This document shows positions 1 through 64,000 of a stretch of DNA of 64,000 nt, one piece after another. Positions within the stretch are counted from its first letter, which is position 1, and the number at the start of each line of letters is the position of its first letter. Made by a program: the position numbers and the translations under genes. The stretch spans positions 33,222 through 97,221 of the forward strand of contig CADCKR010000001.1 in NCBI GenBank assembly GCA_902802105.1, in the 5' to 3' direction. The DNA comes from an uncultured Ruminococcus sp. Its GTDB lineage: Bacteria; Bacillota; Clostridia; Oscillospirales; Acutalibacteraceae. The notes beneath the pieces were generated by a model, which was not told where the DNA came from, did not search any database, and worked only from the letters and a program-made list of their open reading frames with translations.

Positions 1-243
1 TGCAGGCTCACCTTCGATCTCCTGCTTATCCCAGTCGATACTGCTTATGTCAGCATTTTCATCGTTCTTCTGGATCTCTGTAAGCGCAAGGCTCAGGCCT
101 TCAAAGGTACAGTATATCCACTGTCCGTTGCCAAGCTCAGCCTTATCTGTTTTATAAGCCCATTTTGTGTTGCTGCATCCCGAAGCACACAGCACAGCCG
201 CAGCGCAGGCAACCGCACCCGCAGCTTTAAGTATATTCTTCAT
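1..243 (-). CDS. Putative lipoprotein, N-terminal part (runs off the window)
   Basis: Eighty-one codons are visible before the gene leaves the left edge. It starts at ATG 243 behind an AAGGGAAG ribosome site. The first 20 or so residues form a hydrophobic Ala-rich signal ending in a lipobox-like LCASGC, so the protein is probably exported and lipid-anchored at the Cys. The mature start (SNTKWAYKT) followed by an amphipathic stretch resembles lipoprotein foldases of the PrsA/SurA type seen in Clostridia, but the catalytic domain is outside the window, so this is only a guess. It has its own promoter at 285-313. Confidence 0.75.
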   Translation of the reverse strand, partial: MKNILKAAGAVACAAAVLCASGCSNTKWAYKTDKAELGNGQWIYCTFEGLSLALTEIQKNDENADISSIDWDKQEIEGEPA

Positions 244-284
244 AAAAAGATCTTCCCTTCAAGTAGATTATTGCACATAAAGTT

Positions 285-313
285 ATTATACATCAAAACT
301 TTCCGAAAGTCTA
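285..313 (-). promoter_or_regulatory. Promoter of the lipoprotein gene
   Basis: Read on the minus strand, a TAGACT -35 box (308-313) and a TATAAT -10 box (285-290) are separated by exactly 17 bp. This matches a housekeeping sigma-A promoter about 40 bp before the start codon at 243. Confidence 0.65.
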
Positions 314-354
314 TATTTATTTTTGTCATAAGCGTGAAATTTTGCAAATTTCTT

Positions 355-397
355 GACAAAAAACAAGCACCGATGAAGCACTCTGCTCCATCGGCAC
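355..397 (-). terminator. Intrinsic terminator after the Pro/Gln-rich membrane protein gene
   Basis: Arms GTGCCGATG and CATCGGTGC (367-397, with two G-U pairs) close a short loop and are followed on the minus strand by a T-rich run. It lies about 40 bp beyond the stop codon at 438. Confidence 0.7.
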
Positions 398-437
398 CCG
401 AAAAATACATATTATGCTCTATGGTAATATCACAAAA

Positions 438-881
438 TTACCACTGAATACCGCCGCGCTTGTTGTAGTAGCAGGTCACGCATCCTGAGAAGAAGATCAG
501 GAAGATGAACAGAACAATAGCTACAATCGCAAAAATAAGACCCCATGAAAGGAGCGCACCTCTTGGTTCGCCTCTCATTTTCTTCTTGTTGCCCAGGATA
601 AGGTTGAGCACAAGACCGCCTGCCGAGAACAGCAGTGAAACGATGACCATTATCAGGCCATAAACGTATGTGATCGTACCTGCCACGGCAGATGAAAGAA
701 TAGCAAGACACAGACCAAGTGCACTGCAAGCACAGGCAAGTATCTCAGCCATTTCAGCATCGAAGAACTTGATCTTCGGCTTCATGGGAGCATACTGATA
801 CGGCTGCATCGGCGGCATAGGAGGCATCGGCGGCTGCGGCTGCTGAGGCTGCTGCTGATATGGATTCTGATTATTATTCAT
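438..881 (-). CDS. Pro/Gln-rich N-terminus, multi-pass membrane protein (paralogue of the gene at 24932)
   Basis: A 147-residue protein. The first 35 residues are almost only Asn, Gln, Pro, Met and Tyr and are predicted to be disordered and cytoplasmic. Three hydrophobic segments follow at about 44-68, 72-95 and 108-133, then a short Cys-containing tail. The core (VYGLI, LFSAGG, GN, PRG, LGLIF-type blocks) is shared with the 150-residue protein at 24932-25384, so the two are paralogues. Such proteins are usually annotated as DUF4190-like or hypothetical; I cannot assign a function. ATG at 881 follows AAAGGA with 9-nt spacing. It has its own promoter and terminator, so it is monocistronic. Confidence 0.85.
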   Translation of the reverse strand: MNNNQNPYQQQPQQPQPPMPPMPPMQPYQYAPMKPKIKFFDAEMAEILACACSALGLCLAILSSAVAGTITYVYGLIMVIVSLLFSAGGLVLNLILGNKKKMRGEPRGALLSWGLIFAIVAIVLFIFLIFFSGCVTCYYNKRGGIQW

Positions 882-955
882 AGCTTTACATCCTTTCTTT
901 GATCGTATTAAAAAAATATATTAAACCGGATCCGCAAAGGATCCTGTACATCATT

Positions 956-984
956 ATAATATCACACTAAAGTATTGGTGTCAA
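956..984 (-). promoter_or_regulatory. Promoter of the Pro/Gln-rich membrane protein gene
   Basis: On the minus strand TTGACA (979-984) and TATTAT (956-961) lie 17 bp apart. The paralogue at 24932 has nearly the same promoter, TTGACT-17-TATTAT. Confidence 0.75.
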
Positions 985-1061
985 TTTTTGGAGAGAAAAA
1001 AACCATAACAGTGTTGTAACCATTTCCGGCACAAACAGGAAACGGCGTCACATTACAGGGA

Positions 1062-2441
1062 TCACGCACCCTGCTCCTTATGGTCAGCAAGAAGCAGCTT
1101 TACAACTTCCTCCGTATGCATACCGCGTGAACCCTTTACAAGAACAGTACAGCCTTTTTCAACGAGACCGCAAAGGGCATTGTAGGCTTCCGTGTTGCCG
1201 GCTGCCTTTACAACGCACGGGCAGCCGTTTTCGGCAGCACCCGCAGCCGTATTCCCTGAAAGAGGTCCGACGGCAACAAGCGCATCAACACCAAGCTCTG
1301 CCAGGTGCTTTCCTACGCCGTAATGCTCCGATGCCGCTTCATCGCCGAGCTCAAGCATATCAGCAAGGACTGCGATCGTTTTTCCGCCCGCTATGCTTTT
1401 CAGCACATCGAGCGAAGCCTTTGCCGCAGCCGGGCTTGCGTTGTAGCTGTCATCTATAAGCACAAGATCCTCACAGCGGTGTATCTGCTGTCTCATAGGA
1501 GCATTGCGGTAGGTCATAAGTCCTTCGCGCAAAGCATTCTCGTCAAGACCAAGAGCATCGCCGACCGCAAATGCCGCTGCGGCATTCATAACGCTGTGAA
1601 CGCCGAGAGCCGGTATTGTCAGCCTTACTGCCCTGTCTCCGCAGTGGCACACAAATTCCGTGTTAAAGCCGTTTACCTCAACATTGTCGGCATAATAGTC
1701 ATTGCTGCTGTCCATTCCGAAGGTAACCGTGCGAAACGGCTGCTTCCCGTGGAGCATTCTGAGCATAGGGTCATCGCCGTTCAGGAAGAGTATGCCGCTG
1801 CTGTCAAAATGCTTTGTTATTTTCAGCTTTTCGGACATGATGTTATCCTGAGTTTTCAGGTTCTCTATATGAGCCTTGCCGATGTTTGTCATTACTGCAA
1901 TATCCGGACGCGCAATATCGGCAAGTCTGTCCATCTCTCCGAATTCGCTCATTCCCATCTCGATAACGGCTATCTCGTTTTCCCTTGAGATATCAAACAT
2001 TGTTGCGGGCAGTCCTATCTGACTGTTGCGGTTGCCCTGCGTTTTCATCACGTTGAAGCCCTTTGACAGTGCCGCTGCGACCATCTCCTTGGTGCTTGTC
2101 TTGCCGACGCTACCGGTAATGCCAACGACCTTGACGTCAAGGCTGCTCCTGTAATGAGCCGCAAGCATCTGCATTGCCCTGCGTGTATCACTTACCTTTA
2201 TATAAGGCTTTGCAGCACCCTGCGGTGCATCGTATTCAGTCAGTGCGGCAGCTCCCTTTTCAAGGCACTGCTCTATAAATTTATGCGGATCTGTGTTTGC
2301 TCCCTTTATAGGCACAAACAGAGAGCCTTCCGTTACCTGTCTGCTGTCATACTGAACATTGGTTATCTCTGTTTCTCCGTCTCCGCAAAGCAGCGTACCG
2401 CCTGTGATCTCAGCCGCTTCTGATGCCGTAAACAGCTTCAT
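1062..2441 (-). CDS. murF: UDP-N-acetylmuramoyl-tripeptide--D-alanyl-D-alanine ligase MurF
   Basis: A cytoplasmic Mur ligase of 459 residues, the usual family length. It adds D-Ala-D-Ala to the UDP-MurNAc tripeptide using ATP, the last soluble step before lipid I. The N-terminal substrate domain covers about 1-100. The ATP-binding P-loop GITGSVGKTS is at about 107-116. The family pattern VIEMGMSEFGEM and the later DDSYNASP block (central to C-terminal domain junction) are visible. It lies 12 bp downstream of murE; a GAGGGG ribosome site overlaps the murE stop, so the two genes are co-transcribed and probably coupled. A possible weak hairpin lies downstream near 1020-1050, with the T-run displaced. 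Confidence 0.96.
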   Translation of the reverse strand: MKLFTASEAAEITGGTLLCGDGETEITNVQYDSRQVTEGSLFVPIKGANTDPHKFIEQCLEKGAAALTEYDAPQGAAKPYIKVSDTRRAMQMLAAHYRSSLDVKVVGITGSVGKTSTKEMVAAALSKGFNVMKTQGNRNSQIGLPATMFDISRENEIAVIEMGMSEFGEMDRLADIARPDIAVMTNIGKAHIENLKTQDNIMSEKLKITKHFDSSGILFLNGDDPMLRMLHGKQPFRTVTFGMDSSNDYYADNVEVNGFNTEFVCHCGDRAVRLTIPALGVHSVMNAAAAFAVGDALGLDENALREGLMTYRNAPMRQQIHRCEDLVLIDDSYNASPAAAKASLDVLKSIAGGKTIAVLADMLELGDEAASEHYGVGKHLAELGVDALVAVGPLSGNTAAGAAENGCPCVVKAAGNTEAYNALCGLVEKGCTVLVKGSRGMHTEEVVKLLLADHKEQGA

Positions 2442-2453
2442 GCACTCAACCCC

Positions 2454-3923
2454 TCAATTCTTATTATCTTTCATGTCCTTCAGTATCCCGGCTATGACCT
2501 CACGCTCATCATAGTGGGTCTTGACGCCGTTCTTGTCCTGATAGTCCTCGTGACCCTTGCCGGCAAGAACGATTATATCTCCGTCCTGAGCATTCTCGAT
2601 GCAGTAGCGTATAGCGTCTGTCCTGTCGGGTATGACCACATACTTGCCGCCGGTCTTGTTTATTCCTGTCCTGATATCCTCAATAATATCCATCACGTTC
2701 TCAAAGCGCGAGTTATCCTCGGTGATAACGGAAAGATCCGACATTCTGCCGGATATCTCACCCATTTCAAAGCGTCTGTCTCTCGGACGGTTGCCGCCTG
2801 CTCCGAAAAGTGTAACTATGCGCCCCGGATCGTATTCCCGGAGTGTGGAAAGAATGTTTTCCATGCTGACGGCGTTGTGCGCATAGTCGATAAGCAGGGT
2901 ATAATTGCCCGGAACCTTTACAGGCTCCACTCTGCCCTTGACATGGACCTCGTTAAGACCGTCATATATATCCTTCTCGCTTACGCCGAAGTGCAGGCAG
3001 ACCGCTATCGCCGCCAATGCATTATAAACATTGAACTTGCCCGGAACAGCCACACTGAACGATGAAGTTATCCTGCCCTCGGTATCGAAGCCGACGCCAA
3101 GATATCCTGCCCTTGAAACGAGATGTTCATTTTTCGCTCTCAGCTCTGCCTTTTCGGAAAATCCGAATGTTTCCACACGGCACGTATGACCTTCAAGCAT
3201 TTTTTCATAAGCTTTATCATCAATATTGAAAATGCCTGTACCGCACTGTCTGAAAAGCATGGCCTTACACTGAGCATATTCCTCCATGTCAGCGTGTTCA
3301 ACACCGCCGATGTGGTCATGCGAAAAGTTTGTGAAAACTCCGTAATCAAAGAAGAAGCCGTCTGTTCTGTGCCACTTCAGGCCGAGCGATGACGCCTCCA
3401 TAACAACGCATCTGCAGCCCTCGTCTATCATCTGACGCATAGCCCTTTGTATCTCGTAGGATTCAGGGGTAGTGTTTGCGGTTTTTATTATCCTGTCACC
3501 TATAATAATCCCGAGAGTGCCTATAACGCCTGTCTTCATGCCTGCCTTTTCAAGTATCGACCTCACCATGCAGGCGGTAGTGGTCTTGCCCTTGGTGCCT
3601 GTTATGCCTATGGTTTTGAGCGTATCCGCAGGATTTCCGAAATATTCTGCGCTGATAAAAGCAAGCGCCTTTCTTGTGTCCTTTACCTTTATCACTGCCG
3701 CACCGTTTATCTCAATATCCCTGCTTATGACCACAGCTGCGGCGCCGGCATCGGCGGCAGCCTGTGCATACTGATGACCGTCTGCGCTTGCGCCTACAAG
3801 ACACACAAAAACACAGTCCCTGCACACCTTGCGTGAATCATATACGACTTCGGAAATTTCTACATTGGTATCTCCCTTTTCAACACTATAATTCACCCTT
3901 GAAAGAAGTTTTTCAAGCTTCAT
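2454..3923 (-). CDS. murE: UDP-N-acetylmuramoyl-L-alanyl-D-glutamate ligase MurE (probably meso-diaminopimelate-adding)
   Basis: A 489-residue Mur ligase that adds the third amino acid of the peptidoglycan stem. The P-loop GITGTKGKTTT is at about 107-117, the carbamylated-lysine position is in AQCKAML (about K220), and the C-terminal domain has GAGGNRPRDRR. The substrate-specificity motif reads DNSR (about 403-406). meso-DAP enzymes have DNPR and lysine enzymes lack the Arg, so meso-DAP is the likely substrate, with an unusual Ser in place of Pro. Start ATG 3923 follows GGAGGTG. It is first gene of the murE-murF operon; a TAAAAT-like -10 lies in the AT-rich stretch just upstream. Confidence 0.96.
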   Translation of the reverse strand: MKLEKLLSRVNYSVEKGDTNVEISEVVYDSRKVCRDCVFVCLVGASADGHQYAQAAADAGAAAVVISRDIEINGAAVIKVKDTRKALAFISAEYFGNPADTLKTIGITGTKGKTTTACMVRSILEKAGMKTGVIGTLGIIIGDRIIKTANTTPESYEIQRAMRQMIDEGCRCVVMEASSLGLKWHRTDGFFFDYGVFTNFSHDHIGGVEHADMEEYAQCKAMLFRQCGTGIFNIDDKAYEKMLEGHTCRVETFGFSEKAELRAKNEHLVSRAGYLGVGFDTEGRITSSFSVAVPGKFNVYNALAAIAVCLHFGVSEKDIYDGLNEVHVKGRVEPVKVPGNYTLLIDYAHNAVSMENILSTLREYDPGRIVTLFGAGGNRPRDRRFEMGEISGRMSDLSVITEDNSRFENVMDIIEDIRTGINKTGGKYVVIPDRTDAIRYCIENAQDGDIIVLAGKGHEDYQDKNGVKTHYDEREVIAGILKDMKDNKN

Positions 3924-4076
3924 GGTTAAACACCTCCGTCACTAATCTATCTATTATTTTATCACAGAATATATTCATCTTCAATAGCTCCGCATTACCT
4001 CAACGAAAAATTTTCCCGCACAGATAAAAATATGAAAAAGTCGAAATTCCCCTACTCTTTTTTCTGCAGAACGAGG

Positions 4077-4082
4077 TATAAT
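4077..4082 (+). promoter_or_regulatory. -10 element of a promoter for the small membrane protein
   Basis: A perfect TATAAT lies about 44 bp before the start codon at 4126. No good -35 box is seen at 17 bp, so only the -10 is called. Confidence 0.4.
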
Positions 4083-4125
4083 AATGTTGCAGTATGAAAG
4101 AACATAAACGAAAGGAATGAATGGT

Positions 4126-4311
4126 ATGATAATTATTATTCTTGTACTTCTGATAATTGCTGTATTTTTACTGAGCAAAATTCTGGGCTTCAACATTGAT
4201 TATACACGCGGTGCGAACATCTACAAAAACAGCGCCGATAATCTTAATAACGATCAGTTTCTTGACGTTTCAGACCATGAATACTACAACGATGATGGTG
4301 TGCTGAAGTAA
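4126..4311 (+). CDS. Small membrane protein
   Basis: A 61-residue protein whose first 20 residues are nearly all Ile, Leu and Val (one membrane segment). An acidic, Asn- and Asp-rich soluble tail follows. I chose ATG 4126 rather than the upstream in-frame ATG 4117 because the GAAAGGA ribosome site (4110-4116) is 9 nt before 4126 and would abut 4117. No family is recognised. It stands alone between divergent murE and convergent leuD, with a clear terminator at 4349-4382 that supports its being expressed. Confidence 0.7.
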   Translation: MIIIILVLLIIAVFLLSKILGFNIDYTRGANIYKNSADNLNNDQFLDVSDHEYYNDDGVLK

Positions 4312-4348
4312 CGGCTTACAAGCCTGTCGCTTACATCCATAAAAGTTC

Positions 4349-4382
4349 ATCCCTCAACCGCGATCGGCTGAGGGATTTTTTT
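4349..4382 (+). terminator. Intrinsic terminator between the small membrane protein gene and leuD
   Basis: Eight-base arms ATCCCTCA and TGAGGGAT enclose a GC-rich loop and are followed on the plus strand by seven T residues. It ends the plus-strand gene; for leuD on the minus strand the following sequence is less T-rich. Confidence 0.88.
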
Positions 4383-4389
4383 ATTCATA

Positions 4390-4875
4390 TCATGCCTTTG
4401 TAACGTGAGGGATAAGTCCTCCGTCGGCTATTATCTCCTGAATAAACGGCGGGAAAGGCTCTGCCTGATAAGTCTTGCCCGTTGTAACATCCGTTATAAC
4501 GCCTGTGTCAAAATCAACGCTTACCTCGTCACCGCTTTTTATTTCCTTTGAAGCGGCCTCGCATTCAAGTATCGGCAGACCGATATTTATAGCGTTCCTG
4601 TAGAAGATGCGGGCAAAGGTAGAAGCTATAACGCAGCTTATGCCCGAAGCCTTGATAGCAATGGGGGCGTGTTCACGGGATGAACCGCAGCCGAAGTTCT
4701 TCTCGGCGACCATAATATCGCCGTCCTTTACCTTCTTTGTGAAATCTATGTCGATATCCTCCATGCAGTGAGCCGCAAGCTCCTTGTGCGAGCTGGTATT
4801 GAGGTATCTTGCCGGAATGATAACGTCTGTATCAACATTGTCTCCGTATTTATGTACAGTACCGTGAGCTTTCAT
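4390..4875 (-). CDS. leuD: 3-isopropylmalate dehydratase small subunit
   Basis: A 161-residue swivel domain of the aconitase superfamily, in the short form used by archaea and Clostridia. With LeuC it converts 2-isopropylmalate to 3-isopropylmalate in leucine synthesis. It begins [17 protein letters not shown], and the [10 protein letters not shown] loop that binds the substrate carboxylate is intact. The gene is 17 bp downstream of leuC, with the same strand and a ribosome site in the gap, so they form one operon. leuA and leuB are not in the window. Confidence 0.95.
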
Positions 4876-4892
4876 TTTACAGCACTCCTTTC

Positions 4893-6167
4893 TCAGTTCC
4901 CGCAGACCTTTGCAGGGTCGGTTATGTAGCCTGTAACAGCGCTTGCAGCAGCGACCGCAGGGCTTGCAAGATAGACCTCAGACTCTACATGACCCATTCT
5001 GCCCACAAAGTTCCTGTTCGTGGTGGATATAGCACGCTCACCCTTTGCAAGTATGCCCATGTGGCCGCCAAGGCACGGGCCGCAGGTAGGAGTAGAAACA
5101 ACAGCGCCGGCCTCAATGAAGATATCAAAAAGACCCTCGTGCATAGCCTGGAGATATACGCTCTGTGTGCTGGGTATGATAATGCATCTTACACCCTTTG
5201 CGACCTTTCTGCCCTTGAGAACCTCTGCGGCTGCTCTAAGATCGGATATTCTGCCGTTAGTGCATGAGCCGATAACTGCCTGATCTATCTTTACTTCTGT
5301 TTCACCGATCTTGTCAACAGTCCTTGCGTTCTCCGGAAGATGCGGGAAAGCTACTGTCGGGCGGAGAGCTGAAAGGTCGATAGTATATTCCTCGTCATAC
5401 TCGGCATCGTCATCTGCGGTGTATTCCACCGGCTCACCCTTGAATCTGTCTCTGATATACTCTCTTGTAATGTCATCTACCGGGAAGATGCCGTTCTTTG
5501 CGCCGGCCTCGATAGCCATGTTTGCTATGCAGAGCCTGTCATCTATGGAGAGATATTTAAGCCCGTCGCCGAAAAATTCCATTGAGCGGTACAGTGCGCC
5601 GTCAACGCCTATCATGCCTATTATGTGCAGGATAATATCCTTGCCGCTTATGAACGGTGCAGGCTTATTAATCAGCACAAACTTTATAGCGGACGGGACC
5701 TTGAACCATGTCTTGCCGCTTATCATGCCCGCAGCCATATCGGTAGAACCGACGCCTGTGGAGAAAGCTCCGAGTGCGCCGTATGTGCAGGTGTGAGAAT
5801 CGGCGCCTATGCAGAGCGTACCCGGACCTACAAGTCCCTTTTCCGGCAGGAGAGAATGCTCTATTCCCATCTGTCCTACGTCAAAGAAATTCTTTATATC
5901 GTACTTATCCGCAAACTGACGAACCTGCTTGCACTGTTCAGCAGCCTTGATATCCTTATTAGGCGTGAAGTGATCCATTACCATTGCGATCTTTGAATTA
6001 TCAAACACTGCCGATGCCTTGTTTTCATTGAAAACATTGATAGCAACGGGAGATGTGATATCGTTGCCCAGAACCATATCGAGCTTTGCTTCGATAAGCT
6101 GACCTGCCTTTACGCTTGGCAGACCGGCATGGGCAGCAAGTATTTTTTGTGACATTGTCATTCCCAC
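4893..6167 (-). CDS. leuC: 3-isopropylmalate dehydratase large subunit
   Basis: A 424-residue subunit of the LeuC2/archaeal-type (420-residue) branch. It carries the iron-sulfur cluster: the family's cluster Cys residues are visible in GSCTNGR and TCGPCLGG, and [14 protein letters not shown] is the active-site block. Start: an AAGGGGG ribosome site is 9 nt before GTG 6167, so the GTG is preferred over the two ATG codons that follow at residues 3 and 5. Homoaconitase or related dehydratases are the alternative, but pairing with LeuD and the presence of ilv genes favour leucine synthesis. Confidence 0.94.
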
Positions 6168-6271
6168 TTGAATTGACCCCCTTATTTTTAACTTTATATA
6201 TTATAATAAATAGCGCCGCAAAAATCAAGCTATTATCTGCAATCACCCTGAAATCAATTTTTGTCAGTAAA

Positions 6272-6310
6272 TTCTCAAAGTAAATTCCACAGTAGAATTT
6301 ACTTTGAGAA
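6272..6310. repeat. Perfect 16-bp inverted repeat in the leuC upstream gap
   Basis: Arms 6272-6287 and 6295-6310 are perfectly complementary with a 7-nt loop. A partial copy of one arm (TTTGAGAATTTACT) recurs at about 6484. The gap 6168-6605 holds no gene; it contains this hairpin, one end of the GGAAATCAATTTT family at about 6249, and the palindrome at 6362-6436. Confidence 0.7.
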
Positions 6311-6361
6311 CTATGAATGAGCAGATTTAAGGCAACACCGCACAATATTCCGGCAATTCTG

Positions 6362-6436
6362 ACCCCTCCGCCGCCTGCGGCGGTTCCCCTCCCCTGAAAG
6401 GGGAGGGGACGCGGACGAAGTCCGTGACGGAGGGGT
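6362..6436. repeat. GC-rich composite palindromic repeat
   Basis: A 75-bp unit bounded by ACCCCTCCG and CGGAGGGGT. It contains two internal hairpins, one around CCGCCTGCGG and one around CCCCTCCCCTGAAAGGGG. The composition is far more GC-rich than its surroundings, and the layout is typical of dispersed palindromic repeats of gut Clostridia. Only one copy is in the window. Confidence 0.6.
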
Positions 6437-6605
6437 TCCGAAAGCAAAAATTTTTGTGCACTTTTCAGATTTGCTCATTTATAGTTTGAGAATTTACTCT
6501 GCGCAAAATAATTCAGAATTTTTTTAAATAAGGTTGTATTTTTGTTTAAAATAATTTATACTTATAGGAGGTATGATCATGTAAAAGTATCGAAAGAGGT
6601 TAATT

Positions 6606-7829
6606 ATGAGCAGAAGATCATCATTCGGCTACAGCTCTTACCGTCCGCGCTCATACCGCTCAGGCGGATACGGCGGACGGCGCAGAAAGGGCGGCAAGAG
6701 TGCGGTCATTGCAATAAGTATAATTGCCCTTATCCTTATAGCAGCTGCTGTACCTGCTATCTATTTTGCTTTTATGAGGGATAAGGGACATGAGGAAATA
6801 AAAGAGCAAACAAGCACGGCTTCATCATACGAAAACTCCTTGCATGAAGTCAGCGAGCTTTCCGCTGCATCAAAGGAGGAATCCGCTCAGAACTCTGCGC
6901 CGGAATCATCTCCGGATCCTGATATTGAAGGCTACCATGACGGCAACGTATTCATGTACGACCGCAGCGGATACGAAATGTTCTATGGCACAGACGGCTC
7001 CGCACAAAATTATGCCGACATTGTATCGGCAGTAAAGGCGGCAGTAGGCAAGGATGTAAAGGTATATAATATGGTAGTGCCAAATCACGCTCCCTTCGGC
7101 CTGCCTGAAAAGTATCTTTCTCAGATGAACGATGAAAAGGAAAATATAAAAAAGATATACTCCTCCTACACAGAAGACGTTACACCAATAGATGTATTTG
7201 CCGCAGAAAACGACCACAGGAGCGAATATACCTACTTCAAGACCGACCACAACTGGACGGCTCTCGGCGCATATTATGCATATCAGGAATTCTGCAAGGC
7301 AGCAAATACCAAAGCCATTGAATTGTCCTCACTTTCAAAAGGGAATATCACAGGCTTCAGGGGTTCGCTTTTTGCAGCGACCAGAACAGATGAAAATCCT
7401 GACGGAAACAAGGAGCTCAGCGCAAATCCCGATACAGTAATATATTATAATATGCCATGCATCGAAAGCTGCATACTGCTCGAAAACGGCAAGACCGAGG
7501 AGCAGGAGGTACCGATCATCGCATCATTCGCAGAGGGCTCAAATTCATACAGCGCATTTATCTGGGGCAATAATCCCTACATGAAAGTTACAACAACGCA
7601 AAAGACAGGCAGAAAGCTCTGCATAATAAAGGATTCCTACGGATGTGCATTTGCGCCCTTTGTTACTGCCAATTACGACGAGGTATTTATTGTCGATCCG
7701 AGCTTTTACGAGGGCAACGCAGCAGAGTACATCATAAACAACAAATACACGGACGTACTCATTATCAACAGCGTTATGAACGCAAACACAAGCTTTAAAG
7801 CAAACGATATCATGACAATAATAAAGTAA
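6606..7829 (+). CDS. DHHW-family membrane-anchored protein (SGNH-like fold predicted)
   Basis: A 407-residue protein. Residues 1-32 are Ser, Arg, Gly and Tyr rich and basic, followed by one transmembrane helix at about 34-55 and then a Ser/Glu-rich linker. The large domain lies outside the membrane. Its block FKTDHNWTALGAYYAY carries the DH(N/H)W signature of the Firmicutes DHHW family, related to AlgX/DltD-type SGNH proteins that act on cell-surface polymers. A later KDSYGCAFAPF block fits the nucleophile-like loop of that fold. The substrate is unknown. ATG 6606 follows AGAGGT. It stands alone; a repeat follows immediately after the stop. Confidence 0.75.
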   Translation: MSRRSSFGYSSYRPRSYRSGGYGGRRRKGGKSAVIAISIIALILIAAAVPAIYFAFMRDKGHEEIKEQTSTASSYENSLHEVSELSAASKEESAQNSAPESSPDPDIEGYHDGNVFMYDRSGYEMFYGTDGSAQNYADIVSAVKAAVGKDVKVYNMVVPNHAPFGLPEKYLSQMNDEKENIKKIYSSYTEDVTPIDVFAAENDHRSEYTYFKTDHNWTALGAYYAYQEFCKAANTKAIELSSLSKGNITGFRGSLFAATRTDENPDGNKELSANPDTVIYYNMPCIESCILLENGKTEEQEVPIIASFAEGSNSYSAFIWGNNPYMKVTTTQKTGRKLCIIKDSYGCAFAPFVTANYDEVFIVDPSFYEGNAAEYIINNKYTDVLIINSVMNANTSFKANDIMTIIK

Positions 7830-7836
7830 CCGCAAA

Positions 7837-7944
7837 CATGGAGATCAATTTTTAAAATTTTGCAAAGCACTGCTGATTTATGCTATGCCGCCGTCAACAA
7901 CTGACGAATAAGCATAAATGAGCGGCTCAAAATTGATTTCCGTG
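7837..7944. repeat. GGAAATCAATTTT-family element, two-ended copy
   Basis: It starts CATGGAGATCAATTTT (7837) and ends AAAATTGATTTCCGTG (7944), so the ends are imperfect inverted repeats. About 75 bp of unrelated interior lie between. No open frame is present. It sits directly before the Nudix gene's ribosome site. Confidence 0.7.
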
Positions 7945-7968
7945 ACTAAAGATAAGGAGGTGTGCCGA

Positions 7969-8661
7969 TTGCTCGGAAAAAATGTTAAAATAGAGATTTT
8001 CGGTACACTTGCCGAAAAAAAGCTCTATTCGGGATTTATCGTCGGGCGCAGTCATACAGATATGCGTTCGGTATACATAATAACAAACAGACCGCTTCAC
8101 GAAAAAACAGACTGCACAATAATCGCAATAGCGTCTTGTCAGAACAAAAGCCAGACAAGGCTTGTAGGCGCACCTGTTAACGAGATATTCTACGAGCCGG
8201 AAATAAGAGCAAGGCTAAATATGATATCCGCGAAGTTTGACAAGCTTATTTGTATGTACGAAAAATCCTGCGGCGCTGTAGTGTACAAGAAAGTGCCTAA
8301 AGATAAAATAAAAATACTGCTTGTCAAGAACCACAACGGAAAGTGCTGGACCTTCCCTAAGGGGCACGTTGAGCTGAACGAATCCGAAAAGCAAACCGCT
8401 CTGCGTGAGATAAAGGAAGAAACCGGACTGGATGTAACAATAGAGCCCAATTTCAGGCAGACAAGCATATACAGGCCATTCGGAAAAATAAAGAAGTATG
8501 TCGTATTCTTTTTGGCAAGGGCAACAGAAACAGCTGTGAGTATGCAGCAAAGCGAGATAGATTATTATTTATGGGTCTCGATCGAGGATGCAATGCACCT
8601 TTGCAGCCACGACAACGACATGAAAATACTTGCCGAAGTGCGCAGACGCTTCCGCAAATAG
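7969..8661 (+). CDS. Nudix hydrolase with an N-terminal diphosphatase-like domain
   Basis: A 230-residue protein starting at TTG 7969: an AAGGAGG site at 7954-7960 is 8 nt upstream. Longer versions would start inside the repeat element. The C-terminal half has a perfect Nudix box (GX5EX7REUXEEXGU) starting GHVELNE and continuing REIKEETGL, so it should hydrolyse a nucleoside diphosphate linked to another group using a divalent metal. The first 90 or so residues (VYIITNRPL, TIIAIAS) resemble a shortened clostridial inorganic-pyrophosphatase-like domain that often precedes such Nudix domains; this part is inference. It is monocistronic, ended by the hairpin at 8666-8715. Confidence 0.85.
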   Translation: MLGKNVKIEIFGTLAEKKLYSGFIVGRSHTDMRSVYIITNRPLHEKTDCTIIAIASCQNKSQTRLVGAPVNEIFYEPEIRARLNMISAKFDKLICMYEKSCGAVVYKKVPKDKIKILLVKNHNGKCWTFPKGHVELNESEKQTALREIKEETGLDVTIEPNFRQTSIYRPFGKIKKYVVFFLARATETAVSMQQSEIDYYLWVSIEDAMHLCSHDNDMKILAEVRRRFRK

Positions 8662-8665
8662 CAAA

Positions 8666-8715
8666 AACAGACCGATGAAATGTCAGGATACATTCCATCG
8701 GTCTGTTGATTTTTA
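8666..8715 (+). terminator. Intrinsic terminator after the Nudix gene
   Basis: Twelve-base arms AACAGACCGATG and CATCGGTCTGTT close a short loop and are followed by GATTTTTAT. Confidence 0.85.
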
Positions 8716-8747
8716 TAAACTGTCTGCTATCATGCAAAAGACCCTTA

Positions 8748-8810
8748 ATACTAATACCTAACGAAAATCAGACCGCAAACCTAAGTCTGCTTTTTATCAG
8801 GAATTAGTAT
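8748..8810. repeat. ATACTAATACC palindromic repeat, copy 1 (bidirectional terminator-like)
   Basis: It runs from ATACTAATACCTAAC to GGAATTAGTAT. A central hairpin (CAGAC/GTCTG) is flanked by A-rich and T-rich runs that can act in either direction. It lies between the convergent Nudix and trpS genes, about 30 bp from the trpS stop, and probably ends the aminotransferase-trpS operon. Confidence 0.75.
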
Positions 8811-8840
8811 AAAGGCGGCTGCTGAAATTCCATGCAGGCC

Positions 8841-9857
8841 TTATTTCGCAACATAGCCGATCTTCTTCATCACCTTGTCGAGTGTGCGCTGTGAAAGCCT
8901 GAGAGCAAATTCGGCGCTCTTTCTGTACTGCTCAACAAGATAATCCTTGTTGTTGATGTAATCGTTGAATTTTTCCTGTATCGGTCTTACCGTTTCAACA
9001 ACAGCTTCACCTACTGCGGTCTTGAAATCGCCGTAGCCCTTGCCTTCAAATTCAGCCGCGATCTCATCCTCAGTCTTGCCGGTAACTGCGCTCATTATGC
9101 CGATCAGGTTGTTTATGCCGTCCTTGCCCTCGCCGACCCTTACAACAGCCTCGGAATCGGTTACTGCCCTCTTGAATTTCTTCATTATCACTTCGGGCTT
9201 ATCAAGCACGGCCACCCATGCGTTCACATTTTCGTCAGACTTCGACATCTTCTTTGTGGGATCCTGCAATGACATTACCTTTGCGCCCACCTTGCCTATG
9301 TATGCATCCGGGATCTTGAAAGTATTGCCGTAAATGCCGTTAAAGCGCTCGGCTATGTTCCTGGTAAGCTCAAGGTGCTGCTTCTGGTCAATGCCGATCG
9401 GTACAAGGTCAGCCTGATAGAGCAGGATATCCGCAGCCATAAGAGAAGGATAGGTGAAAAGTCCTGCGTTTATGTTGTCGGCGTGCTTTAAGGATTTATC
9501 CTTGAACTGTGTCATTCTTGAAAGCTCACCAAACTGTGTGTAGCAGTTCAGCACCCATGCTAACTCTGCGTGTGTGTGAACATGGCTCTGTATAAAAAAC
9601 GGACTTTTATCGGGGTCGATACCGCAGGCAAGAAACAGCGCATAAGCATTGAGTATGTTCTGACGGAACGCCTTCGGGTCCTGACGGACGGTTATAGCGT
9701 GAAGGTCTGCAACAGCATAGATACAGTTGTATTCATCCTGGAGCTTTACCCAGTTGCGCAGTGCGCCGAGATAGTTGCCGAGAGTTATCGTTCCGCTCGG
9801 CTGTATAGCACTGAATATTACCTTTTTCTTTTCTTTGTTTTCAGCTGTTTCTGACAT
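8841..9857 (-). CDS. trpS: Tryptophan--tRNA ligase
   Basis: A 338-residue class I synthetase of normal bacterial length that charges tRNA-Trp. It shows the ATP-binding SGTITLGNYLGAL (HIGH-equivalent) near residue 20 and KKMSKSDEN (KMSKS loop) at about 203. Also visible are the Trp-site blocks DLHAITV and AADILLYQADLVPIG. The start codon overlaps the stop of the upstream aminotransferase by one base (TGATG), with AAAGGAGA upstream, so translation is probably coupled. There is no T-box in front of it, unlike many Firmicutes trpS genes. Confidence 0.97.
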   Translation of the reverse strand: MSETAENKEKKKVIFSAIQPSGTITLGNYLGALRNWVKLQDEYNCIYAVADLHAITVRQDPKAFRQNILNAYALFLACGIDPDKSPFFIQSHVHTHAELAWVLNCYTQFGELSRMTQFKDKSLKHADNINAGLFTYPSLMAADILLYQADLVPIGIDQKQHLELTRNIAERFNGIYGNTFKIPDAYIGKVGAKVMSLQDPTKKMSKSDENVNAWVAVLDKPEVIMKKFKRAVTDSEAVVRVGEGKDGINNLIGIMSAVTGKTEDEIAAEFEGKGYGDFKTAVGEAVVETVRPIQEKFNDYINNKDYLVEQYRKSAEFALRLSQRTLDKVMKKIGYVAK

Positions 9858-11047
9858 CAGAGTATCTCCTTTGCAAGTTCACCAAGTATTTTTATTCCCT
9901 TTTCAAGCTGCTCATCCGTTGGTGTTGAGAAGTTTATCCTGAAAGAGCTGCACTGCTCGCCTTCATCTGTAAGGAAAGCATTTCCGGGAACAACGCACAC
10001 CTTCCTGAGCACTGCCTGCTTGCAGAAATCAAGCATATCCGCGCCGCCGGGCAGCCTGCACCAAATGAAGAGACCGCCCTCTATGGGCTGATATGTTATC
10101 TTGTTAGGCACAAGATATTTGTCCAGAAGCTCCATACAGAATGCAGCCTTCTTGCGGTAGATCTCACGAAGACCTTTCAGGTGTCCGGCAAAATCGTACT
10201 CTGTCATAAATCTGTGAGCGACCATCTGCGCCCATGTGTTGGTGTGAACGTCTTCGCCCTGCTTGCATACTACCATTTTTGCGACAACGGGCTTCGGAGC
10301 GATAACGTAGCCAAGACGCATACCCGGTGAGAGTATCTTTGAGAAGGAGCCTGCATAAACAACTATGCCGTCCTCGTCAAATGACTTGATAGGCGCAACA
10401 TTCTCTCCGCTGATGCGCAGCTCGCCATAGGGATTGTCTTCAAGTATCATAACGCCGTACTTCTTTGCAAGCTCATATATAGCCTTTCTCTTTTCAAGGC
10501 TTGTGGTAACGCCTGAAGGATTCTGGAAATTCGATATAATATAGATGAAACGTACATTCTTTTCGTTTTTGAGCGCACTTTCAAGAGCTTCAAGGTTCAT
10601 TCCGTCAGGCTCCAGCGGTATGCCGCAAAGACGCGCATTGTATGAACGGAAGGAGTTGAGCGAACCGATAAAGCTCGGAGCCTCGCAGATGACCGTGTCG
10701 CCCTCGTTTACCATAGACTTCGTGAGCAGATCCATGACCTGCTGTGCACCTGATGTTATGATAAGATCGTCAAAATCTCTGCCGACATTATATTCGTTCT
10801 TCATAAACTCTCCTACAGTCCTGCGCAGAGGAGGATATCCCTCTGTAAAACTGTACTGGAGAGCTGCCACAGGCTCCTCGTTGAGTATCTTGTTTGATAT
10901 CTCGGCTATTGCCTGTATCGGAAAGGCTTCGGGCGCAGGGTTGCCTGCCGAAAGAGATACGACCGTCGGGTCAGCCGCATACTTGAATATTTCTCTGATC
11001 GCAGACGGTTTGAGTGTTTTTACTCTGTCAGAAACGATATATTCCAT
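9857..11047 (-). CDS. PLP-dependent class I/II aminotransferase (2-aminoadipate/aromatic type)
   Basis: A 396-residue fold-type I aminotransferase. The PLP lysine is in SFSKILSPGMRLGY; NPSGVT and LEDNPYGEL (the cofactor-binding Asp-Asn-Pro-Tyr region) are clear, as is the C-terminal FRINFS Arg that binds the substrate carboxylate. It resembles the LysN/ARO8-like group, which accepts 2-aminoadipate, aromatic and branched amino acids; the exact substrate cannot be read. It is the first gene of an operon with trpS, which would fit an aromatic or tryptophan link but does not prove it. The promoter at 11083-11111 has a palindrome in its spacer. Confidence 0.88.
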   Translation of the reverse strand: MEYIVSDRVKTLKPSAIREIFKYAADPTVVSLSAGNPAPEAFPIQAIAEISNKILNEEPVAALQYSFTEGYPPLRRTVGEFMKNEYNVGRDFDDLIITSGAQQVMDLLTKSMVNEGDTVICEAPSFIGSLNSFRSYNARLCGIPLEPDGMNLEALESALKNEKNVRFIYIISNFQNPSGVTTSLEKRKAIYELAKKYGVMILEDNPYGELRISGENVAPIKSFDEDGIVVYAGSFSKILSPGMRLGYVIAPKPVVAKMVVCKQGEDVHTNTWAQMVAHRFMTEYDFAGHLKGLREIYRKKAAFCMELLDKYLVPNKITYQPIEGGLFIWCRLPGGADMLDFCKQAVLRKVCVVPGNAFLTDEGEQCSSFRINFSTPTDEQLEKGIKILGELAKEIL

Positions 11048-11082
11048 GATGATTACTTCCTTTACAGATAGATTTCCTGTTC

Positions 11083-11111
11083 ATTTTAGCACATTTGATC
11101 AAAGTGTGCAA
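11083..11111 (-). promoter_or_regulatory. Promoter and possible operator of the aminotransferase-trpS operon
   Basis: On the minus strand TTGCAC (11106-11111) and TAAAAT (11083-11088) are 17 bp apart. The spacer holds a perfect TTTGATCAAA palindrome flanked by GCACA and TGTGC half-sites, a typical place for a repressor to bind. Confidence 0.65.
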
Positions 11112-11161
11112 CTGTCATAAGAATATTTATTTTACTTATCCGGCAATATCTGCAAAAAATA

Positions 11162-11190
11162 TTGTAAACGGAAAAGAATTGGTGTATAAT
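11162..11190 (+). promoter_or_regulatory. Promoter of the aldolase-like gene
   Basis: TTGTAA (11162-11167) and TATAAT (11185-11190) are separated by 17 bp, 55 bp before the start codon. Confidence 0.75.
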
Positions 11191-11245
11191 TGTCAGTGCT
11201 ATATCATTCGATCATCTGAATGAACACGGCAAGGAGGAATAAAAA

Positions 11246-12223
11246 ATGTTAAAAAAAGGTGAGCTTGTCTCTTTCCGACCGGATATCAAGGTCGTAGACT
11301 GCACTCTGAGGGACGGCGGTCTTGTAAACAGCTTTTTCTTTACGGATGATTTCGTAAAGGATCTCTATCAGGCAAACATAAAGTCCGGCATAGACTACAT
11401 GGAATTCGGCTACAAGGCGTCCAAAGAGCAGTTTGACACAAGCAAGTTCGGCAAGTGGAAATTCTGCGATGATCAGGATATCATCGACGTTGTAGGCGAC
11501 AATGACACAGGCCTGAAAATTTCAGTAATGGCAGACGTTGGCAGAACAGACTTCCGCAGGGATATCTGTGACAAGGCAAACAGCCCTATCGACATGGTGC
11601 GTGTGGCTACTTATATCAACACCATCCCGTCTGCGCTTGAGATAGTTGAATACTGCAGCAAAAAGGGCTACGAAACCACAATAAACATAATGGCTGTATC
11701 AAAGTCAAACGATATGGACCTTGACGATGCTCTCGAACTCATCGGCAGGAGCTGCGTTGATACTATATACATAGTAGACAGCTACGGCTCGCTTTATCCT
11801 GAGCAGATGCGCAGGCTTGCCGAAAAATATCTGAACATTGCAGACAAATACGGCAAGAATATCGGCATCCACGCCCACAACAATCAGCAGCTTGCATTTG
11901 CAAATACCATTGAAACACTGACTATGGGCGTCAGCTATCTTGATTCAACGGTAAGCAGTCTTGGCAGAGGCGCAGGCAACTGCCCGACAGAGCTTCTCCT
12001 CGGCTTCCTGAAAAACCCGAAGTATCACATTTCACCGCTGCTGAAATTCATCGAGCAGCACATTACCAAGCTGAAGGAGGAGGGCTTGATCTGGGGATAT
12101 GATATCCCCTATCTTTTGACAGGCCGTTTTAACCAGCACCCGAGAGATGCTATCCAGTTTATGAAGGAAGGCAGAACAGACTACAAGGATTTCTATCATT
12201 TCCTGTACGATAAGGAAATATGA
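11246..12223 (+). CDS. HMG-CoA lyase/4-hydroxy-2-oxovalerate aldolase-like enzyme
   Basis: A 325-residue DRE-TIM metallolyase-like barrel. The family motif appears as VVDCTLRDGG at about 11-20 (metal and general-base Asp-Arg pair). The metal-binding IHAHNN is at about 210-215, and the glycine-rich GRGAGNCPTE loop follows. Such aldolase-catalytic-domain proteins occur in surface polysaccharide or acyl-CoA metabolism, but there is no aldehyde dehydrogenase partner here, so the substrate is unknown. ATG 11246 is preceded by AAGGAGG. It has its own promoter and terminator. Confidence 0.82.
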   Translation: MLKKGELVSFRPDIKVVDCTLRDGGLVNSFFFTDDFVKDLYQANIKSGIDYMEFGYKASKEQFDTSKFGKWKFCDDQDIIDVVGDNDTGLKISVMADVGRTDFRRDICDKANSPIDMVRVATYINTIPSALEIVEYCSKKGYETTINIMAVSKSNDMDLDDALELIGRSCVDTIYIVDSYGSLYPEQMRRLAEKYLNIADKYGKNIGIHAHNNQQLAFANTIETLTMGVSYLDSTVSSLGRGAGNCPTELLLGFLKNPKYHISPLLKFIEQHITKLKEEGLIWGYDIPYLLTGRFNQHPRDAIQFMKEGRTDYKDFYHFLYDKEI

Positions 12224-12234
12224 TACATCCTGTG

Positions 12235-12312
12235 GCTGACGCGCCGGGCTCCGCACGGAAAACAGTTCTGCGCGGCAGGCTGCACGGGGGAAATTCTTCC
12301 CAAAACCGCCGA
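12235..12312. repeat. GGAAATCAATTTT-family core sequence, degenerate copy
   Basis: The core GCACGGGG...CTTCCCAAAACCGCCGAATC matches the interior of the copies at 16177, 40123, 52715 and 58496, but recognisable terminal repeats are missing. No gene lies in 12224-12469; the gap holds this core, a terminator and a palindromic repeat. Confidence 0.5.
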
Positions 12313-12320
12313 ATCATGTC

Positions 12321-12364
12321 AAAAAAGGCCAGTGACCGACTTATCGGGATCACTGACCTTTTTG
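12321..12364 (+). terminator. Intrinsic terminator after the aldolase-like gene
   Basis: Arms AAAGGCCAGTGA and TCACTGACCTTT (one G-T wobble) are followed by a T-run. Confidence 0.85.
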
Positions 12365-12386
12365 TTATCTGACAGGCCTGATATTC

Positions 12387-12470
12387 ATACTAATACCTAA
12401 CAAAAAACAGACAATTTTTGCGGAAATCATCCTCGCAAACCTAAGTCTGCTTTTTATCAGGAATTAGTAT
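12387..12470. repeat. ATACTAATACC palindromic repeat, copy 2
   Basis: It has the same ends as copy 1 (ATACTAATACCTAAC to GGAATTAGTAT) and a longer central hairpin in which TTTTTGCGG and CGCAAACC can pair inside CAGAC/GTCTG. It lies exactly between the convergent aldolase-like gene and mrp, and its end touches the mrp stop codon. Confidence 0.75.
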
Positions 12471-13306
12471 CAGATCTTCAAAAGAGCCTCTATCTTCTTT
12501 GCTGCTTCCTCTGCTTCGGGATTCAGCACACCCTCGATCTTGCCGCTGTCACAGGCGGCAGAATTTTTTGCATCTATCGGCAGTCTGCCCAGAATATCCA
12601 GACCGTACTCCTTGGCTATCTCCTCAAGCTTGCTCTCGCCAAAGGGATAATGCTTCTTTCCGCAGTCGGGACATACAAAGCAGCTCATGTTCTCGATTAT
12701 GCCAAGTATCGGAATGTTCATCATCTGAGCCATCTTTACAGCCTTCTCAACGATCATCGACACAAGCTCCTGCGGAGAAGTCACAATTATAATGCCGTCC
12801 AGCGGCAATGACTGGAATATCGTCAGCGGCACGTCACCTGTTCCGGGCGGCATATCCACGAACATATAGTCAACATCATTCCAGTATACCTCAGACCAGA
12901 ACTGCTTTACCGTTCCGGCAAGTATCGGGCCTCTCCAGATCACCGGATCGCTCTCGTTTTCAAGCAGCAGGTTTACTGACATGATGTCGATTCCCGAATG
13001 TGTGGTCACGGGAAGTATTCCCTTTTCTGAGCCGAAAGCCTTTTCCTTGTTTATACCGAAAGCCTTTGGTATTGAGGGGCCTGTAAGGTCTGCATCGAGT
13101 ATCGCAGCATGATATCCCATCCTGCTGAACATTACAGCCATGAGTGAGGTAACTGTCGATTTGCCGACACCTCCCTTGCCGCTTACAACACCAATAACCT
13201 TTTTAACTGAGCTGTACTGGTTCAGCTTCTCTGTCAGATCCTGCGGTTCGTTCCTTGAAGAACAGTTCTCTCCGCAGGTCGAACAATCGTGTGTACATTC
13301 CGCCAT
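12470..13306 (-). CDS. mrp: Mrp/NBP35-family iron-sulfur cluster carrier ATPase
   Basis: A 278-residue cytoplasmic P-loop ATPase that carries and delivers iron-sulfur clusters. The deviant Walker A is VVSGKGGVGKST at about 38-49; DADLTGPS and the Mrp hallmark DMPPGTGD follow. The N-terminus has four Cys (C4, C8, C11, C15) and a later pair CFVCPDC has the CXXC that bridges a cluster in Mrp dimers. I start at ATG 13306 because AAAGGAGA is 9 nt upstream; a longer frame of 20 codons lacks a ribosome site. Confidence 0.94.
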   Translation of the reverse strand: MAECTHDCSTCGENCSSRNEPQDLTEKLNQYSSVKKVIGVVSGKGGVGKSTVTSLMAVMFSRMGYHAAILDADLTGPSIPKAFGINKEKAFGSEKGILPVTTHSGIDIMSVNLLLENESDPVIWRGPILAGTVKQFWSEVYWNDVDYMFVDMPPGTGDVPLTIFQSLPLDGIIIVTSPQELVSMIVEKAVKMAQMMNIPILGIIENMSCFVCPDCGKKHYPFGESKLEEIAKEYGLDILGRLPIDAKNSAACDSGKIEGVLNPEAEEAAKKIEALLKI

Positions 13307-13398
13307 TTGTTTTATCTCCTTTGTGGTTATTATTTTATCAGGGCTCTGCCCTGGATCCCGAAACATCTCTGCCGCCGGACGCTTCTCCTGCAGGTTTA

Positions 13399-14022
13399 TC
13401 AGATATCTCCGGCTTCTTCGCTTGCTTCGGCTGCGTCATCGGCATCGTTGTCGTCATATTCCGCTTCTTCGCTTGCTTCGGCTGCATCACCGGCATCGTT
13501 GTCGTCATATTCCGCTTCTTCGCTTGCTTCGGCTGCGTCATCGGCATCGTTGTCGTCATATTTCGCTTCTTCGCTTGCTGCCTGTGCTTCTGCATCTGCT
13601 GTCTTGTCAGAGCCGCCCTCACTGCGGTCAAGCTCATAGCCGCTGAGAAATGTATAGAGTATGCCATAGCCTAATATCACTCCTGCTATGCCTGTAACCT
13701 CACCGCGTGACGCAAGCTGCTCATGCAGCGGCATTCCGCTTACAGCAGAAGCCAATACAACGAACAGTGCCGGCAGCACCATAATTATGAGCGTTGCCGC
13801 AGAAAACCTGAAAACCTGCCTGCCGTCACCTACTCTGGTAGCATAGAAAAGAAGTCCGCCGAAAATCGCAAACACTAACGATACAAGCAGTATCCTTGCT
13901 GTTTCATTCTGTGAAAAGGAATCGTTTATCATTCCAAGAAAAAATGATGAACATACCATAAAAGCCGTCACAAGAAACGCAGAAAAGATAAGGTTCATCA
14001 CTTCGTTTTTGCTTTTCTTCAT
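13399..14022 (-). CDS. Four-helix membrane protein with acidic tandem-repeat tail
   Basis: A 207-residue protein. Four hydrophobic segments lie at about 10-30, 42-62, 73-95 and 108-127. The C-terminal 75 residues are acidic, Ala/Glu/Asp-rich and made of a 17-residue unit (EASEEAEYDDNDADDAA) in about 3.5 copies. The membrane part resembles DUF6773/YhdT-like hypothetical proteins; no function is assigned. ATG 14022 follows GGAGGA at about 10 nt. It lies between prmA and mrp on the same strand with about 100-bp gaps, so co-transcription is possible but unproven. Confidence 0.75.
   Translation of the reverse strand: MKKSKNEVMNLIFSAFLVTAFMVCSSFFLGMINDSFSQNETARILLVSLVFAIFGGLLFYATRVGDGRQVFRFSAATLIIMVLPALFVVLASAVSGMPLHEQLASRGEVTGIAGVILGYGILYTFLSGYELDRSEGGSDKTADAEAQAASEEAKYDDNDADDAAEASEEAEYDDNDAGDAAEASEEAEYDDNDADDAAEASEEAGDI
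13413..13580. repeat. 51-bp in-frame tandem repeat
   Basis: Units begin at 13413, 13464 and 13515, with a partial fourth from 13566. They are nearly identical in DNA as well as protein (one unit has Gly for Asp), indicating recent expansion or ongoing copy-number change. Confidence 0.9.
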
Positions 14023-14133
14023 AGATCATTGTCCTCCGGATAATTTATTATTCATTTTCGCTGTCAAAAATCAAGACAGCATAGCTATTATTTTATCATG
14101 TCAGGACAAATTATAATTCCTATAAAGAAATTA

Positions 14134-15054
14134 TCATGCTTTTTTCCTTGCTGCAAGGCAAAGCCATCCCTTTTCTTCATATCTGTCAATTATTTCAAGG
14201 CTTTCCGGCAGCCCGCGCAGCACATCATCAACACGCATATCAATTATACCGCTCATAATGTAGACTGTATTTTCATCCATGAATTTTTCGATATCGCCCG
14301 AAAGCATGATTATCGCATCGGCAACAATATTTGCAGTTATAATATCGTACTTGCCCTGAGCCTTCTCCGCAAGATTCCCGTGAATGCCTGTATATCTGTC
14401 GGCCACGTTGTTTCTCTCTGCGTTTTCCTTTGAGGACTTGACAGCAAGCTCGTCAATATCTATCCCGGTAGCGCTGCCCGCGCCAAGAAGAAGCGCCGCA
14501 ACAGACAGAATGCCGCTGCCGCAGCCTACATCAAGCATCCTTGCGCCCTTAAAGGTGTATTTTTCAAGTGCTTCAAGGCAAAGCCTTGTAGTTTCGTGAG
14601 TACCCGAACCAAAGGCGAGACCCGGCTCCAGATTGAGCACGATCCTGCCCTCCGGATCGTAATCATCCCTCCAGACAGGTCTTATAAGAAGCTTCCTGCC
14701 TATCTTGATAGGATTGAAATATTTCTTCCAGTTTTCAAGGCAGCCCTCAACATCGCACTTGTCGGCGATTATTTTATGCTCTATGCCCTCTGCATTAAGC
14801 CTTTCACGGATAAACGACACCGCCTCTGCGGGATTATCCGCAGGACTGATATATATGTGTATTTTTCCCTTGGTTCTGTCCTGCTTCAAAAGCTCCTCGT
14901 CTATCATGTCGATCTTGGCTATCTCCATTACCTCGTCCTCAAGCATTGAATAATCCTCGATGTAGATGCCGTATGGCACAGTCATCTGCGCAATATTCCC
15001 TGCCGTGTCGATATCTGGAGTATTGACCTCTACAATTATTTCCGTCCAATCCAT
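14134..15054 (-). CDS. prmA: Ribosomal protein L11 methyltransferase
   Basis: A 306-residue SAM-dependent methyltransferase that modifies L11. The N-terminal L11-recognition domain (about 1-125) begins DWTEIIVEV. The junction LEPGLAFGSGTHETTRL and the SAM-binding DVGCGSGILSVAA are typical PrmA blocks; TANIVAD is the NPPF-like motif IV of this family. It lies 4 bp downstream of the YtxH-like gene, in an operon that begins with tcdA. Confidence 0.95.
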   Translation of the reverse strand: MDWTEIIVEVNTPDIDTAGNIAQMTVPYGIYIEDYSMLEDEVMEIAKIDMIDEELLKQDRTKGKIHIYISPADNPAEAVSFIRERLNAEGIEHKIIADKCDVEGCLENWKKYFNPIKIGRKLLIRPVWRDDYDPEGRIVLNLEPGLAFGSGTHETTRLCLEALEKYTFKGARMLDVGCGSGILSVAALLLGAGSATGIDIDELAVKSSKENAERNNVADRYTGIHGNLAEKAQGKYDIITANIVADAIIMLSGDIEKFMDENTVYIMSGIIDMRVDDVLRGLPESLEIIDRYEEKGWLCLAARKKA

Positions 15055-15058
15055 ATAA

Positions 15059-15352
15059 TTATTCCTTTCCTGTTTCCTCTGTTTTTTCAGCTGCTCCGTC
15101 AGCCTTTACTTCCTCTGCCGATGCAGGTATGAGCTTATCCTTTTTCTTGGGACCGCCCTTGAAGGTTCTGTTCTTTGAACTGTCTATGCCGGCTATTTTC
15201 GGGCTGAACCATCTGCCGCTCGTACTGTTGTTGCTGCCTATCTTACAGTCGTGGAACTCTACCCCGCCCTTAACGGGTGACAAAATGAATCCTACTGCTG
15301 CTCCTGCAAGAAAAGCCGCTGCTGCTGCGAAAAACATAGTTGACTTGCTCAT
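15059..15352 (-). CDS. Small YtxH-like membrane-anchored protein
   Basis: A 97-residue protein with one N-terminal hydrophobic helix (about 7-25) running into GAAVGFILSPVKGG, the glycine-rich pattern of YtxH/gas-vesicle-like stress proteins. A Lys-rich middle and an acidic Glu/Lys tail follow. Function unknown. It sits 27 bp after tcdA and 4 bp before prmA. Confidence 0.7.
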   Translation of the reverse strand: MSKSTMFFAAAAAFLAGAAVGFILSPVKGGVEFHDCKIGSNNSTSGRWFSPKIAGIDSSKNRTFKGGPKKKDKLIPASAEEVKADGAAEKTEETGKE

Positions 15353-15379
15353 GAATATTACCTCCGTTTTGAATCTCTG

Positions 15380-16096
15380 TCATATTTTATTTTCTGAAAT
15401 ATCACGTATCACCTTTGATGCGATTATCAGACCGACTACGGACGGCACACAGGCATAGCTTGCCGGAACAGCCTTGCCGGAGACTTCATCCGTTACCGGC
15501 GCCGAAGGCTTCCGGGGCTCTTCTTTTGAGTACACCACCGCAAGCTTTTTTATGCCTCTTGCTTTCAGCTCACGCCGCATGACTCTTGCCAGCGGGCATA
15601 CAGAGGTGCTGTAAATATCCGCTATCTCAAATCGGGTCGGATCAAGCTTATTGCCTGCTCCCATTGATGATATCACCGGAACTCCCGCCCTTTCTGCCCT
15701 GACTATCAGCTCTGTTTTTGCGCTTACAGTGTCCACTGCATCAACAACATAGTCATACTGCGAAAAATCAAAGCTGTCTGCGTTTTCAGGAGTATAAAAG
15801 GTATTATAGATATGCACCTTTATATCCGGATTTATATCCCTTACCCTGAGTGCGGCCGCATCAGCCTTGTACATCCCGACAGTAGAACCAAGTGCGATTA
15901 TCTGCCTGTTGATATTGCTGACGCTTACCACGTCACGGTCAATAAGGTCAAGCTCGCCCACGCCGCTTCGTGCAAGAGCCTCAACTACATATCCTCCGAC
16001 ACCTCCGATGCCGAAAACAGCCACTCTTGCATCCGCAAGCCTTTTTAATCCGTCCGTTCCGATAAGCAGTTCAGTCCTTGAAAATCTTTCGTCCAT
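15380..16096 (-). CDS. tcdA: tRNA threonylcarbamoyladenosine dehydratase
   Basis: A 238-residue E1-like (MoeB/ThiF) ATPase that cyclises the t6A modification at position 37 of ANN-decoding tRNAs. It begins RFSRTELLIG, the usual TcdA start. The nucleotide loop GIGGVGGYVVEALARSGVG is at about 30-48; DRDVVSVSNINRQ and DAVDTVSAK are the ATP-binding and catalytic-region blocks, and MGAGNKLDPTRF is diagnostic of the TcdA/CsdL group. ATG 16096 follows GGAGTG. It is the first gene of tcdA-ytxH-like-prmA. Confidence 0.93.
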   Translation of the reverse strand: MDERFSRTELLIGTDGLKRLADARVAVFGIGGVGGYVVEALARSGVGELDLIDRDVVSVSNINRQIIALGSTVGMYKADAAALRVRDINPDIKVHIYNTFYTPENADSFDFSQYDYVVDAVDTVSAKTELIVRAERAGVPVISSMGAGNKLDPTRFEIADIYSTSVCPLARVMRRELKARGIKKLAVVYSKEEPRKPSAPVTDEVSGKAVPASYACVPSVVGLIIASKVIRDISENKI

Positions 16097-16126
16097 GATA
16101 CTTCACTCCATTTTGCTGCTATGTTA

Positions 16127-16155
16127 ATGTTAGCACAAAATATCTCTGAGGTCAA
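16127..16155 (-). promoter_or_regulatory. Promoter of the tcdA operon
   Basis: On the minus strand TTGACC (16150-16155) and TAACAT (16127-16132) are 17 bp apart, about 30 bp before the tcdA start. The repeat element at 16177 begins just upstream. Confidence 0.65.
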
Positions 16156-16176
16156 CCGTCTGAGAAACTGTCCAAA

Positions 16177-16323
16177 GGAAATCAATTTTGCGCCGGCAAG
16201 TTACACGGGGTTCCCTTCCTGAAACCGCTGAATTTTGATAATGGGCACGGGTGTTCAAAAGCTCCCGCTCCGCTTTCGGCTGGACTTTCATTTGAAAGTT
16301 CCCGGCGAAAATTGATTTCCGTG
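16177..16323. repeat. GGAAATCAATTTT-family element, best two-ended copy
   Basis: The left end GGAAATCAATTTTGCGCCGG and the inverted right end (GGAAATCAATTTTCGCCGG read from the other strand, then CGTG outward) differ by one base. The interior holds the family core (TTACACGGGG, CCGCTGAATTTT) and a small ACTTTCA/TGAAAGT hairpin. No open frame is present, so it is a non-autonomous MITE-like element. It lies between the divergent promoters of tcdA and GtrA. Confidence 0.85.
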
Positions 16324-16341
16324 AAAAGCCGCTATATTTTA

Positions 16342-16370
16342 TTGACAATTCCGGCTATTTGCATTAAAAT
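16342..16370 (+). promoter_or_regulatory. Promoter of the GtrA gene
   Basis: Consensus TTGACA (16342-16347) and TAAAAT (16365-16370) with 17-bp spacing, 44 bp before ATG 16414 and 19 bp after the repeat element ends. Confidence 0.8.
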
Positions 16371-16413
16371 GTTATTTGTATATTTGTGTTCATACGCAAG
16401 AGGAGTGTTGATA

Positions 16414-16947
16414 ATGAAGATAAAGGATTGGTTTATCGGTGATACAAGCAAAACATCCGTACAGTTTTTCAGGAGCCTTTTTGTAGGCGGCATCGCAACG
16501 ATCGCGGATATGGTCATTATGATACTCATCCGTGAGCTTCTTCATGTACCTGAGGGCGTTGCCGCAGTGTTCGGCTTCATCGTCGGACTTGCCGTGAATT
16601 ATATAGTATCCACCTACTGGGTCTTTGCCAAGGCAAAGGTCAAAAACCGCATAATCGACTTTATCGGCTTTGCCGTGATAGGAATAATCGGTCTCGGACT
16701 GACACAGCTCATCATAGAACCATTTTCTACGCTCGGAATGTTCGGCACAGGCTGGTTTGTTCAGTGGCAGATCTTCGGCGGACTGCTGCCGGCGGATAAG
16801 TATTATATTGTAGGAAAGGTGCTTGCCGTTGTCATAGTATATATGTGGAATTTCTTTGCCCGCAAGTTCATACTTTATCGTAAAGTCGAGGAAAAGGACA
16901 AGCCTGCCAAAAATGAGGAAACAGAAAAAACAGATACCGTCAGATAA
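16414..16947 (+). CDS. GtrA-family membrane protein
   Basis: A 177-residue protein with four transmembrane helices (about 18-40, 46-66, 81-103, 128-150). FFRSLFVGGIATIADM, VNYIVSTYWVF and VYMWNFFARKFILYR are typical of GtrA proteins, which are thought to move lipid-linked sugars across the membrane. ATG 16414 is chosen because GAGGAG lies 8 nt upstream; longer frames start in the promoter. It is first of a three-gene group with the FAD oxidoreductase and the polytopic glycosyltransferase. Confidence 0.9.
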   Translation: MKIKDWFIGDTSKTSVQFFRSLFVGGIATIADMVIMILIRELLHVPEGVAAVFGFIVGLAVNYIVSTYWVFAKAKVKNRIIDFIGFAVIGIIGLGLTQLIIEPFSTLGMFGTGWFVQWQIFGGLLPADKYYIVGKVLAVVIVYMWNFFARKFILYRKVEEKDKPAKNEETEKTDTVR

Positions 16948-17031
16948 AACCGGTGAGCATCCCTTTATCTGCCGCATAAAGCAGCAATAGTATAATACAC
17001 ATCAGACGATCTCACAGAGAGGATAAATAAA

Positions 17032-18600
17032 ATGAAAAAAATCATTATTATAGGCGCAGGTCCGGCAGGACTTACAGCTGCGAACGAGCTTCTCAGAAAC
17101 AACAAGGAAGAATATCAGATAACCATACTTGAAGAAAGCAATGCCATCGGAGGAATATCACAGACTGTACGCTATAACGGCAACCGCATGGATATAGGCG
17201 GCCACAGATTCTTCTCAAAAAGCGATGAGATCATGGACTGGTGGAAGGACCTGATGCCCATACAGGGAAAGGACGCCTTTGACGATAAGCGTCTTGGCAG
17301 GAAAAAGCCGCTCTCAGCCGACGGCCCCGACCCCGAAAAGGAAGATGTGGTAATGCTTGTGCGCGACCGTGTATCAAGAATATATTACCGTAAGCATTTC
17401 TTTGACTATCCCGTTACCATGTCGGCGTCTACGATCAAAAACATGGGCTTCTTTACAACTATGGCGGCAGGGTTCAGCTATCTGAAGGCCTGTATGTTCA
17501 AGAAGAAGGAGACCTCTCTTGAAAACTTCTACATAAACCGCTTCGGCAAAAAGCTGTACAGTATATTCTTTGAGGGCTACACCGAAAAACTCTGGGGACG
17601 TCACCCGCGTGAGATATCCGCAGACTGGGGCTCTCAGCGCGTAAAAGGGCTTTCCATAAGGGCTGTGCTGAAGGATATGTTCTCTAAGCTCTTCGGAGGC
17701 AAAAAGAAAAAGAACAAGAAAAAGGTCGAGACCTCACTTATCGAGCAGTTCTGGTACCCGAAATACGGTCCCGGCCAGCTCTGGGAGCTTGCGGCAAAAA
17801 AAGCCTGCGAGAAGGGCGCATCGCTCATCAAAAACTGCAGTGTCAAAAATATCGTCTGCAAAGACGGAAGGATCACATCTGTTGTGTGCAGCACCAAGGA
17901 CGGCGAAAAGACCTTTGAAGGCGATATTTTCATCTCCTCTATGCCTGTGCATGATCTTGTGCTTGGTATGTCAGGCGACAAGCCCTCTCAGGATATGCTC
18001 GATATCGCAGAAGGTCTGCCCTATCGTGATTTCGTCACAGTCGGCCTTCTCGTGAGCAGGCTCGACCTTGAAAACAAGACCAGGATCAAAACTCTCGGCA
18101 ATATCGTGCCCGACTGCTGGATATATGTTCAGGACACAGGCGTAAAATTAGGCCGCATACAGATATTCAACAACTGGTCGCCGTATATGGTGCAGGATCC
18201 CGAAAACACCGTCTGGATAGGTCTTGAATATTTCTGCTCCGAGGGTGATGATTTCTGGAATATGCCGGACGAGGAATGCATACAGTTCGCTGTAGGTGAG
18301 CTTGAAAGCATGGGGATCATCAAAGCGGACGAGGTAATCGACAGTCACCGCGAGCGTGTAAAAAAGGCATATCCCGCCTACTTCGACACATACGCCCGCA
18401 TGGACGAGCTTGTTTCATTCCTTGATAAATACGACAACCTCTATTGTGTAGGCCGCAACGGTCAGCACCGCTACAATAATATGGATCATTCCATGCTCAC
18501 CGCCATACGTGCCGCACAGGCTATAAAGGACGGCAGCGCATCAAAGCACGATATCTGGAACGTCAACACCGAAAAGGAATATCACGAATCCAAGTCCTGA
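17032..18600 (+). CDS. FAD-dependent oxidoreductase, protoporphyrinogen oxidase/UDP-galactopyranose mutase-like
   Basis: A 522-residue flavoprotein. The Rossmann motif [17 protein letters not shown] is at about 4-20; IGGISQ and [11 protein letters not shown] (about 58-68) match the FAD-binding region of the COG1232 amine-oxidase group, and the C-terminal [17 protein letters not shown] contacts FAD. A Lys-rich insertion ([10 protein letters not shown]) lies at about 222-231. Its partners, GtrA and a GT39-like enzyme, suggest action on a lipid-linked sugar or polysaccharide precursor, not on haem; that is inference. Start ATG 17032 follows AGAGAGGA. Confidence 0.85.
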
Positions 18601-18667
18601 AGATCATAAGCTTTTTCGGGTGCTTCATGCAGCCGTTTTTGTATACTGTAAAAGCAAGGTGAAAATA

Positions 18668-20389
18668 ATGTCCGAACCCAATATATCAAAAAGAAGCAGG
18701 CTCGATGCCGTTTTTTCTCAGATATATAAGCATCCGTTCATAGCAGCCGCTGTCGTTTGCCTTATATCTATGCTTCTGCATACAGATCATGTCATGTTTG
18801 CAAACTCACTGTGCATTGCGGTGCTTATTTCAGCACTTGGCGTTGCGGCAGCCATTTTTTCAAGGCGCATCTCTCCTGACGGAAAAAGCCTGCAAAACAC
18901 GATAATAATCATCTCAGCCGGGATCATAGCAGCTCTGGTATTCATATATCAGGCTCATATACGCAATTTTTACGATATCGTAGTGATGAACGGCGGGCTT
19001 GCCGTATGTGCGGCCGTGTTCTTCTATCTTTTAGCCGCCGGAAGGCTTTCTGTCAAAAGCATTATCCTGCTGATATTTGCAGCCGGATTCATCATGCGCC
19101 TGTCATACATAATAACAATGGACGCCGGCATGATACAGCACGATGTATATTCAACCGGCGCAAATGCAGGTCATGCAGGCTATATCGAATATCTGTACGA
19201 AAACGGCCATCTTCCGGATTTTGACGTGAGAATGATAGATCAGTTCTATCATCCTCCGCTGCACCATATTTTTGCAGCCATCTGGATGAGGATACAGACT
19301 CTCCTCGGAATGCCGTACCAGGCAGCCTACCAAAACATACAGATACTCACGCTGTTTTATTCAACGTGCTGTCTTATAATCTCCTACAAGATCTTCCGCA
19401 GGCTCGGACTTGAAAAAGCAGGCCTTATCACCGCCACAGCTATTATCGCATTCTGCCCCACATTCTATATAATGTCCGGCAGCATCAACAACGATATACT
19501 CTCCATCACATTCATGCTCGGCGCAGTGCTGAACACACTGTACTGGTATAAGTCACGCTCAATGAAGAGAATACTATGCATAGCGCTGTGCATCGGCCTT
19601 GGCATGATAACAAAGCTTTCGGTATGGATGGTCGCTCCGGCAGTAGGCTTCATATTTATTTTTGTACTGATAAACGACCTTAAAAATTTCAGGAAATATC
19701 TTGTACAGTATTGTGCTTTTATATATGTATGCGCTCCTATCGGGCTCTTCTGGGCTGTAAGGAACTTTATCCTCTGGGGGGTACCCTTCACATACGTTCA
19801 GAAGCTCTCTGAGAGATCGGTGCAGTATGTGGGAAATATCCCGACGATAGCAAGGATCTTCGATTTCAGTCTGTATCAGTTCAGTGATGTTGCCCCGCAG
19901 TTTACCATGTATAAGGGCGCCTACAATGAGTTCAATCCGCTGGTAGCGTTTTTCAAGACCTCAATGTTTGATGAAGGCATAGCCGTAAGACGTTTCCCGA
20001 ATATAGCGGGCTACAATCATGTATTGTTCTGGTCGGCAGTGATACTGGGCATTTCAGGCTTTTGCGCAATGATATATATGTTCATAAAGAAAAACCGCAA
20101 AATAGACACCGCGCAGAAATCGCTGATCGGTCTGCTGTATATAACGATATTAGGAATGTACTACTATTTCTGCATGGATTTCCCTCATGTATGCACAATG
20201 AACGTAAGATACGGCGTACCGCTCATCGTTATCGGAGCTCTATCGCTGGGCTATCTCAATATGGAGCTGTTCAAGAAGAAAAAGAAGTGGGCTGCTGTAT
20301 GCGCAGGCGCTATGTGTTCGGTCATCGGAATATACGCGCTGAGCGGATATGCAGTTTTCAACATTTGTGCGCTGACATTCCTGCGATAA
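18668..20389 (+). CDS. GT39/ArnT-like polytopic glycosyltransferase
   Basis: A 573-residue integral membrane protein with about 12 hydrophobic segments. The extracytoplasmic first loop contains an Asp (ITMDAG) and the QFYHPPLHH pattern typical of GT39/PMT_2 enzymes, which use polyprenyl-phosphate sugars. The acceptor is unknown. I start at ATG 18668 because AAGGTGA is just upstream; a 16-codon longer frame has no ribosome site. It follows the FAD oxidoreductase by 67 bp and precedes pth by 32 bp, so it is probably co-transcribed with both. Confidence 0.82.
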   Translation: MSEPNISKRSRLDAVFSQIYKHPFIAAAVVCLISMLLHTDHVMFANSLCIAVLISALGVAAAIFSRRISPDGKSLQNTIIIISAGIIAALVFIYQAHIRNFYDIVVMNGGLAVCAAVFFYLLAAGRLSVKSIILLIFAAGFIMRLSYIITMDAGMIQHDVYSTGANAGHAGYIEYLYENGHLPDFDVRMIDQFYHPPLHHIFAAIWMRIQTLLGMPYQAAYQNIQILTLFYSTCCLIISYKIFRRLGLEKAGLITATAIIAFCPTFYIMSGSINNDILSITFMLGAVLNTLYWYKSRSMKRILCIALCIGLGMITKLSVWMVAPAVGFIFIFVLINDLKNFRKYLVQYCAFIYVCAPIGLFWAVRNFILWGVPFTYVQKLSERSVQYVGNIPTIARIFDFSLYQFSDVAPQFTMYKGAYNEFNPLVAFFKTSMFDEGIAVRRFPNIAGYNHVLFWSAVILGISGFCAMIYMFIKKNRKIDTAQKSLIGLLYITILGMYYYFCMDFPHVCTMNVRYGVPLIVIGALSLGYLNMELFKKKKKWAAVCAGAMCSVIGIYALSGYAVFNICALTFLR

Positions 20390-20421
20390 GGCAGTAACAG
20401 GCGCAGCAAGGAGTAATAGAA

Positions 20422-21015
20422 ATGTTTTTCAAGAAAAAGGAACCGCTTGGAGCAGCGGAATATATAATTGCCGGTCTGGGCAATCCTGACCGCAAATATG
20501 AAAACACAAGGCATAACGCAGGCTTTATGACGATCGACTGCCTGAGTGAACAGCTGGGCGTAAGGACAGACCGCATAAAATACAAATCGCTCTGCGCCAC
20601 TGCCGTCATAGGCGACAAGAAGGTACTGCTCATGAAGCCCTCTACCTATATGAACAACAGCGGTCTTGCCGTAAATGAAGCCATGAGCTTTTTCAAGATA
20701 CCGCCCGAAAAAACCATTATCATACTTGACGATATTTCCCTTGATGTAGGCAGGCTCCGCATAAGGCGCAAGGGAAGTGACGGCGGACACAACGGAATGA
20801 AGAATATAATCTATCTTTCGGGCAGCGATCAGTTTCCGCGAATAAAGATCGGTGTGGGCAAAAAGCCTGAACAATGGGATCTTGCAGACTGGGTGCTTTC
20901 AAGCTTTACCCTGACTGAGCAGAAGGCTCTGCACACTGCCGTAGACAATGCCTGCGAAGCCGTCAGGCTTATGGTCGGCGGGCAGACGGACAAAGCAATG
21001 AACCTATATAATTAA
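20422..21015 (+). CDS. pth: Peptidyl-tRNA hydrolase
   Basis: A 197-residue hydrolase that recycles peptidyl-tRNA released from stalled ribosomes. GLGNPDRKYENTRHNAGF carries the catalytic His and Asn; MKPSTYMNNSG and GSDGGHNGMKN are the other family blocks. A short basic N-terminal tail (FFKKKEPLGAAE) precedes the usual start. AAGGAG lies upstream. The pth-mfd order is conserved in Firmicutes. Confidence 0.97.
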   Translation: MFFKKKEPLGAAEYIIAGLGNPDRKYENTRHNAGFMTIDCLSEQLGVRTDRIKYKSLCATAVIGDKKVLLMKPSTYMNNSGLAVNEAMSFFKIPPEKTIIILDDISLDVGRLRIRRKGSDGGHNGMKNIIYLSGSDQFPRIKIGVGKKPEQWDLADWVLSSFTLTEQKALHTAVDNACEAVRLMVGGQTDKAMNLYN

Positions 21016-21020
21016 CTATC

Positions 21021-21108
21021 GGGAACCTCTGAAAACCTCCTTCACGGGCATTTTACCGTCAGTTTTTCCGCGGCAGGCTGCCTTGTGTCACGGTTTTCAG
21101 AGAACCCC
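21021..21108. repeat. Inverted repeat between pth and mfd
   Basis: Imperfect 17-bp arms (21021-21037 and 21092-21108) share CTCTGAAAACC and its complement. A T-rich stretch (TATTTTTTATTC) follows, so it may also serve as a terminator or attenuator ahead of mfd. The inside includes GCGGCAGGCTGCC, seen also in the repeat core near 12280. Confidence 0.55.
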
Positions 21109-21130
21109 TATTTTTTATTCGAGGTCAGAT

Positions 21131-24100
21131 ATGAATTTTTTAAATAATGTATTGAGCGGGATCCCCGAATTCAGACAGCTCTATGAAGCCGTTTCAAAAG
21201 AGCGCTTTCCCGCTATGGCAACAGGTCTTTCTTCTGTACACAAGGCGCATCTGATACATCATCTGTGCTTTCACTCGGGCAGACGTGCGCTGGTCATCGC
21301 CGGCGATGAAGCCGAAGCCTCCAAGCTCTGCGCGGACATAACGTCAATGGGCACAAAAGCCGTATTCTACCCTGCAAGGGATTTCACCTTCCGCAATGTG
21401 GAGGGCGCTTCAAGAGAGTTTGAGCATCAGCGCATAGGAGCTCTCTGGTCGTTTATGTCAGGCGAGAGCCGTGTGCTCGTGTGCTGCGCCGATGCCGCCG
21501 TACAGTACACCATTCCGAAAAATACCCTTAAAGCATCAACAGCAGTAATAAAGGAAGGCACAAGGATATCTCCCGAAGAGCTTGTTTCACTGCTGGTCTC
21601 GGGCGGCTATGTCCGGACAGAGCAGATAGACGGTACGGGACAATTCGCGCTCAGGGGCGGTATCCTTGACTTTTTTATGCCTTCATCATCTCAGCCGTGC
21701 AGGATCGAATTCTGGGGAGATGAAATAGACACTGTATCAGCCTTTGACATTGAAACTCAGCGCCGCACCGAAAGGCTCAGCAGCTTTGTTATAACCCCTT
21801 CAAGCGAGATAATCTTCGGCGATGCAGGTGCGCTTGCAGATAAAATAGACGAAAAGGCAAGGTCTCTCAGAGGAAAGGCCGCTCCCCTTGCCCGTGAAAT
21901 ACTAAAAAAGGAAGCCGACCTGCTGAGAAGCGGCGGCCGCCTCAGCTCTGCGGATAAATTTTACAGTCTTGTATATGATAAGCCTGCTGATATCTTTGAT
22001 TATACTGACGATCAGGACTTTGTATTTGTTTCTGAACAGAATAAAACAGACGATAAACTCAAAAGCACCCTATGGCAATGGGGCGAGGACGCAAAGGATT
22101 ATCTTGCCGAGGGCGTGCTCTGCAAAGGGCTTGACACATTTTCCGGAGGAAAGGTAGAGCTGCTGCGTTCTATCGAAAAAAGCCGCCTTATTTTCTGCGA
22201 AAACTATACACGCGGCACCTGCGAGCTGCCGCTAAAAACACTTGTCAATTTCAGCGTAAGACAGCTTTCTCCCTGGAGCGGCTCAATAAGCGTGCTGTGC
22301 GAGGACCTTGAAATACTTGCCGCCAAGGGAAGGATCTGCGTTATCCTTGCCGGAACCAAAAAAGCCGCCGAAAATCTCTGCAAAGACCTTTGCGGCAGGG
22401 AGTTTCCCGCAGCTATGCTCAGTCCTGAGTCCGAGCTGCCCGGCGCCGGGCTTTATGTTTCATACGGCAGTCTTTCTTCCGGCATAGAATACTTTCAGAC
22501 AGGCTTCAGCCTTATCACTCATGTGCAGATAGCCGAAGCATCAAAGCCAAAAAGCCGTAAGCGCAGTAAGGGCAAGGCAATATTCAGTCTTGCCGAGCTT
22601 TCCATCGGTGATTATGTAGTGCATACCGTACACGGCATAGGCAAGTTCGGCGGCATAAAGAAAATCGAGCTTGACGGCATTACCAAAGACTATATAAGCA
22701 TACAATATGCCAAGGGAGATACGCTTTATATCCCTGTCACCCAGATGGATCAGGTATCAAAATACATCGGCCCGCACGAGGACAGTACAGTAAAGCTGAA
22801 CCGTCTTGGCGGGCAGGAATGGCAGAAAGCCAAAAGCCGCGTGCGCTCTGCCGTAAAGGATATTGCTGACGGTCTTGTAAAGCTCTATTCCGAGAGGATG
22901 AAGGCAAAGGGTCACGCTTTCCCGCCGGACGGAGAATGGCAGAGAGACTTTGAGGCACGTTTTGAATATGAAGAAACTGCCGATCAGAAGCGCTGCATCG
23001 AAGAAATAAAGAACGATATGGAAAAGGTCTCGCCGATGGACAGGCTGCTTTGCGGAGACGTTGGCTTCGGCAAGACAGAAGTAGCTCTCAGGGCAGCGTT
23101 CAAGTGCGTTACCGACTCAAAGCAGTGCGCCCTTCTTGTGCCGACAACAATACTTGCATGGCAGCATTACCAGACAGTGCTCAGACGCTTTGAAGGCTTT
23201 CCCGTCAGCGTCGAGCTGCTTTCGAGGTTCCGCTCACCATCGCAGCAGGCTGAAATAATCCGGAAGCTTAAACGCGGAGATATCGACATGGTGATCGGTA
23301 CCCACAGGCTGATATCAAAGGATATCAGCTTCCATGATCTTGGTCTTGTGATAATAGACGAGGAGCAGCGCTTCGGAGTTGCGCAGAAGGAAAGGCTGAA
23401 GGATATGTGCAGGGACGTTGACGTGCTGACGCTTTCGGCAACACCGATACCAAGAACTCTCAACATGGCAATGTCGGGCATCAGGGATATGTCATCCATC
23501 GAGGAGGCTCCGCAGGACAGGCATCCTGTACAGACCTATGTGCTTGAATATGACGAGGCTATTATAAACGAAGCGATACGCCGTGAGCTGCGCCGTGGAG
23601 GTCAGGTATTTTACCTTTACAATTCGGTGGAGGATATTGAGCAGAAGGCTCAGGGCATAGCCGACAGGATACCCGAAGCAAAGGTCGCCTATGGTCACGG
23701 CAAAATGAACGAGGGACAGCTCTCTGAGGTATGGAGAAAAATGCTTGAACAGGAAATAAATGTTCTTGTAAGCACTACAATAATAGAGACAGGCGTGGAT
23801 ATACCCAATGCCAACACGCTGATAATCGAAAACGCCGACAGGATGGGGCTTTCTCAGCTGCACCAGATAAGAGGACGTGTCGGCAGGTCGTCAAGGCGCG
23901 CCTATGCATATCTCACCTTCCGCAGAGATAAGGTATTGTCGGAGATCTCACAAAAACGGCTCGATGCAATAAGAGAGTTTACCGAATTCGGGTCGGGATT
24001 CAAGATAGCAATGAGAGACCTTGAACTGAGAGGCGCCGGAAATCTCTTAGGTGCACAGCAGCACGGACACATGGCTGATGTCGGATATGATATGTACATG

Positions 24101-24577
24101 AAGCTGCTCGGAGAAGCCGTAAGAGAAGCAAAGGGCGAGGAACCTGCCGAGGAGGATGCTGACTGCCTTATCGACATACGCACAGACGCTCACATCCCGG
24201 AGGAATACATCGGCAGCAATCAGCGCCGGCTTGAAATATACAGAAGGATAGCAGATATACGCACAAAGGATGACGCCGAGGATGTGACCGATGAACTTAT
24301 CGACCGCTTCGGAGATGTGCCTGCTCCCGTAGAAAGGCTCATAAATATCGCACTGCTGCGCAGCAAGGCACGAAAGCTCGGCATTACAGAGGTAGCCCAG
24401 CGAAACGATCATCTTCTCTTGTATGTGACAAAGCTGAAATCAGAATCGACCGCCGATATCGTCAGCCGATTCAACGGCCGCGCTATGCTGAGTGCCGGAG
24501 CAAAGCCATATATCGCTGTACGTATAAAGCCAGGCGAAAACACTCAGGAGCTTGTAAATCAGATATTGCAGGTGTAA
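21131..24577 (+). CDS. mfd: Transcription-repair coupling factor
   Basis: A 1148-residue DNA translocase that removes stalled RNA polymerase and recruits UvrA. The UvrB-like N-terminal part covers about 1-330. The CarD-like RNA-polymerase-interaction domain is at about 485-560 (IGDYVVHTVHGIGKF). The helicase has Walker A GDVGFGKTE at about 640 and DEEQRFG at about 743, the RecG-like motor follows with QIRGRVGRS, and the TRCF domain is C-terminal. ATG 21131 after GAGGT is the likely start; a 16-codon longer frame begins inside the inverted repeat. Confidence 0.97.
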   Translation: MNFLNNVLSGIPEFRQLYEAVSKERFPAMATGLSSVHKAHLIHHLCFHSGRRALVIAGDEAEASKLCADITSMGTKAVFYPARDFTFRNVEGASREFEHQRIGALWSFMSGESRVLVCCADAAVQYTIPKNTLKASTAVIKEGTRISPEELVSLLVSGGYVRTEQIDGTGQFALRGGILDFFMPSSSQPCRIEFWGDEIDTVSAFDIETQRRTERLSSFVITPSSEIIFGDAGALADKIDEKARSLRGKAAPLAREILKKEADLLRSGGRLSSADKFYSLVYDKPADIFDYTDDQDFVFVSEQNKTDDKLKSTLWQWGEDAKDYLAEGVLCKGLDTFSGGKVELLRSIEKSRLIFCENYTRGTCELPLKTLVNFSVRQLSPWSGSISVLCEDLEILAAKGRICVILAGTKKAAENLCKDLCGREFPAAMLSPESELPGAGLYVSYGSLSSGIEYFQTGFSLITHVQIAEASKPKSRKRSKGKAIFSLAELSIGDYVVHTVHGIGKFGGIKKIELDGITKDYISIQYAKGDTLYIPVTQMDQVSKYIGPHEDSTVKLNRLGGQEWQKAKSRVRSAVKDIADGLVKLYSERMKAKGHAFPPDGEWQRDFEARFEYEETADQKRCIEEIKNDMEKVSPMDRLLCGDVGFGKTEVALRAAFKCVTDSKQCALLVPTTILAWQHYQTVLRRFEGFPVSVELLSRFRSPSQQAEIIRKLKRGDIDMVIGTHRLISKDISFHDLGLVIIDEEQRFGVAQKERLKDMCRDVDVLTLSATPIPRTLNMAMSGIRDMSSIEEAPQDRHPVQTYVLEYDEAIINEAIRRELRRGGQVFYLYNSVEDIEQKAQGIADRIPEAKVAYGHGKMNEGQLSEVWRKMLEQEINVLVSTTIIETGVDIPNANTLIIENADRMGLSQLHQIRGRVGRSSRRAYAYLTFRRDKVLSEISQKRLDAIREFTEFGSGFKIAMRDLELRGAGNLLGAQQHGHMADVGYDMYMKLLGEAVREAKGEEPAEEDADCLIDIRTDAHIPEEYIGSNQRRLEIYRRIADIRTKDDAEDVTDELIDRFGDVPAPVERLINIALLRSKARKLGITEVAQRNDHLLLYVTKLKSESTADIVSRFNGRAMLSAGAKPYIAVRIKPGENTQELVNQILQV

Positions 24578-24601
24578 ATTCAGGGTCTGCTTATCAGGAA
24601 C

Positions 24602-24755
24602 CACGGAAATCAATTTTGCGCCGGCAAGCTAAACATGGGGCTTTCTTCCCATATCCGCCGGCTCTCTGTAGATTTATGCCCAAAGTGTTGCAAAAACTCT
24701 TTATCTGCGGTGGGGTGTGATACTGCCTGACGTAAAATTTTAAAAATTGATCTCT
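24602..24755. repeat. GGAAATCAATTTT-family element, two-ended copy
   Basis: Left end CACGGAAATCAATTTTGCG at 24602; right end AAAATTGATCTC at about 24755, inverted. The core has CATGGGG and CCGCCGG like other copies. Apart from it, the gap 24578-24931 holds only the promoter at 24852. Confidence 0.7.
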
Positions 24756-24851
24756 TCAAAGCTCCTTAGTAAATAATTGATCTTTTAATATCAAAAAATC
24801 TCAAATTTTGATTAAAGTAGCTGAAATGCATACGTAAAACGGCTTTTTGGC

Positions 24852-24880
24852 TTGACTTTGAGATAATGGTGTGGTATTAT
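24852..24880 (+). promoter_or_regulatory. Promoter of the second Pro/Gln-rich membrane protein gene
   Basis: TTGACT (24852-24857) and TATTAT (24875-24880), 17 bp apart. Confidence 0.7.
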
Positions 24881-24931
24881 CAAAACAGTAATTATCCATA
24901 TTATGACAACTCTGAAAGGAATGTGTGTGTT

Positions 24932-25384
24932 ATGAACAACCAGAACTATAACCAGCAGCCGCAGCAGCCGCAGCAGCCCGTTTATCAGCAGCCTGTTTAT
25001 CAGCAGCCCATGCAGCCGCAGGCTCCCAAGGCTCCCAAGGCTCCGCTTTTCAATAACGACCTTCTCGGTCTTATCGGCTGCACAGCAAGCATCGTAGGCT
25101 TCGGTCTTGTGATCGTTTCTCTTTGCGCTGCTCGTCTTCCCGTTTATGGTCTTATTCTGAACATTCTTGCTTTCCTGTTCTCAGCAGGCGGATGTGTTCT
25201 TTCTTACATTGTCGGCAACTCAAGGATCAAGTCAGGCGCTCCCAGAGGCACAGTTGCAACACTCGGCCTTATCTTCGGCGCAGCTGCTTTCCTGCTTTGC
25301 CTCTTCACTATCTTCCTTACAGGCTGCAGAGCTTGCGACACCTGCACGGCAGAAGGCAAGGTAAGAGCTGTGCTCGGCATCTGA
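24932..25384 (+). CDS. Pro/Gln-rich N-terminus, multi-pass membrane protein (paralogue of the gene at 438)
   Basis: A 150-residue protein. Residues 1-35 are Gln/Pro/Tyr-rich with a QQPVYQQP repeat; three hydrophobic segments follow, then a Cys-containing tail (GCRACDTC). The membrane core matches the protein at 438-881 block by block. ATG 24932 follows GAAAGGA; an upstream in-frame start overlaps the promoter -10 and is rejected. Function unknown. A terminator at 25411 makes it monocistronic. Confidence 0.85.
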   Translation: MNNQNYNQQPQQPQQPVYQQPVYQQPMQPQAPKAPKAPLFNNDLLGLIGCTASIVGFGLVIVSLCAARLPVYGLILNILAFLFSAGGCVLSYIVGNSRIKSGAPRGTVATLGLIFGAAAFLLCLFTIFLTGCRACDTCTAEGKVRAVLGI

Positions 25385-25410
25385 TAGTCGAAAACTTAAA
25401 CAGCTTTTCT

Positions 25411-25446
25411 GAATGGCGGTCATTAGTTTGATCGCCATTCTTTTTG
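25411..25446 (+). terminator. Intrinsic terminator
   Basis: Arms GAATGGCGGTCA and TGATCGCCATTC (one mismatch) followed by TTTTTG. Confidence 0.88.
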
Positions 25447-25472
25447 TAAAGCACTATCAGATTTTCATACGG

Positions 25473-25557
25473 TATAATTTTAATGCAGCTGCGACCGAGA
25501 CAAATTGTCCGGCTTGGGCAGGCATCGGTCAATGCAGCTGTTTTTGTCCGATTTTTA
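25473..25557 (+). promoter_or_regulatory. lgt leader: -10 box plus terminator-like structured element
   Basis: TATAAT (25473-25478) is followed at once by a hairpin whose outer strands are CAGCTG...CAGCTG (self-complementary) and GACCGA...TCGGTC. An inner GACAA/TTGTC stem is also possible. The hairpin ends in GTTTTTGT, 34 bp before the lgt start. It could be an attenuator, a short terminated RNA or an unrecognised riboswitch; I match it to no known class. Confidence 0.45.
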
Positions 25558-25590
25558 TCAAAATACAGTATCAGATAAAGGACTGATCAA

Positions 25591-26592
25591 ATGTTAAAAT
25601 ACATAAATATTCTCGGCCGTGATATACCGATGTACGGGATATGCGCCCTTGTGGGCATAATATTCGGCGGTATGCTTATCGCCTTCACGCTGCGCAGACG
25701 GCGTGACTACAACAAAGCCCACATCATCAACATACCGATATTCGCAGCTATCGGCGCTTTTGCCGGCGCCAAGATAGTTTATTTCCTTACAAGGCTCGAT
25801 TTTCTCATCAAGGCATTCCAGAACGCCGATGTTGCCTTTGCCTCGTCCGAATCAACATTTTTTGTTCTCGGAGAGCTTTTCGGCGGAATGGTTTTCTACG
25901 GAGGACTTATCGGCGCCATATTCGCGGCGTTTCTTTACTGCAAGGCAGCAAAGACGGATTTCAGTCTTTACGCAGATATTTTTGCTCCGGCAATACCGCT
26001 TTTTCATGCCTTCGGAAGAATAGGCTGCGTTTTTGCAGGCTGCTGCTACGGCATTGAAGCGTCATGGGGGCTTACCTATACACACACACATGACGGTATC
26101 GAATATACGGTCACAAGGATACCTCTGCCATTGATCGAAGCAGGCTGCAACCTTCTTCTTATGGCAGCCCTGCTGATACTCCGTAAAAAGCACCTCAAAA
26201 AAGGCAGTCTGCTTGCGATCTATTTCATCTCCTATTCTGTCATCAGATTTACAGACGAGTTTTTCCGCGGAGATGAGATACGAGGCGTATACTTCGGTCT
26301 TTCAACATCCCAGTGGATAAGCATTTTCGTGTTTATCGCAGGAGTGTATATGCTCCTTAACCGCTATAAGCTGAAAAACAAGGACAGGTTCGGGTATCAT
26401 GTTCCTGTAGGAGAAGTGCCGGAAGGGTATATCTACAACAAATATGCCGGTGCTGTAGCTCCCTGGGAGCAGTACAAGCTACGTCCGGAGGAGCTTAAAG
26501 AAGCTCAGGCACAGGAAAGCGCTCCCGAAGACAGCCAAGCTGCACAGGCTCAGCAGGAAACACCTGCTGTCACTCAGGAAAGCAACAAATAA
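25591..26592 (+). CDS. lgt: Prolipoprotein diacylglyceryl transferase
   Basis: A 333-residue polytopic membrane enzyme that moves diacylglycerol onto the lipobox Cys of prolipoproteins. About seven hydrophobic segments are visible. FHAFGRIGCVFAGCCYG is the signature of the Gram-positive Lgt subgroup, and the C-terminal SVIRFTDEFFRGDE block matches the family. The last 50 residues are Ala/Gln/Glu-rich and lie outside the fold. AAAGGA precedes ATG 25591. It would modify lipoproteins such as the one at 1-243. Confidence 0.92.
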   Translation: MLKYINILGRDIPMYGICALVGIIFGGMLIAFTLRRRRDYNKAHIINIPIFAAIGAFAGAKIVYFLTRLDFLIKAFQNADVAFASSESTFFVLGELFGGMVFYGGLIGAIFAAFLYCKAAKTDFSLYADIFAPAIPLFHAFGRIGCVFAGCCYGIEASWGLTYTHTHDGIEYTVTRIPLPLIEAGCNLLLMAALLILRKKHLKKGSLLAIYFISYSVIRFTDEFFRGDEIRGVYFGLSTSQWISIFVFIAGVYMLLNRYKLKNKDRFGYHVPVGEVPEGYIYNKYAGAVAPWEQYKLRPEELKEAQAQESAPEDSQAAQAQQETPAVTQESNK

Positions 26593-26603
26593 CAATCTTT
26601 CTT

Positions 26604-26646
26604 AAAAAACTTCTTCACAGCACTGAGCTTGTGAAGGAGTTTTTTG
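26604..26646 (+). terminator. Intrinsic terminator after lgt
   Basis: Arms around CTTCACA and TGTGAAG, flanked by A-run and T-run (TTTTTT), 12 bp past the stop. Confidence 0.85.
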
Positions 26647-26666
26647 CATATCTGCCGGACATAATG

Positions 26667-26698
26667 CATGGAGATCAATTTTCAGAATTTTCGCGGCG
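26667..26698. repeat. GGAAATCAATTTT-family, single end
   Basis: CATGGAGATCAATTTT followed by TTTTCGCGGCG, as in other copies, but no inverted partner is found before ilvB. Confidence 0.5.
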
Positions 26699-26792
26699 TA
26701 CAGTATCACAAAGCCCCCTTGAAGAATGATCTTTTTATGGCATTTGGTATCAAATATATCAGGCATAAAGTCTTGACTTATATAACAAAAAA

Positions 26793-26821
26793 TTGTATGA
26801 TTGGTATATTGATTGTATAAT
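26793..26821 (+). promoter_or_regulatory. Promoter of the first ilvB-ilvN unit
   Basis: TTGTAT (26793-26798) and TATAAT (26816-26821) are 17 bp apart. The leader to ATG 26857 is only about 30 nt, too short for a T-box or leader-peptide attenuator. Confidence 0.75.
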
Positions 26822-26856
26822 AGTCTTTGTATGACTAAAAAACGGAGGTATAAACT

Positions 26857-28530
26857 ATGCAGCTCAATGGTTCTGAGATCATCGCTGAGTGTCTGCTTGA
26901 ACAGGGCGTTGATACCGTATTCGGATATCCCGGCGGTGCAGTGCTCAACATCTACGATGCACTCTATAAGTACAGCGACAGGATCACTCATATTCTTTCT
27001 TCACACGAACAGGGCGCAGCTCATGCGGCTGACGGCTATGCAAGAACAACAGGCAAGTGCGGCGTTGTTATTGCCACATCCGGCCCCGGTGCAACCAACC
27101 TTGTAACAGGTATTGCTACCGCTTACATGGATTCTATCCCTATGGTCGCTATCACAGGCAATGTGTCAAATGACCTTCTTGCAAGAGACAGCTTCCAGGA
27201 GGTCGATATATGCGGCATTACTCTCCCTGTAACAAAGCATAACTTCATAGTCAAAAATGTAAAGGATCTTGCAAATGTTATCCGCAAGGCTTTCCGCATA
27301 GCTATGTCCGGCAGAAAAGGCCCTGTACTGATAGATATTCCCAAGGATGTTACTGCCGCTGTCTGCGAATATACAAAAGAAATACCCGAAAAGATAGAAA
27401 ATCCGCTGCTCTCGGAGCCATCTGATTTTGCAGCAGCCGCTAAAGCAGTCAACAGTGCAAAGCGTCCCATGATATATATGGGCGGCGGTGTTGTCAGCGC
27501 AGACGCAGAAAAGCAGCTTCTTGAATTCGCCGAAAAAACGGACTGTCCTGTAGCCACCTCAATAATGGGTCTTGGCGGTTTCCCGTCATCACACAGGCTT
27601 TTCATCGGAACCATCGGAATGCACGGCGGATACGAAACAGGCAAGGCTACAGATAACTGCGATCTTATCGTAACCGTAGGCGCACGTTTCTCCGACCGTG
27701 TTGCCGGCGACAGAAAGAAATTCGCAAAGGATGCAGTTATAATACAGCTTGATATAGACAAGGCAGAAATAAACAAGAACGTCCGCATCGACTACAGCCT
27801 TGTAGGCGACCTCAAGGACACGCTCAAAAAGCTCACCGAGTCTGTAGAGAAAGCCGACCACAGCGAATGGACGGCTATGCTTTCAGAATGGGCAAAGAAG
27901 TCGGGCGTTACCGAAACACCCAAGTCCGACAAATATGCGCACCCATATCATGTTATAGATATCGTAAGATCGCTCACAAAGGATGATGACATTATCGTCA
28001 CCGATGTAGGACAGCATCAGATGTGGGTATCACAGAGATACAGCTTCGAGAAGCCCCGCAGATGGTGTACATCAGGCGGTCTCGGCACAATGGGCTACGG
28101 CATGGGTGCCGCTGTAGGCGCCGCTGTTGCCGCTCCGGACAAAAAGGTAGTGCTTTTCACTGGTGACGGCAGCTTCCACATGAACCTCAACGAGCTTGCT
28201 ACTGTCTGCTCATATGATCTCAACATAACCATCGTTGTACTGAACAACACCGTTTTGGGCATGGTGCGCCAATGGCAGAAGCTTTTCTACGGCAGCCGCT
28301 TCTCTCAGACCGATCCTCACAGAAAAACAAACTTTGCCGCTGTAGCCGAAGCATTCGGAGTCAAGGGCATGAGAATAAACAACGATGACGATGCAGAGAA
28401 TGTACTCAGGGAAGCTATCTCATTTGCCGGTCCGGTAGTAGTTGACTGCTCTGTTTCACCTGATGAGAACGTGCTCCCGATGATACCGCCCGGAAAGACC
28501 GTTGATGATATGATTACCGAAATGGAGTGA
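26857..28530 (+). CDS. ilvB: Acetolactate synthase large subunit (first isozyme)
   Basis: A 557-residue ThDP enzyme that makes acetolactate or acetohydroxybutyrate for Val, Leu and Ile. The catalytic Glu is in SSHEQGAAHAADGYAR, followed by TSGPGATN. The ThDP-Mg motif begins GDGSFHMN and ends LNNTVLGMVRQWQ. It is distinct from the enzyme at 56801-58420. GGAGGT precedes ATG. Its stop is 5 bp before the small-subunit start. Confidence 0.95.
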   Translation: MQLNGSEIIAECLLEQGVDTVFGYPGGAVLNIYDALYKYSDRITHILSSHEQGAAHAADGYARTTGKCGVVIATSGPGATNLVTGIATAYMDSIPMVAITGNVSNDLLARDSFQEVDICGITLPVTKHNFIVKNVKDLANVIRKAFRIAMSGRKGPVLIDIPKDVTAAVCEYTKEIPEKIENPLLSEPSDFAAAAKAVNSAKRPMIYMGGGVVSADAEKQLLEFAEKTDCPVATSIMGLGGFPSSHRLFIGTIGMHGGYETGKATDNCDLIVTVGARFSDRVAGDRKKFAKDAVIIQLDIDKAEINKNVRIDYSLVGDLKDTLKKLTESVEKADHSEWTAMLSEWAKKSGVTETPKSDKYAHPYHVIDIVRSLTKDDDIIVTDVGQHQMWVSQRYSFEKPRRWCTSGGLGTMGYGMGAAVGAAVAAPDKKVVLFTGDGSFHMNLNELATVCSYDLNITIVVLNNTVLGMVRQWQKLFYGSRFSQTDPHRKTNFAAVAEAFGVKGMRINNDDDAENVLREAISFAGPVVVDCSVSPDENVLPMIPPGKTVDDMITEME

Positions 28531-28535
28531 TACAC

Positions 28536-29033
28536 ATGGAAAACAAACAGATCATAGGTATTCTTGCTCACAATCACCCCGGCGTACTGCTCAGGATCAC
28601 AAGCCTTATATCACGCCGAGGATTCAACATAGACAGCCTTACAGCAAGCCCCTCCGGCATTGAGGGATATTCACGCCTTACCGTTCGCATAAGCGGAGAT
28701 GACGACCAGGTAGAGCAGTTCATCAACCAGATGCTGAAGATCGTTGACATCAAAAAGGCTGAGGTGCTTCCGGACGACTCTTCCGTTGCAATGGAGCTTA
28801 TTCTCATAAAGGTAAATGCAGACCAGAAAAACAAGAACGATATTATTTCTCTGACTTCAACATACCACGCTTCACTTGTCAACCTTGGCAGCAAATCGCT
28901 GACATTCAGGGCTTCCGGCACACCGGATCAGATCGACACCCTGATAACCAGCCTGCGCCCCTACGGTATCCTTGAAATGGCAAGAACCGGTATCGCATCA
29001 CTTGAAACAGGTGATAACTGCCTGACAATATAA
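28536..29033 (+). CDS. ilvN: Acetolactate synthase small (regulatory) subunit (first isozyme)
   Basis: A 165-residue ACT-domain subunit that activates the large subunit and gives valine feedback. N-terminal ACT: GILAHNHPGVLLRI and RRGFNIDSLTA, the usual effector-site region. The C-terminal ACT-like half covers about 80-160. ATG 28536 is chosen because GGAG overlaps the ilvB stop 8 nt upstream. Sometimes named ilvH. Confidence 0.94.
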   Translation: MENKQIIGILAHNHPGVLLRITSLISRRGFNIDSLTASPSGIEGYSRLTVRISGDDDQVEQFINQMLKIVDIKKAEVLPDDSSVAMELILIKVNADQKNKNDIISLTSTYHASLVNLGSKSLTFRASGTPDQIDTLITSLRPYGILEMARTGIASLETGDNCLTI

Positions 29034-29050
29034 CACACAATAACGCACAA

Positions 29051-29094
29051 AAAACAAGTCTGTGGGACACATGATCTCACAGACTTGTTTTTTA
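29051..29094 (+). terminator. Intrinsic terminator after ilvB-ilvN
   Basis: Arms AAAACAAGTCTGTG and CACAGACTTGTTTT flank a short loop and lead into TTTTTTA. Confidence 0.9.
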
Positions 29095-29125
29095 TCGTTA
29101 TGCAAAGCACACACAGACGGTGCTT

Positions 29126-29210
29126 ATAATAATACCTAACAAAAAGCAGACAATTTTTGCGGTCTGATTTCCGCAAACCTAAGTCTGCTTTTTATCAGGA
29201 ATTAGTATTA
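29126..29210. repeat. ATACTAATACC palindromic repeat, copy 3
   Basis: It contains AATACCTAACAAAAAGCAGAC, with TTTTTGCGG/CCGCAAA pairing inside, and ends GGAATTAGTAT. It lies between convergent ilvN and the last phage-like gene, 15 bp from that gene's stop. Confidence 0.75.
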
Positions 29211-29224
29211 TTCGGTTTTTGATA

Positions 29225-29689
29225 TCATACTATCTCAAATGCTGCCCAGACAGGAGCAAATTTTGCCATCTGCGCCTGCATAAGTGCCTTATCGCCTTCC
29301 GTAACGGTATCCGTACAGGTAAAGGTAAGCTTGCTTTGTGCCTGATCGTAGGCGAAGCTGCCGTGTGCGTTAAAGCTTTCGGCGAGCCTGATCATACCTT
29401 CCGCTGTACCATCCTCCGCAGATATCGAAAAAGCCTTTATCAGCGCTGCTCTCCTGCCTGCGGCCGTATTCAGGAGATTGATCCTTTGCACAAGCTCCTC
29501 CCTCAATGTCAGGCCAAAGCTCTGCGCAGCAGCAATAAAGCATTCTCTTATAAGCTCCTCGGCCTCGCTGAAATAAAGGTCAAGGCCTTCTGCGTATGCT
29601 TTCAGCTCGGCATAAACTATACTTTCAGGAACTATATCATATAATCCTGTTTCTTCAAGCTCATGCTTCATTATTTCAAATTCAGCCAT
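29225..29689 (-). CDS. Phage tail protein I-like (YmfQ/XkdU type)
   Basis: A 154-residue protein of the DUF2313/gpI-like group that joins baseplate to fibres in Mu- and PBSX-type phages. It is recognised by its place right after the J protein, its length, and the helical N-terminal half followed by a beta-rich C-terminal half ending WAAFEIV. Normally tail-fibre genes follow; here the operon stops and a terminator-like repeat begins 15 bp later. Confidence 0.7.
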   Translation of the reverse strand: MAEFEIMKHELEETGLYDIVPESIVYAELKAYAEGLDLYFSEAEELIRECFIAAAQSFGLTLREELVQRINLLNTAAGRRAALIKAFSISAEDGTAEGMIRLAESFNAHGSFAYDQAQSKLTFTCTDTVTEGDKALMQAQMAKFAPVWAAFEIV

Positions 29690-29701
29690 ATCTGCCTCCC
29701 G

Positions 29702-30763
29702 TCAGGTCATCTCGGTCGCTGTCAGGTTGCGCAGCTTCAAAAGCACTCCGCTGCCGCAGCTGACATCCTGTGTACCGGATGCATAGCTGTAGTTGCGCAC
29801 TCCATCGACCTCCATTATCACCTTTCCCAATGCTGACATGAAAAAGCTCTCCCCTACTGCAAGATCATCAAAGTACTGTCTTATCCTGTCCTTGACCTTT
29901 GTGCGGACATTATAGCTGTTCATCCCGCTTTTTATGCCGACACTTACAGAAATATCCATCTCCTGGACAACCGCTGCCTGAACAGCCGCCACAATTCCCA
30001 CAGGCGTTTTCTGATCCACCGCCTGCTGTACTGCATCGACTACAGACTGTTCGGGCGCCGCTCCTCTGCCCGCAACAGAAACAATGACCCTGCCGGCCTG
30101 ATTTGTGTCCCTGTATGCTTTCGCAGACTGTATTCCCTCAACGCTCATTGCAGCAGCTTCATAATACGCGGCGTTCACTCCGTTTGGCGTGTTTCGGAAG
30201 CTTTCCATTATCCTTGCCCTCAGCGATTCATCGTCCTCATCATTGATCCCTCCCCAGAAATCGGATGAAGCCGCAACGCTTATCCCTACAGAAAAGTATG
30301 TAACTATGTTTTTTATCGTATTCGGGCCGGAATTGTACCTTTCGCCGGTCTCCTCAGCCCTGACGCTCGCAAAGGCATAAGGTGTACCGCGCGGTATAAC
30401 TGCATCCGCAGCGGTAATATAGTTCAGAGCGCCGTCAATGGTAGTGCAGACTGTTCCTGCCGGTATCAGAAAATCGTATTCAAGCGGCGAATCAAGCATG
30501 AATGTAACGCCGCCTCCTGCCTTCTGCCCCTTATTTCTGCTCAGTCCGCGCTGCTGTGCGTGAAGATCAAGCTGCTCGCCGGACGCAGTATTCGGGAACA
30601 TCTGCCGGCGTATCCATTCAAGCTCGGTATTAAGCGAAAACAGTTCTCCCGCCAACAGCCTTATCCTTATGCCGATATCGCTCGCTTCATCCGCATCAAG
30701 TCCCGATTCCTCCGTGAATTTATTTTTCATTCTTGCAACAAGCTCATTATAGCTCAAGCCCAT
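29702..30763 (-). CDS. Baseplate J family protein
   Basis: A 353-residue baseplate wedge protein (gpJ/XkdT, equivalent of T4 gp6). The family features LDLHAQQRGLSR near residue 70, GVTFML, IPAGTVCTT and NGVNAAYYEAAAM are all visible. ATG 30763 is preferred: AGGAG is 9 nt upstream, and the start lies inside the end of the gp25-like gene, giving translational coupling. Confidence 0.88.
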   Translation of the reverse strand: MGLSYNELVARMKNKFTEESGLDADEASDIGIRIRLLAGELFSLNTELEWIRRQMFPNTASGEQLDLHAQQRGLSRNKGQKAGGGVTFMLDSPLEYDFLIPAGTVCTTIDGALNYITAADAVIPRGTPYAFASVRAEETGERYNSGPNTIKNIVTYFSVGISVAASSDFWGGINDEDDESLRARIMESFRNTPNGVNAAYYEAAAMSVEGIQSAKAYRDTNQAGRVIVSVAGRGAAPEQSVVDAVQQAVDQKTPVGIVAAVQAAVVQEMDISVSVGIKSGMNSYNVRTKVKDRIRQYFDDLAVGESFFMSALGKVIMEVDGVRNYSYASGTQDVSCGSGVLLKLRNLTATEMT

Positions 30764-31073
30764 TCTGCGCATCTCCTCTCAGTTCAATTTCGGCGTCCTC
30801 TCCCTGCACAGACACTGTCACCTTTACTGCGTTATTATCTATATTTGCTCCTGTAACCTCGGCATAAGGTACGCTTTCAAGTGCTTTTCTGGCATAAGCC
30901 TCTGCCTTTGCTGCAGCCTGAGCATCCGAAGGGATTATCCCGCCAATACGGCTGCCAAGCTCCCTGTTGTAGATAAAGCCGCCCTTTTTTGCAGAAAGAA
31001 GAATGTACATTCTTTGCAGCAGCTCCTCCCTGCCTGCAATATGATACGGCAGACCGCCGCTTTTGCGCTTCAT
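30747..31073 (-). CDS. gp25/XkdS-like baseplate wedge protein
   Basis: A 108-residue protein. GGFIYNRELGSRIGGI matches the conserved strand-turn of the gp25/W/XkdS family, and the end is beta-rich (VKVTVSVQGEDAEIEL). CGGAGAT precedes ATG 31073. It lies directly upstream of the J protein, as in contractile tails. Confidence 0.75.
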   Translation of the reverse strand: MKRKSGGLPYHIAGREELLQRMYILLSAKKGGFIYNRELGSRIGGIIPSDAQAAAKAEAYARKALESVPYAEVTGANIDNNAVKVTVSVQGEDAEIELRGDAQNGLEL

Positions 31074-31104
31074 ATCTCCGTTAAGACCTATCTTTGTATC
31101 CGTG

Positions 31105-31470
31105 TCAGTTCACCTCCAATGGAACACCGTTAATTATCACGTTTCCGCTTATTCTTATCTCGCCGTCATTTGTCAGATATATCACAGCGCCGCCCTTGGA
31201 ATAAAGCATAAGTTCTCCTGCCTTCAGGTCGTGCTCTGTATTGTTTCTCCTTATTCCCATAAACAGCCGCCTGTCATTCTCACACAAAATGACTGCATCT
31301 CCGTCCCTGTCCGGCACATACTCTATACCCTCCGGCGCCACCATCGCAAGCTGTGACGCACCTCCGGCGCCATCCGCCGCAACCGTGCTCTTCAGGCTGT
31401 TGGTTATCCTGCCGGTGTCGCAGTACAGACCCGCCGTCCTTCCTCTGAAAAGTCTTTCGGATATTCTCAT
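31105..31470 (-). CDS. Baseplate spike protein (gpV/gp45-like)
   Basis: A 121-residue protein. An OB-like first half (GDAVILCENDRRLFMGI) is followed by a short beta-helix-like tip made of GGAVIYLTNDGEIRISGNV and ending NGVPLEVN. Such proteins form the membrane-piercing needle below the hub. It is shorter than most gpV proteins. Its ATG overlaps the hub stop (ATGA). Confidence 0.68.
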   Translation of the reverse strand: MRISERLFRGRTAGLYCDTGRITNSLKSTVAADGAGGASQLAMVAPEGIEYVPDRDGDAVILCENDRRLFMGIRRNNTEHDLKAGELMLYSKGGAVIYLTNDGEIRISGNVIINGVPLEVN

Positions 31471-32384
31471 GTGCTTTTCACCTCTGCAAATATTTTTGTT
31501 CTTTCTCCTCTTGAATCGGATATGTAGTTTACCTCTGTCACCCGGTAGCTCCTGCTGCTGCGGTCAGTCAGCAGCGTATCTCTTACACGGCACCGTACTC
31601 TCCCGCGGCATTCCGCAATGACTCTTTCGTATGCAGCGTCTGATTTTTCAAGTATTCTCCTGATGCCCGTTATCGAACCTGAACGGTTGTCTGCCGTGCT
31701 TATGTACCTTCTCCTGCAAACACCCGAACGCTTTGCCCTGTCACTTGCAAAAAGCATATCATATCCGCGCTCAGGCCGTGTTCTTGCCCTTATCTCAGAG
31801 ACAAGCGCACTGTTTTTCAGCTCACGCCTGAAAGAGATCAGGCTTTCAGACGGAAGCAGTATCTCGGCGTCGCCGTCACATCCGCTCACGTCAATAGTGC
31901 CCGTCCGGTCGATCCGCGGCTCGGTATTCAAAAAAAGAACCGCAAACTTTTTCAGCACTGCCCATTCGCTCATACCCTTTGTAACAGTGAACTCTCCGCT
32001 GAACACCTTATCCGAACCTGAAAACCTGTCAAAGCCCAGCGGTTCAAAATGTCTTTTCATCAGCAAGCGCATAGAAGGACACCGGTATGTCTGCGGCTTT
32101 GCTTCGTTGTCAAGCAGGATCGCAGCCCTGCTTCGCGCATAAACCGTAAGAAAATGTCCGCTCAGGCCGTATTCCTCTGCCTGAGAATCAACTGCCCCCG
32201 AAAATACTGTCTCATCCTCGTCAAAGACCTCTATCCTGCAAAGCTCCGGCACATCGCCTTCTACCGCAAAAACAGCTCTCAGGCTGTCGGCCGGCGCACT
32301 TTCCGATGAAGAGATGCTCACGCTCATCGGGTGCTCCATCAGCACTGTATGTCCGTCGTTATCCGTTATCCTGAACGTCAGCAC
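31467..32384 (-). CDS. Baseplate hub protein (XkdQ/gpD/gp27-like)
   Basis: A 305-residue beta-rich protein. The N-terminal domain pattern SSESAPADSLRAVF, then FDEDETVFSGAVDSQ and ARSRAAILLDNEA, is typical of XkdQ/late-control-D hubs, which form the trimer between tube and spike. The start is GTG 32384, overlapping the end of the LysM-like gene by 7 bp with only a weak ribosome site, so it depends on coupling. Confidence 0.75.
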   Translation of the reverse strand: MLTFRITDNDGHTVLMEHPMSVSISSSESAPADSLRAVFAVEGDVPELCRIEVFDEDETVFSGAVDSQAEEYGLSGHFLTVYARSRAAILLDNEAKPQTYRCPSMRLLMKRHFEPLGFDRFSGSDKVFSGEFTVTKGMSEWAVLKKFAVLFLNTEPRIDRTGTIDVSGCDGDAEILLPSESLISFRRELKNSALVSEIRARTRPERGYDMLFASDRAKRSGVCRRRYISTADNRSGSITGIRRILEKSDAAYERVIAECRGRVRCRVRDTLLTDRSSRSYRVTEVNYISDSRGERTKIFAEVKST

Positions 32385-32899
32385 AGCTTCACCGTCCTTC
32401 CCGGCAATATGGGGACATCCGGCCTTTTTACATCCGGGTTCAGTTCAAGCAGCACTTCTATATCAATGCCGCTCTCATAGGAATGATCCCATAGCCTTTT
32501 TACTCCATCGGATATTATGTATGTATCACGTTCGTTTGCCGGATTGCCGCTGCACTCAACGAAAACAAAGCTGTACCTTACTACCCTGCCGATATCCGCA
32601 GCTATCATGCGGAGCTCCTGAAAATATGCCAAAACAGGCCGCTGTGACGGGATGTACAATATCCCGCCGCCGCCCTTTTCAAAGCGTTCCCTGAGCCTTG
32701 AAAACTGATAGATACAGTCCTCCCCGAAAAACTCACCCTCGCCGGTTATTTTTCTTGCGCCTTTGCCATATTCGTTTACCTCCGCGTCACCGGTGAGTGC
32801 CCTCTGTTCTGTCACAGTCCTGCTGCGTGTGATCCTTATCTGCTGAGGGTTGTTCGGAAAGACAAAATCACCGAAGCTCATTTTTCCGTCACAGTTCAT
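32378..32899 (-). CDS. LysM-like tail protein (XkdP type)
   Basis: A 173-residue protein with a structured N-terminal domain (SFGDFVFPNNPQQIRITR) and a C-terminal LysM-like end (LLELNPDVKRPD, ILPGRTVKL). It occupies the XkdP position between tube module and hub. AGGAGG is 6 nt before ATG 32899, favoured over the ATG two codons earlier, which overlaps that ribosome site. Confidence 0.68.
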   Translation of the reverse strand: MNCDGKMSFGDFVFPNNPQQIRITRSRTVTEQRALTGDAEVNEYGKGARKITGEGEFFGEDCIYQFSRLRERFEKGGGGILYIPSQRPVLAYFQELRMIAADIGRVVRYSFVFVECSGNPANERDTYIISDGVKRLWDHSYESGIDIEVLLELNPDVKRPDVPILPGRTVKLC

Positions 32900-33044
32900 A
32901 AACATCCTCCTCTGCGTCTATATGCCTGTCATATCTGAGTGCATCCGACTGTAAAATATCCGACAGCCTTATTATATCCTCAAGCTCCTGCGCATAGAAT
33001 TCTCCGCTGCTCCTGATAATTTCGGCATTTTCAGCTTCCCTCAT
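32889..33044 (-). CDS. Small acidic phage-like ORF (51 residues) in the tape-measure/chaperone slot
   Basis: An open frame of 51 residues beginning MREAENAEIIRSSGEFYAQE, mostly helical and acidic. AAGGGAG is about 7 nt before the ATG. It overlaps the upstream gene by 14 bp and the downstream gene by 11 bp, exactly like its neighbours, which supports its being real. In PBSX-like phages the assembly chaperone and the long tape-measure gene sit here; this frame is far too short for a tape measure. No family recognised. Confidence 0.6.
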   Translation of the reverse strand: MREAENAEIIRSSGEFYAQELEDIIRLSDILQSDALRYDRHIDAEEDVYEL

Positions 33045-33432
33045 TATGCGTCTCCCTTCTCATTTTCAGTGCGGCAATGCTGATATGCTCACGGAATTCA
33101 GCCTTGTCAGTCACCCACCTGAAATCGTCCCACATACAGCCCTGCAGCAGGAATGCCTCCCCGTCAAGCTGAAATGAGACAGTAAAATTGTCAAGATCAT
33201 AGAAATTGTAATTTGTGAAAGGCTGTCTGAACCTGACTCCCGTAAGATTGAGCTTATATTCAGGCCTGCCCTCAATATGCGCCACATCCTCACTGCAAAA
33301 GCAGCTCCGTACCCTGTGAAGCTCAGATATACGCCTGAGCTCCGCCTTTTCGGCCTGCAGCAGCCGCCTGCCGTCAATAACGATAAGAACATCTCTGCCG
33401 CAGACTAACTCTCTTTCCGCCAATACAAACAT
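33031..33432 (-). CDS. Putative tail tube protein
   Basis: A 133-residue beta-rich protein. RDVLIVIDGRRLLQAE near the start, the YDLDNFTVSFQLDGEAFLL block and the size and position suggest a gp19/XkdM-like tube, but the match is weak. In contractile phages a sheath gene (350-470 residues) should lie just before it; here the preceding gene is a 133-residue connector. Alternative: a head-tail adaptor. Confidence 0.5.
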   Translation of the reverse strand: MFVLAERELVCGRDVLIVIDGRRLLQAEKAELRRISELHRVRSCFCSEDVAHIEGRPEYKLNLTGVRFRQPFTNYNFYDLDNFTVSFQLDGEAFLLQGCMWDDFRWVTDKAEFREHISIAALKMRRETHNEGS

Positions 33433-33438
33433 CCCTCC

Positions 33439-33840
33439 TTAAAGCCTGCATCTTTCTCTTAAAGTAAAGCCCATCATTACTTTATATGCAAAAAGCAGCC
33501 TGTCGTACATACATTTCTCCACACTCACAGAAATGATCTCACGTCTGCTGTCAGCCTCCAGAACAGCACCGCATATTCTCCTGGCTAACTCTTCACAGAA
33601 CGCACCGCCCTTTTCTGCATCCGTACATACACTCAAAATCAGCTTTTCGCTGCTTAAAAGGCATTCATCCTTACCGATGAGAGGCTCCATCCTTTCGCAT
33701 TCCTCACGCCCGATGCATATAAGTGGAGCCTTCAACGGGAACCCTGTTTCCTCTGCATTATACATTTCTGCAAAGCGGCAGCCGCCGAATCTCTCGTCCG
33801 CGCTCAGCGAAGCTGTAATATCCTCCGCAAAGTCACTCAT
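33439..33840 (-). CDS. Tail terminator/head-tail joining-like protein
   Basis: A 133-residue alpha/beta protein with LICIGREE, KLILSVCTDAEKG and an ISVSVEKCMYDRLLF strand, consistent with the tail-terminator fold. Start ATG 33840: CAGGAG is 9 nt upstream; the ATG overlaps the end of the previous gene by 8 bp. Assignment rests mainly on size, order and fold impression. Confidence 0.5.
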   Translation of the reverse strand: MSDFAEDITASLSADERFGGCRFAEMYNAEETGFPLKAPLICIGREECERMEPLIGKDECLLSSEKLILSVCTDAEKGGAFCEELARRICGAVLEADSRREIISVSVEKCMYDRLLFAYKVMMGFTLRERCRL

Positions 33841-34168
33841 TCTCATCATCTCCTGTCATTTTTCTCAGGCAGGCCTTTGTAAAGCATCCTACCCTTGAAG
33901 AATAGTCGTCCTTCCATATAAGCACATACTTATCGCTGCCCTGATAAACAATACTTCCGTACCCGGACGATTCAAGCAGCTCCCTTGCACAGAACATCGA
34001 ATATCTTTTCGGTTCTGTTCTTCCCTGCGGAAGCTGCTCAACGCCGCCCCACTGCCGGTAATGATATCTTATCGGGTTTATTACAGCCCTGCCGTTTTTC
34101 AGACCGTCGGTACTCTCTACCGAAACATCAAGTCCTATACGATTTATAGCTCGTTTAATATTCTTCAC
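33833..34168 (-). CDS. Head-tail connector-like protein
   Basis: A 111-residue protein between the MCP-proximal adaptor and the tail-terminator-like gene. It contains GGVEQLPQGRTEPKRYSMF and is beta-rich; position and size fit a head completion or neck protein. No firm family. Confidence 0.45.
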   Translation of the reverse strand: MKNIKRAINRIGLDVSVESTDGLKNGRAVINPIRYHYRQWGGVEQLPQGRTEPKRYSMFCARELLESSGYGSIVYQGSDKYVLIWKDDYSSRVGCFTKACLRKMTGDDENE

Positions 34169-34191
34169 CTTTACCTCCCGAAAAAGACGTT

Positions 34192-34542
34192 TCAGCTGAC
34201 TGTCCTGAACACAAAACCGTCATCCATATCTCCGCCCAGCCGTGAAAGCGCCTCCCTGCATATCCTTTCGGCATATTTCAGCCTGTCCTTTCCCGCACCT
34301 ACTGTAATTTCTCCTACTTTTATATTCGCCGCAGCATCGGTCATGCTCCAGAGCACATATCTGTAATATGCAAGAGCTGCGGCAGCATACTCTGCTCTGC
34401 CGCCGCAGCTGATATCACCTTCCGGAAGCCTTGCGGTTATCTCGTCAATACTCATATCACAAAGATATCCATGCTCCCTTGCTTCGTTCTCCGAAAGTCC
34501 CGTCAGCTTGGCGAATACAGCAAAAACCTTGTCTGTATCCAC
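34192..34542 (-). CDS. Head-tail adaptor-like protein
   Basis: A 116-residue mostly helical protein (AAAALAYYRYVLWSMT, then KYAERICREALSRL) directly after the capsid gene. This is the position and fold type of gp6/gp15-like adaptors that dock onto the portal. Confidence 0.5.
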   Translation of the reverse strand: MDTDKVFAVFAKLTGLSENEAREHGYLCDMSIDEITARLPEGDISCGGRAEYAAAALAYYRYVLWSMTDAAANIKVGEITVGAGKDRLKYAERICREALSRLGGDMDDGFVFRTVS

Positions 34543-34554
34543 ACTGCTCCCTCC

Positions 34555-35559
34555 TTATGAAAGAACCTTTGAAGCATCCTTTATGATCTTTGCAAAGCCT
34601 GCAATACAGCTTATGCTTGCTCTTTCAAGCTGTCTGTCAATAAGCTTGTCGGAATCCATGATGATATTTCCCGACTGCACCATTTCAAGCGCACAGTTCT
34701 TATCAAGGCCGATAATGCTTCCCGAGGTCATTGACGGAATATGCAGCAGCTTTGCGCCGAGAGGTGTGATCATCCTGCCCGTACCCTGAAATGTAAGGCC
34801 TGCCATTGAGTCTCTCATTTCACTCAGAGTCACAAGCTTCTGCATCATATCGGTAGACGCCAGCATTGTATTGAGCTCATAGGGTGAAAGCTCTGCCCAA
34901 AGCTTCACAAGATCGCCGTATGTAAGCGTGCCGCTTGTTGTAAGCGATATCGTTCCTGCCGCATTGCTGTTGCCGTCACCGTTCACGATGACATTAACCG
35001 CATCCTTGAGCTGTTCTCTTGCAATATGCGCACCTATCTGACGAAGTGTCACCGTAAAGAGATCAAGGCGCTGGAACTTTATAGCCTCGTATGTTGCCAC
35101 AAGCATTCTGCCCCTCTTAAAGAGCTTCACAAGATTCTCGCTTGTTCTGATATTTGTCTGCGGCAGAGCTGCACCCTCTGCAACGACCTTGAGCGCCTTT
35201 TCATCATCTGTCGGCTCAGAGACCACAGAACGGTAATCCATACCGTTGATAACAGTTTTTGCCGCAATGATATCCTTAAGCTTATCATTGCTCTCAACAC
35301 CCTGTCTGACAGCTCTTGCCACATACTCAGGAAAAAGTGCAGCCGAATCGCTTGTTTCAAAGAACTTCATCACGCAGTCCGAATAGGGACCGCCGACCTT
35401 TATATCAAATCTTTTGAGCTGTCTCTGAAAGGCATCAAGCCCCTCATAGGAACTGCCCCTGTAGTTTTCGGAAGGATCAAGCTCCTCGAGCACCTCAGTA
35501 AGTCCCTTGCCGCTGTTGTACATACCCTTTTCAAGTCTTATGCTGTCAAAATATGCCAT
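34555..35559 (-). CDS. Major capsid protein (HK97-like fold predicted)
   Basis: A 334-residue protein of MCP size in the canonical place. An N-terminal helical segment (about 1-60) is followed by the P- and A-domain-like alternation; LPQTNIRTSENLVKLFKRGR resembles the conserved spine-helix entry, and DAVNVIVNGDGNSNAAG the loop before the A domain. GGAGG lies just before ATG. Confidence 0.82.
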   Translation of the reverse strand: MAYFDSIRLEKGMYNSGKGLTEVLEELDPSENYRGSSYEGLDAFQRQLKRFDIKVGGPYSDCVMKFFETSDSAALFPEYVARAVRQGVESNDKLKDIIAAKTVINGMDYRSVVSEPTDDEKALKVVAEGAALPQTNIRTSENLVKLFKRGRMLVATYEAIKFQRLDLFTVTLRQIGAHIAREQLKDAVNVIVNGDGNSNAAGTISLTTSGTLTYGDLVKLWAELSPYELNTMLASTDMMQKLVTLSEMRDSMAGLTFQGTGRMITPLGAKLLHIPSMTSGSIIGLDKNCALEMVQSGNIIMDSDKLIDRQLERASISCIAGFAKIIKDASKVLS

Positions 35560-35578
35560 AATATTTTCCTCCTTAAAA

Positions 35579-35914
35579 TCAAAGAATAATGCCTGCGATC
35601 TTGGCAGTCGAATCTACATCTACAACAAGGAATTCCCTGCCGTTGTTGTCAGCAGCGACCTTGCTTCCGGTAGTCGCGGATATTTTCTGATAGCCTACAG
35701 ACAGATCGCCAGTATAAGGCACTCTCACATAGCCTGTGAGCTGAACTGCTGCGATATCGTTTCTTACGTTCCTGCACACTCCGCAGAATGCGCCGCTTGT
35801 AACAGCCTGCACCTTGCCGTTTGCCGATATTCCTACTACCTTGCCCTCTGCTACGCCGCTTGCAGCCTCAAATGATGCTACCTGCTCATTAAAACCGTTA
35901 AATGATGTTTTCAT
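35579..35914 (-). CDS. Capsid decoration/stabilisation-like protein
   Basis: A 111-residue beta-rich protein with EAASGVAEGKVVGIS and VQLTGYVRVPYTG, resembling DUF2190/head-decoration folds, which sit on the capsid surface. GAGGAGG precedes ATG 35914. It lies between protease/scaffold and capsid genes, the usual order. Confidence 0.6.
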   Translation of the reverse strand: MKTSFNGFNEQVASFEAASGVAEGKVVGISANGKVQAVTSGAFCGVCRNVRNDIAAVQLTGYVRVPYTGDLSVGYQKISATTGSKVAADNNGREFLVVDVDSTAKIAGIIL

Positions 35915-35925
35915 AATAAACCTCC

Positions 35926-36897
35926 TCAAATATTCTGATAATCTTCATTGCCAACGCTTGATTTTGAACCGCCTCTGAAAAGCTGCGGCCTTACCGGCAG
36001 TATATCCTCTGCCCTGACCTGGAATGCCTTGATAAGCTCATCAAGCTGCCTTACCGAAAGCTCCTCAGTAATACGGCCGAGCGTATCTTCTCCAAGCTCC
36101 GGCAGCACGATGGCCGAAAGGCTCTTTACCTCTTTGATGAGCTTGTCACGATAAAACTCCCCGTCGAAAGCCTTTTTTTCAAGGCTCTTGAATTTGCTTA
36201 TCAGTTCCTTCATCTCCTCTGCGGAAAAGCTCTGTTCCTCTCCCGCAAAAAGCTTTTTTTCGATATCCGTTTTGCTCACTCCTTTTTCATTGTTATGCTT
36301 ATTGATATTTATTCTGTCATAGCTTTTTACAACGCCTGCCATCTTCTGCGCAGGCACCGCAACAAACGACCATTCGTAAGCGTCCGTAGGCTCGTCAAGC
36401 GTAACATAGCACAGCTTTCCTGCATATTTTCTGCCGCGTATATGGTCGCAGACGGCAATATCATTCCCGCATATCGAACATATACGGCGCTTTACCGAAC
36501 AACCGACACTTACCTCCTTCTTGATACCGCTTTCAAGCTCTTCAATGAGCGGCCTGCTCCTGTCGTTCCTTGGAATATACGCCCTTGCGAAAAGTCTTTT
36601 GTAGGTTCTTCCGTCGGAGCACTGTCTGTCATTGAGGGTCTCTGTTTTACAAGAAAACACTCTTGCACTCTGATTGCTGCTTTTAGCCTCATGGTCGGTT
36701 ATTCCTGTAACACCAACATACAGCTCACTGAGCTTTTCAAGCGAACTGTCCGAAAATCTTTCGCAGTCCCTGTCTATATCATTATCACAAAGCACCACAG
36801 AGAAAACATAAACGTCATTTTCATTGAGCGGCGTCCTTGTGTATTTGTTTATCAATTCAAGCTCTCCGGGAGCTGCTTTTCCTGAAAGGTCACTCAT
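35926..36897 (-). CDS. Capsid maturation protease/scaffold-like protein with Cys motif
   Basis: A 323-residue protein. The N-terminal half (VVLCDNDIDRDCERFS, GITDHE) fits a prohead protease or its inactive derivative. At about 140-165 lies a zinc-finger-like CSICG...CDH...C cluster, then DAYEWSFVAVPAQKMAGVVK. The C-terminal 110 residues are helical and charged, as in a fused scaffold. Start ATG 36897 follows AAGGAGGGA; a 26-codon longer frame is rejected. It overlaps the portal stop by 8 bp. Confidence 0.65.
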   Translation of the reverse strand: MSDLSGKAAPGELELINKYTRTPLNENDVYVFSVVLCDNDIDRDCERFSDSSLEKLSELYVGVTGITDHEAKSSNQSARVFSCKTETLNDRQCSDGRTYKRLFARAYIPRNDRSRPLIEELESGIKKEVSVGCSVKRRICSICGNDIAVCDHIRGRKYAGKLCYVTLDEPTDAYEWSFVAVPAQKMAGVVKSYDRININKHNNEKGVSKTDIEKKLFAGEEQSFSAEEMKELISKFKSLEKKAFDGEFYRDKLIKEVKSLSAIVLPELGEDTLGRITEELSVRQLDELIKAFQVRAEDILPVRPQLFRGGSKSSVGNEDYQNI

Positions 36898-38032
36898 TAC
36901 ATCCCTCCTTGTCCTTTGCCGCAAGCTGATCCGCCTGCGCATTGTAAAGTCTTGCCCTTGCAAGCTCGACCTCATCCTGTAGATTTACGCAATCCCACTT
37001 TATGCTGTATCTCCTCCTGATACCTCTCAGCTTCAGATACATATCGCATATTTTTCTTATGCAGCCCTCAAGCTGTCCTCTGTAGAAATCAAGCTCGCTT
37101 GTGAGAATATCCGCCTGCTGTACCGACATCCTCTCCGTTGTGGACCATGACAGTCCCAGCAAAAACGGCGGTATCGAAAGCTTTGCAACTATCTGCTGAA
37201 GCAGCATTTTTATCGGGACCTCACAGTCGGGTATCTGATTTTCCGCACCTATGACCTTTATGCTGACATCTCCTACAGTGATAAAGTCCCTCGGCTCTCT
37301 GCTGCGCATTGCCTTGCTCCACTCGGAAGCTATCATAGCTGTTCTTTCCTTAGTGAAGTTCCTGTCATTCTCGCCGGGTCTGTACGACACCGCAAATCTC
37401 ACGTTGCCCACTCTGTCCCAGTTGGTGCCCACCGCATTGAATATCTTCATCAGCATATCTCCCACAAACGGAAGTCCTCTCAGCAGCGAAGTACCGTAGA
37501 TCTTGCCCGGCCGGTTCATTATCGTACTGCAAAGTATCAGCTCCGGATACCTCACCTCGGTATTCTCACCCGTGACGCTTCTTGCCATAAAGGTAATATC
37601 AAAAGGATCTTTTCCGGCTTTCAGTTCCACATCATCAAGCGATGCATTATACAGCGCTGCGATCCTCCGGCCGCTTTTGTCCGGCACCATCTCACCCACA
37701 GCTGTCCCGTATGTAAGCAGCTGATCAAGATAAGCCCCGACAAAGCTGTCTATCCCATGCTGATTGCCATTGACGCGCACTCTTTTTAAAAAATCATTTA
37801 TGTCCTCCTGAACAGACTCATCCTCACACCTTACAGTGAAGGTGCCTGTAAGTCTTATCAGCTTTCCCAGAGCCGCATCAATAACAGGTACATTTTCACG
37901 CAGAGATCTGTATAGCTGTCTTTCGCACCTGTCGGTCTCAACTCCTCCGATAAACGAAAGACCGCTGCTGTATCCGCAGCTTACCGCTGTCTGCACCTGA
38001 GCCGGTTCTCTTTTTTTCCTCCCGAATATCAT
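36890..38032 (-). CDS. Phage portal protein
   Basis: A 380-residue portal, on the short side. DAALGKLIRLTGTFTV near the start, LLTYGTAVGEMVPD, and the helical STTERMSVQQADILTSELDFYRG stretch near the stem/crown are typical of PBSX/SPP1-class portals. It lies between terL and the protease/scaffold gene; AGGAGGA precedes ATG. Confidence 0.82.
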   Translation of the reverse strand: MIFGRKKREPAQVQTAVSCGYSSGLSFIGGVETDRCERQLYRSLRENVPVIDAALGKLIRLTGTFTVRCEDESVQEDINDFLKRVRVNGNQHGIDSFVGAYLDQLLTYGTAVGEMVPDKSGRRIAALYNASLDDVELKAGKDPFDITFMARSVTGENTEVRYPELILCSTIMNRPGKIYGTSLLRGLPFVGDMLMKIFNAVGTNWDRVGNVRFAVSYRPGENDRNFTKERTAMIASEWSKAMRSREPRDFITVGDVSIKVIGAENQIPDCEVPIKMLLQQIVAKLSIPPFLLGLSWSTTERMSVQQADILTSELDFYRGQLEGCIRKICDMYLKLRGIRRRYSIKWDCVNLQDEVELARARLYNAQADQLAAKDKEGCNE

Positions 38033-38052
38033 TCCTGTCCTCCTCTTATGAA

Positions 38053-38097
38053 TTATGCTTTACCCTCCCTGTCAAAGGATCTGCCTTTGACCTCCAT
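38053..38097 (-). CDS. Possible 14-residue peptide between terL and portal
   Basis: ATG 38097 is 7 nt after a strong AGAGGAGGG ribosome site and encodes MEVKGRSFDREGKA before TAA. It may be a real small peptide, a coupling device for portal translation, or chance. It is the only notable gap (111 bp) inside the operon. Confidence 0.25.
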   Translation of the reverse strand: MEVKGRSFDREGKA

Positions 38098-38143
38098 GCT
38101 TTCGCCCTCCTCTCAATGCTCACCTCCATCATGTGATATCACG

Positions 38144-39385
38144 CTAAAACACCGCAAATGCTATTACTCCCTCATCCTCCTCTTCAAGCGAAGATACAAA
38201 GTAACGTATATCATCCATTGCATGGTCGTTTTCCTTTACCGGCATATCCCTGCCGCTGCTGTCCCAGCGATAAAGCCCGAACTCTGTCAGGGCATCACCG
38301 CAGCACCGGCATATCCTTACCCTGCCCTCCTTCAAGGCCGTAAAAGTCTTGCGTATGCCGTCACGGACATTATTCACAGCCGGAACAACATTGAATTTGC
38401 CGTGCCGCCTTATCACCTCGATAAAGCTTGCAGCCGACGGATCGACTATTACCTTCGTTACCTTCCTGTTTCCTGCCAGATCACAAAGACCCTGATAATG
38501 CTCCTCGTCCGTGCGGGAGCTTCCCTCACGCCTTGAGCTGTAATAGTACTCCGCAATGCGGTACCACACGCCGTCATATCTTCCCCATAAACCGAACGAT
38601 GACGGATTTACCGTACCATAATCGCACGAAATGACATATTCCTCGGCTTCCCCCTGCGGCATTTCTGCTATCATCCTGTCCTCGGACATGAACGGATAAA
38701 CAAGGCCGTCGGTAACGCACCACTTACCAAGCACAAAGCGGTCATAAAAGCTTCCCGAATAAAGCGTCCTGTAGCGTTTGAGGACCCTCGGCGACAAAGA
38801 CGGATTATCCTCCATAAGAAAATGCAGGTAATACACATTCTTCTCCTTGGTTTTCATCACCCATTCCCGGCAGAACCAATGCTGCGGATATTCGGGATTG
38901 CAGTTGAACCAGAGCTTTGCATTCTCCTTTGAGCACCTCGCCAAAGCCTGCTCTATGAACGTCCTCGGCATAAGCGCCGCCTCATCAAACAATACTCCCC
39001 AGAGCGTCATTCCCTGAATAAGCGATGCAGAGCTTTCGTCCCTGCCTCCGAAAAGATAAAACGTATTTGTTCTCCCCTGTGCACTGACGTAAAACAGATT
39101 AGATGAAAGCTTTTCCTTCACCTCAAAGCCTATATCACGCAGAATTGATATCAGCGGAGCATAAACATTTCTCCTGACAGACCTTATCGTCTTGCCGCAG
39201 ATAGCAAAGCTGCCGCCGTCTGTACTGAACATCGCCCATGACACAAACGACACGCTCATGCAGAGCGTCTTTCCGCTTCGTACCGCGCCGTCACAGATAA
39301 TGCCGTCATATTTTGAGGTCTCTCTCTGCGGCAGCCACCAGCTCAGCAGATCAAGCTGCTTGGGTGAAAATGCCGTATAGCCCAA
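38144..39385 (-). CDS. Terminase large subunit
   Basis: A 413-residue DNA-packaging motor. Walker A GAVRSGKT is at about 33-40 and Walker B LFDEAA at about 132-137 with Glu135. The RNase H-like nuclease retains D255 (CDYGTVNPSS), D315 (VIVDPSAAS) and D391/D392 (HAMDDIRY), so both activities look intact. It is closest to the PBSX/Terminase_3-6 type. The subtype would decide between headful and cos packaging, which I cannot call. Confidence 0.9.
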   Translation of the reverse strand: MGYTAFSPKQLDLLSWWLPQRETSKYDGIICDGAVRSGKTLCMSVSFVSWAMFSTDGGSFAICGKTIRSVRRNVYAPLISILRDIGFEVKEKLSSNLFYVSAQGRTNTFYLFGGRDESSASLIQGMTLWGVLFDEAALMPRTFIEQALARCSKENAKLWFNCNPEYPQHWFCREWVMKTKEKNVYYLHFLMEDNPSLSPRVLKRYRTLYSGSFYDRFVLGKWCVTDGLVYPFMSEDRMIAEMPQGEAEEYVISCDYGTVNPSSFGLWGRYDGVWYRIAEYYYSSRREGSSRTDEEHYQGLCDLAGNRKVTKVIVDPSAASFIEVIRRHGKFNVVPAVNNVRDGIRKTFTALKEGRVRICRCCGDALTEFGLYRWDSSGRDMPVKENDHAMDDIRYFVSSLEEEDEGVIAFAVF

Positions 39386-39430
39386 TCACAGCCGCCTCCC
39401 TCCGATTTTGTACATCACCCTGATTTTTCA

Positions 39431-39964
39431 TTATTCATCATCACCGCCGTCCCTGTCCGCATCATCAGCGCTGTCTTCGCGGCTCTCGGCATTTTTCAGC
39501 TTTCCGAAGCCGCTCACTAAAGCCCTGTAGAAATCCGATGAAGTATTTTCTTCCTCGTTCCCGTACTGTTCAAGCTTTTCCAATGCTTTAAGTCTGTCAA
39601 AGAACTTGATCTCCAGCGCACCCTCCTTCGGACGTTTTATCTCTGCAACATTAAAAAGGTCATAGCCTTCCGCGCCCGCAGTAAAAGCATCGCCCTCAAA
39701 GAGCAGCCTTACAGCATCGTTAACGCTTCCGAATGCGATCCTTTCATAGCCCGCATAGGCCTTTTGTCTTGCGTTCCTGAGCCGCTTCTCATAAAGTCTG
39801 CTGACCTCGTTATTGATATCATCTCTCGAAAGCAGCGATACTCCCGCCTTTTCGGGCATATCGTAGCCCGCATCAACAGCGGCGGCCGCAGCATCGCCTC
39901 CAAGAGAATAGACCTCGCAGAAGCGCTTTTCACGGCTTGTCAGCTCTCCCGATTTTCTTCTCAA
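39431..39964 (-). CDS. Terminase small subunit
   Basis: A 177-residue Terminase_2-type protein. The N-terminal helix-turn-helix-like part (LTSREKRFCEVYSLGGDAA, DAGYDMPEKAG, LLSRDDI) is the DNA-recognition domain; a long helix and acidic tail follow. The start is TTG 39964: AAAGGAGG is 7 nt upstream, while a start six codons earlier would be inside that site. It is the first gene of the operon. Confidence 0.85.
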   Translation of the reverse strand: MRRKSGELTSREKRFCEVYSLGGDAAAAAVDAGYDMPEKAGVSLLSRDDINNEVSRLYEKRLRNARQKAYAGYERIAFGSVNDAVRLLFEGDAFTAGAEGYDLFNVAEIKRPKEGALEIKFFDRLKALEKLEQYGNEEENTSSDFYRALVSGFGKLKNAESREDSADDADRDGGDDE

Positions 39965-39988
39965 CTCAGCACCTCCTTTCAATCTACA

Positions 39989-40029
39989 GACCTTTGCAAA
40001 ATATTTTGACCTGCAAAGGTCACATTATC
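39989..40029 (-). promoter_or_regulatory. Operator-like palindrome and -10 box ahead of the phage-like operon
   Basis: Perfect 10-bp arms GACCTTTGCA and TGCAAAGGTC (39989-39998 and 40012-40021, 13-bp spacer) lie 25 bp before the terS start. On the minus strand an extended -10, TGTGATAAT, with its hexamer at 40024-40029, sits directly next to the palindrome, so it would cover the transcription start. No good -35 is seen, which fits activator dependence or repression. Confidence 0.5.
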
Positions 40030-40122
40030 ACAAAGTTGTATGTTTTAAATTTATTCTCACTTAATTCTCAAAACTATACTATCAATGCAATAAATCGGAT
40101 AAAAAATGCAGCCCTTGTGCAT

Positions 40123-40186
40123 CACTGAGATCAATTTTCCTCCGGCAGGTCACGCGGGGAAAGCCCCTTCCTAAAACCGCCGGATT
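40123..40186. repeat. GGAAATCAATTTT-family, left end plus core
   Basis: CACTGAGATCAATTTT followed by the core (CACGCGGGG, CTTCCTAAAACCGCCGG). No inverted right end is found. The gap 39965-40411 otherwise holds the phage operator and the pullulanase leader. Confidence 0.55.
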
Positions 40187-40284
40187 TCAACGAATTTATT
40201 ACAGAAACACCGCGCAAATATCCTCTGCCTGTAAGCGACAAAATAACATGAACTTATTTAAAAATAATGTCAACTATTTTTATT

Positions 40285-40400
40285 ATAATTCTTTATCAGA
40301 ATTATCATAAGCGAGCTCTATATTAAACTAATAGTGGGGCAGCAGGCTCCGGCATGAGGGAAACCGGGGTCTGCAATTCGGGATCAAACCAAAGAAAGAA
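40285..40400 (+). promoter_or_regulatory. Pullulanase promoter -10 and structured 5' leader
   Basis: TATAAT at 40285-40290 starts a leader of about 115 nt. In it GGCTCCGG and CCGGGGTC can pair, and GCAG with CTGC outside them, to form a GC-rich stem with a GAGGGAAA loop at about 40335-40373. The surrounding DNA is AT-rich. I match it to no named riboswitch; it may be a regulatory or mRNA-stabilising structure. Confidence 0.4.
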
Positions 40401-40411
40401 GGTATCAACAA

Positions 40412-43400
40412 ATGTTAAAACACAGTAAGCTCCTCAAAAAATCAGCATCATTCCTGCTGTCCGCTTTGCTGTCACTGTCAGTATTCTCTGTTGCCGCTCC
40501 GCTTCAGACAAGCGCAGTATCATATTCAGAGATGTCCGCACTCGACAGCTTCGCCTACAGCGGAAATGATCTCGGCGCGACCTACACAAAGTCGTCCACC
40601 ACCTTCAAGGTATGGGCGCCAAAAGCCGACAGCGTGCAGATAAAGCGCTACACTACAGGCAGCGATGATGAAGCCGGTGCGGCCGTGATCGAAACAAAAG
40701 CCATGACAAAGGGCTCTCAGGGCGTGTGGTCTATCACCATTCAGGGCGACCTTAACGGCACCTACTACACCTATCTTGTCACCTACGGCAGCAAAACCAA
40801 TGAGACAGTTGACCTCTATGCCCGCACTACCGGCGTAAACGGCAACAGGGCTATGGTCATTGACCTTGACAGCACAGACCCGCCCGGCTGGGAAAACGAC
40901 CACCGTGTAGATTGTCCCAACCAGACGGATGCCATTATATGGGAAATACACGTCCGTGACTTCTCGATCTCACCGGATTCCGGCATGAAGAACAAGGGCA
41001 AATACCTTGCCTTCACCGAAACGGGCACGACCGTAAACAATGACGGCATACATCCCACAGGCATAGATTACCTTGCAGATCTTGGCGTTACCCATGTTCA
41101 TCTTTTGCCCGTTTACGACTATTGCAGCGTTGACGAGACCAAGCTCAGCACAGATCAGTTCAACTGGGGCTATGACCCGCAGAACTATAACACTCCCGAA
41201 GGCTCCTACTCCACAGACCCGTATCACGGCGAAGTGAGAGTAAAGGAATTCAAGCAAATGGTACAGGCTCTTCACAACAAGGGCATCGGCGTTATCATGG
41301 ACGTTGTATACAACCATACCGCAACAGAATGGTTTGACTATACCGTACCTGAATATTACTACCGCCAAAATTCAAAGGGCACAAAATCCAACGCATCCGG
41401 CTGCGGCAACGAGACCGCCAGCGACAGAGCCATGTACCACAAATACATGATAGATTCCCTTACATACTGGGCAAACGAATATCACCTTGACGGCTTCCGT
41501 TTCGACCTCATGGGCATACACGACTGCGACACCATGAACGATATCCGCGCCGAGCTTGACAAGATCGACCCGCAGATACTCATGTACGGCGAGCCCTGGA
41601 CGGCAGAAGCCACAACGTGCCCGAAAGCGACCGCAGTACAGGGCAATATCAAGCTGCTCAACAATGATATCGGAGCCTTCAACGACAAGAGCCGCGACGC
41701 TATCAAGGGAAGCTGCTTCACCGCAACAGACCCCGGCTTTATACAGGGCGCTCCCTGGTTCGAGGACAGACTTAAAATAAGCATTCAGGCAAACACAACA
41801 ACTATGGCAGGCGACAGTCAATGGTCCAAGCAGCCCTCACAGACCGTTACCTACACCTCGGCTCACGACAACTACACGCTGTATGACAAGCTCGTAAAAT
41901 CCTGCAAGGGCGGCTCCGGCTACGGCAACCGCTATGACGACCTTGTAGCAATGAACAAGCTTGCAGGCGGCATAATCCTCACCGCGCAGGGCATATCGTT
42001 CTTCCAGGCAGGCGAGGAATTCGCAAGAACAAAGTACGGCGATGAAAACTCCTACAAATCTCCCTCATCAACAAACCAGATAGTTTGGTCAAACACAAAA
42101 ACATATTCCGACCTGATGAATTACTACAAGGGTCTTATCCAGATCAGAAAGGCATATTCGCCCTTCCGCGACCCCACCAACACAAGCAACAACACCATCT
42201 ACTTCTCATGGGCAAATTCAGGCTTCCCGTCAAATGTTGTAGCATTCACAATGTACAACACTATAAATCCGGGCACAGAATGGGACTATGTAGGCGTTAT
42301 CCACAACGCCAGCTCATCTGCCCAGACAGTCACCCTTATGACCTACGATACCAAGACGCTTCCCTCACAGTGGGTAATTATCGCAGACGGCTCCACAGCC
42401 GGCATAACTTCACTCGGGACCACCGGCAGCACAGTTACCGTTCCTGCCCGTTCGACTATGGTTCTTGTAGACAAGGCCAGCTTTGACAGAACGGTTATTT
42501 CAAGCGGCTGCAAGGTCACTGTAAACCATGTTCTCAAGGACAGCGGCACCACCTACAAGACAGAGACCCTCAACGGCAAGGAAGGCGCATCCTACAGCAC
42601 CTCACCTCTTGCAGAGCTTACCGGCTCGGGCTATACCGTAAGCTCCGTTTCCGGCGAAACAACAGGCACCTTTACCAAGGCAGGCACAACTGTTACATAT
42701 TACTACACAATAGACCCCTCAAAATTTGCTCTTCTCACAGTCAAGTATCAGGACGCCGAATCAGGCAAGAGCCTTGCCGAAGATACCGTAACATCAAAGG
42801 AGATCGGCGCCTCCTACAGCGTATCGCCCAAGACGATAAGCGGCTATGAGTGTGACACAAGTCTTACTGCAAATGCAAGCGGAAAAATGGTTCAGGGCGG
42901 CGTGACAGTAATATTCAAGTACCATGAAGCCGAGGCCGAAAACCTGAAGGTCCATTATTATAACACTTCAGGCTGGTCAACCGTTTATATGTACGCTTAC
43001 ACAGGCAGCGGCGAAACCGCAACAAATCTCAGCGGCTCATGGCCGGGCACAGTAATGCAGTCTGAGGGCAGCGGCTGGTATGTCGGCTCTGTCAACACAG
43101 ACGCTCCGGCTCTCTTCATAGCAAACTCAGGCGTAGGCGGCTCTCAGGATCCCGCAGGTGTAAACTCTACCGGCTATTCCGTAAGCGGTGAATGCTGGAT
43201 AAAGGGCGGTACTGTATATCCCACAGGCAAGGTAAACGTCAGATATGAAACGACCGACGGCACTCTCCTTGACAAGGAAACGCTCAAAGGCATAGCTGAC
43301 GGCACTGCCTCTTATACCACAAAGTCAAAAACATTTGACGGCTATGAGCTTGTTACTGCTCCTACAAACGCATCCGGTCTTTATACACAGAGCGATATAA

Positions 43401-45085
43401 CCGTTAAATACATCTATAAGTCAAAAACTGCTCCGATAACCGAGCTTACAAACAATTCGACCATCTCAGCAGAAAGCATCACGCTTGGCAGCAGCGTAAC
43501 TCTCACAGGTGCGGCATCCGGCGGCACAAGCCCCTATCAGTTCGCCTATACTGTACAGCAGCCCTCCGGAAGCTGGACAGTACTCAAGGACTACAGCACC
43601 TCGGCCTCCTGCGCCTTTACTCCTTCCTCTGCCGGCAGTTATACGGTTCAGGTCAAAGCTAAGGACAGCGCCGGCACAGTCAAGACTGTTTCATTCAGCC
43701 TCACTGTAGCTTCATCCCAAGAGCTTACAAACAACTCCAGAATATCCTCAACAAGCATTATAAAAGGAAAAAGCATAACCTTCACAGGCGCAGCATCCGG
43801 CGGCACAAGCCCCTATCAGTTTGCCTATGTCGTACAAGCTCCGAGCGGCAGCTGGACAGTTCTCAAAAACTACAGCACAGCGACTACGCACACATGGACA
43901 CCCGCATCTGTAGGAAAATATACAGTACAGATAAAAGTCAAGGACAGCAGCGAGACCGTGAAAATAAAGACATTCACCCTTACGGTATCGGGCGGCTTTA
44001 CCAATAACTCAAAGATCTCCTCAACAAGCGTTACAGCCGGCAGCAGCGTAACTCTCACAGGCGCGGCATCCGGCGGCACAAGCCCCTATCAGTTTGCTTT
44101 TGTCGCACAAAGCCCTTCCGGCGACTGGTATGTTCTCAAAAGCTACAGCACTTCAACTACGCACACATGGGCGCCTGCATCTGTAGGAAAATATACAGTA
44201 CAGATAAAAGCAAAGGACGGCAGCGGTACTGTGCAGGTAAAGACGTTCACTCTTACCGTATCAAACAGCTTCACCAACAATTCAAAGATATCTGCAACAA
44301 GCATCTCAAAGGGCAAGAGCATAACCTTCACAGGTGCGGCATCCGGCGGCACAAAACCCTATCAGTTCGCTTTTGTTGTACAGGCTCCGAGCGGCAGCTG
44401 GACAGTTCTCAGAAACTACAGCACATCAACTTCGCATACATGGACGCCTGCATCAGCAGGAAAATACACAGTACAGATAAAAGCAAAGGATAACAGCGGT
44501 ACTGTGCAGGTAAAGACATTCACTCTTACCGTATCAAATAACTTCACCAACAATTCAAAGATATCCGCAACAAGCATCTCAAAGGGCAAGAGCGTGACCT
44601 TCACCGGCGCGGCATCCGGCGGCACGACTCCCTATCAGTTTGCTTATGTGGTGCAGGCTCCATCCGGCAAGTGGACAGTCCTCAAGGACTACAGCACAGC
44701 AGCTTCGCACACATGGACACCTGCATCCGTAGGAAAATACACAGTACAGATAAAGGCCAAGGACAGCAGCGGCACTGTCGGCGTAAAATCCTTTGAGCTG
44801 AACGTATCGTCCGACCTGGTGAACACCTCCAGAATATCCGCAGCAAGTATACAAAAAGGAAAGAGCGTGACCATCACAGGTTCGGCTACAGGCAGCACAG
44901 GATTCTATCAGTACGCCTATGTAACACAAAGCCCATCCGGCGACTGGTATGTTCTCAAAAATTACAGTTCATCCGACAGCTACGTTTTCACACCTGCATC
45001 ATACGGCACATATACCATTCAGATAAAGGTAAAGGACAGCAACGGCACTGTCGCAGTAAAGAACTGCTATCTTAATGTCACATAA
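40412..45085 (+). CDS. pulA: Secreted type I pullulanase/GH13 with MucBP, CBM26 and six C-terminal repeats
   Basis: A 1557-residue exported enzyme that cleaves alpha-1,6 bonds of starch and pullulan. A signal peptide covers about 1-35 and CBM48-like about 45-140. The pullulanase signature variant FNWGYDP is at about 250; the catalytic set is Asp365 (DGFRFDL), Glu394 (MYGEPW) and Asp486 (TSAHDN). Then come two MucBP-like modules (about 698-845), a CBM26-like starch-binding module (about 846-935) and a third MucBP-like module. Six 91-residue Y_Y_Y/Ig-like repeats (1012-1557) follow. No LPXTG, SLH or dockerin is visible, so retention may rely on MucBP or repeats. RBS is GAAGG. Confidence 0.9.
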   Translation: MLKHSKLLKKSASFLLSALLSLSVFSVAAPLQTSAVSYSEMSALDSFAYSGNDLGATYTKSSTTFKVWAPKADSVQIKRYTTGSDDEAGAAVIETKAMTKGSQGVWSITIQGDLNGTYYTYLVTYGSKTNETVDLYARTTGVNGNRAMVIDLDSTDPPGWENDHRVDCPNQTDAIIWEIHVRDFSISPDSGMKNKGKYLAFTETGTTVNNDGIHPTGIDYLADLGVTHVHLLPVYDYCSVDETKLSTDQFNWGYDPQNYNTPEGSYSTDPYHGEVRVKEFKQMVQALHNKGIGVIMDVVYNHTATEWFDYTVPEYYYRQNSKGTKSNASGCGNETASDRAMYHKYMIDSLTYWANEYHLDGFRFDLMGIHDCDTMNDIRAELDKIDPQILMYGEPWTAEATTCPKATAVQGNIKLLNNDIGAFNDKSRDAIKGSCFTATDPGFIQGAPWFEDRLKISIQANTTTMAGDSQWSKQPSQTVTYTSAHDNYTLYDKLVKSCKGGSGYGNRYDDLVAMNKLAGGIILTAQGISFFQAGEEFARTKYGDENSYKSPSSTNQIVWSNTKTYSDLMNYYKGLIQIRKAYSPFRDPTNTSNNTIYFSWANSGFPSNVVAFTMYNTINPGTEWDYVGVIHNASSSAQTVTLMTYDTKTLPSQWVIIADGSTAGITSLGTTGSTVTVPARSTMVLVDKASFDRTVISSGCKVTVNHVLKDSGTTYKTETLNGKEGASYSTSPLAELTGSGYTVSSVSGETTGTFTKAGTTVTYYYTIDPSKFALLTVKYQDAESGKSLAEDTVTSKEIGASYSVSPKTISGYECDTSLTANASGKMVQGGVTVIFKYHEAEAENLKVHYYNTSGWSTVYMYAYTGSGETATNLSGSWPGTVMQSEGSGWYVGSVNTDAPALFIANSGVGGSQDPAGVNSTGYSVSGECWIKGGTVYPTGKVNVRYETTDGTLLDKETLKGIADGTASYTTKSKTFDGYELVTAPTNASGLYTQSDITVKYIYKSKTAPITELTNNSTISAESITLGSSVTLTGAASGGTSPYQFAYTVQQPSGSWTVLKDYSTSASCAFTPSSAGSYTVQVKAKDSAGTVKTVSFSLTVASSQELTNNSRISSTSIIKGKSITFTGAASGGTSPYQFAYVVQAPSGSWTVLKNYSTATTHTWTPASVGKYTVQIKVKDSSETVKIKTFTLTVSGGFTNNSKISSTSVTAGSSVTLTGAASGGTSPYQFAFVAQSPSGDWYVLKSYSTSTTHTWAPASVGKYTVQIKAKDGSGTVQVKTFTLTVSNSFTNNSKISATSISKGKSITFTGAASGGTKPYQFAFVVQAPSGSWTVLRNYSTSTSHTWTPASAGKYTVQIKAKDNSGTVQVKTFTLTVSNNFTNNSKISATSISKGKSVTFTGAASGGTTPYQFAYVVQAPSGKWTVLKDYSTAASHTWTPASVGKYTVQIKAKDSSGTVGVKSFELNVSSDLVNTSRISAASIQKGKSVTITGSATGSTGFYQYAYVTQSPSGDWYVLKNYSSSDSYVFTPASYGTYTIQIKVKDSNGTVAVKNCYLNVT
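43445..45085. repeat. Six tandem 273-bp coding repeats
   Basis: Repeat starts at 43445, 43724, 43997, 44270, 44543 and 44816; the last five are exactly 273 bp apart. Each codes TNNS.ISATSI.KGKS, then GAASGGTSPYQFA, PSGSWTVL, HTWTPASVGKYTVQIKAKD and FTLTV-type blocks. Copies 4 and 5 are nearly identical; copies 1 and 6 have diverged most. Confidence 0.92.
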
Positions 45086-45096
45086 CGATCTATAAT

Positions 45097-45172
45097 ACAG
45101 TAAGCATCCCAAAACGATGCTTACTGTCAAGAAAAGCATCCCCTCTCCTCAACCGGAAAGGGGATGCTTTTT
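45097..45172 (+). terminator. Double terminator after pullulanase
   Basis: A perfect 12-bp hairpin (ACAGTAAGCATC/GATGCTTACTGT, 45097-45127) is followed at 45132-45172 by AAAAGCATCCCCT pairing with AGGGGATGCTTTT and a T-run. Confidence 0.88.
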
Positions 45173-45266
45173 GCTGCATGATATTACAGCGGTACAAGAA
45201 ACTTACCGCAGCGTTTCACCGCGCTTATTTCCTTTAATAAAATTAATATATAGTATCATTTGACTA

Positions 45267-45310
45267 TAGACAAATCCGTAAAATTGTAGTATAATAGTTA
45301 GTACACTAAC
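45267..45310 (+). promoter_or_regulatory. Promoter and MarR operator of the exporter operon
   Basis: TAGACA (45267-45272) and TATAAT (45290-45295) are 17 bp apart. A perfect palindrome GTTAGTACACTAAC (45297-45310) begins right after the -10, the usual place for autorepression by the MarR protein encoded next; a half-site (GCTAACT) follows at about 45320. Confidence 0.7.
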
Positions 45311-45350
45311 AATCAGCTTGCTAACTTTTATCAGGGAAGGAGGCAAAAAA

Positions 45351-45785
45351 ATGAGTGCTCAGAAATATATAGGCATGGAGATCGGAAAGACCAACAATCT
45401 TCTGAAGCGGAACTTTTCATCAAACAAGGTAAAGCAGCAGATAGAAGAAGCTACTGGCAAAAACAGCTGGATAATCGCATTTTTGGCGGAGCATCAGGAC
45501 GAGGATGTTTTTCAGAAGGATATTGAGAGAATATTTTCGATAAGACGCTCCACCGTCTCCAATATGCTCAAGCTGATGGAAAAAAAAGGCTATATCAACC
45601 GTGAGCCTGTAGAATACGATGCGCGGCTCAAACGGCTCGTGCTCACAAAGCAGGCAATGGATATGTATAACCTTCTCATGGAACAGCTCAACGAAAAAGA
45701 ACTGATCCTGCGCAAAAACATTTCTGATGAAGAGCTGGAAACCTTTTTCAGCATACTCTTAAAGATCCAGAACAACATTAAATGA
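45351..45785 (+). CDS. MarR-family transcriptional regulator
   Basis: A 144-residue winged-helix regulator. The DNA-binding part QKDIERIFSIRRSTVSNMLKLMEKKGYI is followed by a wing with DARLKRLVLT. It probably represses its own operon by binding the palindrome at 45297 and senses a drug-like ligand. ATG 45351 follows AAGGAGG; an 11-codon longer frame would start before that site. The ABC exporter starts 30 bp later. Confidence 0.9.
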   Translation: MSAQKYIGMEIGKTNNLLKRNFSSNKVKQQIEEATGKNSWIIAFLAEHQDEDVFQKDIERIFSIRRSTVSNMLKLMEKKGYINREPVEYDARLKRLVLTKQAMDMYNLLMEQLNEKELILRKNISDEELETFFSILLKIQNNIK

Positions 45786-45815
45786 CCCGTCGGGCTGACG
45801 GAAGGAGACAAAGAA

Positions 45816-47549
45816 ATGATAAGAACACTTTCAAAATCTATCAGGGAATATAAGCTTGCCTCGATAGTCACACCGTTCTTTATCGTGCTTGAGGTAATAC
45901 TTGAGGTGCTTATTCCCTACATGATGGCAGACCTTATCGACAAGGGCGTGGACCGCGGAGATATGGACTACATCTGGAAAATGGGCGTCACTCTTGCTAT
46001 AGTAGCTATGGCTTCACTGGTATGCAGTGCACTTGCCGGACGTTTTGCGGCTGTGGCATCGGCAGGCTTTGCCAAGAACCTCAGACACGATATGTTTTAC
46101 CGCATACAGAATTTTTCATTTGCAAACATAGACAAATTCTCTGCGGCAAGCCTTGTTACACGCCTGACTACAGACGTTACCAACATCCAGAATTCCTATC
46201 AGATGATACTTCGCATGGCCTTCAGGGCGCCGTTTATGATGATATTTGCAATGATAATGTCATTCAGGGTAAATGCACAGCTTTCGTGGATATTCGTTAT
46301 TTTCATCCCGATAATAGCTCTCGCTCTCGGCATAATCATCAAGTGCGCCCACCCGATATTTACCCGTGTTTTCAAGAAGTATGACAAGCTCAACAACGTA
46401 GTGCAGGAAAATCTTCACGGCATCCGTGTCGTAAAATCCTTTGTACGCGAAGACCACGAAAACAAAAAATTCCGAAATATTTCCGGAGAGATATACAAGG
46501 ATTTCACCAAAGCCGAAAAGATAGTCACCTTCAATATGCCTGTCATGCAGATATGCATTTATGCCTGCATACTGCTCATATCATGGTTCTCCGCAAGGCT
46601 TATCGTATACGGCGATATGACTACCGGCGAACTCACAAGCATGATGACTTACATTATGCAGATACTTATGAGCCTCATGTTTATCTCTATAACAATGGTG
46701 CTTGTAACTCTCTCAAAGGCTTCCGGCGACCGTATCGCAGAGGTGCTCAATGAGGTGCCCGACCTTGCCAGCCCGCCTGACCCTGTAAAAGAAGTCAGGG
46801 ACGGCAGCATCGTATTTGATAACGTAAGCTTCTCATACGCCAAGGACGCAGAAAAGCTCTGCCTGAAAAACGCCGACCTGAACATTTCTTCCGGACAGAC
46901 GATAGGCATAATCGGCGGCACAGGCTCATCAAAGTCAACTCTCGTTCAGCTGATACCAAGGCTCTACGATGCCACCGACGGCCGTGTGCTTGTCGGCGGA
47001 GTAGACGTGCGTGATTATGACCTCGACAGCCTGCGCAACAATGTTGCGATGGTACTGCAAAAGAATGTGCTTTTCTCCGGAACAATAAAGGAGAACCTGC
47101 GCTGGGGCAACGAAAAAGCCACCGATGAAGAGCTTGTAAAAGCCTGTCGGCTTGCCTGCGCAGACGAGTTCATACAGCTCATGCCCGACAAGTACGACAC
47201 CTACATCGAGCAGGGCGGCACAAACGTATCCGGCGGTCAGCGCCAGAGGCTGTGCATTGCCCGTGCTCTTCTGAAAAAGCCGAAGATACTCATACTTGAC
47301 GACTCGACCAGCGCAGTAGATACCAAGACCGACTCCATGATACGCAAGGCTTTCCTTGACGAGATACCCGACACGACAAAGCTCATCATAGCTCAGCGAA
47401 TTTCATCCGTACAGGATGCCGACAAAATAATCGTCATGGACGGCGGCACGATCAACGCCGTCGGCACACACGAAGAGCTGCTCAGCTCCAACAAGATCTA
47501 TCAGGAGGTCTATTATTCTCAGCAGAAAGGAAGTGACGATGATGAGTAA
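45816..47549 (+). CDS. ABC exporter, membrane plus ATPase subunit A
   Basis: A 577-residue half-transporter with six transmembrane helices (about 15-310) and a C-terminal ATPase. Walker A is GGTGSSKST (Ser where Gly is usual), signature VSGGQRQR, Walker B LILDDSTSAVD. The catalytic Glu is replaced by Asp, marking the degenerate site of a heterodimer. GGAGA precedes ATG. Overlaps subunit B by 11 bp. Confidence 0.93.
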   Translation: MIRTLSKSIREYKLASIVTPFFIVLEVILEVLIPYMMADLIDKGVDRGDMDYIWKMGVTLAIVAMASLVCSALAGRFAAVASAGFAKNLRHDMFYRIQNFSFANIDKFSAASLVTRLTTDVTNIQNSYQMILRMAFRAPFMMIFAMIMSFRVNAQLSWIFVIFIPIIALALGIIIKCAHPIFTRVFKKYDKLNNVVQENLHGIRVVKSFVREDHENKKFRNISGEIYKDFTKAEKIVTFNMPVMQICIYACILLISWFSARLIVYGDMTTGELTSMMTYIMQILMSLMFISITMVLVTLSKASGDRIAEVLNEVPDLASPPDPVKEVRDGSIVFDNVSFSYAKDAEKLCLKNADLNISSGQTIGIIGGTGSSKSTLVQLIPRLYDATDGRVLVGGVDVRDYDLDSLRNNVAMVLQKNVLFSGTIKENLRWGNEKATDEELVKACRLACADEFIQLMPDKYDTYIEQGGTNVSGGQRQRLCIARALLKKPKILILDDSTSAVDTKTDSMIRKAFLDEIPDTTKLIIAQRISSVQDADKIIVMDGGTINAVGTHEELLSSNKIYQEVYYSQQKGSDDDE

Positions 47550-49455
47550 GAAAAGACCCTCTCCGTCCGCTATACCTGCCGGCGGAAAACCGCATCCGAA
47601 GGGCAATCCGATAAAGACTATAAAACGTCTTATGACATACTTCAAGCTTTATAAGCTGCGGTTCATATTCGTGCTTATATTCATCGTCATAAGCGCCGGC
47701 GCAGGCGTTGCAAGCTCGCTTTTCCTACAGATACTCATAGACGACTACATCACGCCGCTGATGATCGCAAACCAAAAGGATTTTACCGGACTTATAATAC
47801 TTATCCTCGTAATGGCCGGAATACTCGCACTCGGAGCACTCGCTACGCTTCTTTACAACCGTATGATGGTCACTATTTCGCAGGGCATACAGAAACGTAT
47901 ACGTGATGAAATGTTTGCTCATATGCAGACTCTTCCCATCCGCTACTTTGACACCCACACCCACGGCGACATAATGAGCCGCTATACCAACGACACCGAT
48001 ACTCTTCGTCAGATGCTCACCATGAGCATCCCGCAGATGTTCTCCTCGCTTATGACGATAATAGCCGTTCTTGCGGCAATGATAGCCCTGAATATATACC
48101 TTACGATATTTGTTCTCGCTTTCGTTGCCCTTATGATGCTCATTACAAAAAAGATCGCCGGAAACAGTGCAAAATACTTCATTGCACAGCAGAAGGAGAT
48201 CGGTGACGTCAACGGCTATATCGAAGAGATGATAAACGGTCAGAAGGTCATAAAGGTTTTCTGCCATGAAAGCAATGTCAAGGATACTTTTGACAAGAAA
48301 AACGAAGCTCTTTGTGATACTGCCACAAGAGCAAACACCTACGTCAACATCCTCATGCCGGTAATGAACAACCTCGGAAACATACAGTATGTTCTTATCG
48401 CAATAGTTGGCGGTATGCTTGCGATATTCGGCGTCAGTTCCGTTTCGATCGGCGTTATAGCATCATTCCTGCAGCTCTCAAAGAACTTTACCCGCCCGAT
48501 CAGCGAGATATCGAACCAGATCAACTCAGTCATCATGGCTCTTGCCGGTGCAGAACGCATCTTTGAGCTTATGGACGAAGAAAGCGAGCAGGACAGCGGC
48601 TATGTCACTCTTGTAAATGCAAAATACGACAAGGACGACAACATCGTAGAATCCGATGAACGCACTGAGATGTGGGCATGGAAGCATCCTCACGGCGACG
48701 GCACTATTACCTACACAAAGCTCTGCGGCAGGGTCGTCATGGACGATGTAGACTTTGCCTACGTTCCCGAAAAGGTAGTGCTGCACAACATTACTCTTTC
48801 GGCAAAGCAGGGGCAGAAAATAGCGTTTGTCGGTTCGACAGGCGCAGGAAAGACTACTATAACAAATCTTATCAACCGCTTTTACGACATTGCAGACGGC
48901 AAGGTGCGTTATGATGACATAAACATAAACAAGATAAAGAAACCCGATCTGCGCCGTTCACTCGGCATAGTTCTCCAGGACGTACACCTTTTCACCGGCA
49001 CGGTAATGGACAACATCCGCTACGGCAAGCTTGACGCTACTGATGATGAATGCATCGTTGCCGCCAAATTAGCAAACGCCCATGATTTCATAACCCGTCT
49101 TCCCGACGGCTACAACACTGTTATAACCGGCGACGGCGGCCAGCTCTCACAAGGTCAGTGTCAGCTTATATCTATTGCAAGAGCGGCCGTTGCAGACCCG
49201 CCCGTAATGATACTTGACGAAGCTACCTCCAGCATCGACACCCGTACAGAAGCACTTGTCCAGAAAGGAATGGACGGTCTTATGTACGGCAGAACGGTAT
49301 TTGTTATCGCTCATCGTCTTTCCACTGTCAGAAATTCAGATGTTATCATGGTTCTCGAACAGGGCCGCATAATCGAGCGCGGCAGTCACGCCGAGCTGAT
49401 AGCAGCCCACGGCAAATACTATCAGCTCTACACCGGAGCTTTTGAAATGTCCTGA
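47539..49455 (+). CDS. ABC exporter, membrane plus ATPase subunit B
   Basis: A 638-residue partner of subunit A. A Pro/Lys-rich N-terminal tail precedes six transmembrane helices. Walker A is GSTGAGKTT, signature LSQGQCQL, Walker B MILDEATSSID with the catalytic Glu. Together they resemble LmrCD/YheHI-type multidrug exporters. There is a 40-50-residue insertion before the ATPase (YDKDDNIVESDERTE), common in this subgroup. ATG 47539 is 7 nt after AAAGGA. Confidence 0.93.
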   Translation: MMSKKRPSPSAIPAGGKPHPKGNPIKTIKRLMTYFKLYKLRFIFVLIFIVISAGAGVASSLFLQILIDDYITPLMIANQKDFTGLIILILVMAGILALGALATLLYNRMMVTISQGIQKRIRDEMFAHMQTLPIRYFDTHTHGDIMSRYTNDTDTLRQMLTMSIPQMFSSLMTIIAVLAAMIALNIYLTIFVLAFVALMMLITKKIAGNSAKYFIAQQKEIGDVNGYIEEMINGQKVIKVFCHESNVKDTFDKKNEALCDTATRANTYVNILMPVMNNLGNIQYVLIAIVGGMLAIFGVSSVSIGVIASFLQLSKNFTRPISEISNQINSVIMALAGAERIFELMDEESEQDSGYVTLVNAKYDKDDNIVESDERTEMWAWKHPHGDGTITYTKLCGRVVMDDVDFAYVPEKVVLHNITLSAKQGQKIAFVGSTGAGKTTITNLINRFYDIADGKVRYDDININKIKKPDLRRSLGIVLQDVHLFTGTVMDNIRYGKLDATDDECIVAAKLANAHDFITRLPDGYNTVITGDGGQLSQGQCQLISIARAAVADPPVMILDEATSSIDTRTEALVQKGMDGLMYGRTVFVIAHRLSTVRNSDVIMVLEQGRIIERGSHAELIAAHGKYYQLYTGAFEMS

Positions 49456-49507
49456 ATATATTCATTTTCGGGGCCCCCCACCCCCTCCTAAAAAAGCTGA
49501 TTTTAAA

Positions 49508-49572
49508 GCAATACCGCACAAAGACGGTTTCTCGGATGCATCATCTGCGGCACTATCTTTGTGCGGTATTGC
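49508..49572. repeat. Perfect 17-bp inverted repeat (GCAATACCGCACAAAGA)
   Basis: Arms 49508-49524 and 49556-49572 with a 31-nt loop. Related single arms occur at about 6331 (GCAACACCGCACAA) and 62896 (GCAACACAGCACAAAGA), so it is a dispersed family. Confidence 0.65.
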
Positions 49573-49579
49573 CCTAATT

Positions 49580-49638
49580 CCTGATAAAAAGCGACCCGCC
49601 TGTAATACGCAGGCAGGTCGCTGTATTATTTTATCAGG
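49580..49638. terminator. Bidirectional terminator between the exporter and mrnC
   Basis: Nested palindrome: CCTGATAAAA and TTTTATCAGG outside, GCGACC..GCCTG and CAGGCAGGTCGC inside. Its left side CTAATTCCTGATAAAAAGC matches one end of the ATACTAATACC repeat family. Confidence 0.75.
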
Positions 49639-50023
49639 TTTCTATTTCCCGTGCAAGCTCCCTTATCCTCTCGGCTCTGCCCATAAGGTACAGATATCCG
49701 AAAAGTGCTTCCAGTCCGGTAGCAGTATGATAGTCAGCATTGCTTGCATTCTTCGGCGTGTGGCTCGTGTGTGCGTTGCGCCCGCGCCGGAATATATCCG
49801 CTTCCTCGTCAGTCAGATTTCCGGCTATCCTTTCATAGAGCCTTGCCTGAGCCTCACAGCGTACACGCTCAACTTTAAGCTTGTTCAGTTCGCCGACAGG
49901 CCTGTTGGCACTGCAAACTATCTCCTCCCTGACAAACAGGTCAAACACGCCGTCACCCACAAAAGCAAGCGTCAGCGGACTGAGCTGTTTCGGGTCACAA
50001 TCATAATTTGTAAGTCTGCTCAA
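49634..50023 (-). CDS. mrnC: Mini-ribonuclease 3
   Basis: A 129-residue RNase III-like nuclease without a dsRNA-binding domain; it matures 23S rRNA in Firmicutes. LAFVGDGVFDLFVRE and YHTATGLEALFGYLYL carry the family's catalytic acidic residues. GGGAGG is 11 nt upstream of TTG 50023, the preferred start; a longer GTG frame overlaps the obg stop. It is the last gene after obg. Confidence 0.9.
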   Translation of the reverse strand: MSRLTNYDCDPKQLSPLTLAFVGDGVFDLFVREEIVCSANRPVGELNKLKVERVRCEAQARLYERIAGNLTDEEADIFRRGRNAHTSHTPKNASNADYHTATGLEALFGYLYLMGRAERIRELAREIET

Positions 50024-50061
50024 TAAATAATAAACCTCCCTTGCAGCAAGCTGACATTTTA

Positions 50062-51333
50062 TCACTCAACAAAGTCAAATTCAATATCGTATATGCTCAC
50101 GGTGTCACCCTCACGGACACCGGCATCCTTGAGAGCATCAATAACGCCCGAATTGATAAGCACTCTCTGAAAGTACTGCAGCGACTCACTGTCATCAAAG
50201 TTGATGGTTCTCAGCACCCTGAGAAGCCACTCACACTCTACTACAAAAACGCCGTCCTGTCTGGTAACAGTTACCTCCTGCTTAGTGATCTCATCCTCAG
50301 CAATAACCGGCGCTTCCTCTCTCTCATACTTCACAATAGGCGGAAGCTTTGAAAGCTGCTCCTGTATTTCTTTAAGCAGCGGCTCTGTCTGATAATTTAT
50401 AGCCGCCATTATCGGGAAGAACTTATATCCCTTATCCTCAACGTATCTGCGGAAATCATCAACGATCTCATCATCAGTAAGATCGCACTTATTGCCTGCA
50501 ACGATCATCGGCCTTTCGGCAAGCTCAGGGTCAAATTTGCGAAGCTCTTCATTGATAGTCTCGAAATCCTTTTTAGGATCCCTGCCTTCACTTCCCGAAA
50601 CGTCAACAATATGCAGCAGCATCCTGCACCGCTCAACATGGCGCAGAAACTGATGTCCAAGGCCAAGCCCCTCGTGTGCGCCCTCTATCAGTCCGGGAAT
50701 ATCCGCCATTACAAAGGATGATTCCGGCCCCATGCGCACCACGCCAAGCACAGGCGTAATAGTTGTAAAATGATAGTTTGCGATTATCGGCTTTGCCTCG
50801 CTCACGACCGATATAAACGTAGACTTGCCGACATTCGGATATCCGACAATGCCAACATCCGCAAGCAGCTTCAGTTCAAGCTGCACCTCAAAGCTTTCAC
50901 CCGGCATTCCCGGCTTTGCAAATCTTGGCGTCTGCCGTGTCGGCGTTGCAAAGTGAGTATTGCCAAATCCGCCCTTGCCGCCTCTTGCTACCACAACAGG
51001 CTCGCTGTCCGAAAGGTCAGCAAGTATCCTTCCGCTTTCGGCCTCTTTTACGACCGTTCCCTTTGGCACTCTTATTATCAGGTCTTCGGCCTTTTTGCCG
51101 TTGCAGCGTCCTCCGCGCCCGTTCTCGCCCTTGGGCGCAGTATATTTTCTTTTGTATCTGAAATCTGCAAGAGTAGACAAATTAGTATCAGCCACAAAGA
51201 CGATATTTCCGCCTCTGCCGCCGTCACCGCCGTCAGGACCTCCCGAAGCAACATATTTTTCCCTGTGAAATGTCACTGCACCATCGCCGCCGTCACCGGC
51301 TTTTATAAATATCTTCGCTATATCAACAAACAC
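50062..51333 (-). CDS. obg: GTPase Obg
   Basis: A 423-residue ribosome-assembly and stress GTPase. The glycine-rich Obg fold (about 1-155), G1 GYPNVGKST, the G2 region of TTITP, G3 DIPGL, G4 NKCD and a C-terminal OCT domain (WLLRVLRTINFDDSES) are all present. The start is GTG 51333, 8 nt after GGAGG; an upstream ATG lies within that site. It lies downstream of rpmA, the conserved order. Confidence 0.96.
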   Translation of the reverse strand: MFVDIAKIFIKAGDGGDGAVTFHREKYVASGGPDGGDGGRGGNIVFVADTNLSTLADFRYKRKYTAPKGENGRGGRCNGKKAEDLIIRVPKGTVVKEAESGRILADLSDSEPVVVARGGKGGFGNTHFATPTRQTPRFAKPGMPGESFEVQLELKLLADVGIVGYPNVGKSTFISVVSEAKPIIANYHFTTITPVLGVVRMGPESSFVMADIPGLIEGAHEGLGLGHQFLRHVERCRMLLHIVDVSGSEGRDPKKDFETINEELRKFDPELAERPMIVAGNKCDLTDDEIVDDFRRYVEDKGYKFFPIMAAINYQTEPLLKEIQEQLSKLPPIVKYEREEAPVIAEDEITKQEVTVTRQDGVFVVECEWLLRVLRTINFDDSESLQYFQRVLINSGVIDALKDAGVREGDTVSIYDIEFDFVE

Positions 51334-51483
51334 TGCACATTCCTCCATTCGGATCAGAGTAGATCAAAAATTTCGGTCAAGCTTTTTCATGCCATTATCA
51401 TTTACATAGTACGAATCCCGTTCCATGCGCCCGTTTTTTCACGCTGCTTTATCAGATAACGATACACCAAAAAAGTTCTGAAC

Positions 51484-51514
51484 AAAAAAGAGTCCCGACT
51501 CTCGCCGAGACTCC
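51484..51514 (-). terminator. Terminator after rpmA
   Basis: On the minus strand a GAGTC..GACTC hairpin with an internal CTCGGCGAG is followed by TTTTTTG, 20 bp past rpmA. It may only partly separate obg from the ribosomal protein genes. Confidence 0.6.
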
Positions 51515-51529
51515 GTATGTCACGCTGTA

Positions 51530-51814
51530 TTACTGCTCTGATGCGTAAACAGAGACCTGCTTGCGGTCACGGCCTACACGCTCAAACTTAACTGTACCGT
51601 CGATCTTTGCGAACAGGCTGTCATCAGATCCGCGGCCTACATTGTTACCGGGATGGATGTGTGTTCCGCGCTGTTTAACGAGGATGTTGCCTGCAAGTAC
51701 AAACTGACCGTCAGCACGCTTTGTGCCAAGGCGCTTTGACTCTGAGTCACGGCCGTTCTTTGTAGAACCGCCTCCCTTTTTATGAGCGAACAACTGAACA
51801 TTGATTCTAAGCAT
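51530..51814 (-). CDS. rpmA: Large ribosomal subunit protein bL27 with cleavable N-terminal extension
   Basis: A 94-residue protein. After the extension MLRINVQLF comes the mature start [15 protein letters not shown]. In Firmicutes this extension is removed by Prp, and the new N-terminus reaches the peptidyl-transferase centre. The usual FF before the cut is LF here. It lies just after prp and rplU. Confidence 0.97.
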
Positions 51815-51819
51815 TACAA

Positions 51820-52140
51820 TTACACCTCCGTAATAATTACATTCAAAAACTCCGGGTATTGCTCCTCTGTATTCAGCAGATGGAGTTTAAGACCTTCAAG
51901 AACATCTTTGCAGCGGGCTGCATCGTTTTTGCTCACCATCACACACATATCGCCGTCTGACGCCTCAGCCTCAGCGCTTATGCCCATCACCTCGGTAATG
52001 GTATTCGCCGTCATGTATGCCGCTGACGAAACGAAAGCACAGATAATATCCCTGCCGCTCTCAGCATAGCCTGAATGACCCGAAATGTGATACCCGAGCA
52101 TCAAGCCGCCCTTTGCCGCAAAAAACTCAGCTCTTATCAT
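51820..52140 (-). CDS. prp: Ribosomal-processing cysteine protease Prp
   Basis: A 106-residue protease that trims bL27. The catalytic His and Cys are in [20 protein letters not shown], a near-perfect family block. It is encoded between rplU and rpmA as in other Firmicutes; its ATG overlaps the rplU stop by one base. Confidence 0.95.
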
Positions 52141-52448
52141 TATGCCTCGATAGACTCGATCTGTACCTTTGTGTAGTACTGTCTGTGGCCCATCTTGCGC
52201 TTCTCGCTTTTCTTAGGCTTATAAGTAAAGACTGTGATCTTCTTGCCTCTGCCGGTCTTGATCACCTTGCCTGTTACCTTAGCTCCGTCAACATAAGGAG
52301 CACCTACCTTGAACCCGTCGTCCGTGCTGACTGCAACAACCTTGAAATCAACAGTTGCATCGTTCTCGGCCTCGAGCTTTTCAACATATACAACATCACC
52401 GTTAGCGACCTTGTACTGCTTTCCGCCTGTTTCAATTACTGCGTACAT
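52140..52448 (-). CDS. rplU: Large ribosomal subunit protein bL21
   Basis: A 102-residue protein starting [14 protein letters not shown], the canonical bL21 start at ATG 52448; a 23-codon longer frame covers the leader hairpin and is rejected. The C-terminal RRNA-binding block [11 protein letters not shown] is present. First gene of rplU-prp-rpmA(-obg-mrnC). Confidence 0.97.
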
Positions 52449-52483
52449 ACCCGCACCTACCTGTCTGTTAAACTCGCTGCACA

Positions 52484-52515
52484 GGGCGGAGCATTCAGCT
52501 GCTCTCTTTCTGCCC
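52484..52515 (-). ncRNA. bL21 mRNA leader hairpin
   Basis: On the minus strand GGGC pairs with GCCC around an inner GAGCA/TGCTC stem, 36 nt upstream of rplU. This position and the two-part hairpin fit the Firmicutes L21 leader family, thought to give autoregulation by bL21. Class assignment is by position and shape only. Confidence 0.5.
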
Positions 52516-52533
52516 ATAGCATGCGGCTATATT

Positions 52534-52562
52534 ATATTACCACAGTACAAGCCCGATGTCAA
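52534..52562 (-). promoter_or_regulatory. Promoter of the rplU operon
   Basis: On the minus strand TTGACA (52557-52562), 17 bp, then TAATAT (52534-52539). Confidence 0.75.
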
Positions 52563-52580
52563 GCGTTTTTTCTGCGGCAC

Positions 52581-52705
52581 CACGGAAATCAACTTTCTTT
52601 AAAAGAAAATTAAAAGTGTGCCGTTCTGAACACAGATGATCAACTTTAGTCACATAATTTGCATTATTGAAATGAGTTGATGATTTTTGAAAATTGATTT
52701 CCGTG
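52581..52705. repeat. GGAAATCAATTTT-family element flanked by 9-bp direct repeats
   Basis: Ends CACGGAAATCAA (52581) and TTGATTTCCGTG (52705) are perfect inverted repeats. CTGCGGCAC occurs on both sides (52572-52580 and 52706-52714), like a target-site duplication. The interior is AT-rich and non-coding and lacks the usual core. Confidence 0.75.
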
Positions 52706-52714
52706 CTGCGGCAC

Positions 52715-52815
52715 CACGGAAATCAATTTCGCGCCGGCGAGTTACACGGGGGAAACCCTTTTCCGGCGGAAAAAGGGTTTTCCCCCGGACCCCCTTCCTA
52801 AAACCGCTGAATTTG
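52715..52815. repeat. GGAAATCAATTTT-family element, left end and core
   Basis: CACGGAAATCAATTTCGCG followed by TTACACGGGGG and a hairpin of CCCTTTTCCG/CGGAAAAAGGG, then CTTCCTAAAACCGCTGAATTT. No right end is found. The region 52563-53049 has no gene; it is a mosaic of these repeats. Confidence 0.65.
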
Positions 52816-52886
52816 ATCTGCCGGCGAGCTGCCGCTCACGATTCGCTGATTGTCTTTCTCATACCTTAGTTAGTGCCGCCAGAGTG

Positions 52887-53033
52887 AGTAGACCGGCGTC
52901 TGCAAAAGAAAGTTTTTGCAAAGCGCCGCGAATACACCTGCTTCTACGGGAATGACTAAGGAATGAGCAGAACAAAGCGAGTGTAAACGAGCGGAGCGGA
53001 AAAGGGTGCGCAGGCTCTGCGCCGCCGCTGGGC
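52887..53033. repeat. CTAAGGAATGA/GTAAACGAGC repeat, copy 1
   Basis: Shares with 63182-63322 the blocks AGCGTCTG(C/T)AAAAGAA, AACTAAGGAATGA-like, AACAAAGCGAG.GTAAACGAGC and a GC-rich end, in the same order and direction. A diverged inverted copy of its right half lies just before it (about 52826-52880). Confidence 0.65.
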
Positions 53034-53049
53034 ATGGGTGCAAAGGAGA

Positions 53050-55011
53050 TTACCAGTTCATTACTGCGAAATCATGTACACGGTGTAAATACTGATATTC
53101 GCAGGTCTTGAAATTATGTTCCGGCTGGGTACCGTACCAATAATAAAGCACCTGACCGTTGTACAGGTTGTTGTTTTCGATCTGAGCATCAAACGAATAG
53201 TGCTTGTCACCAAGAGTTACGTCTGTCCAGAAATGGCCGCCCTTGCCGCCTGCTCTGAGACCGGTAAGACCCTCAACTACATCTGCCTTGTAGCCGAGTC
53301 TGCGCATGAGGATAGTAAGAGCACAAGCAAAGTTTTCACAGGTTCCGGAGTGATTTTTCAGGATCGAGTAGCCATCGCATACAATGAACATATCACTGCG
53401 GTATTTGTAGTAAGGAACACCGTCCGGATATCCTACAGGAGCTCCGTAGGTGCTGTTCTGAGCAAGATATTCATAGCAGGCTCTTACCTTCTGAGCATTT
53501 GTCATTCCGGGCTTTATTATCTTTGCCATGATGGAATCCACAAGCTTATCAAGCTCCGGACAGTTGGTTTTCATGGGTTTGCCAAGCTTTTCTTTGTTGA
53601 GAAGCTCATCTGTTTCGGATGCAGCAGGGAATGTAGTGCTGTATCTGTCGCCTGTCACTATTACCGCTACCTTTGAAGCTTTGCCTGTAGTGCTTGTTAC
53701 AGTAATGTCTGTTGTGCCTACACCTACAGCTTTTACAACACCTTTCGCTGTAACTGTTGCGACCTTCTTGTCGGCAGATGAGCAGGTTATGCTTTTGTCT
53801 TCCTGATAGTAGCTTGATATAGTAAACGTCTCACCTACATTCAGCACCGCAAGATCGTCATGGAGATCAAGATAATTCTCTGCGCTGATCTCAGGCACAG
53901 CGGCCGGCTCCGGCTCGGGTTCGGGAACAACAACATTGCATGAAGCGGAAACGCCGTTGAAGAGCGTCACCTTTATCGCTGCCTTGCCCGGAGCCTTTGC
54001 AACGATATTGCCGCGCTGGTCTACTGTTGCTACCTTGGTATTCGTGCTTTTGAATATCTTTTTATTGGATGCACAATCTGACGGGAGCAGACAATAGATC
54101 GTGTATTTTTTACCGGCATCCAGACGTAAATTCTTTGAGCTGAGACTGAATGATCCCGGAGCCTTCTTTACCGTTACGCTGCATGAGGCCTGCATACCGT
54201 TGTAAAGATTAACGCTGACCTTTGCAGTACCAGCGGATACCGCAGTGAGCTTTCCTTCTGAGCTGACCGAAACGACTTTTTTATTGCTGCTCTTGAATAT
54301 CTTTGTGTTTGATGCAGTATTTCCCGGCAGTATTGGACAAAGTATGAGTGTCTCACCCTTGCCGAGAGTTATCTTTGAGACGTTCAGCTTTACAGAAGAA
54401 GGTTCATCCATTACTTTTATCTTACAGGCAGCTGTTTTTCCGTTGTATGTCTTTACCGTAAGTGTAGTTGTACCGGAGCTGAGTCCCTTGATAACTCCTG
54501 TCTTTTTGCTGCAGGAGGCAACAAGCGGATCCTTTACTGAATATGTTATGCCTGATGCTGCGGCGCCGGCAGGAAGCGAAGCATTGAATTTGTATGTCTC
54601 ACCCTTGCCGATACACACATAGCTTGTGTTGAGGTTTACGGAAGACGGAGCTTCTTTTACTCTGACAATGCAGGCCGCAGCACCGCCCGTTTTTGTGCGC
54701 ACCCTGATAACTGCTCTTCCCGGACTTACTGCGGTTATTACGCCGTTCTTTACAGCAGCAACATCGGAATCGCTCGTTGACCATCTTAACACAGAGTCTT
54801 TGCTGTTTGAAAATATAGGCTTTAGAGTGAACCTTTCACCTTTGCCAAGAATAATTGAGCTGCTGCTGAATCTTACAGGCTTCTGTTCCGTTTCTGTGGC
54901 TGCGGCCGTGATGCCGCCTGCCGCATAAAACTGAGGTACAGCAGCGAAGGAAACAGATGCAGCTGTAGTCAAAGACAATAATGCTGCGATAATTCTCTTG
55001 CTGAGTTTCAT
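53050..55011 (-). CDS. Secreted Big_2 repeat protein with transglutaminase-like domain
   Basis: A 653-residue exported protein. Signal peptide at about 1-30. Five Ig-like Big_2 domains (about 45-455) each carry a LGKGE or similar start and a G.A.V.V end, with a short Pro/Glu linker (PEPEPEP) before the fifth. A C-terminal transglutaminase-like domain has Cys in HSGTCENFACAL, His in GGHFWTDV and Asp in YSFDAQ. It may be a surface peptidase or cross-linking enzyme; the substrate is unknown. No anchor motif. AAAGGAAG precedes ATG. Confidence 0.85.
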   Translation of the reverse strand: MKLSKRIIAALLSLTTAASVSFAAVPQFYAAGGITAAATETEQKPVRFSSSSIILGKGERFTLKPIFSNSKDSVLRWSTSDSDVAAVKNGVITAVSPGRAVIRVRTKTGGAAACIVRVKEAPSSVNLNTSYVCIGKGETYKFNASLPAGAAASGITYSVKDPLVASCSKKTGVIKGLSSGTTTLTVKTYNGKTAACKIKVMDEPSSVKLNVSKITLGKGETLILCPILPGNTASNTKIFKSSNKKVVSVSSEGKLTAVSAGTAKVSVNLYNGMQASCSVTVKKAPGSFSLSSKNLRLDAGKKYTIYCLLPSDCASNKKIFKSTNTKVATVDQRGNIVAKAPGKAAIKVTLFNGVSASCNVVVPEPEPEPAAVPEISAENYLDLHDDLAVLNVGETFTISSYYQEDKSITCSSADKKVATVTAKGVVKAVGVGTTDITVTSTTGKASKVAVIVTGDRYSTTFPAASETDELLNKEKLGKPMKTNCPELDKLVDSIMAKIIKPGMTNAQKVRACYEYLAQNSTYGAPVGYPDGVPYYKYRSDMFIVCDGYSILKNHSGTCENFACALTILMRRLGYKADVVEGLTGLRAGGKGGHFWTDVTLGDKHYSFDAQIENNNLYNGQVLYYWYGTQPEHNFKTCEYQYLHRVHDFAVMNW

Positions 55012-55078
55012 TTTGTACTTCCTTTCTTTTAAATATATTTTACTCCTGCATCCATTTTTGAACGCAGGCTATTAAACA

Positions 55079-55116
55079 GGCACGGTAAACCTTCTGTCCA
55101 AAAGGTCTATCGTGCC
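55079..55116 (-). terminator. Hairpin after ilvC
   Basis: GGCACG and ACCTT pair with CGTGCC and AAGGT in one long stem with two weak positions. The following minus-strand sequence (TGTTTAAT) is only moderately T-rich. Confidence 0.6.
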
Positions 55117-55176
55117 TTATTTCTGTTTGTATTGAATTCTTATGTTTTCCCGTTAAGGGATGACAAGCCCTGAAGA

Positions 55177-56193
<1,017 letters not shown>

Positions 56194-56297
56194 TTACCTC
56201 CAAAGTAATTTTACGGGCAGCAGTCTTTATTTGGCGCCCCTTTACAGCACCCGGCGCTGCCTGTTGAAAATATATTTTTATGAAATTCGTTAGACCG

Positions 56298-56789
56298 TCA
56301 TTTGCGTGACACAACGGAATCCTTTTCGATAGCCACTGTGCCTGTTCTGACGATCTCACGGATACCATACGGTTTGAGAAGATCTATCAGCGTTTCAAAG
56401 CGTTCCTGTGTGTCTGCAAACTGCAGAGTCATGGTATTCACCGAAACGTCAACGATCCTTGCGCCCATCAGCTCAGATATCTTCATAATGTCGAGCCTCT
56501 GCTTTGCAGGGCAGTTTACCTTTATGAGTGAAAGCTCTCTGCTGATGAACTCATCCTTTGCGAAGGTGCGTACCTTGATAACCGGTATGACCTTGTTGAG
56601 CTGCTTTTCAAGCTGCTCTATCACATATTCGTCACCGTCGGCGACGATAGTGATGCGTGAAAACCTCGGGTCTTCGGTGATGCCCACCGCAAGACTGTCT
56701 ATGTTGAAGCCTCGCCTTGAGAAAAGTCCGGATACCTTCGAGAGTACGCCGGCGTGGTTCTCAACGAGTACGGAAAGTGTGTATTTCAT
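56298..56789 (-). CDS. ilvN: Acetolactate synthase small subunit (second isozyme)
   Basis: A 163-residue ACT-domain regulatory subunit. YTLSVLVENHAGVLSKVSG and RRGFNIDSLAVG match the canonical valine-site region. ATG 56789 follows AAGGAGG; a 15-codon longer frame overlaps ilvB. Its sequence differs clearly from the subunit at 28536, and it is closer to the canonical IlvH/IlvN form. Confidence 0.95.
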   Translation of the reverse strand: MKYTLSVLVENHAGVLSKVSGLFSRRGFNIDSLAVGITEDPRFSRITIVADGDEYVIEQLEKQLNKVIPVIKVRTFAKDEFISRELSLIKVNCPAKQRLDIMKISELMGARIVDVSVNTMTLQFADTQERFETLIDLLKPYGIREIVRTGTVAIEKDSVVSRK

Positions 56790-56800
56790 GCTCTGCCTCC

Positions 56801-58420
56801 TTATCTCGACGGTGTGCCGGGGTGTACATTGCATACAAGCAGGAAAGGCTTATCGCTTTTGAGCATTTTTTGGGCGGCAGCCTCAGCCTCGTCATTATCG
56901 GAAACAAATGCAGATTCAATGCCGTAAGCCTCGGCAATGCGTCTGAAATCCGGGAAAGCATCAAGCTCTGTGACTGCATAGCGGCTGTTGTAGTGAACGT
57001 CCTGAAGCTCATGCACCATGCCGAGCACGGTATTGCGCATCACGATGATCTTTACGTTAAGACCGTTCTGCACGATGGTCGCAAGCTCATTGAACATCAT
57101 CTGGAACGAACCGTCACCGCATACGGCAACAACATCTCTTGTGGGACGCGCAAACTTTGCGCCTATTGCCGCGGGCACCGAATAGCCCATTGTTCCCATG
57201 CCGCCGGAGGTAAAGAAGCGTCCGTCCGACATTTTGTAGCTGTTGGCGCACCAGATCTGGTTCTGACCTACATCGGCGATAAGTATCGCTTTGGAGCGCA
57301 TCATACCCGAAAGCTTTTCAAGAAAGCTCTTAGGCTCAACATAGCCGTCAAACCTCTTGTACGGAAGAGCAAAGTCCTTTTTCCATTTTTCCACACTGTC
57401 AAGCCATTCCTGAGGAGTGGTATATTCAACATCCCTGAGCATTGCCGACATAACATTCTTTATATCGCCTACTATCGGGATATTGGTCTTCATGTTTTTG
57501 CCTATCTCGGCAGGGTCGATGTCTATGTGTATTACTGTCGTATGCTCAGCCACCTGGTCGGGAGAGGAAACCGCCCTGTCGCCTACACGGGCGCCGCATA
57601 CTATTATAAGGTCAGAATCGTGTATAACTTTATTGGCAGCTTTCCTGCCGTGTGAGCCTATCATTCCCACATAAAGCGGATCGTCAGATGGCATTGTGCC
57701 GATGCCCATCATAGTGGATATGACCGGCATATTTGTTTTCTTTACAAACTCCCTGAATTTCAGCTTTGCTCCGGATGTGAGCACTCCGCCGCCTGCAACT
57801 ATTACAGGACGCTTAGCTGTTGAGAGAATATCAAGCGCTCTTTTGATCTGCATCGGGTGACCCGAAACGCTTGGCTTGTAGCCGATGATATTTACCTTTT
57901 CGGGATATACGAACTCCTCTATCTCATCCTGCTGAACATCAACAGGAACATCTATCAGTACAGGCCCCGGTCTGCCGGTAGAAGCTATATGAAAAGCCTC
58001 CTTGAAAACTCTTGGAAGGTCTGCTGCATCCTTTACCAGGTAGCTGTGCTTTACAAATGATTCACAGGCGCCTGTGATATCGGCCTCCTGAAAAACGTCA
58101 CGGCCGAGCTGATCGCTCTTGACCTGACCGGTGATAGCAACCATAGGTATTGAATCCATGTATGCAGTTGCGATCCCGGTTATCATGTTGAGAGCTCCGG
58201 GACCGGAGGTTGCAACACAAACGCCGACCTTGGAAAGAGCTCTTGCATAACCGCTTGCAGCATGAGCAGCGTTCTGTTCCTGACGGACAAGCACTGCCTT
58301 GATATCCGTGTCATACAGTTTATCAAAAAACGGGCATATAACTGCGCCGGGATAACCGAAGACGATCTCAACACCCTCTGCCTGAAGGCATTTTACCATT
58401 ATTTCAGCTCCGTTGATCAT
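56801..58420 (-). CDS. ilvB: Acetolactate synthase large subunit (second isozyme)
   Basis: A 539-residue ThDP enzyme. The catalytic Glu is in VRQEQNAAHAASGYAR, followed by TSGPGALN. The ThDP motif runs GDGSFQMM to MRNTVLGMVHELQ. The start is ATG 58420 after AAAGGAGGAG. It heads ilvB-ilvN-ilvC, so it is the likely main biosynthetic isozyme, while the 26857 copy may serve another condition. Confidence 0.96.
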   Translation of the reverse strand: MINGAEIMVKCLQAEGVEIVFGYPGAVICPFFDKLYDTDIKAVLVRQEQNAAHAASGYARALSKVGVCVATSGPGALNMITGIATAYMDSIPMVAITGQVKSDQLGRDVFQEADITGACESFVKHSYLVKDAADLPRVFKEAFHIASTGRPGPVLIDVPVDVQQDEIEEFVYPEKVNIIGYKPSVSGHPMQIKRALDILSTAKRPVIVAGGGVLTSGAKLKFREFVKKTNMPVISTMMGIGTMPSDDPLYVGMIGSHGRKAANKVIHDSDLIIVCGARVGDRAVSSPDQVAEHTTVIHIDIDPAEIGKNMKTNIPIVGDIKNVMSAMLRDVEYTTPQEWLDSVEKWKKDFALPYKRFDGYVEPKSFLEKLSGMMRSKAILIADVGQNQIWCANSYKMSDGRFFTSGGMGTMGYSVPAAIGAKFARPTRDVVAVCGDGSFQMMFNELATIVQNGLNVKIIVMRNTVLGMVHELQDVHYNSRYAVTELDAFPDFRRIAEAYGIESAFVSDNDEAEAAAQKMLKSDKPFLLVCNVHPGTPSR

Positions 58421-58446
58421 AGAACTCCTCCTTTCATATAAAACCA

Positions 58447-58475
58447 ATTATATCATTATGAAAAAAACGTGTCAA
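58447..58475 (-). promoter_or_regulatory. Promoter of ilvB-ilvN-ilvC
   Basis: On the minus strand a full consensus: TTGACA (58470-58475), 17 bp, TATAAT (58447-58452). The leader is only about 20 nt, so no T-box or attenuator fits. Confidence 0.88.
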
Positions 58476-58495
58476 GACAAAAACTCCAAAACTTT

Positions 58496-58560
58496 ACGGA
58501 AATAAATCATGCGCCGCTGAGTTACACGGATGAGACCCTTCCCAAAGCCGCCGGCTCTTG
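58496..58560. repeat. GGAAATCAATTTT-family, degenerate copy
   Basis: ACGGAAATAAATCATGCGCCG, then GAGTTACACGG and CCTTCCCAAAGCCGCCGG. The gap 58421-58925 otherwise holds two divergent promoters and no gene. Confidence 0.5.
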
Positions 58561-58793
58561 ATGCACTTGTGACCCAAGCGCTGTGAAAGGATCATCCTAT
58601 AAGAAAGTTCCGTAATACCGTCTGCTGCAAAATCTCAAAAATGGATCTTCTTGCCAAAAGCTTCATGCTTTCAGATGTCTTTGTCCGCCCTTGCTTTTGC
58701 TGAGGTAATGCAGGGCAGCCTGCAAAGCTCTGTACGTTAAAAAAGATAACATAAAATAAAAAGCTTTGGGTTCATTGTTATGCAAAAAGTCGA

Positions 58794-58821
58794 TTGACAA
58801 TTCAGCGTGATATTTTATAAT
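58794..58821 (+). promoter_or_regulatory. Promoter of rsmD-coaD
   Basis: TTGACA (58794-58799), 16 bp, TATAAT (58816-58821). It lies 105 bp before the rsmD start. Confidence 0.75.
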
Positions 58822-58925
58822 TATAGTGTAGTACTGCAAGTATGTGTTTTGGCTTCGGAGAAAAAGAGCCACGTTTGTGCTTTTCCGGAGACTTGCGGTA
58901 ATTCCCGGAAAAGGAAAGTGAAAAT

Positions 58926-59477
58926 ATGAGGGTCATTACAGGTACCTGCAGAGGGCGAAAGCTTATATCTCCGATCGGCGAGGATGTGCGCCCTACTACC
59001 GATAATGTCAAGGAATCGGTATTCAGCATAATACAGTTTTCAGTTGAGGGCAGAAGCTTTCTGGACGCTTTTGCCGGTTCGGGGCAGATGGGCATAGAAG
59101 CCCTGAGCCGCGGTGCAGCATCCGCTGTTTTTGTGGATAACAGCCGCAGATCACTTGATGTAGTGAGAAAAAATCTTGAGCTTACCGGTCTTCGGCAGCG
59201 TGCAGATATTATCGGGACCGATACGCTCGCTTATCTTTCTTCATGCAGGAGAAAATTCGATATCGCCTTTCTTGACCCGCCCTATAAACAGGGTCTGCTC
59301 CAGAACGCACTTGTGCTTTTGCCTCGTGTTATGAACGAGAGCGGGTACATTATCTGTGAGCATCCCGCAGACGAGGCTCTGCCGGAGAGGACCGGCGGTT
59401 TTATCATAAAAAAAAGCTACAAGTACGGTAAGATAATGATCACCGTATATTCTGGCGAGAGTGTGGAGGGCTTATGA
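58926..59477 (+). CDS. rsmD: 16S rRNA (guanine-966-N2)-methyltransferase
   Basis: A 183-residue SAM methyltransferase. MRVITGTCRGRKL is the usual start, RPTTDNVKESVFSI the substrate-binding block, DAFAGSGQMGIEALSRGA the SAM motif and FLDPPY the catalytic NPPY-type motif. Its stop overlaps coaD (ATGA), the conserved pairing. Confidence 0.96.
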   Translation: MRVITGTCRGRKLISPIGEDVRPTTDNVKESVFSIIQFSVEGRSFLDAFAGSGQMGIEALSRGAASAVFVDNSRRSLDVVRKNLELTGLRQRADIIGTDTLAYLSSCRRKFDIAFLDPPYKQGLLQNALVLLPRVMNESGYIICEHPADEALPERTGGFIIKKSYKYGKIMITVYSGESVEGL

Positions 59478-59965
59478 CAACTGCTATATATCCCGGAAGC
59501 TTTGATCCCGTTACAGTTGGACATCTTGATATCATCAAACGCGCTTCAAAGCTGTTTGACAGAGTTATCGTTGCAGTGCTTGTAAACATGGAAAAAAGGC
59601 CCTGGTTCACGATAGAGGAAAGAACGGAGCTGCTCAAAAAAGTCACTGAGGGTATGCCGAATGTGGAGATCGCAGGCTTTGACGGTTTGCTGGTAGATTT
59701 TGCGGCACAAAAGAAAGCATCAGCTATCGTCAAGGGTCTGAGGGCCGTTTCTGACTTTGAATATGAGTTCCAGATGGCACTCACTAACCGCAAGCTTGAC
59801 GATACGATCGAAACGGTATTCCTGACAAGCAGCGCAGAGAATATGTTCCTCAGCTCAAGCATTGTCAAGCAGGTAGGACTTCTCGGCGGCGACATTGCGG
59901 CGTTTGTGCCTGAGTGCATAAAGGATGAGATCCTGCTGAGAATAAAGCAGAGAATAAAGAAATAA
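59474..59965 (+). CDS. coaD: Phosphopantetheine adenylyltransferase
   Basis: A 163-residue nucleotidyltransferase for the fourth step of coenzyme A synthesis. YPGSFDPVTVGHLDI carries the T/HxGH motif, IVKGLRAVSDFEYE and LSSSIVKQV (SS(T/S) motif) are intact. The start codon overlaps the rsmD stop by 4 bp. Confidence 0.97.
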   Translation: MTTAIYPGSFDPVTVGHLDIIKRASKLFDRVIVAVLVNMEKRPWFTIEERTELLKKVTEGMPNVEIAGFDGLLVDFAAQKKASAIVKGLRAVSDFEYEFQMALTNRKLDDTIETVFLTSSAENMFLSSSIVKQVGLLGGDIAAFVPECIKDEILLRIKQRIKK

Positions 59966-60039
59966 AAGCAATACCGTTTTTAGCATACGAAACAAATACA
60001 TGGTTTTGAGGATAGGAAATTTGAAAGGGAGTAAAGCAA

Positions 60040-60552
60040 ATGAAACTGGAAATGCTGATCGACGAGCTTCAGGAAATTCTTGACAATTCGTTCAAGATGC
60101 CCTTGAGCGGCGGCAAAAGAGTGGTCAACACCGAGCGTATGCAGGAGATAGTAGAGGAGCTTCGCACGAACACTCCTCAGGAGGTGCGTCAGGCTAAGCT
60201 TGTATCCGCCGACAGGAGCAATATTCTTGCAAAATCAAAGCAGGAGGCCGAAACGATAGTTCAGCAGGCCGAGGAAAGAGCAAAGGCTATGGTCGAGCGC
60301 AGCGAGATCACCCGACAGGCACAGCTCAAAGCAAATGAGATAATCGCAAAGGCAAATGAAGAAGCTGCCAAGATAAAGCAGGCGGCGAACCAGTACATTG
60401 AGGGAATAATGAAAAAGGCGGACGATGAGCTTTCGGCAAATCTTGCCGCTCTGAAAAAGACCCGTCAGAATTTAAAGGCATATCAGACACAGAACACCCC
60501 GTCAGGAAAGGATACATCACCAAGAAAAAGATCGCCTAAAAGTGAGGACTGA
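60040..60552 (+). CDS. Coiled-coil protein downstream of coaD
   Basis: A 170-residue mostly helical protein. A DivIVA-like start (MLIDELQEILDNS) leads into a long Ala/Glu/Lys coiled coil (about 65-145), ending in a basic Ser/Lys tail. Such ATP-synthase-b-like or DivIVA-like proteins are commonly encoded after coaD in Clostridia; the role is unknown, perhaps cell envelope scaffolding. AAGGGAG precedes ATG. Confidence 0.75.
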   Translation: MKLEMLIDELQEILDNSFKMPLSGGKRVVNTERMQEIVEELRTNTPQEVRQAKLVSADRSNILAKSKQEAETIVQQAEERAKAMVERSEITRQAQLKANEIIAKANEEAAKIKQAANQYIEGIMKKADDELSANLAALKKTRQNLKAYQTQNTPSGKDTSPRKRSPKSED

Positions 60553-60669
60553 TCTGATAAAGAACTCCCATAAATACGGCCGATAATATCAGTCCGGCCG
60601 GTCTTGCCGCATAGCCTGTAAAGCTGTGCAGGCAGGAAAATATCAGAACCTCAGTAAAGGGGGAACGTT

Positions 60670-62046
60670 ATGAAAAAGATAGTTTCCAACACGCTGTATG
60701 TTTTGTTTTTCGGGTTTGCTCTTACGCTTGTGATCGCATGTGTAATGCTTATTATCAATATTTCAAAGGGCGACGGGCAAAGCTTCAATGAGATAGAGGC
60801 TGTAAAGCTCAGCGGTCCGGCAGATGATGATATCGCTTTTTCGCATATCAGCAATGAGGTACTGAATGAGGCATCCGGAAATTATCAGCAGGTCTCTGTT
60901 CACTTCGGATATGACGCCCTGAACAATGAAAAAAAGGAGCTTCTTTACAATCGCCTGATGACAGAAATATACACCATTTCAAACGATGCGGATCAGAACG
61001 GACGATACCGCTTGTCAAGGATAAGGGTCCGCGACTATAAGCTTTCGGAGTTTGACATCCGTGAGGTGGTCAATGCGTTCACCTACGACAACCCGCAGTA
61101 TTTCTGGATCGAAAATCTTTTCGGCTATGCCTATGCCGGAGATGATACGATAGTTGAGTTCTATTCTGTACTTTCTGCGAATGAGTGCGACAAGTATATC
61201 AGCCGCTTTAACGATAAAGTCAAAAATATACTGTCGCAGATAGAAAAAGGCAAGAGCGCATATCAGCGTGAAAAAGCGGTGCATGATATAATATTGAAGA
61301 ACTGCACCTACAAAACAGGTGTAAAGAGCACAGCCGACGGCTGGGAATATTTTACCGCATACGGCGCACTTGTAAACGGCGAGGCTGTATGTGAGGGCTA
61401 TGCAAAATCCATGCAGGTACTGCTTACGAGAGTAGGAGTGCACTGCAGCATGATAAGGGGCGATGCAGGCGGCGTTGCTCATATGTGGAACGTAGCGGAG
61501 CTTAACGGTGAGTGGTATCATGTTGACCCGACATGGGATGATAATGAAAATGACGATGTGCCGAGCTATGAATATTTCAATGTTCCGACAGACCAGATAG
61601 CAAAGAATCATACTATATGCGATGATATCGAAATCGTCACAAAGATCACGGATGACGAGGAAGAGAAAAATATTGATCCGATGGCGAAATATAACTTCTA
61701 TGTGCCTATGTGTACTTCAAGAGATATGAACTATTATCAGGTCGAGGGACTGCTTATCCGCAGACTTGATAAGTCGGCAGAAGAAGCTCTGACAGAGTTT
61801 ATCAGGAGTAACGCCGCAAGCGGCAGTGTTTACATTCCGATACGTTTTGGCGCTGAGATATCCTATGGAGAATATATAAACAAGCTTTTCCATAAATCGC
61901 CGTATCTGTTCTATTATTGTCTTGAAAATGTAAACAAGGGACTGAGCAAGGAAAAGCAGATAGACTCAGGCAGTATTTTTCTGCTGAAAAACGAAGAGTT
62001 CCGCACACTGAGAGTAAGAGTCAGCTATGGCACAAGCGAAGAATAA
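60670..62046 (+). CDS. Membrane-anchored transglutaminase-like protein
   Basis: A 458-residue protein. One N-terminal transmembrane helix (about 8-30), then an extracytoplasmic domain of about 140 residues, then a transglutaminase core with Cys in GEAVCEGYAKS, His in GVAHMWNVAEL and Asp in YHVDPTWDD. A C-terminal domain of unknown fold follows. It probably acts on cell-wall or surface proteins, as peptidase or crosslinker. GGGGGA precedes ATG. Confidence 0.86.
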   Translation: MKKIVSNTLYVLFFGFALTLVIACVMLIINISKGDGQSFNEIEAVKLSGPADDDIAFSHISNEVLNEASGNYQQVSVHFGYDALNNEKKELLYNRLMTEIYTISNDADQNGRYRLSRIRVRDYKLSEFDIREVVNAFTYDNPQYFWIENLFGYAYAGDDTIVEFYSVLSANECDKYISRFNDKVKNILSQIEKGKSAYQREKAVHDIILKNCTYKTGVKSTADGWEYFTAYGALVNGEAVCEGYAKSMQVLLTRVGVHCSMIRGDAGGVAHMWNVAELNGEWYHVDPTWDDNENDDVPSYEYFNVPTDQIAKNHTICDDIEIVTKITDDEEEKNIDPMAKYNFYVPMCTSRDMNYYQVEGLLIRRLDKSAEEALTEFIRSNAASGSVYIPIRFGAEISYGEYINKLFHKSPYLFYYCLENVNKGLSKEKQIDSGSIFLLKNEEFRTLRVRVSYGTSEE

Positions 62047-62062
62047 TATTCCGCAATACAGC

Positions 62063-62097
62063 AGATTTCCCACCTGAAAAGGTGGGAAATCTTTTTG
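62063..62097 (+). terminator. Intrinsic terminator after the transglutaminase gene
   Basis: Perfect 12-bp stem AGATTTCCCACC/GGTGGGAAATCT, loop TGAAAA, tail TTTTTG. Confidence 0.92.
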
Positions 62098-62121
62098 TAT
62101 TTGCGGCTCATTTTTACCGTC

Positions 62122-62183
62122 ATACTAATTCCTGATAAAAATCAGACCGCAAAAATTGTCTGCTTTTTGTTAGGTATTAGTAT
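62122..62183. repeat. ATACTAATACC palindromic repeat, copy 4 (inverted)
   Basis: Runs ATACTAATTCCTGATAAAA to TTAGGTATTAGTAT, the reverse orientation of copies 1-3. It lies 25 bp after an ordinary terminator. Confidence 0.75.
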
Positions 62184-62239
62184 CAGATATATGAAATTTT
62201 GCTGTCTGCCGTAAGTCAAACGCGCCGACCGAGCCGACA

Positions 62240-62297
62240 GGCGAGAAAGTGGGATCTTCACTTTAAAGTCTCCCTGACAAAAATTGATTTCCGTGGA
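62240..62297. repeat. GGAAATCAATTTT-family, right end
   Basis: The CACTTTAAAGT hairpin, TCCC and AAAATTGATTTCCGTG match the right half of the 16177 element. Confidence 0.55.
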
Positions 62298-62352
62298 TTT
62301 GATAATTTTTACTTGACATTTTGGGGCAGATATAATATAATACTTATTGTTG

Positions 62353-62428
62353 CGGGGTGTAGCGCAGTTGGTAGCGCGCCTGCTTTGGGAGCAGGATGTC
62401 GGGGGTTCAAGTCCCTTCACTCCGACCA
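62353..62428 (+). tRNA. tRNA-Pro (anticodon TGG)
   Basis: Acceptor arms CGGGGTG and CACTCCG pair (one G-T). The anticodon stem CCTGC/GCAGG holds loop TTTGGGA with TGG. The T arm has GGTTCAAGTCC, and CCA is encoded at the 3' end. Confidence 0.95.
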
Positions 62429-62431
62429 GGA

Positions 62432-62459
62432 TTGCCCCGATGCCGGTGCGCCGGGGCAA
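62432..62459 (+). terminator. Hairpin after tRNA-Pro
   Basis: TTGCCCCG and CGGGGCAA form a stem 4 bp after the tRNA; the tail is A-rich, so termination strength is uncertain. Confidence 0.55.
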
Positions 62460-62491
62460 AATAACATAAATATAGTTTATCATATTGATAG

Positions 62492-62565
<74 letters not shown>

Positions 62566-62570
62566 GAGAC

Positions 62571-62593
62571 GCCCCGACACAATGTGTCGGGGC
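62571..62593 (+). terminator. Hairpin after tRNA-Val(GAC)
   Basis: Perfect 10-bp GC-rich stem GCCCCGACAC/GTGTCGGGGC with an AAT loop, then TTAATG. Confidence 0.65.
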
Positions 62594-62665
62594 TTAATGA
62601 ATAGTGAATAATGAATAACTATAGTGATGCGCCAAGGGGCATTTCTGTATTATTCATTATATTAT
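62594..62665. repeat. AT-rich palindrome between the tRNA-Val genes
   Basis: Arms built on ATAATGAATAA enclose GCGCCAAGGGGC. The same design recurs at 62776-62855. Confidence 0.6.
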
Positions 62666-62669
62666 ATCC

Positions 62670-62743
62670 GGAGGCTTAGCTCAGCTGGTCAGAGCGCCTG
62701 CTTCACACGCAGGAGGTCGCTGGTTCGAGCCCAGTAGTCTCCA
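62670..62743 (+). tRNA. tRNA-Val (anticodon CAC)
   Basis: Same acceptor as the GAC gene; anticodon stem CCTGC/GCAGG with loop TTCACAC; T arm GGTTCGAGCCC. CCA not encoded. Confidence 0.94.
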
Positions 62744-62747
62744 GAAA

Positions 62748-62773
62748 ACCCCCGGCACTGATGTGCCGGGGGT
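62748..62773 (+). terminator. Hairpin after tRNA-Val(CAC)
   Basis: ACCCCCGGCAC and GTGCCGGGGGT pair perfectly around TGAT; then TGCTTAATG. Confidence 0.65.
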
Positions 62774-62775
62774 TG

Positions 62776-62855
62776 CTTAATGACGAATAGTGAATAGAGA
62801 ACAGCTTACAGCAAAGCGCCAAGGGCGCTTTTGTACTATTCTCTATTCACTATTA
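62776..62855. repeat. AT-rich palindrome after the tRNA genes
   Basis: Perfect 16-bp arms (62786-62801 and 62839-62854) enclose AAGCGCCAAGGGCGCTT. The gap 62774-63345 otherwise holds a GCAACACAGCACAAAGA single arm near 62896, the repeat at 63182 and AT-rich sequence in which I see no gene. Confidence 0.7.
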
Positions 62856-63181
62856 TTTTTTCTTTATTTACTAAAGGCAGAACCGCTGCCGTTAAGGCAA
62901 CACAGCACAAAGACCGCCTAACGGCTTAGCGCCACATCTGCTGCACCCGAAGGAAGTGCCCTTGGGGTACACTTTTTCCGTTATCTTGCACAGAAATCCC
63001 TCGACAATGAGCAGATCGGGAGCAGCTGTTTGACGATGCAGTTTTGCTGACAAAACAACATTATATGTTGAATTTTATAAGCATTTATGATATGATTATT
63101 TATGAGATAATGGACGAAAAATGGAGTATTCGGCCGATAGCGGAAAATTAAATGTAAAATATGAAAAGTTAAAATAAATAT

Positions 63182-63322
63182 AAGTAAACCAGCGTCTGTA
63201 AAAGAAGCTTCGGCAAAAGACCTCTGATTTATGTTCTTCTACGGCAATAACTAAGGAATGAACCGAACAAAGCGAGCGTAAACGAGCAGAGCAGGCACGG
63301 GTTCGGCAGCTTGCCGCCGATC
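63182..63322. repeat. CTAAGGAATGA/GTAAACGAGC repeat, copy 2
   Basis: Direct copy of the unit at 52887-53033, diverged in the middle; it ends 24 bp before the EAL gene start and includes part of its upstream region. Confidence 0.65.
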
Positions 63323-63345
63323 ACAATATAGAAGGAAGGGCTGTC

Positions 63346-63921
63346 ATGGGAAGAAATCTTGAAGAATTTATCATAAAGAATTTTAAAAAAGCGATGGAAT
63401 ATCACGAGATACAGACATTCTATCAGCCTGTTATACGCACGTCTTCAAGGCAGCTTTGCAGCTTTGAGGCACTTGCAAGATGGATCGACCCAGAGATAGG
63501 TATGATCTATCCGAATGAGTTCATCCCTGTGTTAGAAAAGGAGGGGCTGATACATCTTCTTGATGCCACGATCATCCGGCAGGTTTGTGCCCGCCTTCGC
63601 AGCTCCGTTGCCAACGGGGAAACTCCGATCCCTGTATCTGTCAACCTTTCACGCCTCGATTTTACACTCTGCGATATTTTTACCGTCGCAGACAATATAA
63701 TCAGCGATTACCAGCTCCCGCATGACTTTATTTATTTTGAGATAACAGAAAGTGTCATAGCAGAGGAAAAGGAGCTTCTGATGGGGATAGTGGACAGGTT
63801 CCGTTCTGCCGGCTATCAGATATGGATGGACGATTTCGGAAGCGCCTATTCATCCCTGAATGTACTCAAGGAGTTCTCCTTTGACGAGCTTAAACTTGAT
63901 ATGATACTATTTCATTTTTAA
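63346..63921 (+). pseudogene. EAL-domain c-di-GMP phosphodiesterase, truncated
   Basis: A 191-residue frame. FEALARW (EAL), VSVNLSR, FEITES and WMDDFGSAYSSL are intact active-site blocks, ending ELKLDMILFHF and a stop at 63919. A full EAL domain runs about 50-70 residues further, including the last metal/base-supporting Glu in an EGVE-like motif, so c-di-GMP hydrolysis is doubtful. The sequence after the stop is AT-rich and does not continue the domain in another frame. The start lies where the EAL part of GGDEF-EAL proteins begins, with AAGGAAGGG upstream. It may still bind c-di-GMP, or be dead. Confidence 0.65.
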
Positions 63922-64000
63922 ATGGTAGATAAAATCCAATCTCTTGCAGTAATGCTTTTGACAGTATCAGTCGTTAAATTGCAAATGGTATCGGCGAGTC

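Follow-up and report, generated by a model that had tools for sequence, protein, structure and literature searches.

A probable gene transfer agent locus with a reduced tail and a shared leader hairpin in an uncultured Ruminococcus

Few gene transfer agents (GTAs) are known from Gram-positive bacteria. PBSX of Bacillus subtilis is a single locus with a sheath and a tape measure, and its late gene order is similar to that of the operon described here; CcGTA and RcGTA of alphaproteobacteria are siphovirus-like and of unrelated origin; and Faecalibacterium, host of the GTA known as FpGTA, belongs to the same bacterial order as the Ruminococcus studied here. PBSX likewise arose by domestication of a phage and packages DNA of its host, and FpGTA has been called the second GTA-like system in Gram-positive bacteria after it (PMC12946183). 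FpGTA I/II of Faecalibacterium prausnitzii (strain APC918/95b, CP030777, 2536737-2546346) is described as an operon of about 10.5 kb whose phage-like genes include those for TerS, TerL, portal, scaffold and capsid; a distant second locus holds tail fibre, holin and endolysin genes, and the system was found in all 12 Faecalibacterium genomes studied (PMC12946183). GTA-like packaging of host DNA has been reported in Ruminococcaceae, Oscillospiraceae and Christensenellaceae, and four metagenome-assembled genomes (MAGs) searched in the same work gave one strong operon candidate (PMC12946183).

Here, we analyse a window of 64,000 nt from an uncultured rumen Ruminococcus sp. (GCA_902802105.1, contig CADCKR010000001.1, 33,222-97,221). 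The phage-like operon in this window probably encodes the main structural part of a GTA that has been domesticated and passes mainly by vertical inheritance; it is organised like FpGTA and has a reduced tail. As in FpGTA, a main phage-like operon is accompanied by distant lysis and fibre loci, a likeness of layout drawn from the published description.

Gene content and the reduced tail

The operon occupies positions 29225-39964 on the minus strand and encodes terminase, portal, capsid, neck, tail tube, hub and baseplate proteins. The sequence-only reading had reported a one-strand operon of 18 frames at this position; strand and position stand, and the number of genes is corrected to 17, a 51-aa gene included. 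The better start for terS is a TTG at 39964, 3' of AAAGGAGG, so the outer coordinate is correct. Adjacent genes are spaced by -86 to +111 bp, with gaps summing to 259 bp. The operon holds 16 minus-strand and 10 plus-strand open reading frames (ORFs) of at least 100 aa, and 200 letter shuffles gave on average 4.0, and at most 8, such frames on one strand. The features are as follows.

40007..40022, minus: palindrome TGACCT-N4-AGGTCA in the terS leader, a weak version of the hairpin conserved there
39431..39964, minus: terS, terminase small subunit (PF03592, Terminase_2, 2e-10; phrog_51 1e-9)
38144..39385, minus: terL, terminase large subunit (PF03237, Terminase_6N, 1.8e-10; phrog_2 1e-43; ATPase and nuclease motifs intact)
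36890..38032, minus: portal (phrog_30703 8e-125)
35926..36975, minus: putative prohead protease/scaffold (phrog_16951, unknown function, 3e-92; role from position and weak head/protease matches); the true start is probably more internal
35579..35929, minus: virion structural protein, decoration-like by position (phrog_4588, virion structural protein, 5e-19)
34555..35559, minus: major capsid protein (PF25209 6e-17; phrog_3922, head protein, 1e-99)
34192..34542, minus: gene 7, putative head-tail adaptor by position alone (intact in 50 of 58 genus operons, no hit in the others)
33833..34168, minus: gene 8, putative head closure/stopper by position alone (intact in 47 of 58 genus operons, no hit in the others)
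33439..33849, minus: gene 9, tail terminator (AlphaFold pLDDT 86.9 and Foldseek matches to Milano neck, 2.5e-4, lambda gpU, 7.9e-4, and an RcGTA chain, 4.3e-3)
33031..33432, minus: tail tube, contractile type (from its fold)
32889..33044, minus: gene of 51 aa lying between those for tube and hub (31 of 58 genus operons give hits)
32378..32905, minus: tail-hub-like protein with a DNA_circ_N region (PF07157 7e-4, just under the cut-off; phrog_184, baseplate hub, 2e-4)
31467..32384, minus: baseplate hub, gpD-like (phrog_177 3e-9)
31105..31470, minus: putative central spike (phrog_25991, unknown function, 2e-11; role from position and sequence)
30747..31073, minus: baseplate wedge, gp25-like (PF10934 1.7e-3, below the cut-off; phrog_975 9e-4)
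29702..30772, minus: baseplate J-like protein (PF04865, Baseplate_J, 3e-47; phrog_6 6e-68; single match in the genome)
29225..29689, minus: baseplate gpI-like protein (position; weak phrog_521 match, 0.11; the L316 counterpart matches phrog_521 at 8.5e-23)

These family matches bear out the earlier description of a packaging, head and baseplate set with an intact terminase. TerL carries a Walker A motif (GAVRSGKT), a Walker B motif (DE) and three aspartates that are candidate nuclease residues (D255, D315 and D391), with the roles usual for Walker and nuclease motifs; among the 57 intact TerLs of the genus none of these positions varies, except that S replaces the last Walker A T in two. An intact packaging motor together with a capsid would favour DNA-filled particles. 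Residues 14-141 of TerS align with positions 1-128 of the 141 in the Terminase_2 model, the N-terminal part of which is presumably a helix-turn-helix (HTH) region, and because the match covers most of the model this region has probably been kept. Sequence-specific packaging through TerS would then be conceivable, which counts against a GTA. The TerS of FpGTA reportedly has no obvious DNA-binding domain, and the FpGTA baseplate gene lies in locus II (PMC12946183), whereas the baseplate genes here lie within the main operon.

No integration, replication, lysis or fibre genes were recognised inside the operon by Pfam and PHROG matches, several genes being without a family match. The absence of lysis and fibre genes noted earlier is thus true of the locus; for lysis it does not extend to the genome, which carries such genes elsewhere. 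A sheath gene was matched in neither the Ruminococcus sp. genome nor nine others of the 12 genus genomes tested; the remaining two (G012 and G019) have one outside the operon, and relatives of the element in two other families retain one within it. No tape measure was recognised: in 47 genus operons, spanning 8.7-11.2 kb, the largest unassigned stretch is 741 bp, and no gap is big enough for a normal tape measure. A tailocin loses head and packaging genes and keeps sheath and tape measure, and the operon presents the opposite; nor does it hold sheath and tape measure inside the cluster as PBSX does, and it differs from PBSX again in having partner loci.

These features bear on whether the element might be a domesticated PBSX-like killing particle, its heads filled with host DNA and its purpose the killing of competitors and not DNA transfer. 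PBSX itself packages 13.4-kb host DNA but does not inject it, functioning as a tailocin (PMC12946183), and several fibre-like genes in one genome, as at three leader sites of genome G031, are what specificity modules would predict. A contractile killing tail, however, needs the sheath and tape measure that are absent here, and the packaging genes are maintained by purifying selection, so we regard a killing particle as unlikely.

A leader hairpin shared by scattered loci

The leader before the first gene consists of an A-rich stretch, a hairpin, a T-tract and a Shine-Dalgarno sequence. The hairpin occurs in 40 of 78 terS leaders, compared with 2.6% of shuffles and one of 66 control leaders, and two-sided changes are seen at nine of its 12 pairs. 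A model of the leader gave 37 matches in 69 sources left out of model building; model R1 does not detect the window's own, degenerate terS leader, where YGACCTNNNNAGGTCR has its single match in the Ruminococcus sp. genome, at the palindrome. The palindrome was rejected as a simple operator, its exact pattern occurring only once in that genome.

Twenty other leader sites were found at E<=1e-3 in genomes of the same family. Among the 19 that were read, the leader is followed by holin or endolysin genes in seven, fibre-like genes in seven, HTH or replication-like genes in three and nothing in two. One fibre-like first gene gave no match in a sequence search of the PDB; it looks, as we would assume, BppU-like. 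In the Ruminococcus sp. genome, a separate leader site precedes an XhlA-like gene and a GH25 lysozyme gene. The presence of lysis genes with a matching control signal elsewhere suggests that the particle may serve the cells in moving their own DNA.

It could be that the element is a GTA and the hairpin an ordinary terminator or dispersed repeat that confers no shared control. Intrinsic terminators take this shape of a hairpin with a T-tract, and the hairpin is more frequent where the upstream gene is co-directional (18/27) than where it is divergent (17/40). One genome (G690) has 12 leader-like sites, at least seven of which lack a phage-like neighbour, and weak matches lie 5' of an ABC transporter gene in G122 and of prophage-like early genes in L372 and L390. 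Against this, divergent terS leaders carry the hairpin far more often than divergent controls (17/40 versus 1/66), and the stem is identical to that of the head operon in the same genome in 14 of 19 comparisons and differs in five, a fit equalled by five of 5000 permutations. Moreover, the leader is found in 15 of 17 capsid-positive and none of 17 capsid-negative family genomes, the positives coming mostly from one genus, outside which four of five carry it, one doubtfully (G122). A terminator or repeat without shared control is accordingly rather improbable, and the leader is better read as a regulatory signature of the putative GTA.

No Rfam family matched the leader (five sources), and literature searches, subscription papers and preprints aside, listed no description of the element or its leader, which is apparently undescribed. 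The main text of the FpGTA paper uses none of the words hairpin, promoter and sheath (PMC12946183). CcGTA is controlled by anti-termination, with GafY acting on about 18 accessory promoters (PMC11150451). Like CcGTA and RcGTA, the element has a main cluster and accessory loci, which are under common control there and share a leader here; the CcGTA terminator lies 3' of the first gene, whereas the hairpin here lies 5' of it. Repeats at the contig ends of G002 and G042 resemble a different repeat and not the leader palindrome.

Distribution, inheritance and selection

TerL was found in 60 of the 61 genomes of the genus; the one that gave no match is 80% complete. The capsid gene occurs in 229 of 398 family genomes and 82 of 135 genera, as a single copy in 226 of the 229; the 169 genomes without a match include incomplete ones. 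The element is therefore common in the family without being universal, the family being Acutalibacteraceae, judging by two named relatives. In 58 genus genomes, 815 of the 822 gene copies that are fully readable are intact and seven look broken or short, and median dN/dS is 0.05-0.24 for 16 of 17 operon genes.

Distances between operons correlate with those of the host gene mfd (r=0.83, Mantel 0/999, 40 taxa); for genes taken singly the correlation goes down to 0.56. In 29 taxa, operon genes recover 12-15 of 26 mfd splits, and obg, a second host gene used as the benchmark for tree agreement, recovers 14. Strong mfd splits are contradicted in four of 23 cases by the concatenated operon genes (40 taxa) and, in the 29-taxon set, in five of 16 by the operon as against one by obg. 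These results support mainly vertical inheritance of the element, though some strong splits are contradicted. The flanks inspected consist of host genes, and the 25 commonest of the 95 Pfam families there do not include an integrase (131 of 176 candidate flank ORFs scanned). The sequence-only reading, which had proposed a domesticated and non-decayed element, is upheld on both counts by wide and host-like distribution, intact copies and purifying selection; neither a patchy spread with an integrase of a frequent family nor a wealth of frameshifted copies was seen.

Its alternative, a satellite or defective prophage to which a helper phage supplies sheath, tape measure, lysis and spread, fares worse. 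The lack of sheath and tape measure in the operon and the sheath genes elsewhere in two genomes would suit it, but ten of the 12 genomes tested have no sheath match at all, J has a single match in the genome, leader-bearing lysis genes are present, no integrase stands among the frequent flank families, and near-universal presence in the genus goes with a host-like phylogeny across 40 species; we consider it very improbable. A decaying prophage remnant, intact by chance, would account for the missing sheath, tape measure, replication and integration genes but is scarcely credible given the number of intact copies across species, dN/dS well under 1 and presence in all but one genus genome.

A proposed GTA and its phage relatives

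For the GTA that we favour, the following course is proposed. The operon would build a capsid with its packaging motor and neck, a tail tube of very short length and a contractile-type baseplate, with no sheath or recognisable tape measure, and holin, endolysin and receptor-binding-like proteins would come from separate sites tied to it by the common leader. A lineage-specific trans-acting factor, perhaps an anti-terminator or repressor, probably recognises the leader, so that head, fibre and lysis genes might be switched on jointly. TerL would then fill heads with DNA, probably that of the host, and the cell would lyse. Particle production, packaged content, the passage of DNA to recipients and the action of the leader are what we infer.

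Set beside FpGTA, the best reading is a GTA of similar organisation whose tail is reduced and whose leader signature is apparently undescribed. On a wider proposal our judgement is nearly balanced, leaning slightly against: that this is a multi-family Oscillospirales GTA which accounts for some of the encapsidated, GTA-like host DNA found in viromes from gut and rumen, has lost its sheath stepwise, and has a dispersed regulon under a leader hairpin co-evolving with a trans-acting anti-terminator or repressor. The element offers a genetic handle on many more gut and rumen genera, some of them cultured, and its leader allows scattered GTA parts to be found from sequence alone. Cultured carriers include Pseudoruminococcus massiliensis, Caproiciproducens faecalis, Faecalispora jeddahensis and Scatolibacter rhodanostii. 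Among the relatives are forms with a sheath, forms without one and forms that have head genes alone; this natural series lends itself to asking what a DNA-carrying particle may lose while selection still keeps it.

In a full contractile phage of Faecalibacterium, FP_Brigit (MG711465), the genes run from terminase to late control D in broadly the order of the operon; the difference lies in its recombinase, its replication genes and its sheath, chaperone and tape measure. A tblastn search of the operon proteins against its first 40 kb gave no match, and FP_Brigit as a query against 29 capsid-positive genomes found mainly a metK-like gene and short pieces. L086, considered as a full-phage relative with a tape measure, was rejected, its long downstream genes being host NusA, YlxR and IF-2. 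In phage collections, the near relatives of portal and capsid are unannotated faecal contigs and 35 IMG/VR contigs (32 shorter than 16 kb; six of the 35 read), and relatives of TerL are found at 47-49% in ordinary phages.

A reduced phage-derived operon

The genome to which the window belongs is a 2.0 Mb draft in 50 contigs (89.5% complete), and the element comprises 17 tightly packed minus-strand genes located between ilvBN and a pullulanase-like gene. Profile matches among these genes include terminase, portal, capsid, hub, baseplate J and further late proteins, and AlphaFold models built from relatives' alignments add two tail proteins; neither a sheath nor a tape measure was recognised among the 17 genes.

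Tail genes and flanks of the operon (window coordinates)
26857-29033, plus strand: ilvBN, one flank
33031-33432, minus strand: tail tube, contractile fold (modelled)
33439-33849, minus strand: tail terminator fold (modelled)
40412-45085, plus strand: large pullulanase-like gene (named by eye), other flank

Judged from sequence, the element is likely a gene transfer agent (GTA), that is, an inherited and selected cluster for a predicted DNA-packaging particle, and separate lysis and fibre-like loci look to be under shared control with the head operon. The predicted particle may serve either to transfer DNA or to kill. The closest described system is the Faecalibacterium GTA (FpGTA; PMC12946183), to which the element is likened by description and not by sequence.

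Some genomes of two other families carry an extra gene between terminator and tube that is a tail sheath (profile PF04984, 1.4e-13 in locus L316 and 8.5e-8 in L309). A sheath search recovered this gene within the element in all four sheath-type genomes chosen for the test. Of 12 genomes from the window's own genus, 10 gave no match and two gave one, to sheath ORFs of 574-583 aa on contigs other than the element's. The largest unassigned stretch in 47 genus operons is 741 bp, and a normal-sized tape measure would therefore not fit. In some relatives the head genes stand alone at one site, for example adjoining rimP-nusA-infB.

Head-only versions were seen in loci L086 (9500-21000), where the copy directly precedes host rimP-nusA-ylxR-infB, and L088; the two loci come from small genomes (roughly 1.2 and 0.8 Mb), where J gave weak matches only. 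A further head-only copy lies in L297 (MT835508; 46.7 kb, from faeces sampled in Mexico), a sequence submitted as phage in which the element's neighbours look like host genes, such as MCRA and an ABC transporter; contamination, or host DNA present in a viral fraction, could account for this record. Elsewhere in the window there are two genes for the acetolactate synthase large subunit (56801-58447, minus; 26857-28530, plus), and 53050-55011 (minus) encodes a 653-aa protein with a weak, below cut-off match to the BLB8/JUQZ-1 family model.

Distribution, inheritance and selection

TerL is present in 60 of 61 genus genomes, counting the window's own, and the single negative genome is 80% complete. 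One match was found in 53 genomes and two in seven: G008 and G029 have one gene that is split, and the other five have a weaker relative as their second match. Among 38 genomes from elsewhere in the order, 7 are TerL-positive. The capsid gene occurs in 229 of 398 sampled family genomes and 82 of 135 genera, as a single copy in 226 of the 229, and at order level in 71 of 394 genomes from six families. Among the carriers with a name are Pseudoruminococcus and Caproiciproducens, which belong to the Acutalibacteraceae, and we infer that the window's family (f1) is the same one.

Among fully readable gene copies from 58 genus genomes (G013, G029 and G036 omitted), 815 of 822 are intact, defined as an open frame spanning 80% of the window gene's length; three of the others look frameshifted and four are short, the count excluding 154 cells without a match and 10 truncated at contig ends. 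Median dN/dS is 0.05-0.24 in 16 genes (up to 10 pairs) and 0.38 in a 51-aa gene (n=2), values that are rough because synonymous sites are near saturation.

Comparison with host genes indicates that the element has been inherited vertically for the most part, allowing for some exchange or for errors in the trees. In 40 genomes, distances between concatenated operon proteins track those of host mfd (r=0.83; Mantel 0/999), with 16 of 23 strong mfd splits recovered and four contradicted. A second host gene, obg, served as control in 29 taxa: it has 14 of 26 splits in common with mfd (r=0.81), against 12-15 of 26 for single operon genes (r=0.56-0.85), and of 16 strong mfd splits obg contradicts one, single operon genes 0-6 and the concatenation five.

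Gene order is kept in most of 80 loci from genome contigs, many of them truncated by contig ends, and the element's neighbours are common within subclades and different between them. As in the window, ilvN adjoins the element in four close relatives (L032-L035); elsewhere the neighbours are gerA-like, peptidyl-prolyl isomerase, hflX-like or other host genes. A gerA-type spore-germination gene adjoins it in 10 loci (L066, L067, L072, L075, L077, L078, L081, L098, L100 and L102) and germination protease or YunB is present in other flanks, probably reflecting shared ancestry of the site.

A hairpin leader before the head operon and elsewhere

In the genus a palindrome, usually with a T-tract, was noticed upstream of terS, immediately before the Shine-Dalgarno sequence. 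A terminator-like hairpin is found in 40 of 78 terS leaders (upstream gene divergent, 17/40; co-directional, 18/27; orientation unknown, 5/11). Dinucleotide shuffles yield such a hairpin in 2.6% of cases, and among 66 divergent control leaders 1 has it. Pairing holds in 97.2% of cells in 30 of 31 aligned in-register leaders, a figure inflated because hairpins were chosen for pairing; the variety of pairs is not so inflated, nine of 12 varying on both sides, and shifting the register abolishes the pattern. Run on 69 sources outside model building, the search model built from these leaders gave 37 matches (E<=0.1), of which 36 precede terS (coordinates read by eye). It missed the window's own leader, where only a 6-bp stem is left. 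Anti-termination, if this is the leader's mode of control, would parallel the alphaproteobacterial CcGTA (PMC11150451); possibly the leader is an operator instead.

In 20 whole genomes the model (E<=1e-3) found 31 places, none of them in a genome from outside the family. The head operon follows at 11; of the other 20, 19 were read (G058:C78 was left out). Holin and/or endolysin genes follow the leader at seven of the 19, twice with fibre-like genes in between; fibre-like genes follow at seven, HTH or replication-initiation-like genes at three, and nothing clear at two, one of them at a contig end. Lysis genes have Pfam support (Phage_holin_4_1, 3e-32; Glyco_hydro_25, 4e-26, 2e-30 and 3e-29; Amidase_3, 8e-11) or were assigned through similarity to those that do. 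The fibre-like assignment is weaker; behind it are a single match to a tail fibre (1.6e-5), a single GDSL domain and a common first-gene family without known function. In the window's own genome the leader place is G000:C3, where the genes are an XhlA-like one (a weak match, 0.007) and one for a GH25 lysozyme; a second place in this genome, C10, is weak (E 0.05). Lin1244_N or replication-initiation/HTH-like genes were seen after the leader at G002:C79 (L375), G282:C20 and G282:C9 (L380, L381); such genes may act in the system as regulators or as aids to replication.

The non-head stem is identical over 8 bases to that of the same genome's head operon at 14 of 19 places, a fit reached by 5 of 5000 label permutations, in which genomes G282 and G058 weigh heavily because the commonest stem is common to many genomes. 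Of the family genomes searched at E<=0.01, 15 of 17 with the capsid gene carry the leader, and none of 17 in which the capsid gene was not found does (Fisher 1.5e-7). The window's genus supplies 12 of the 17 positives; outside it the leader occurs in four of five, among them G122, whose match is probably an ordinary terminator. In another family, f26, it was found in 3 of 10 genomes searched. One of that family's genomes, G690 (L391, L394, L396-L405), has 12 leader-like sites. The terS gene follows one of them and, judged by eye, holin-like genes follow another (L401); at least seven of the 12 are without phage-like neighbours, and in this genome the leader may have given rise to a dispersed repeat.
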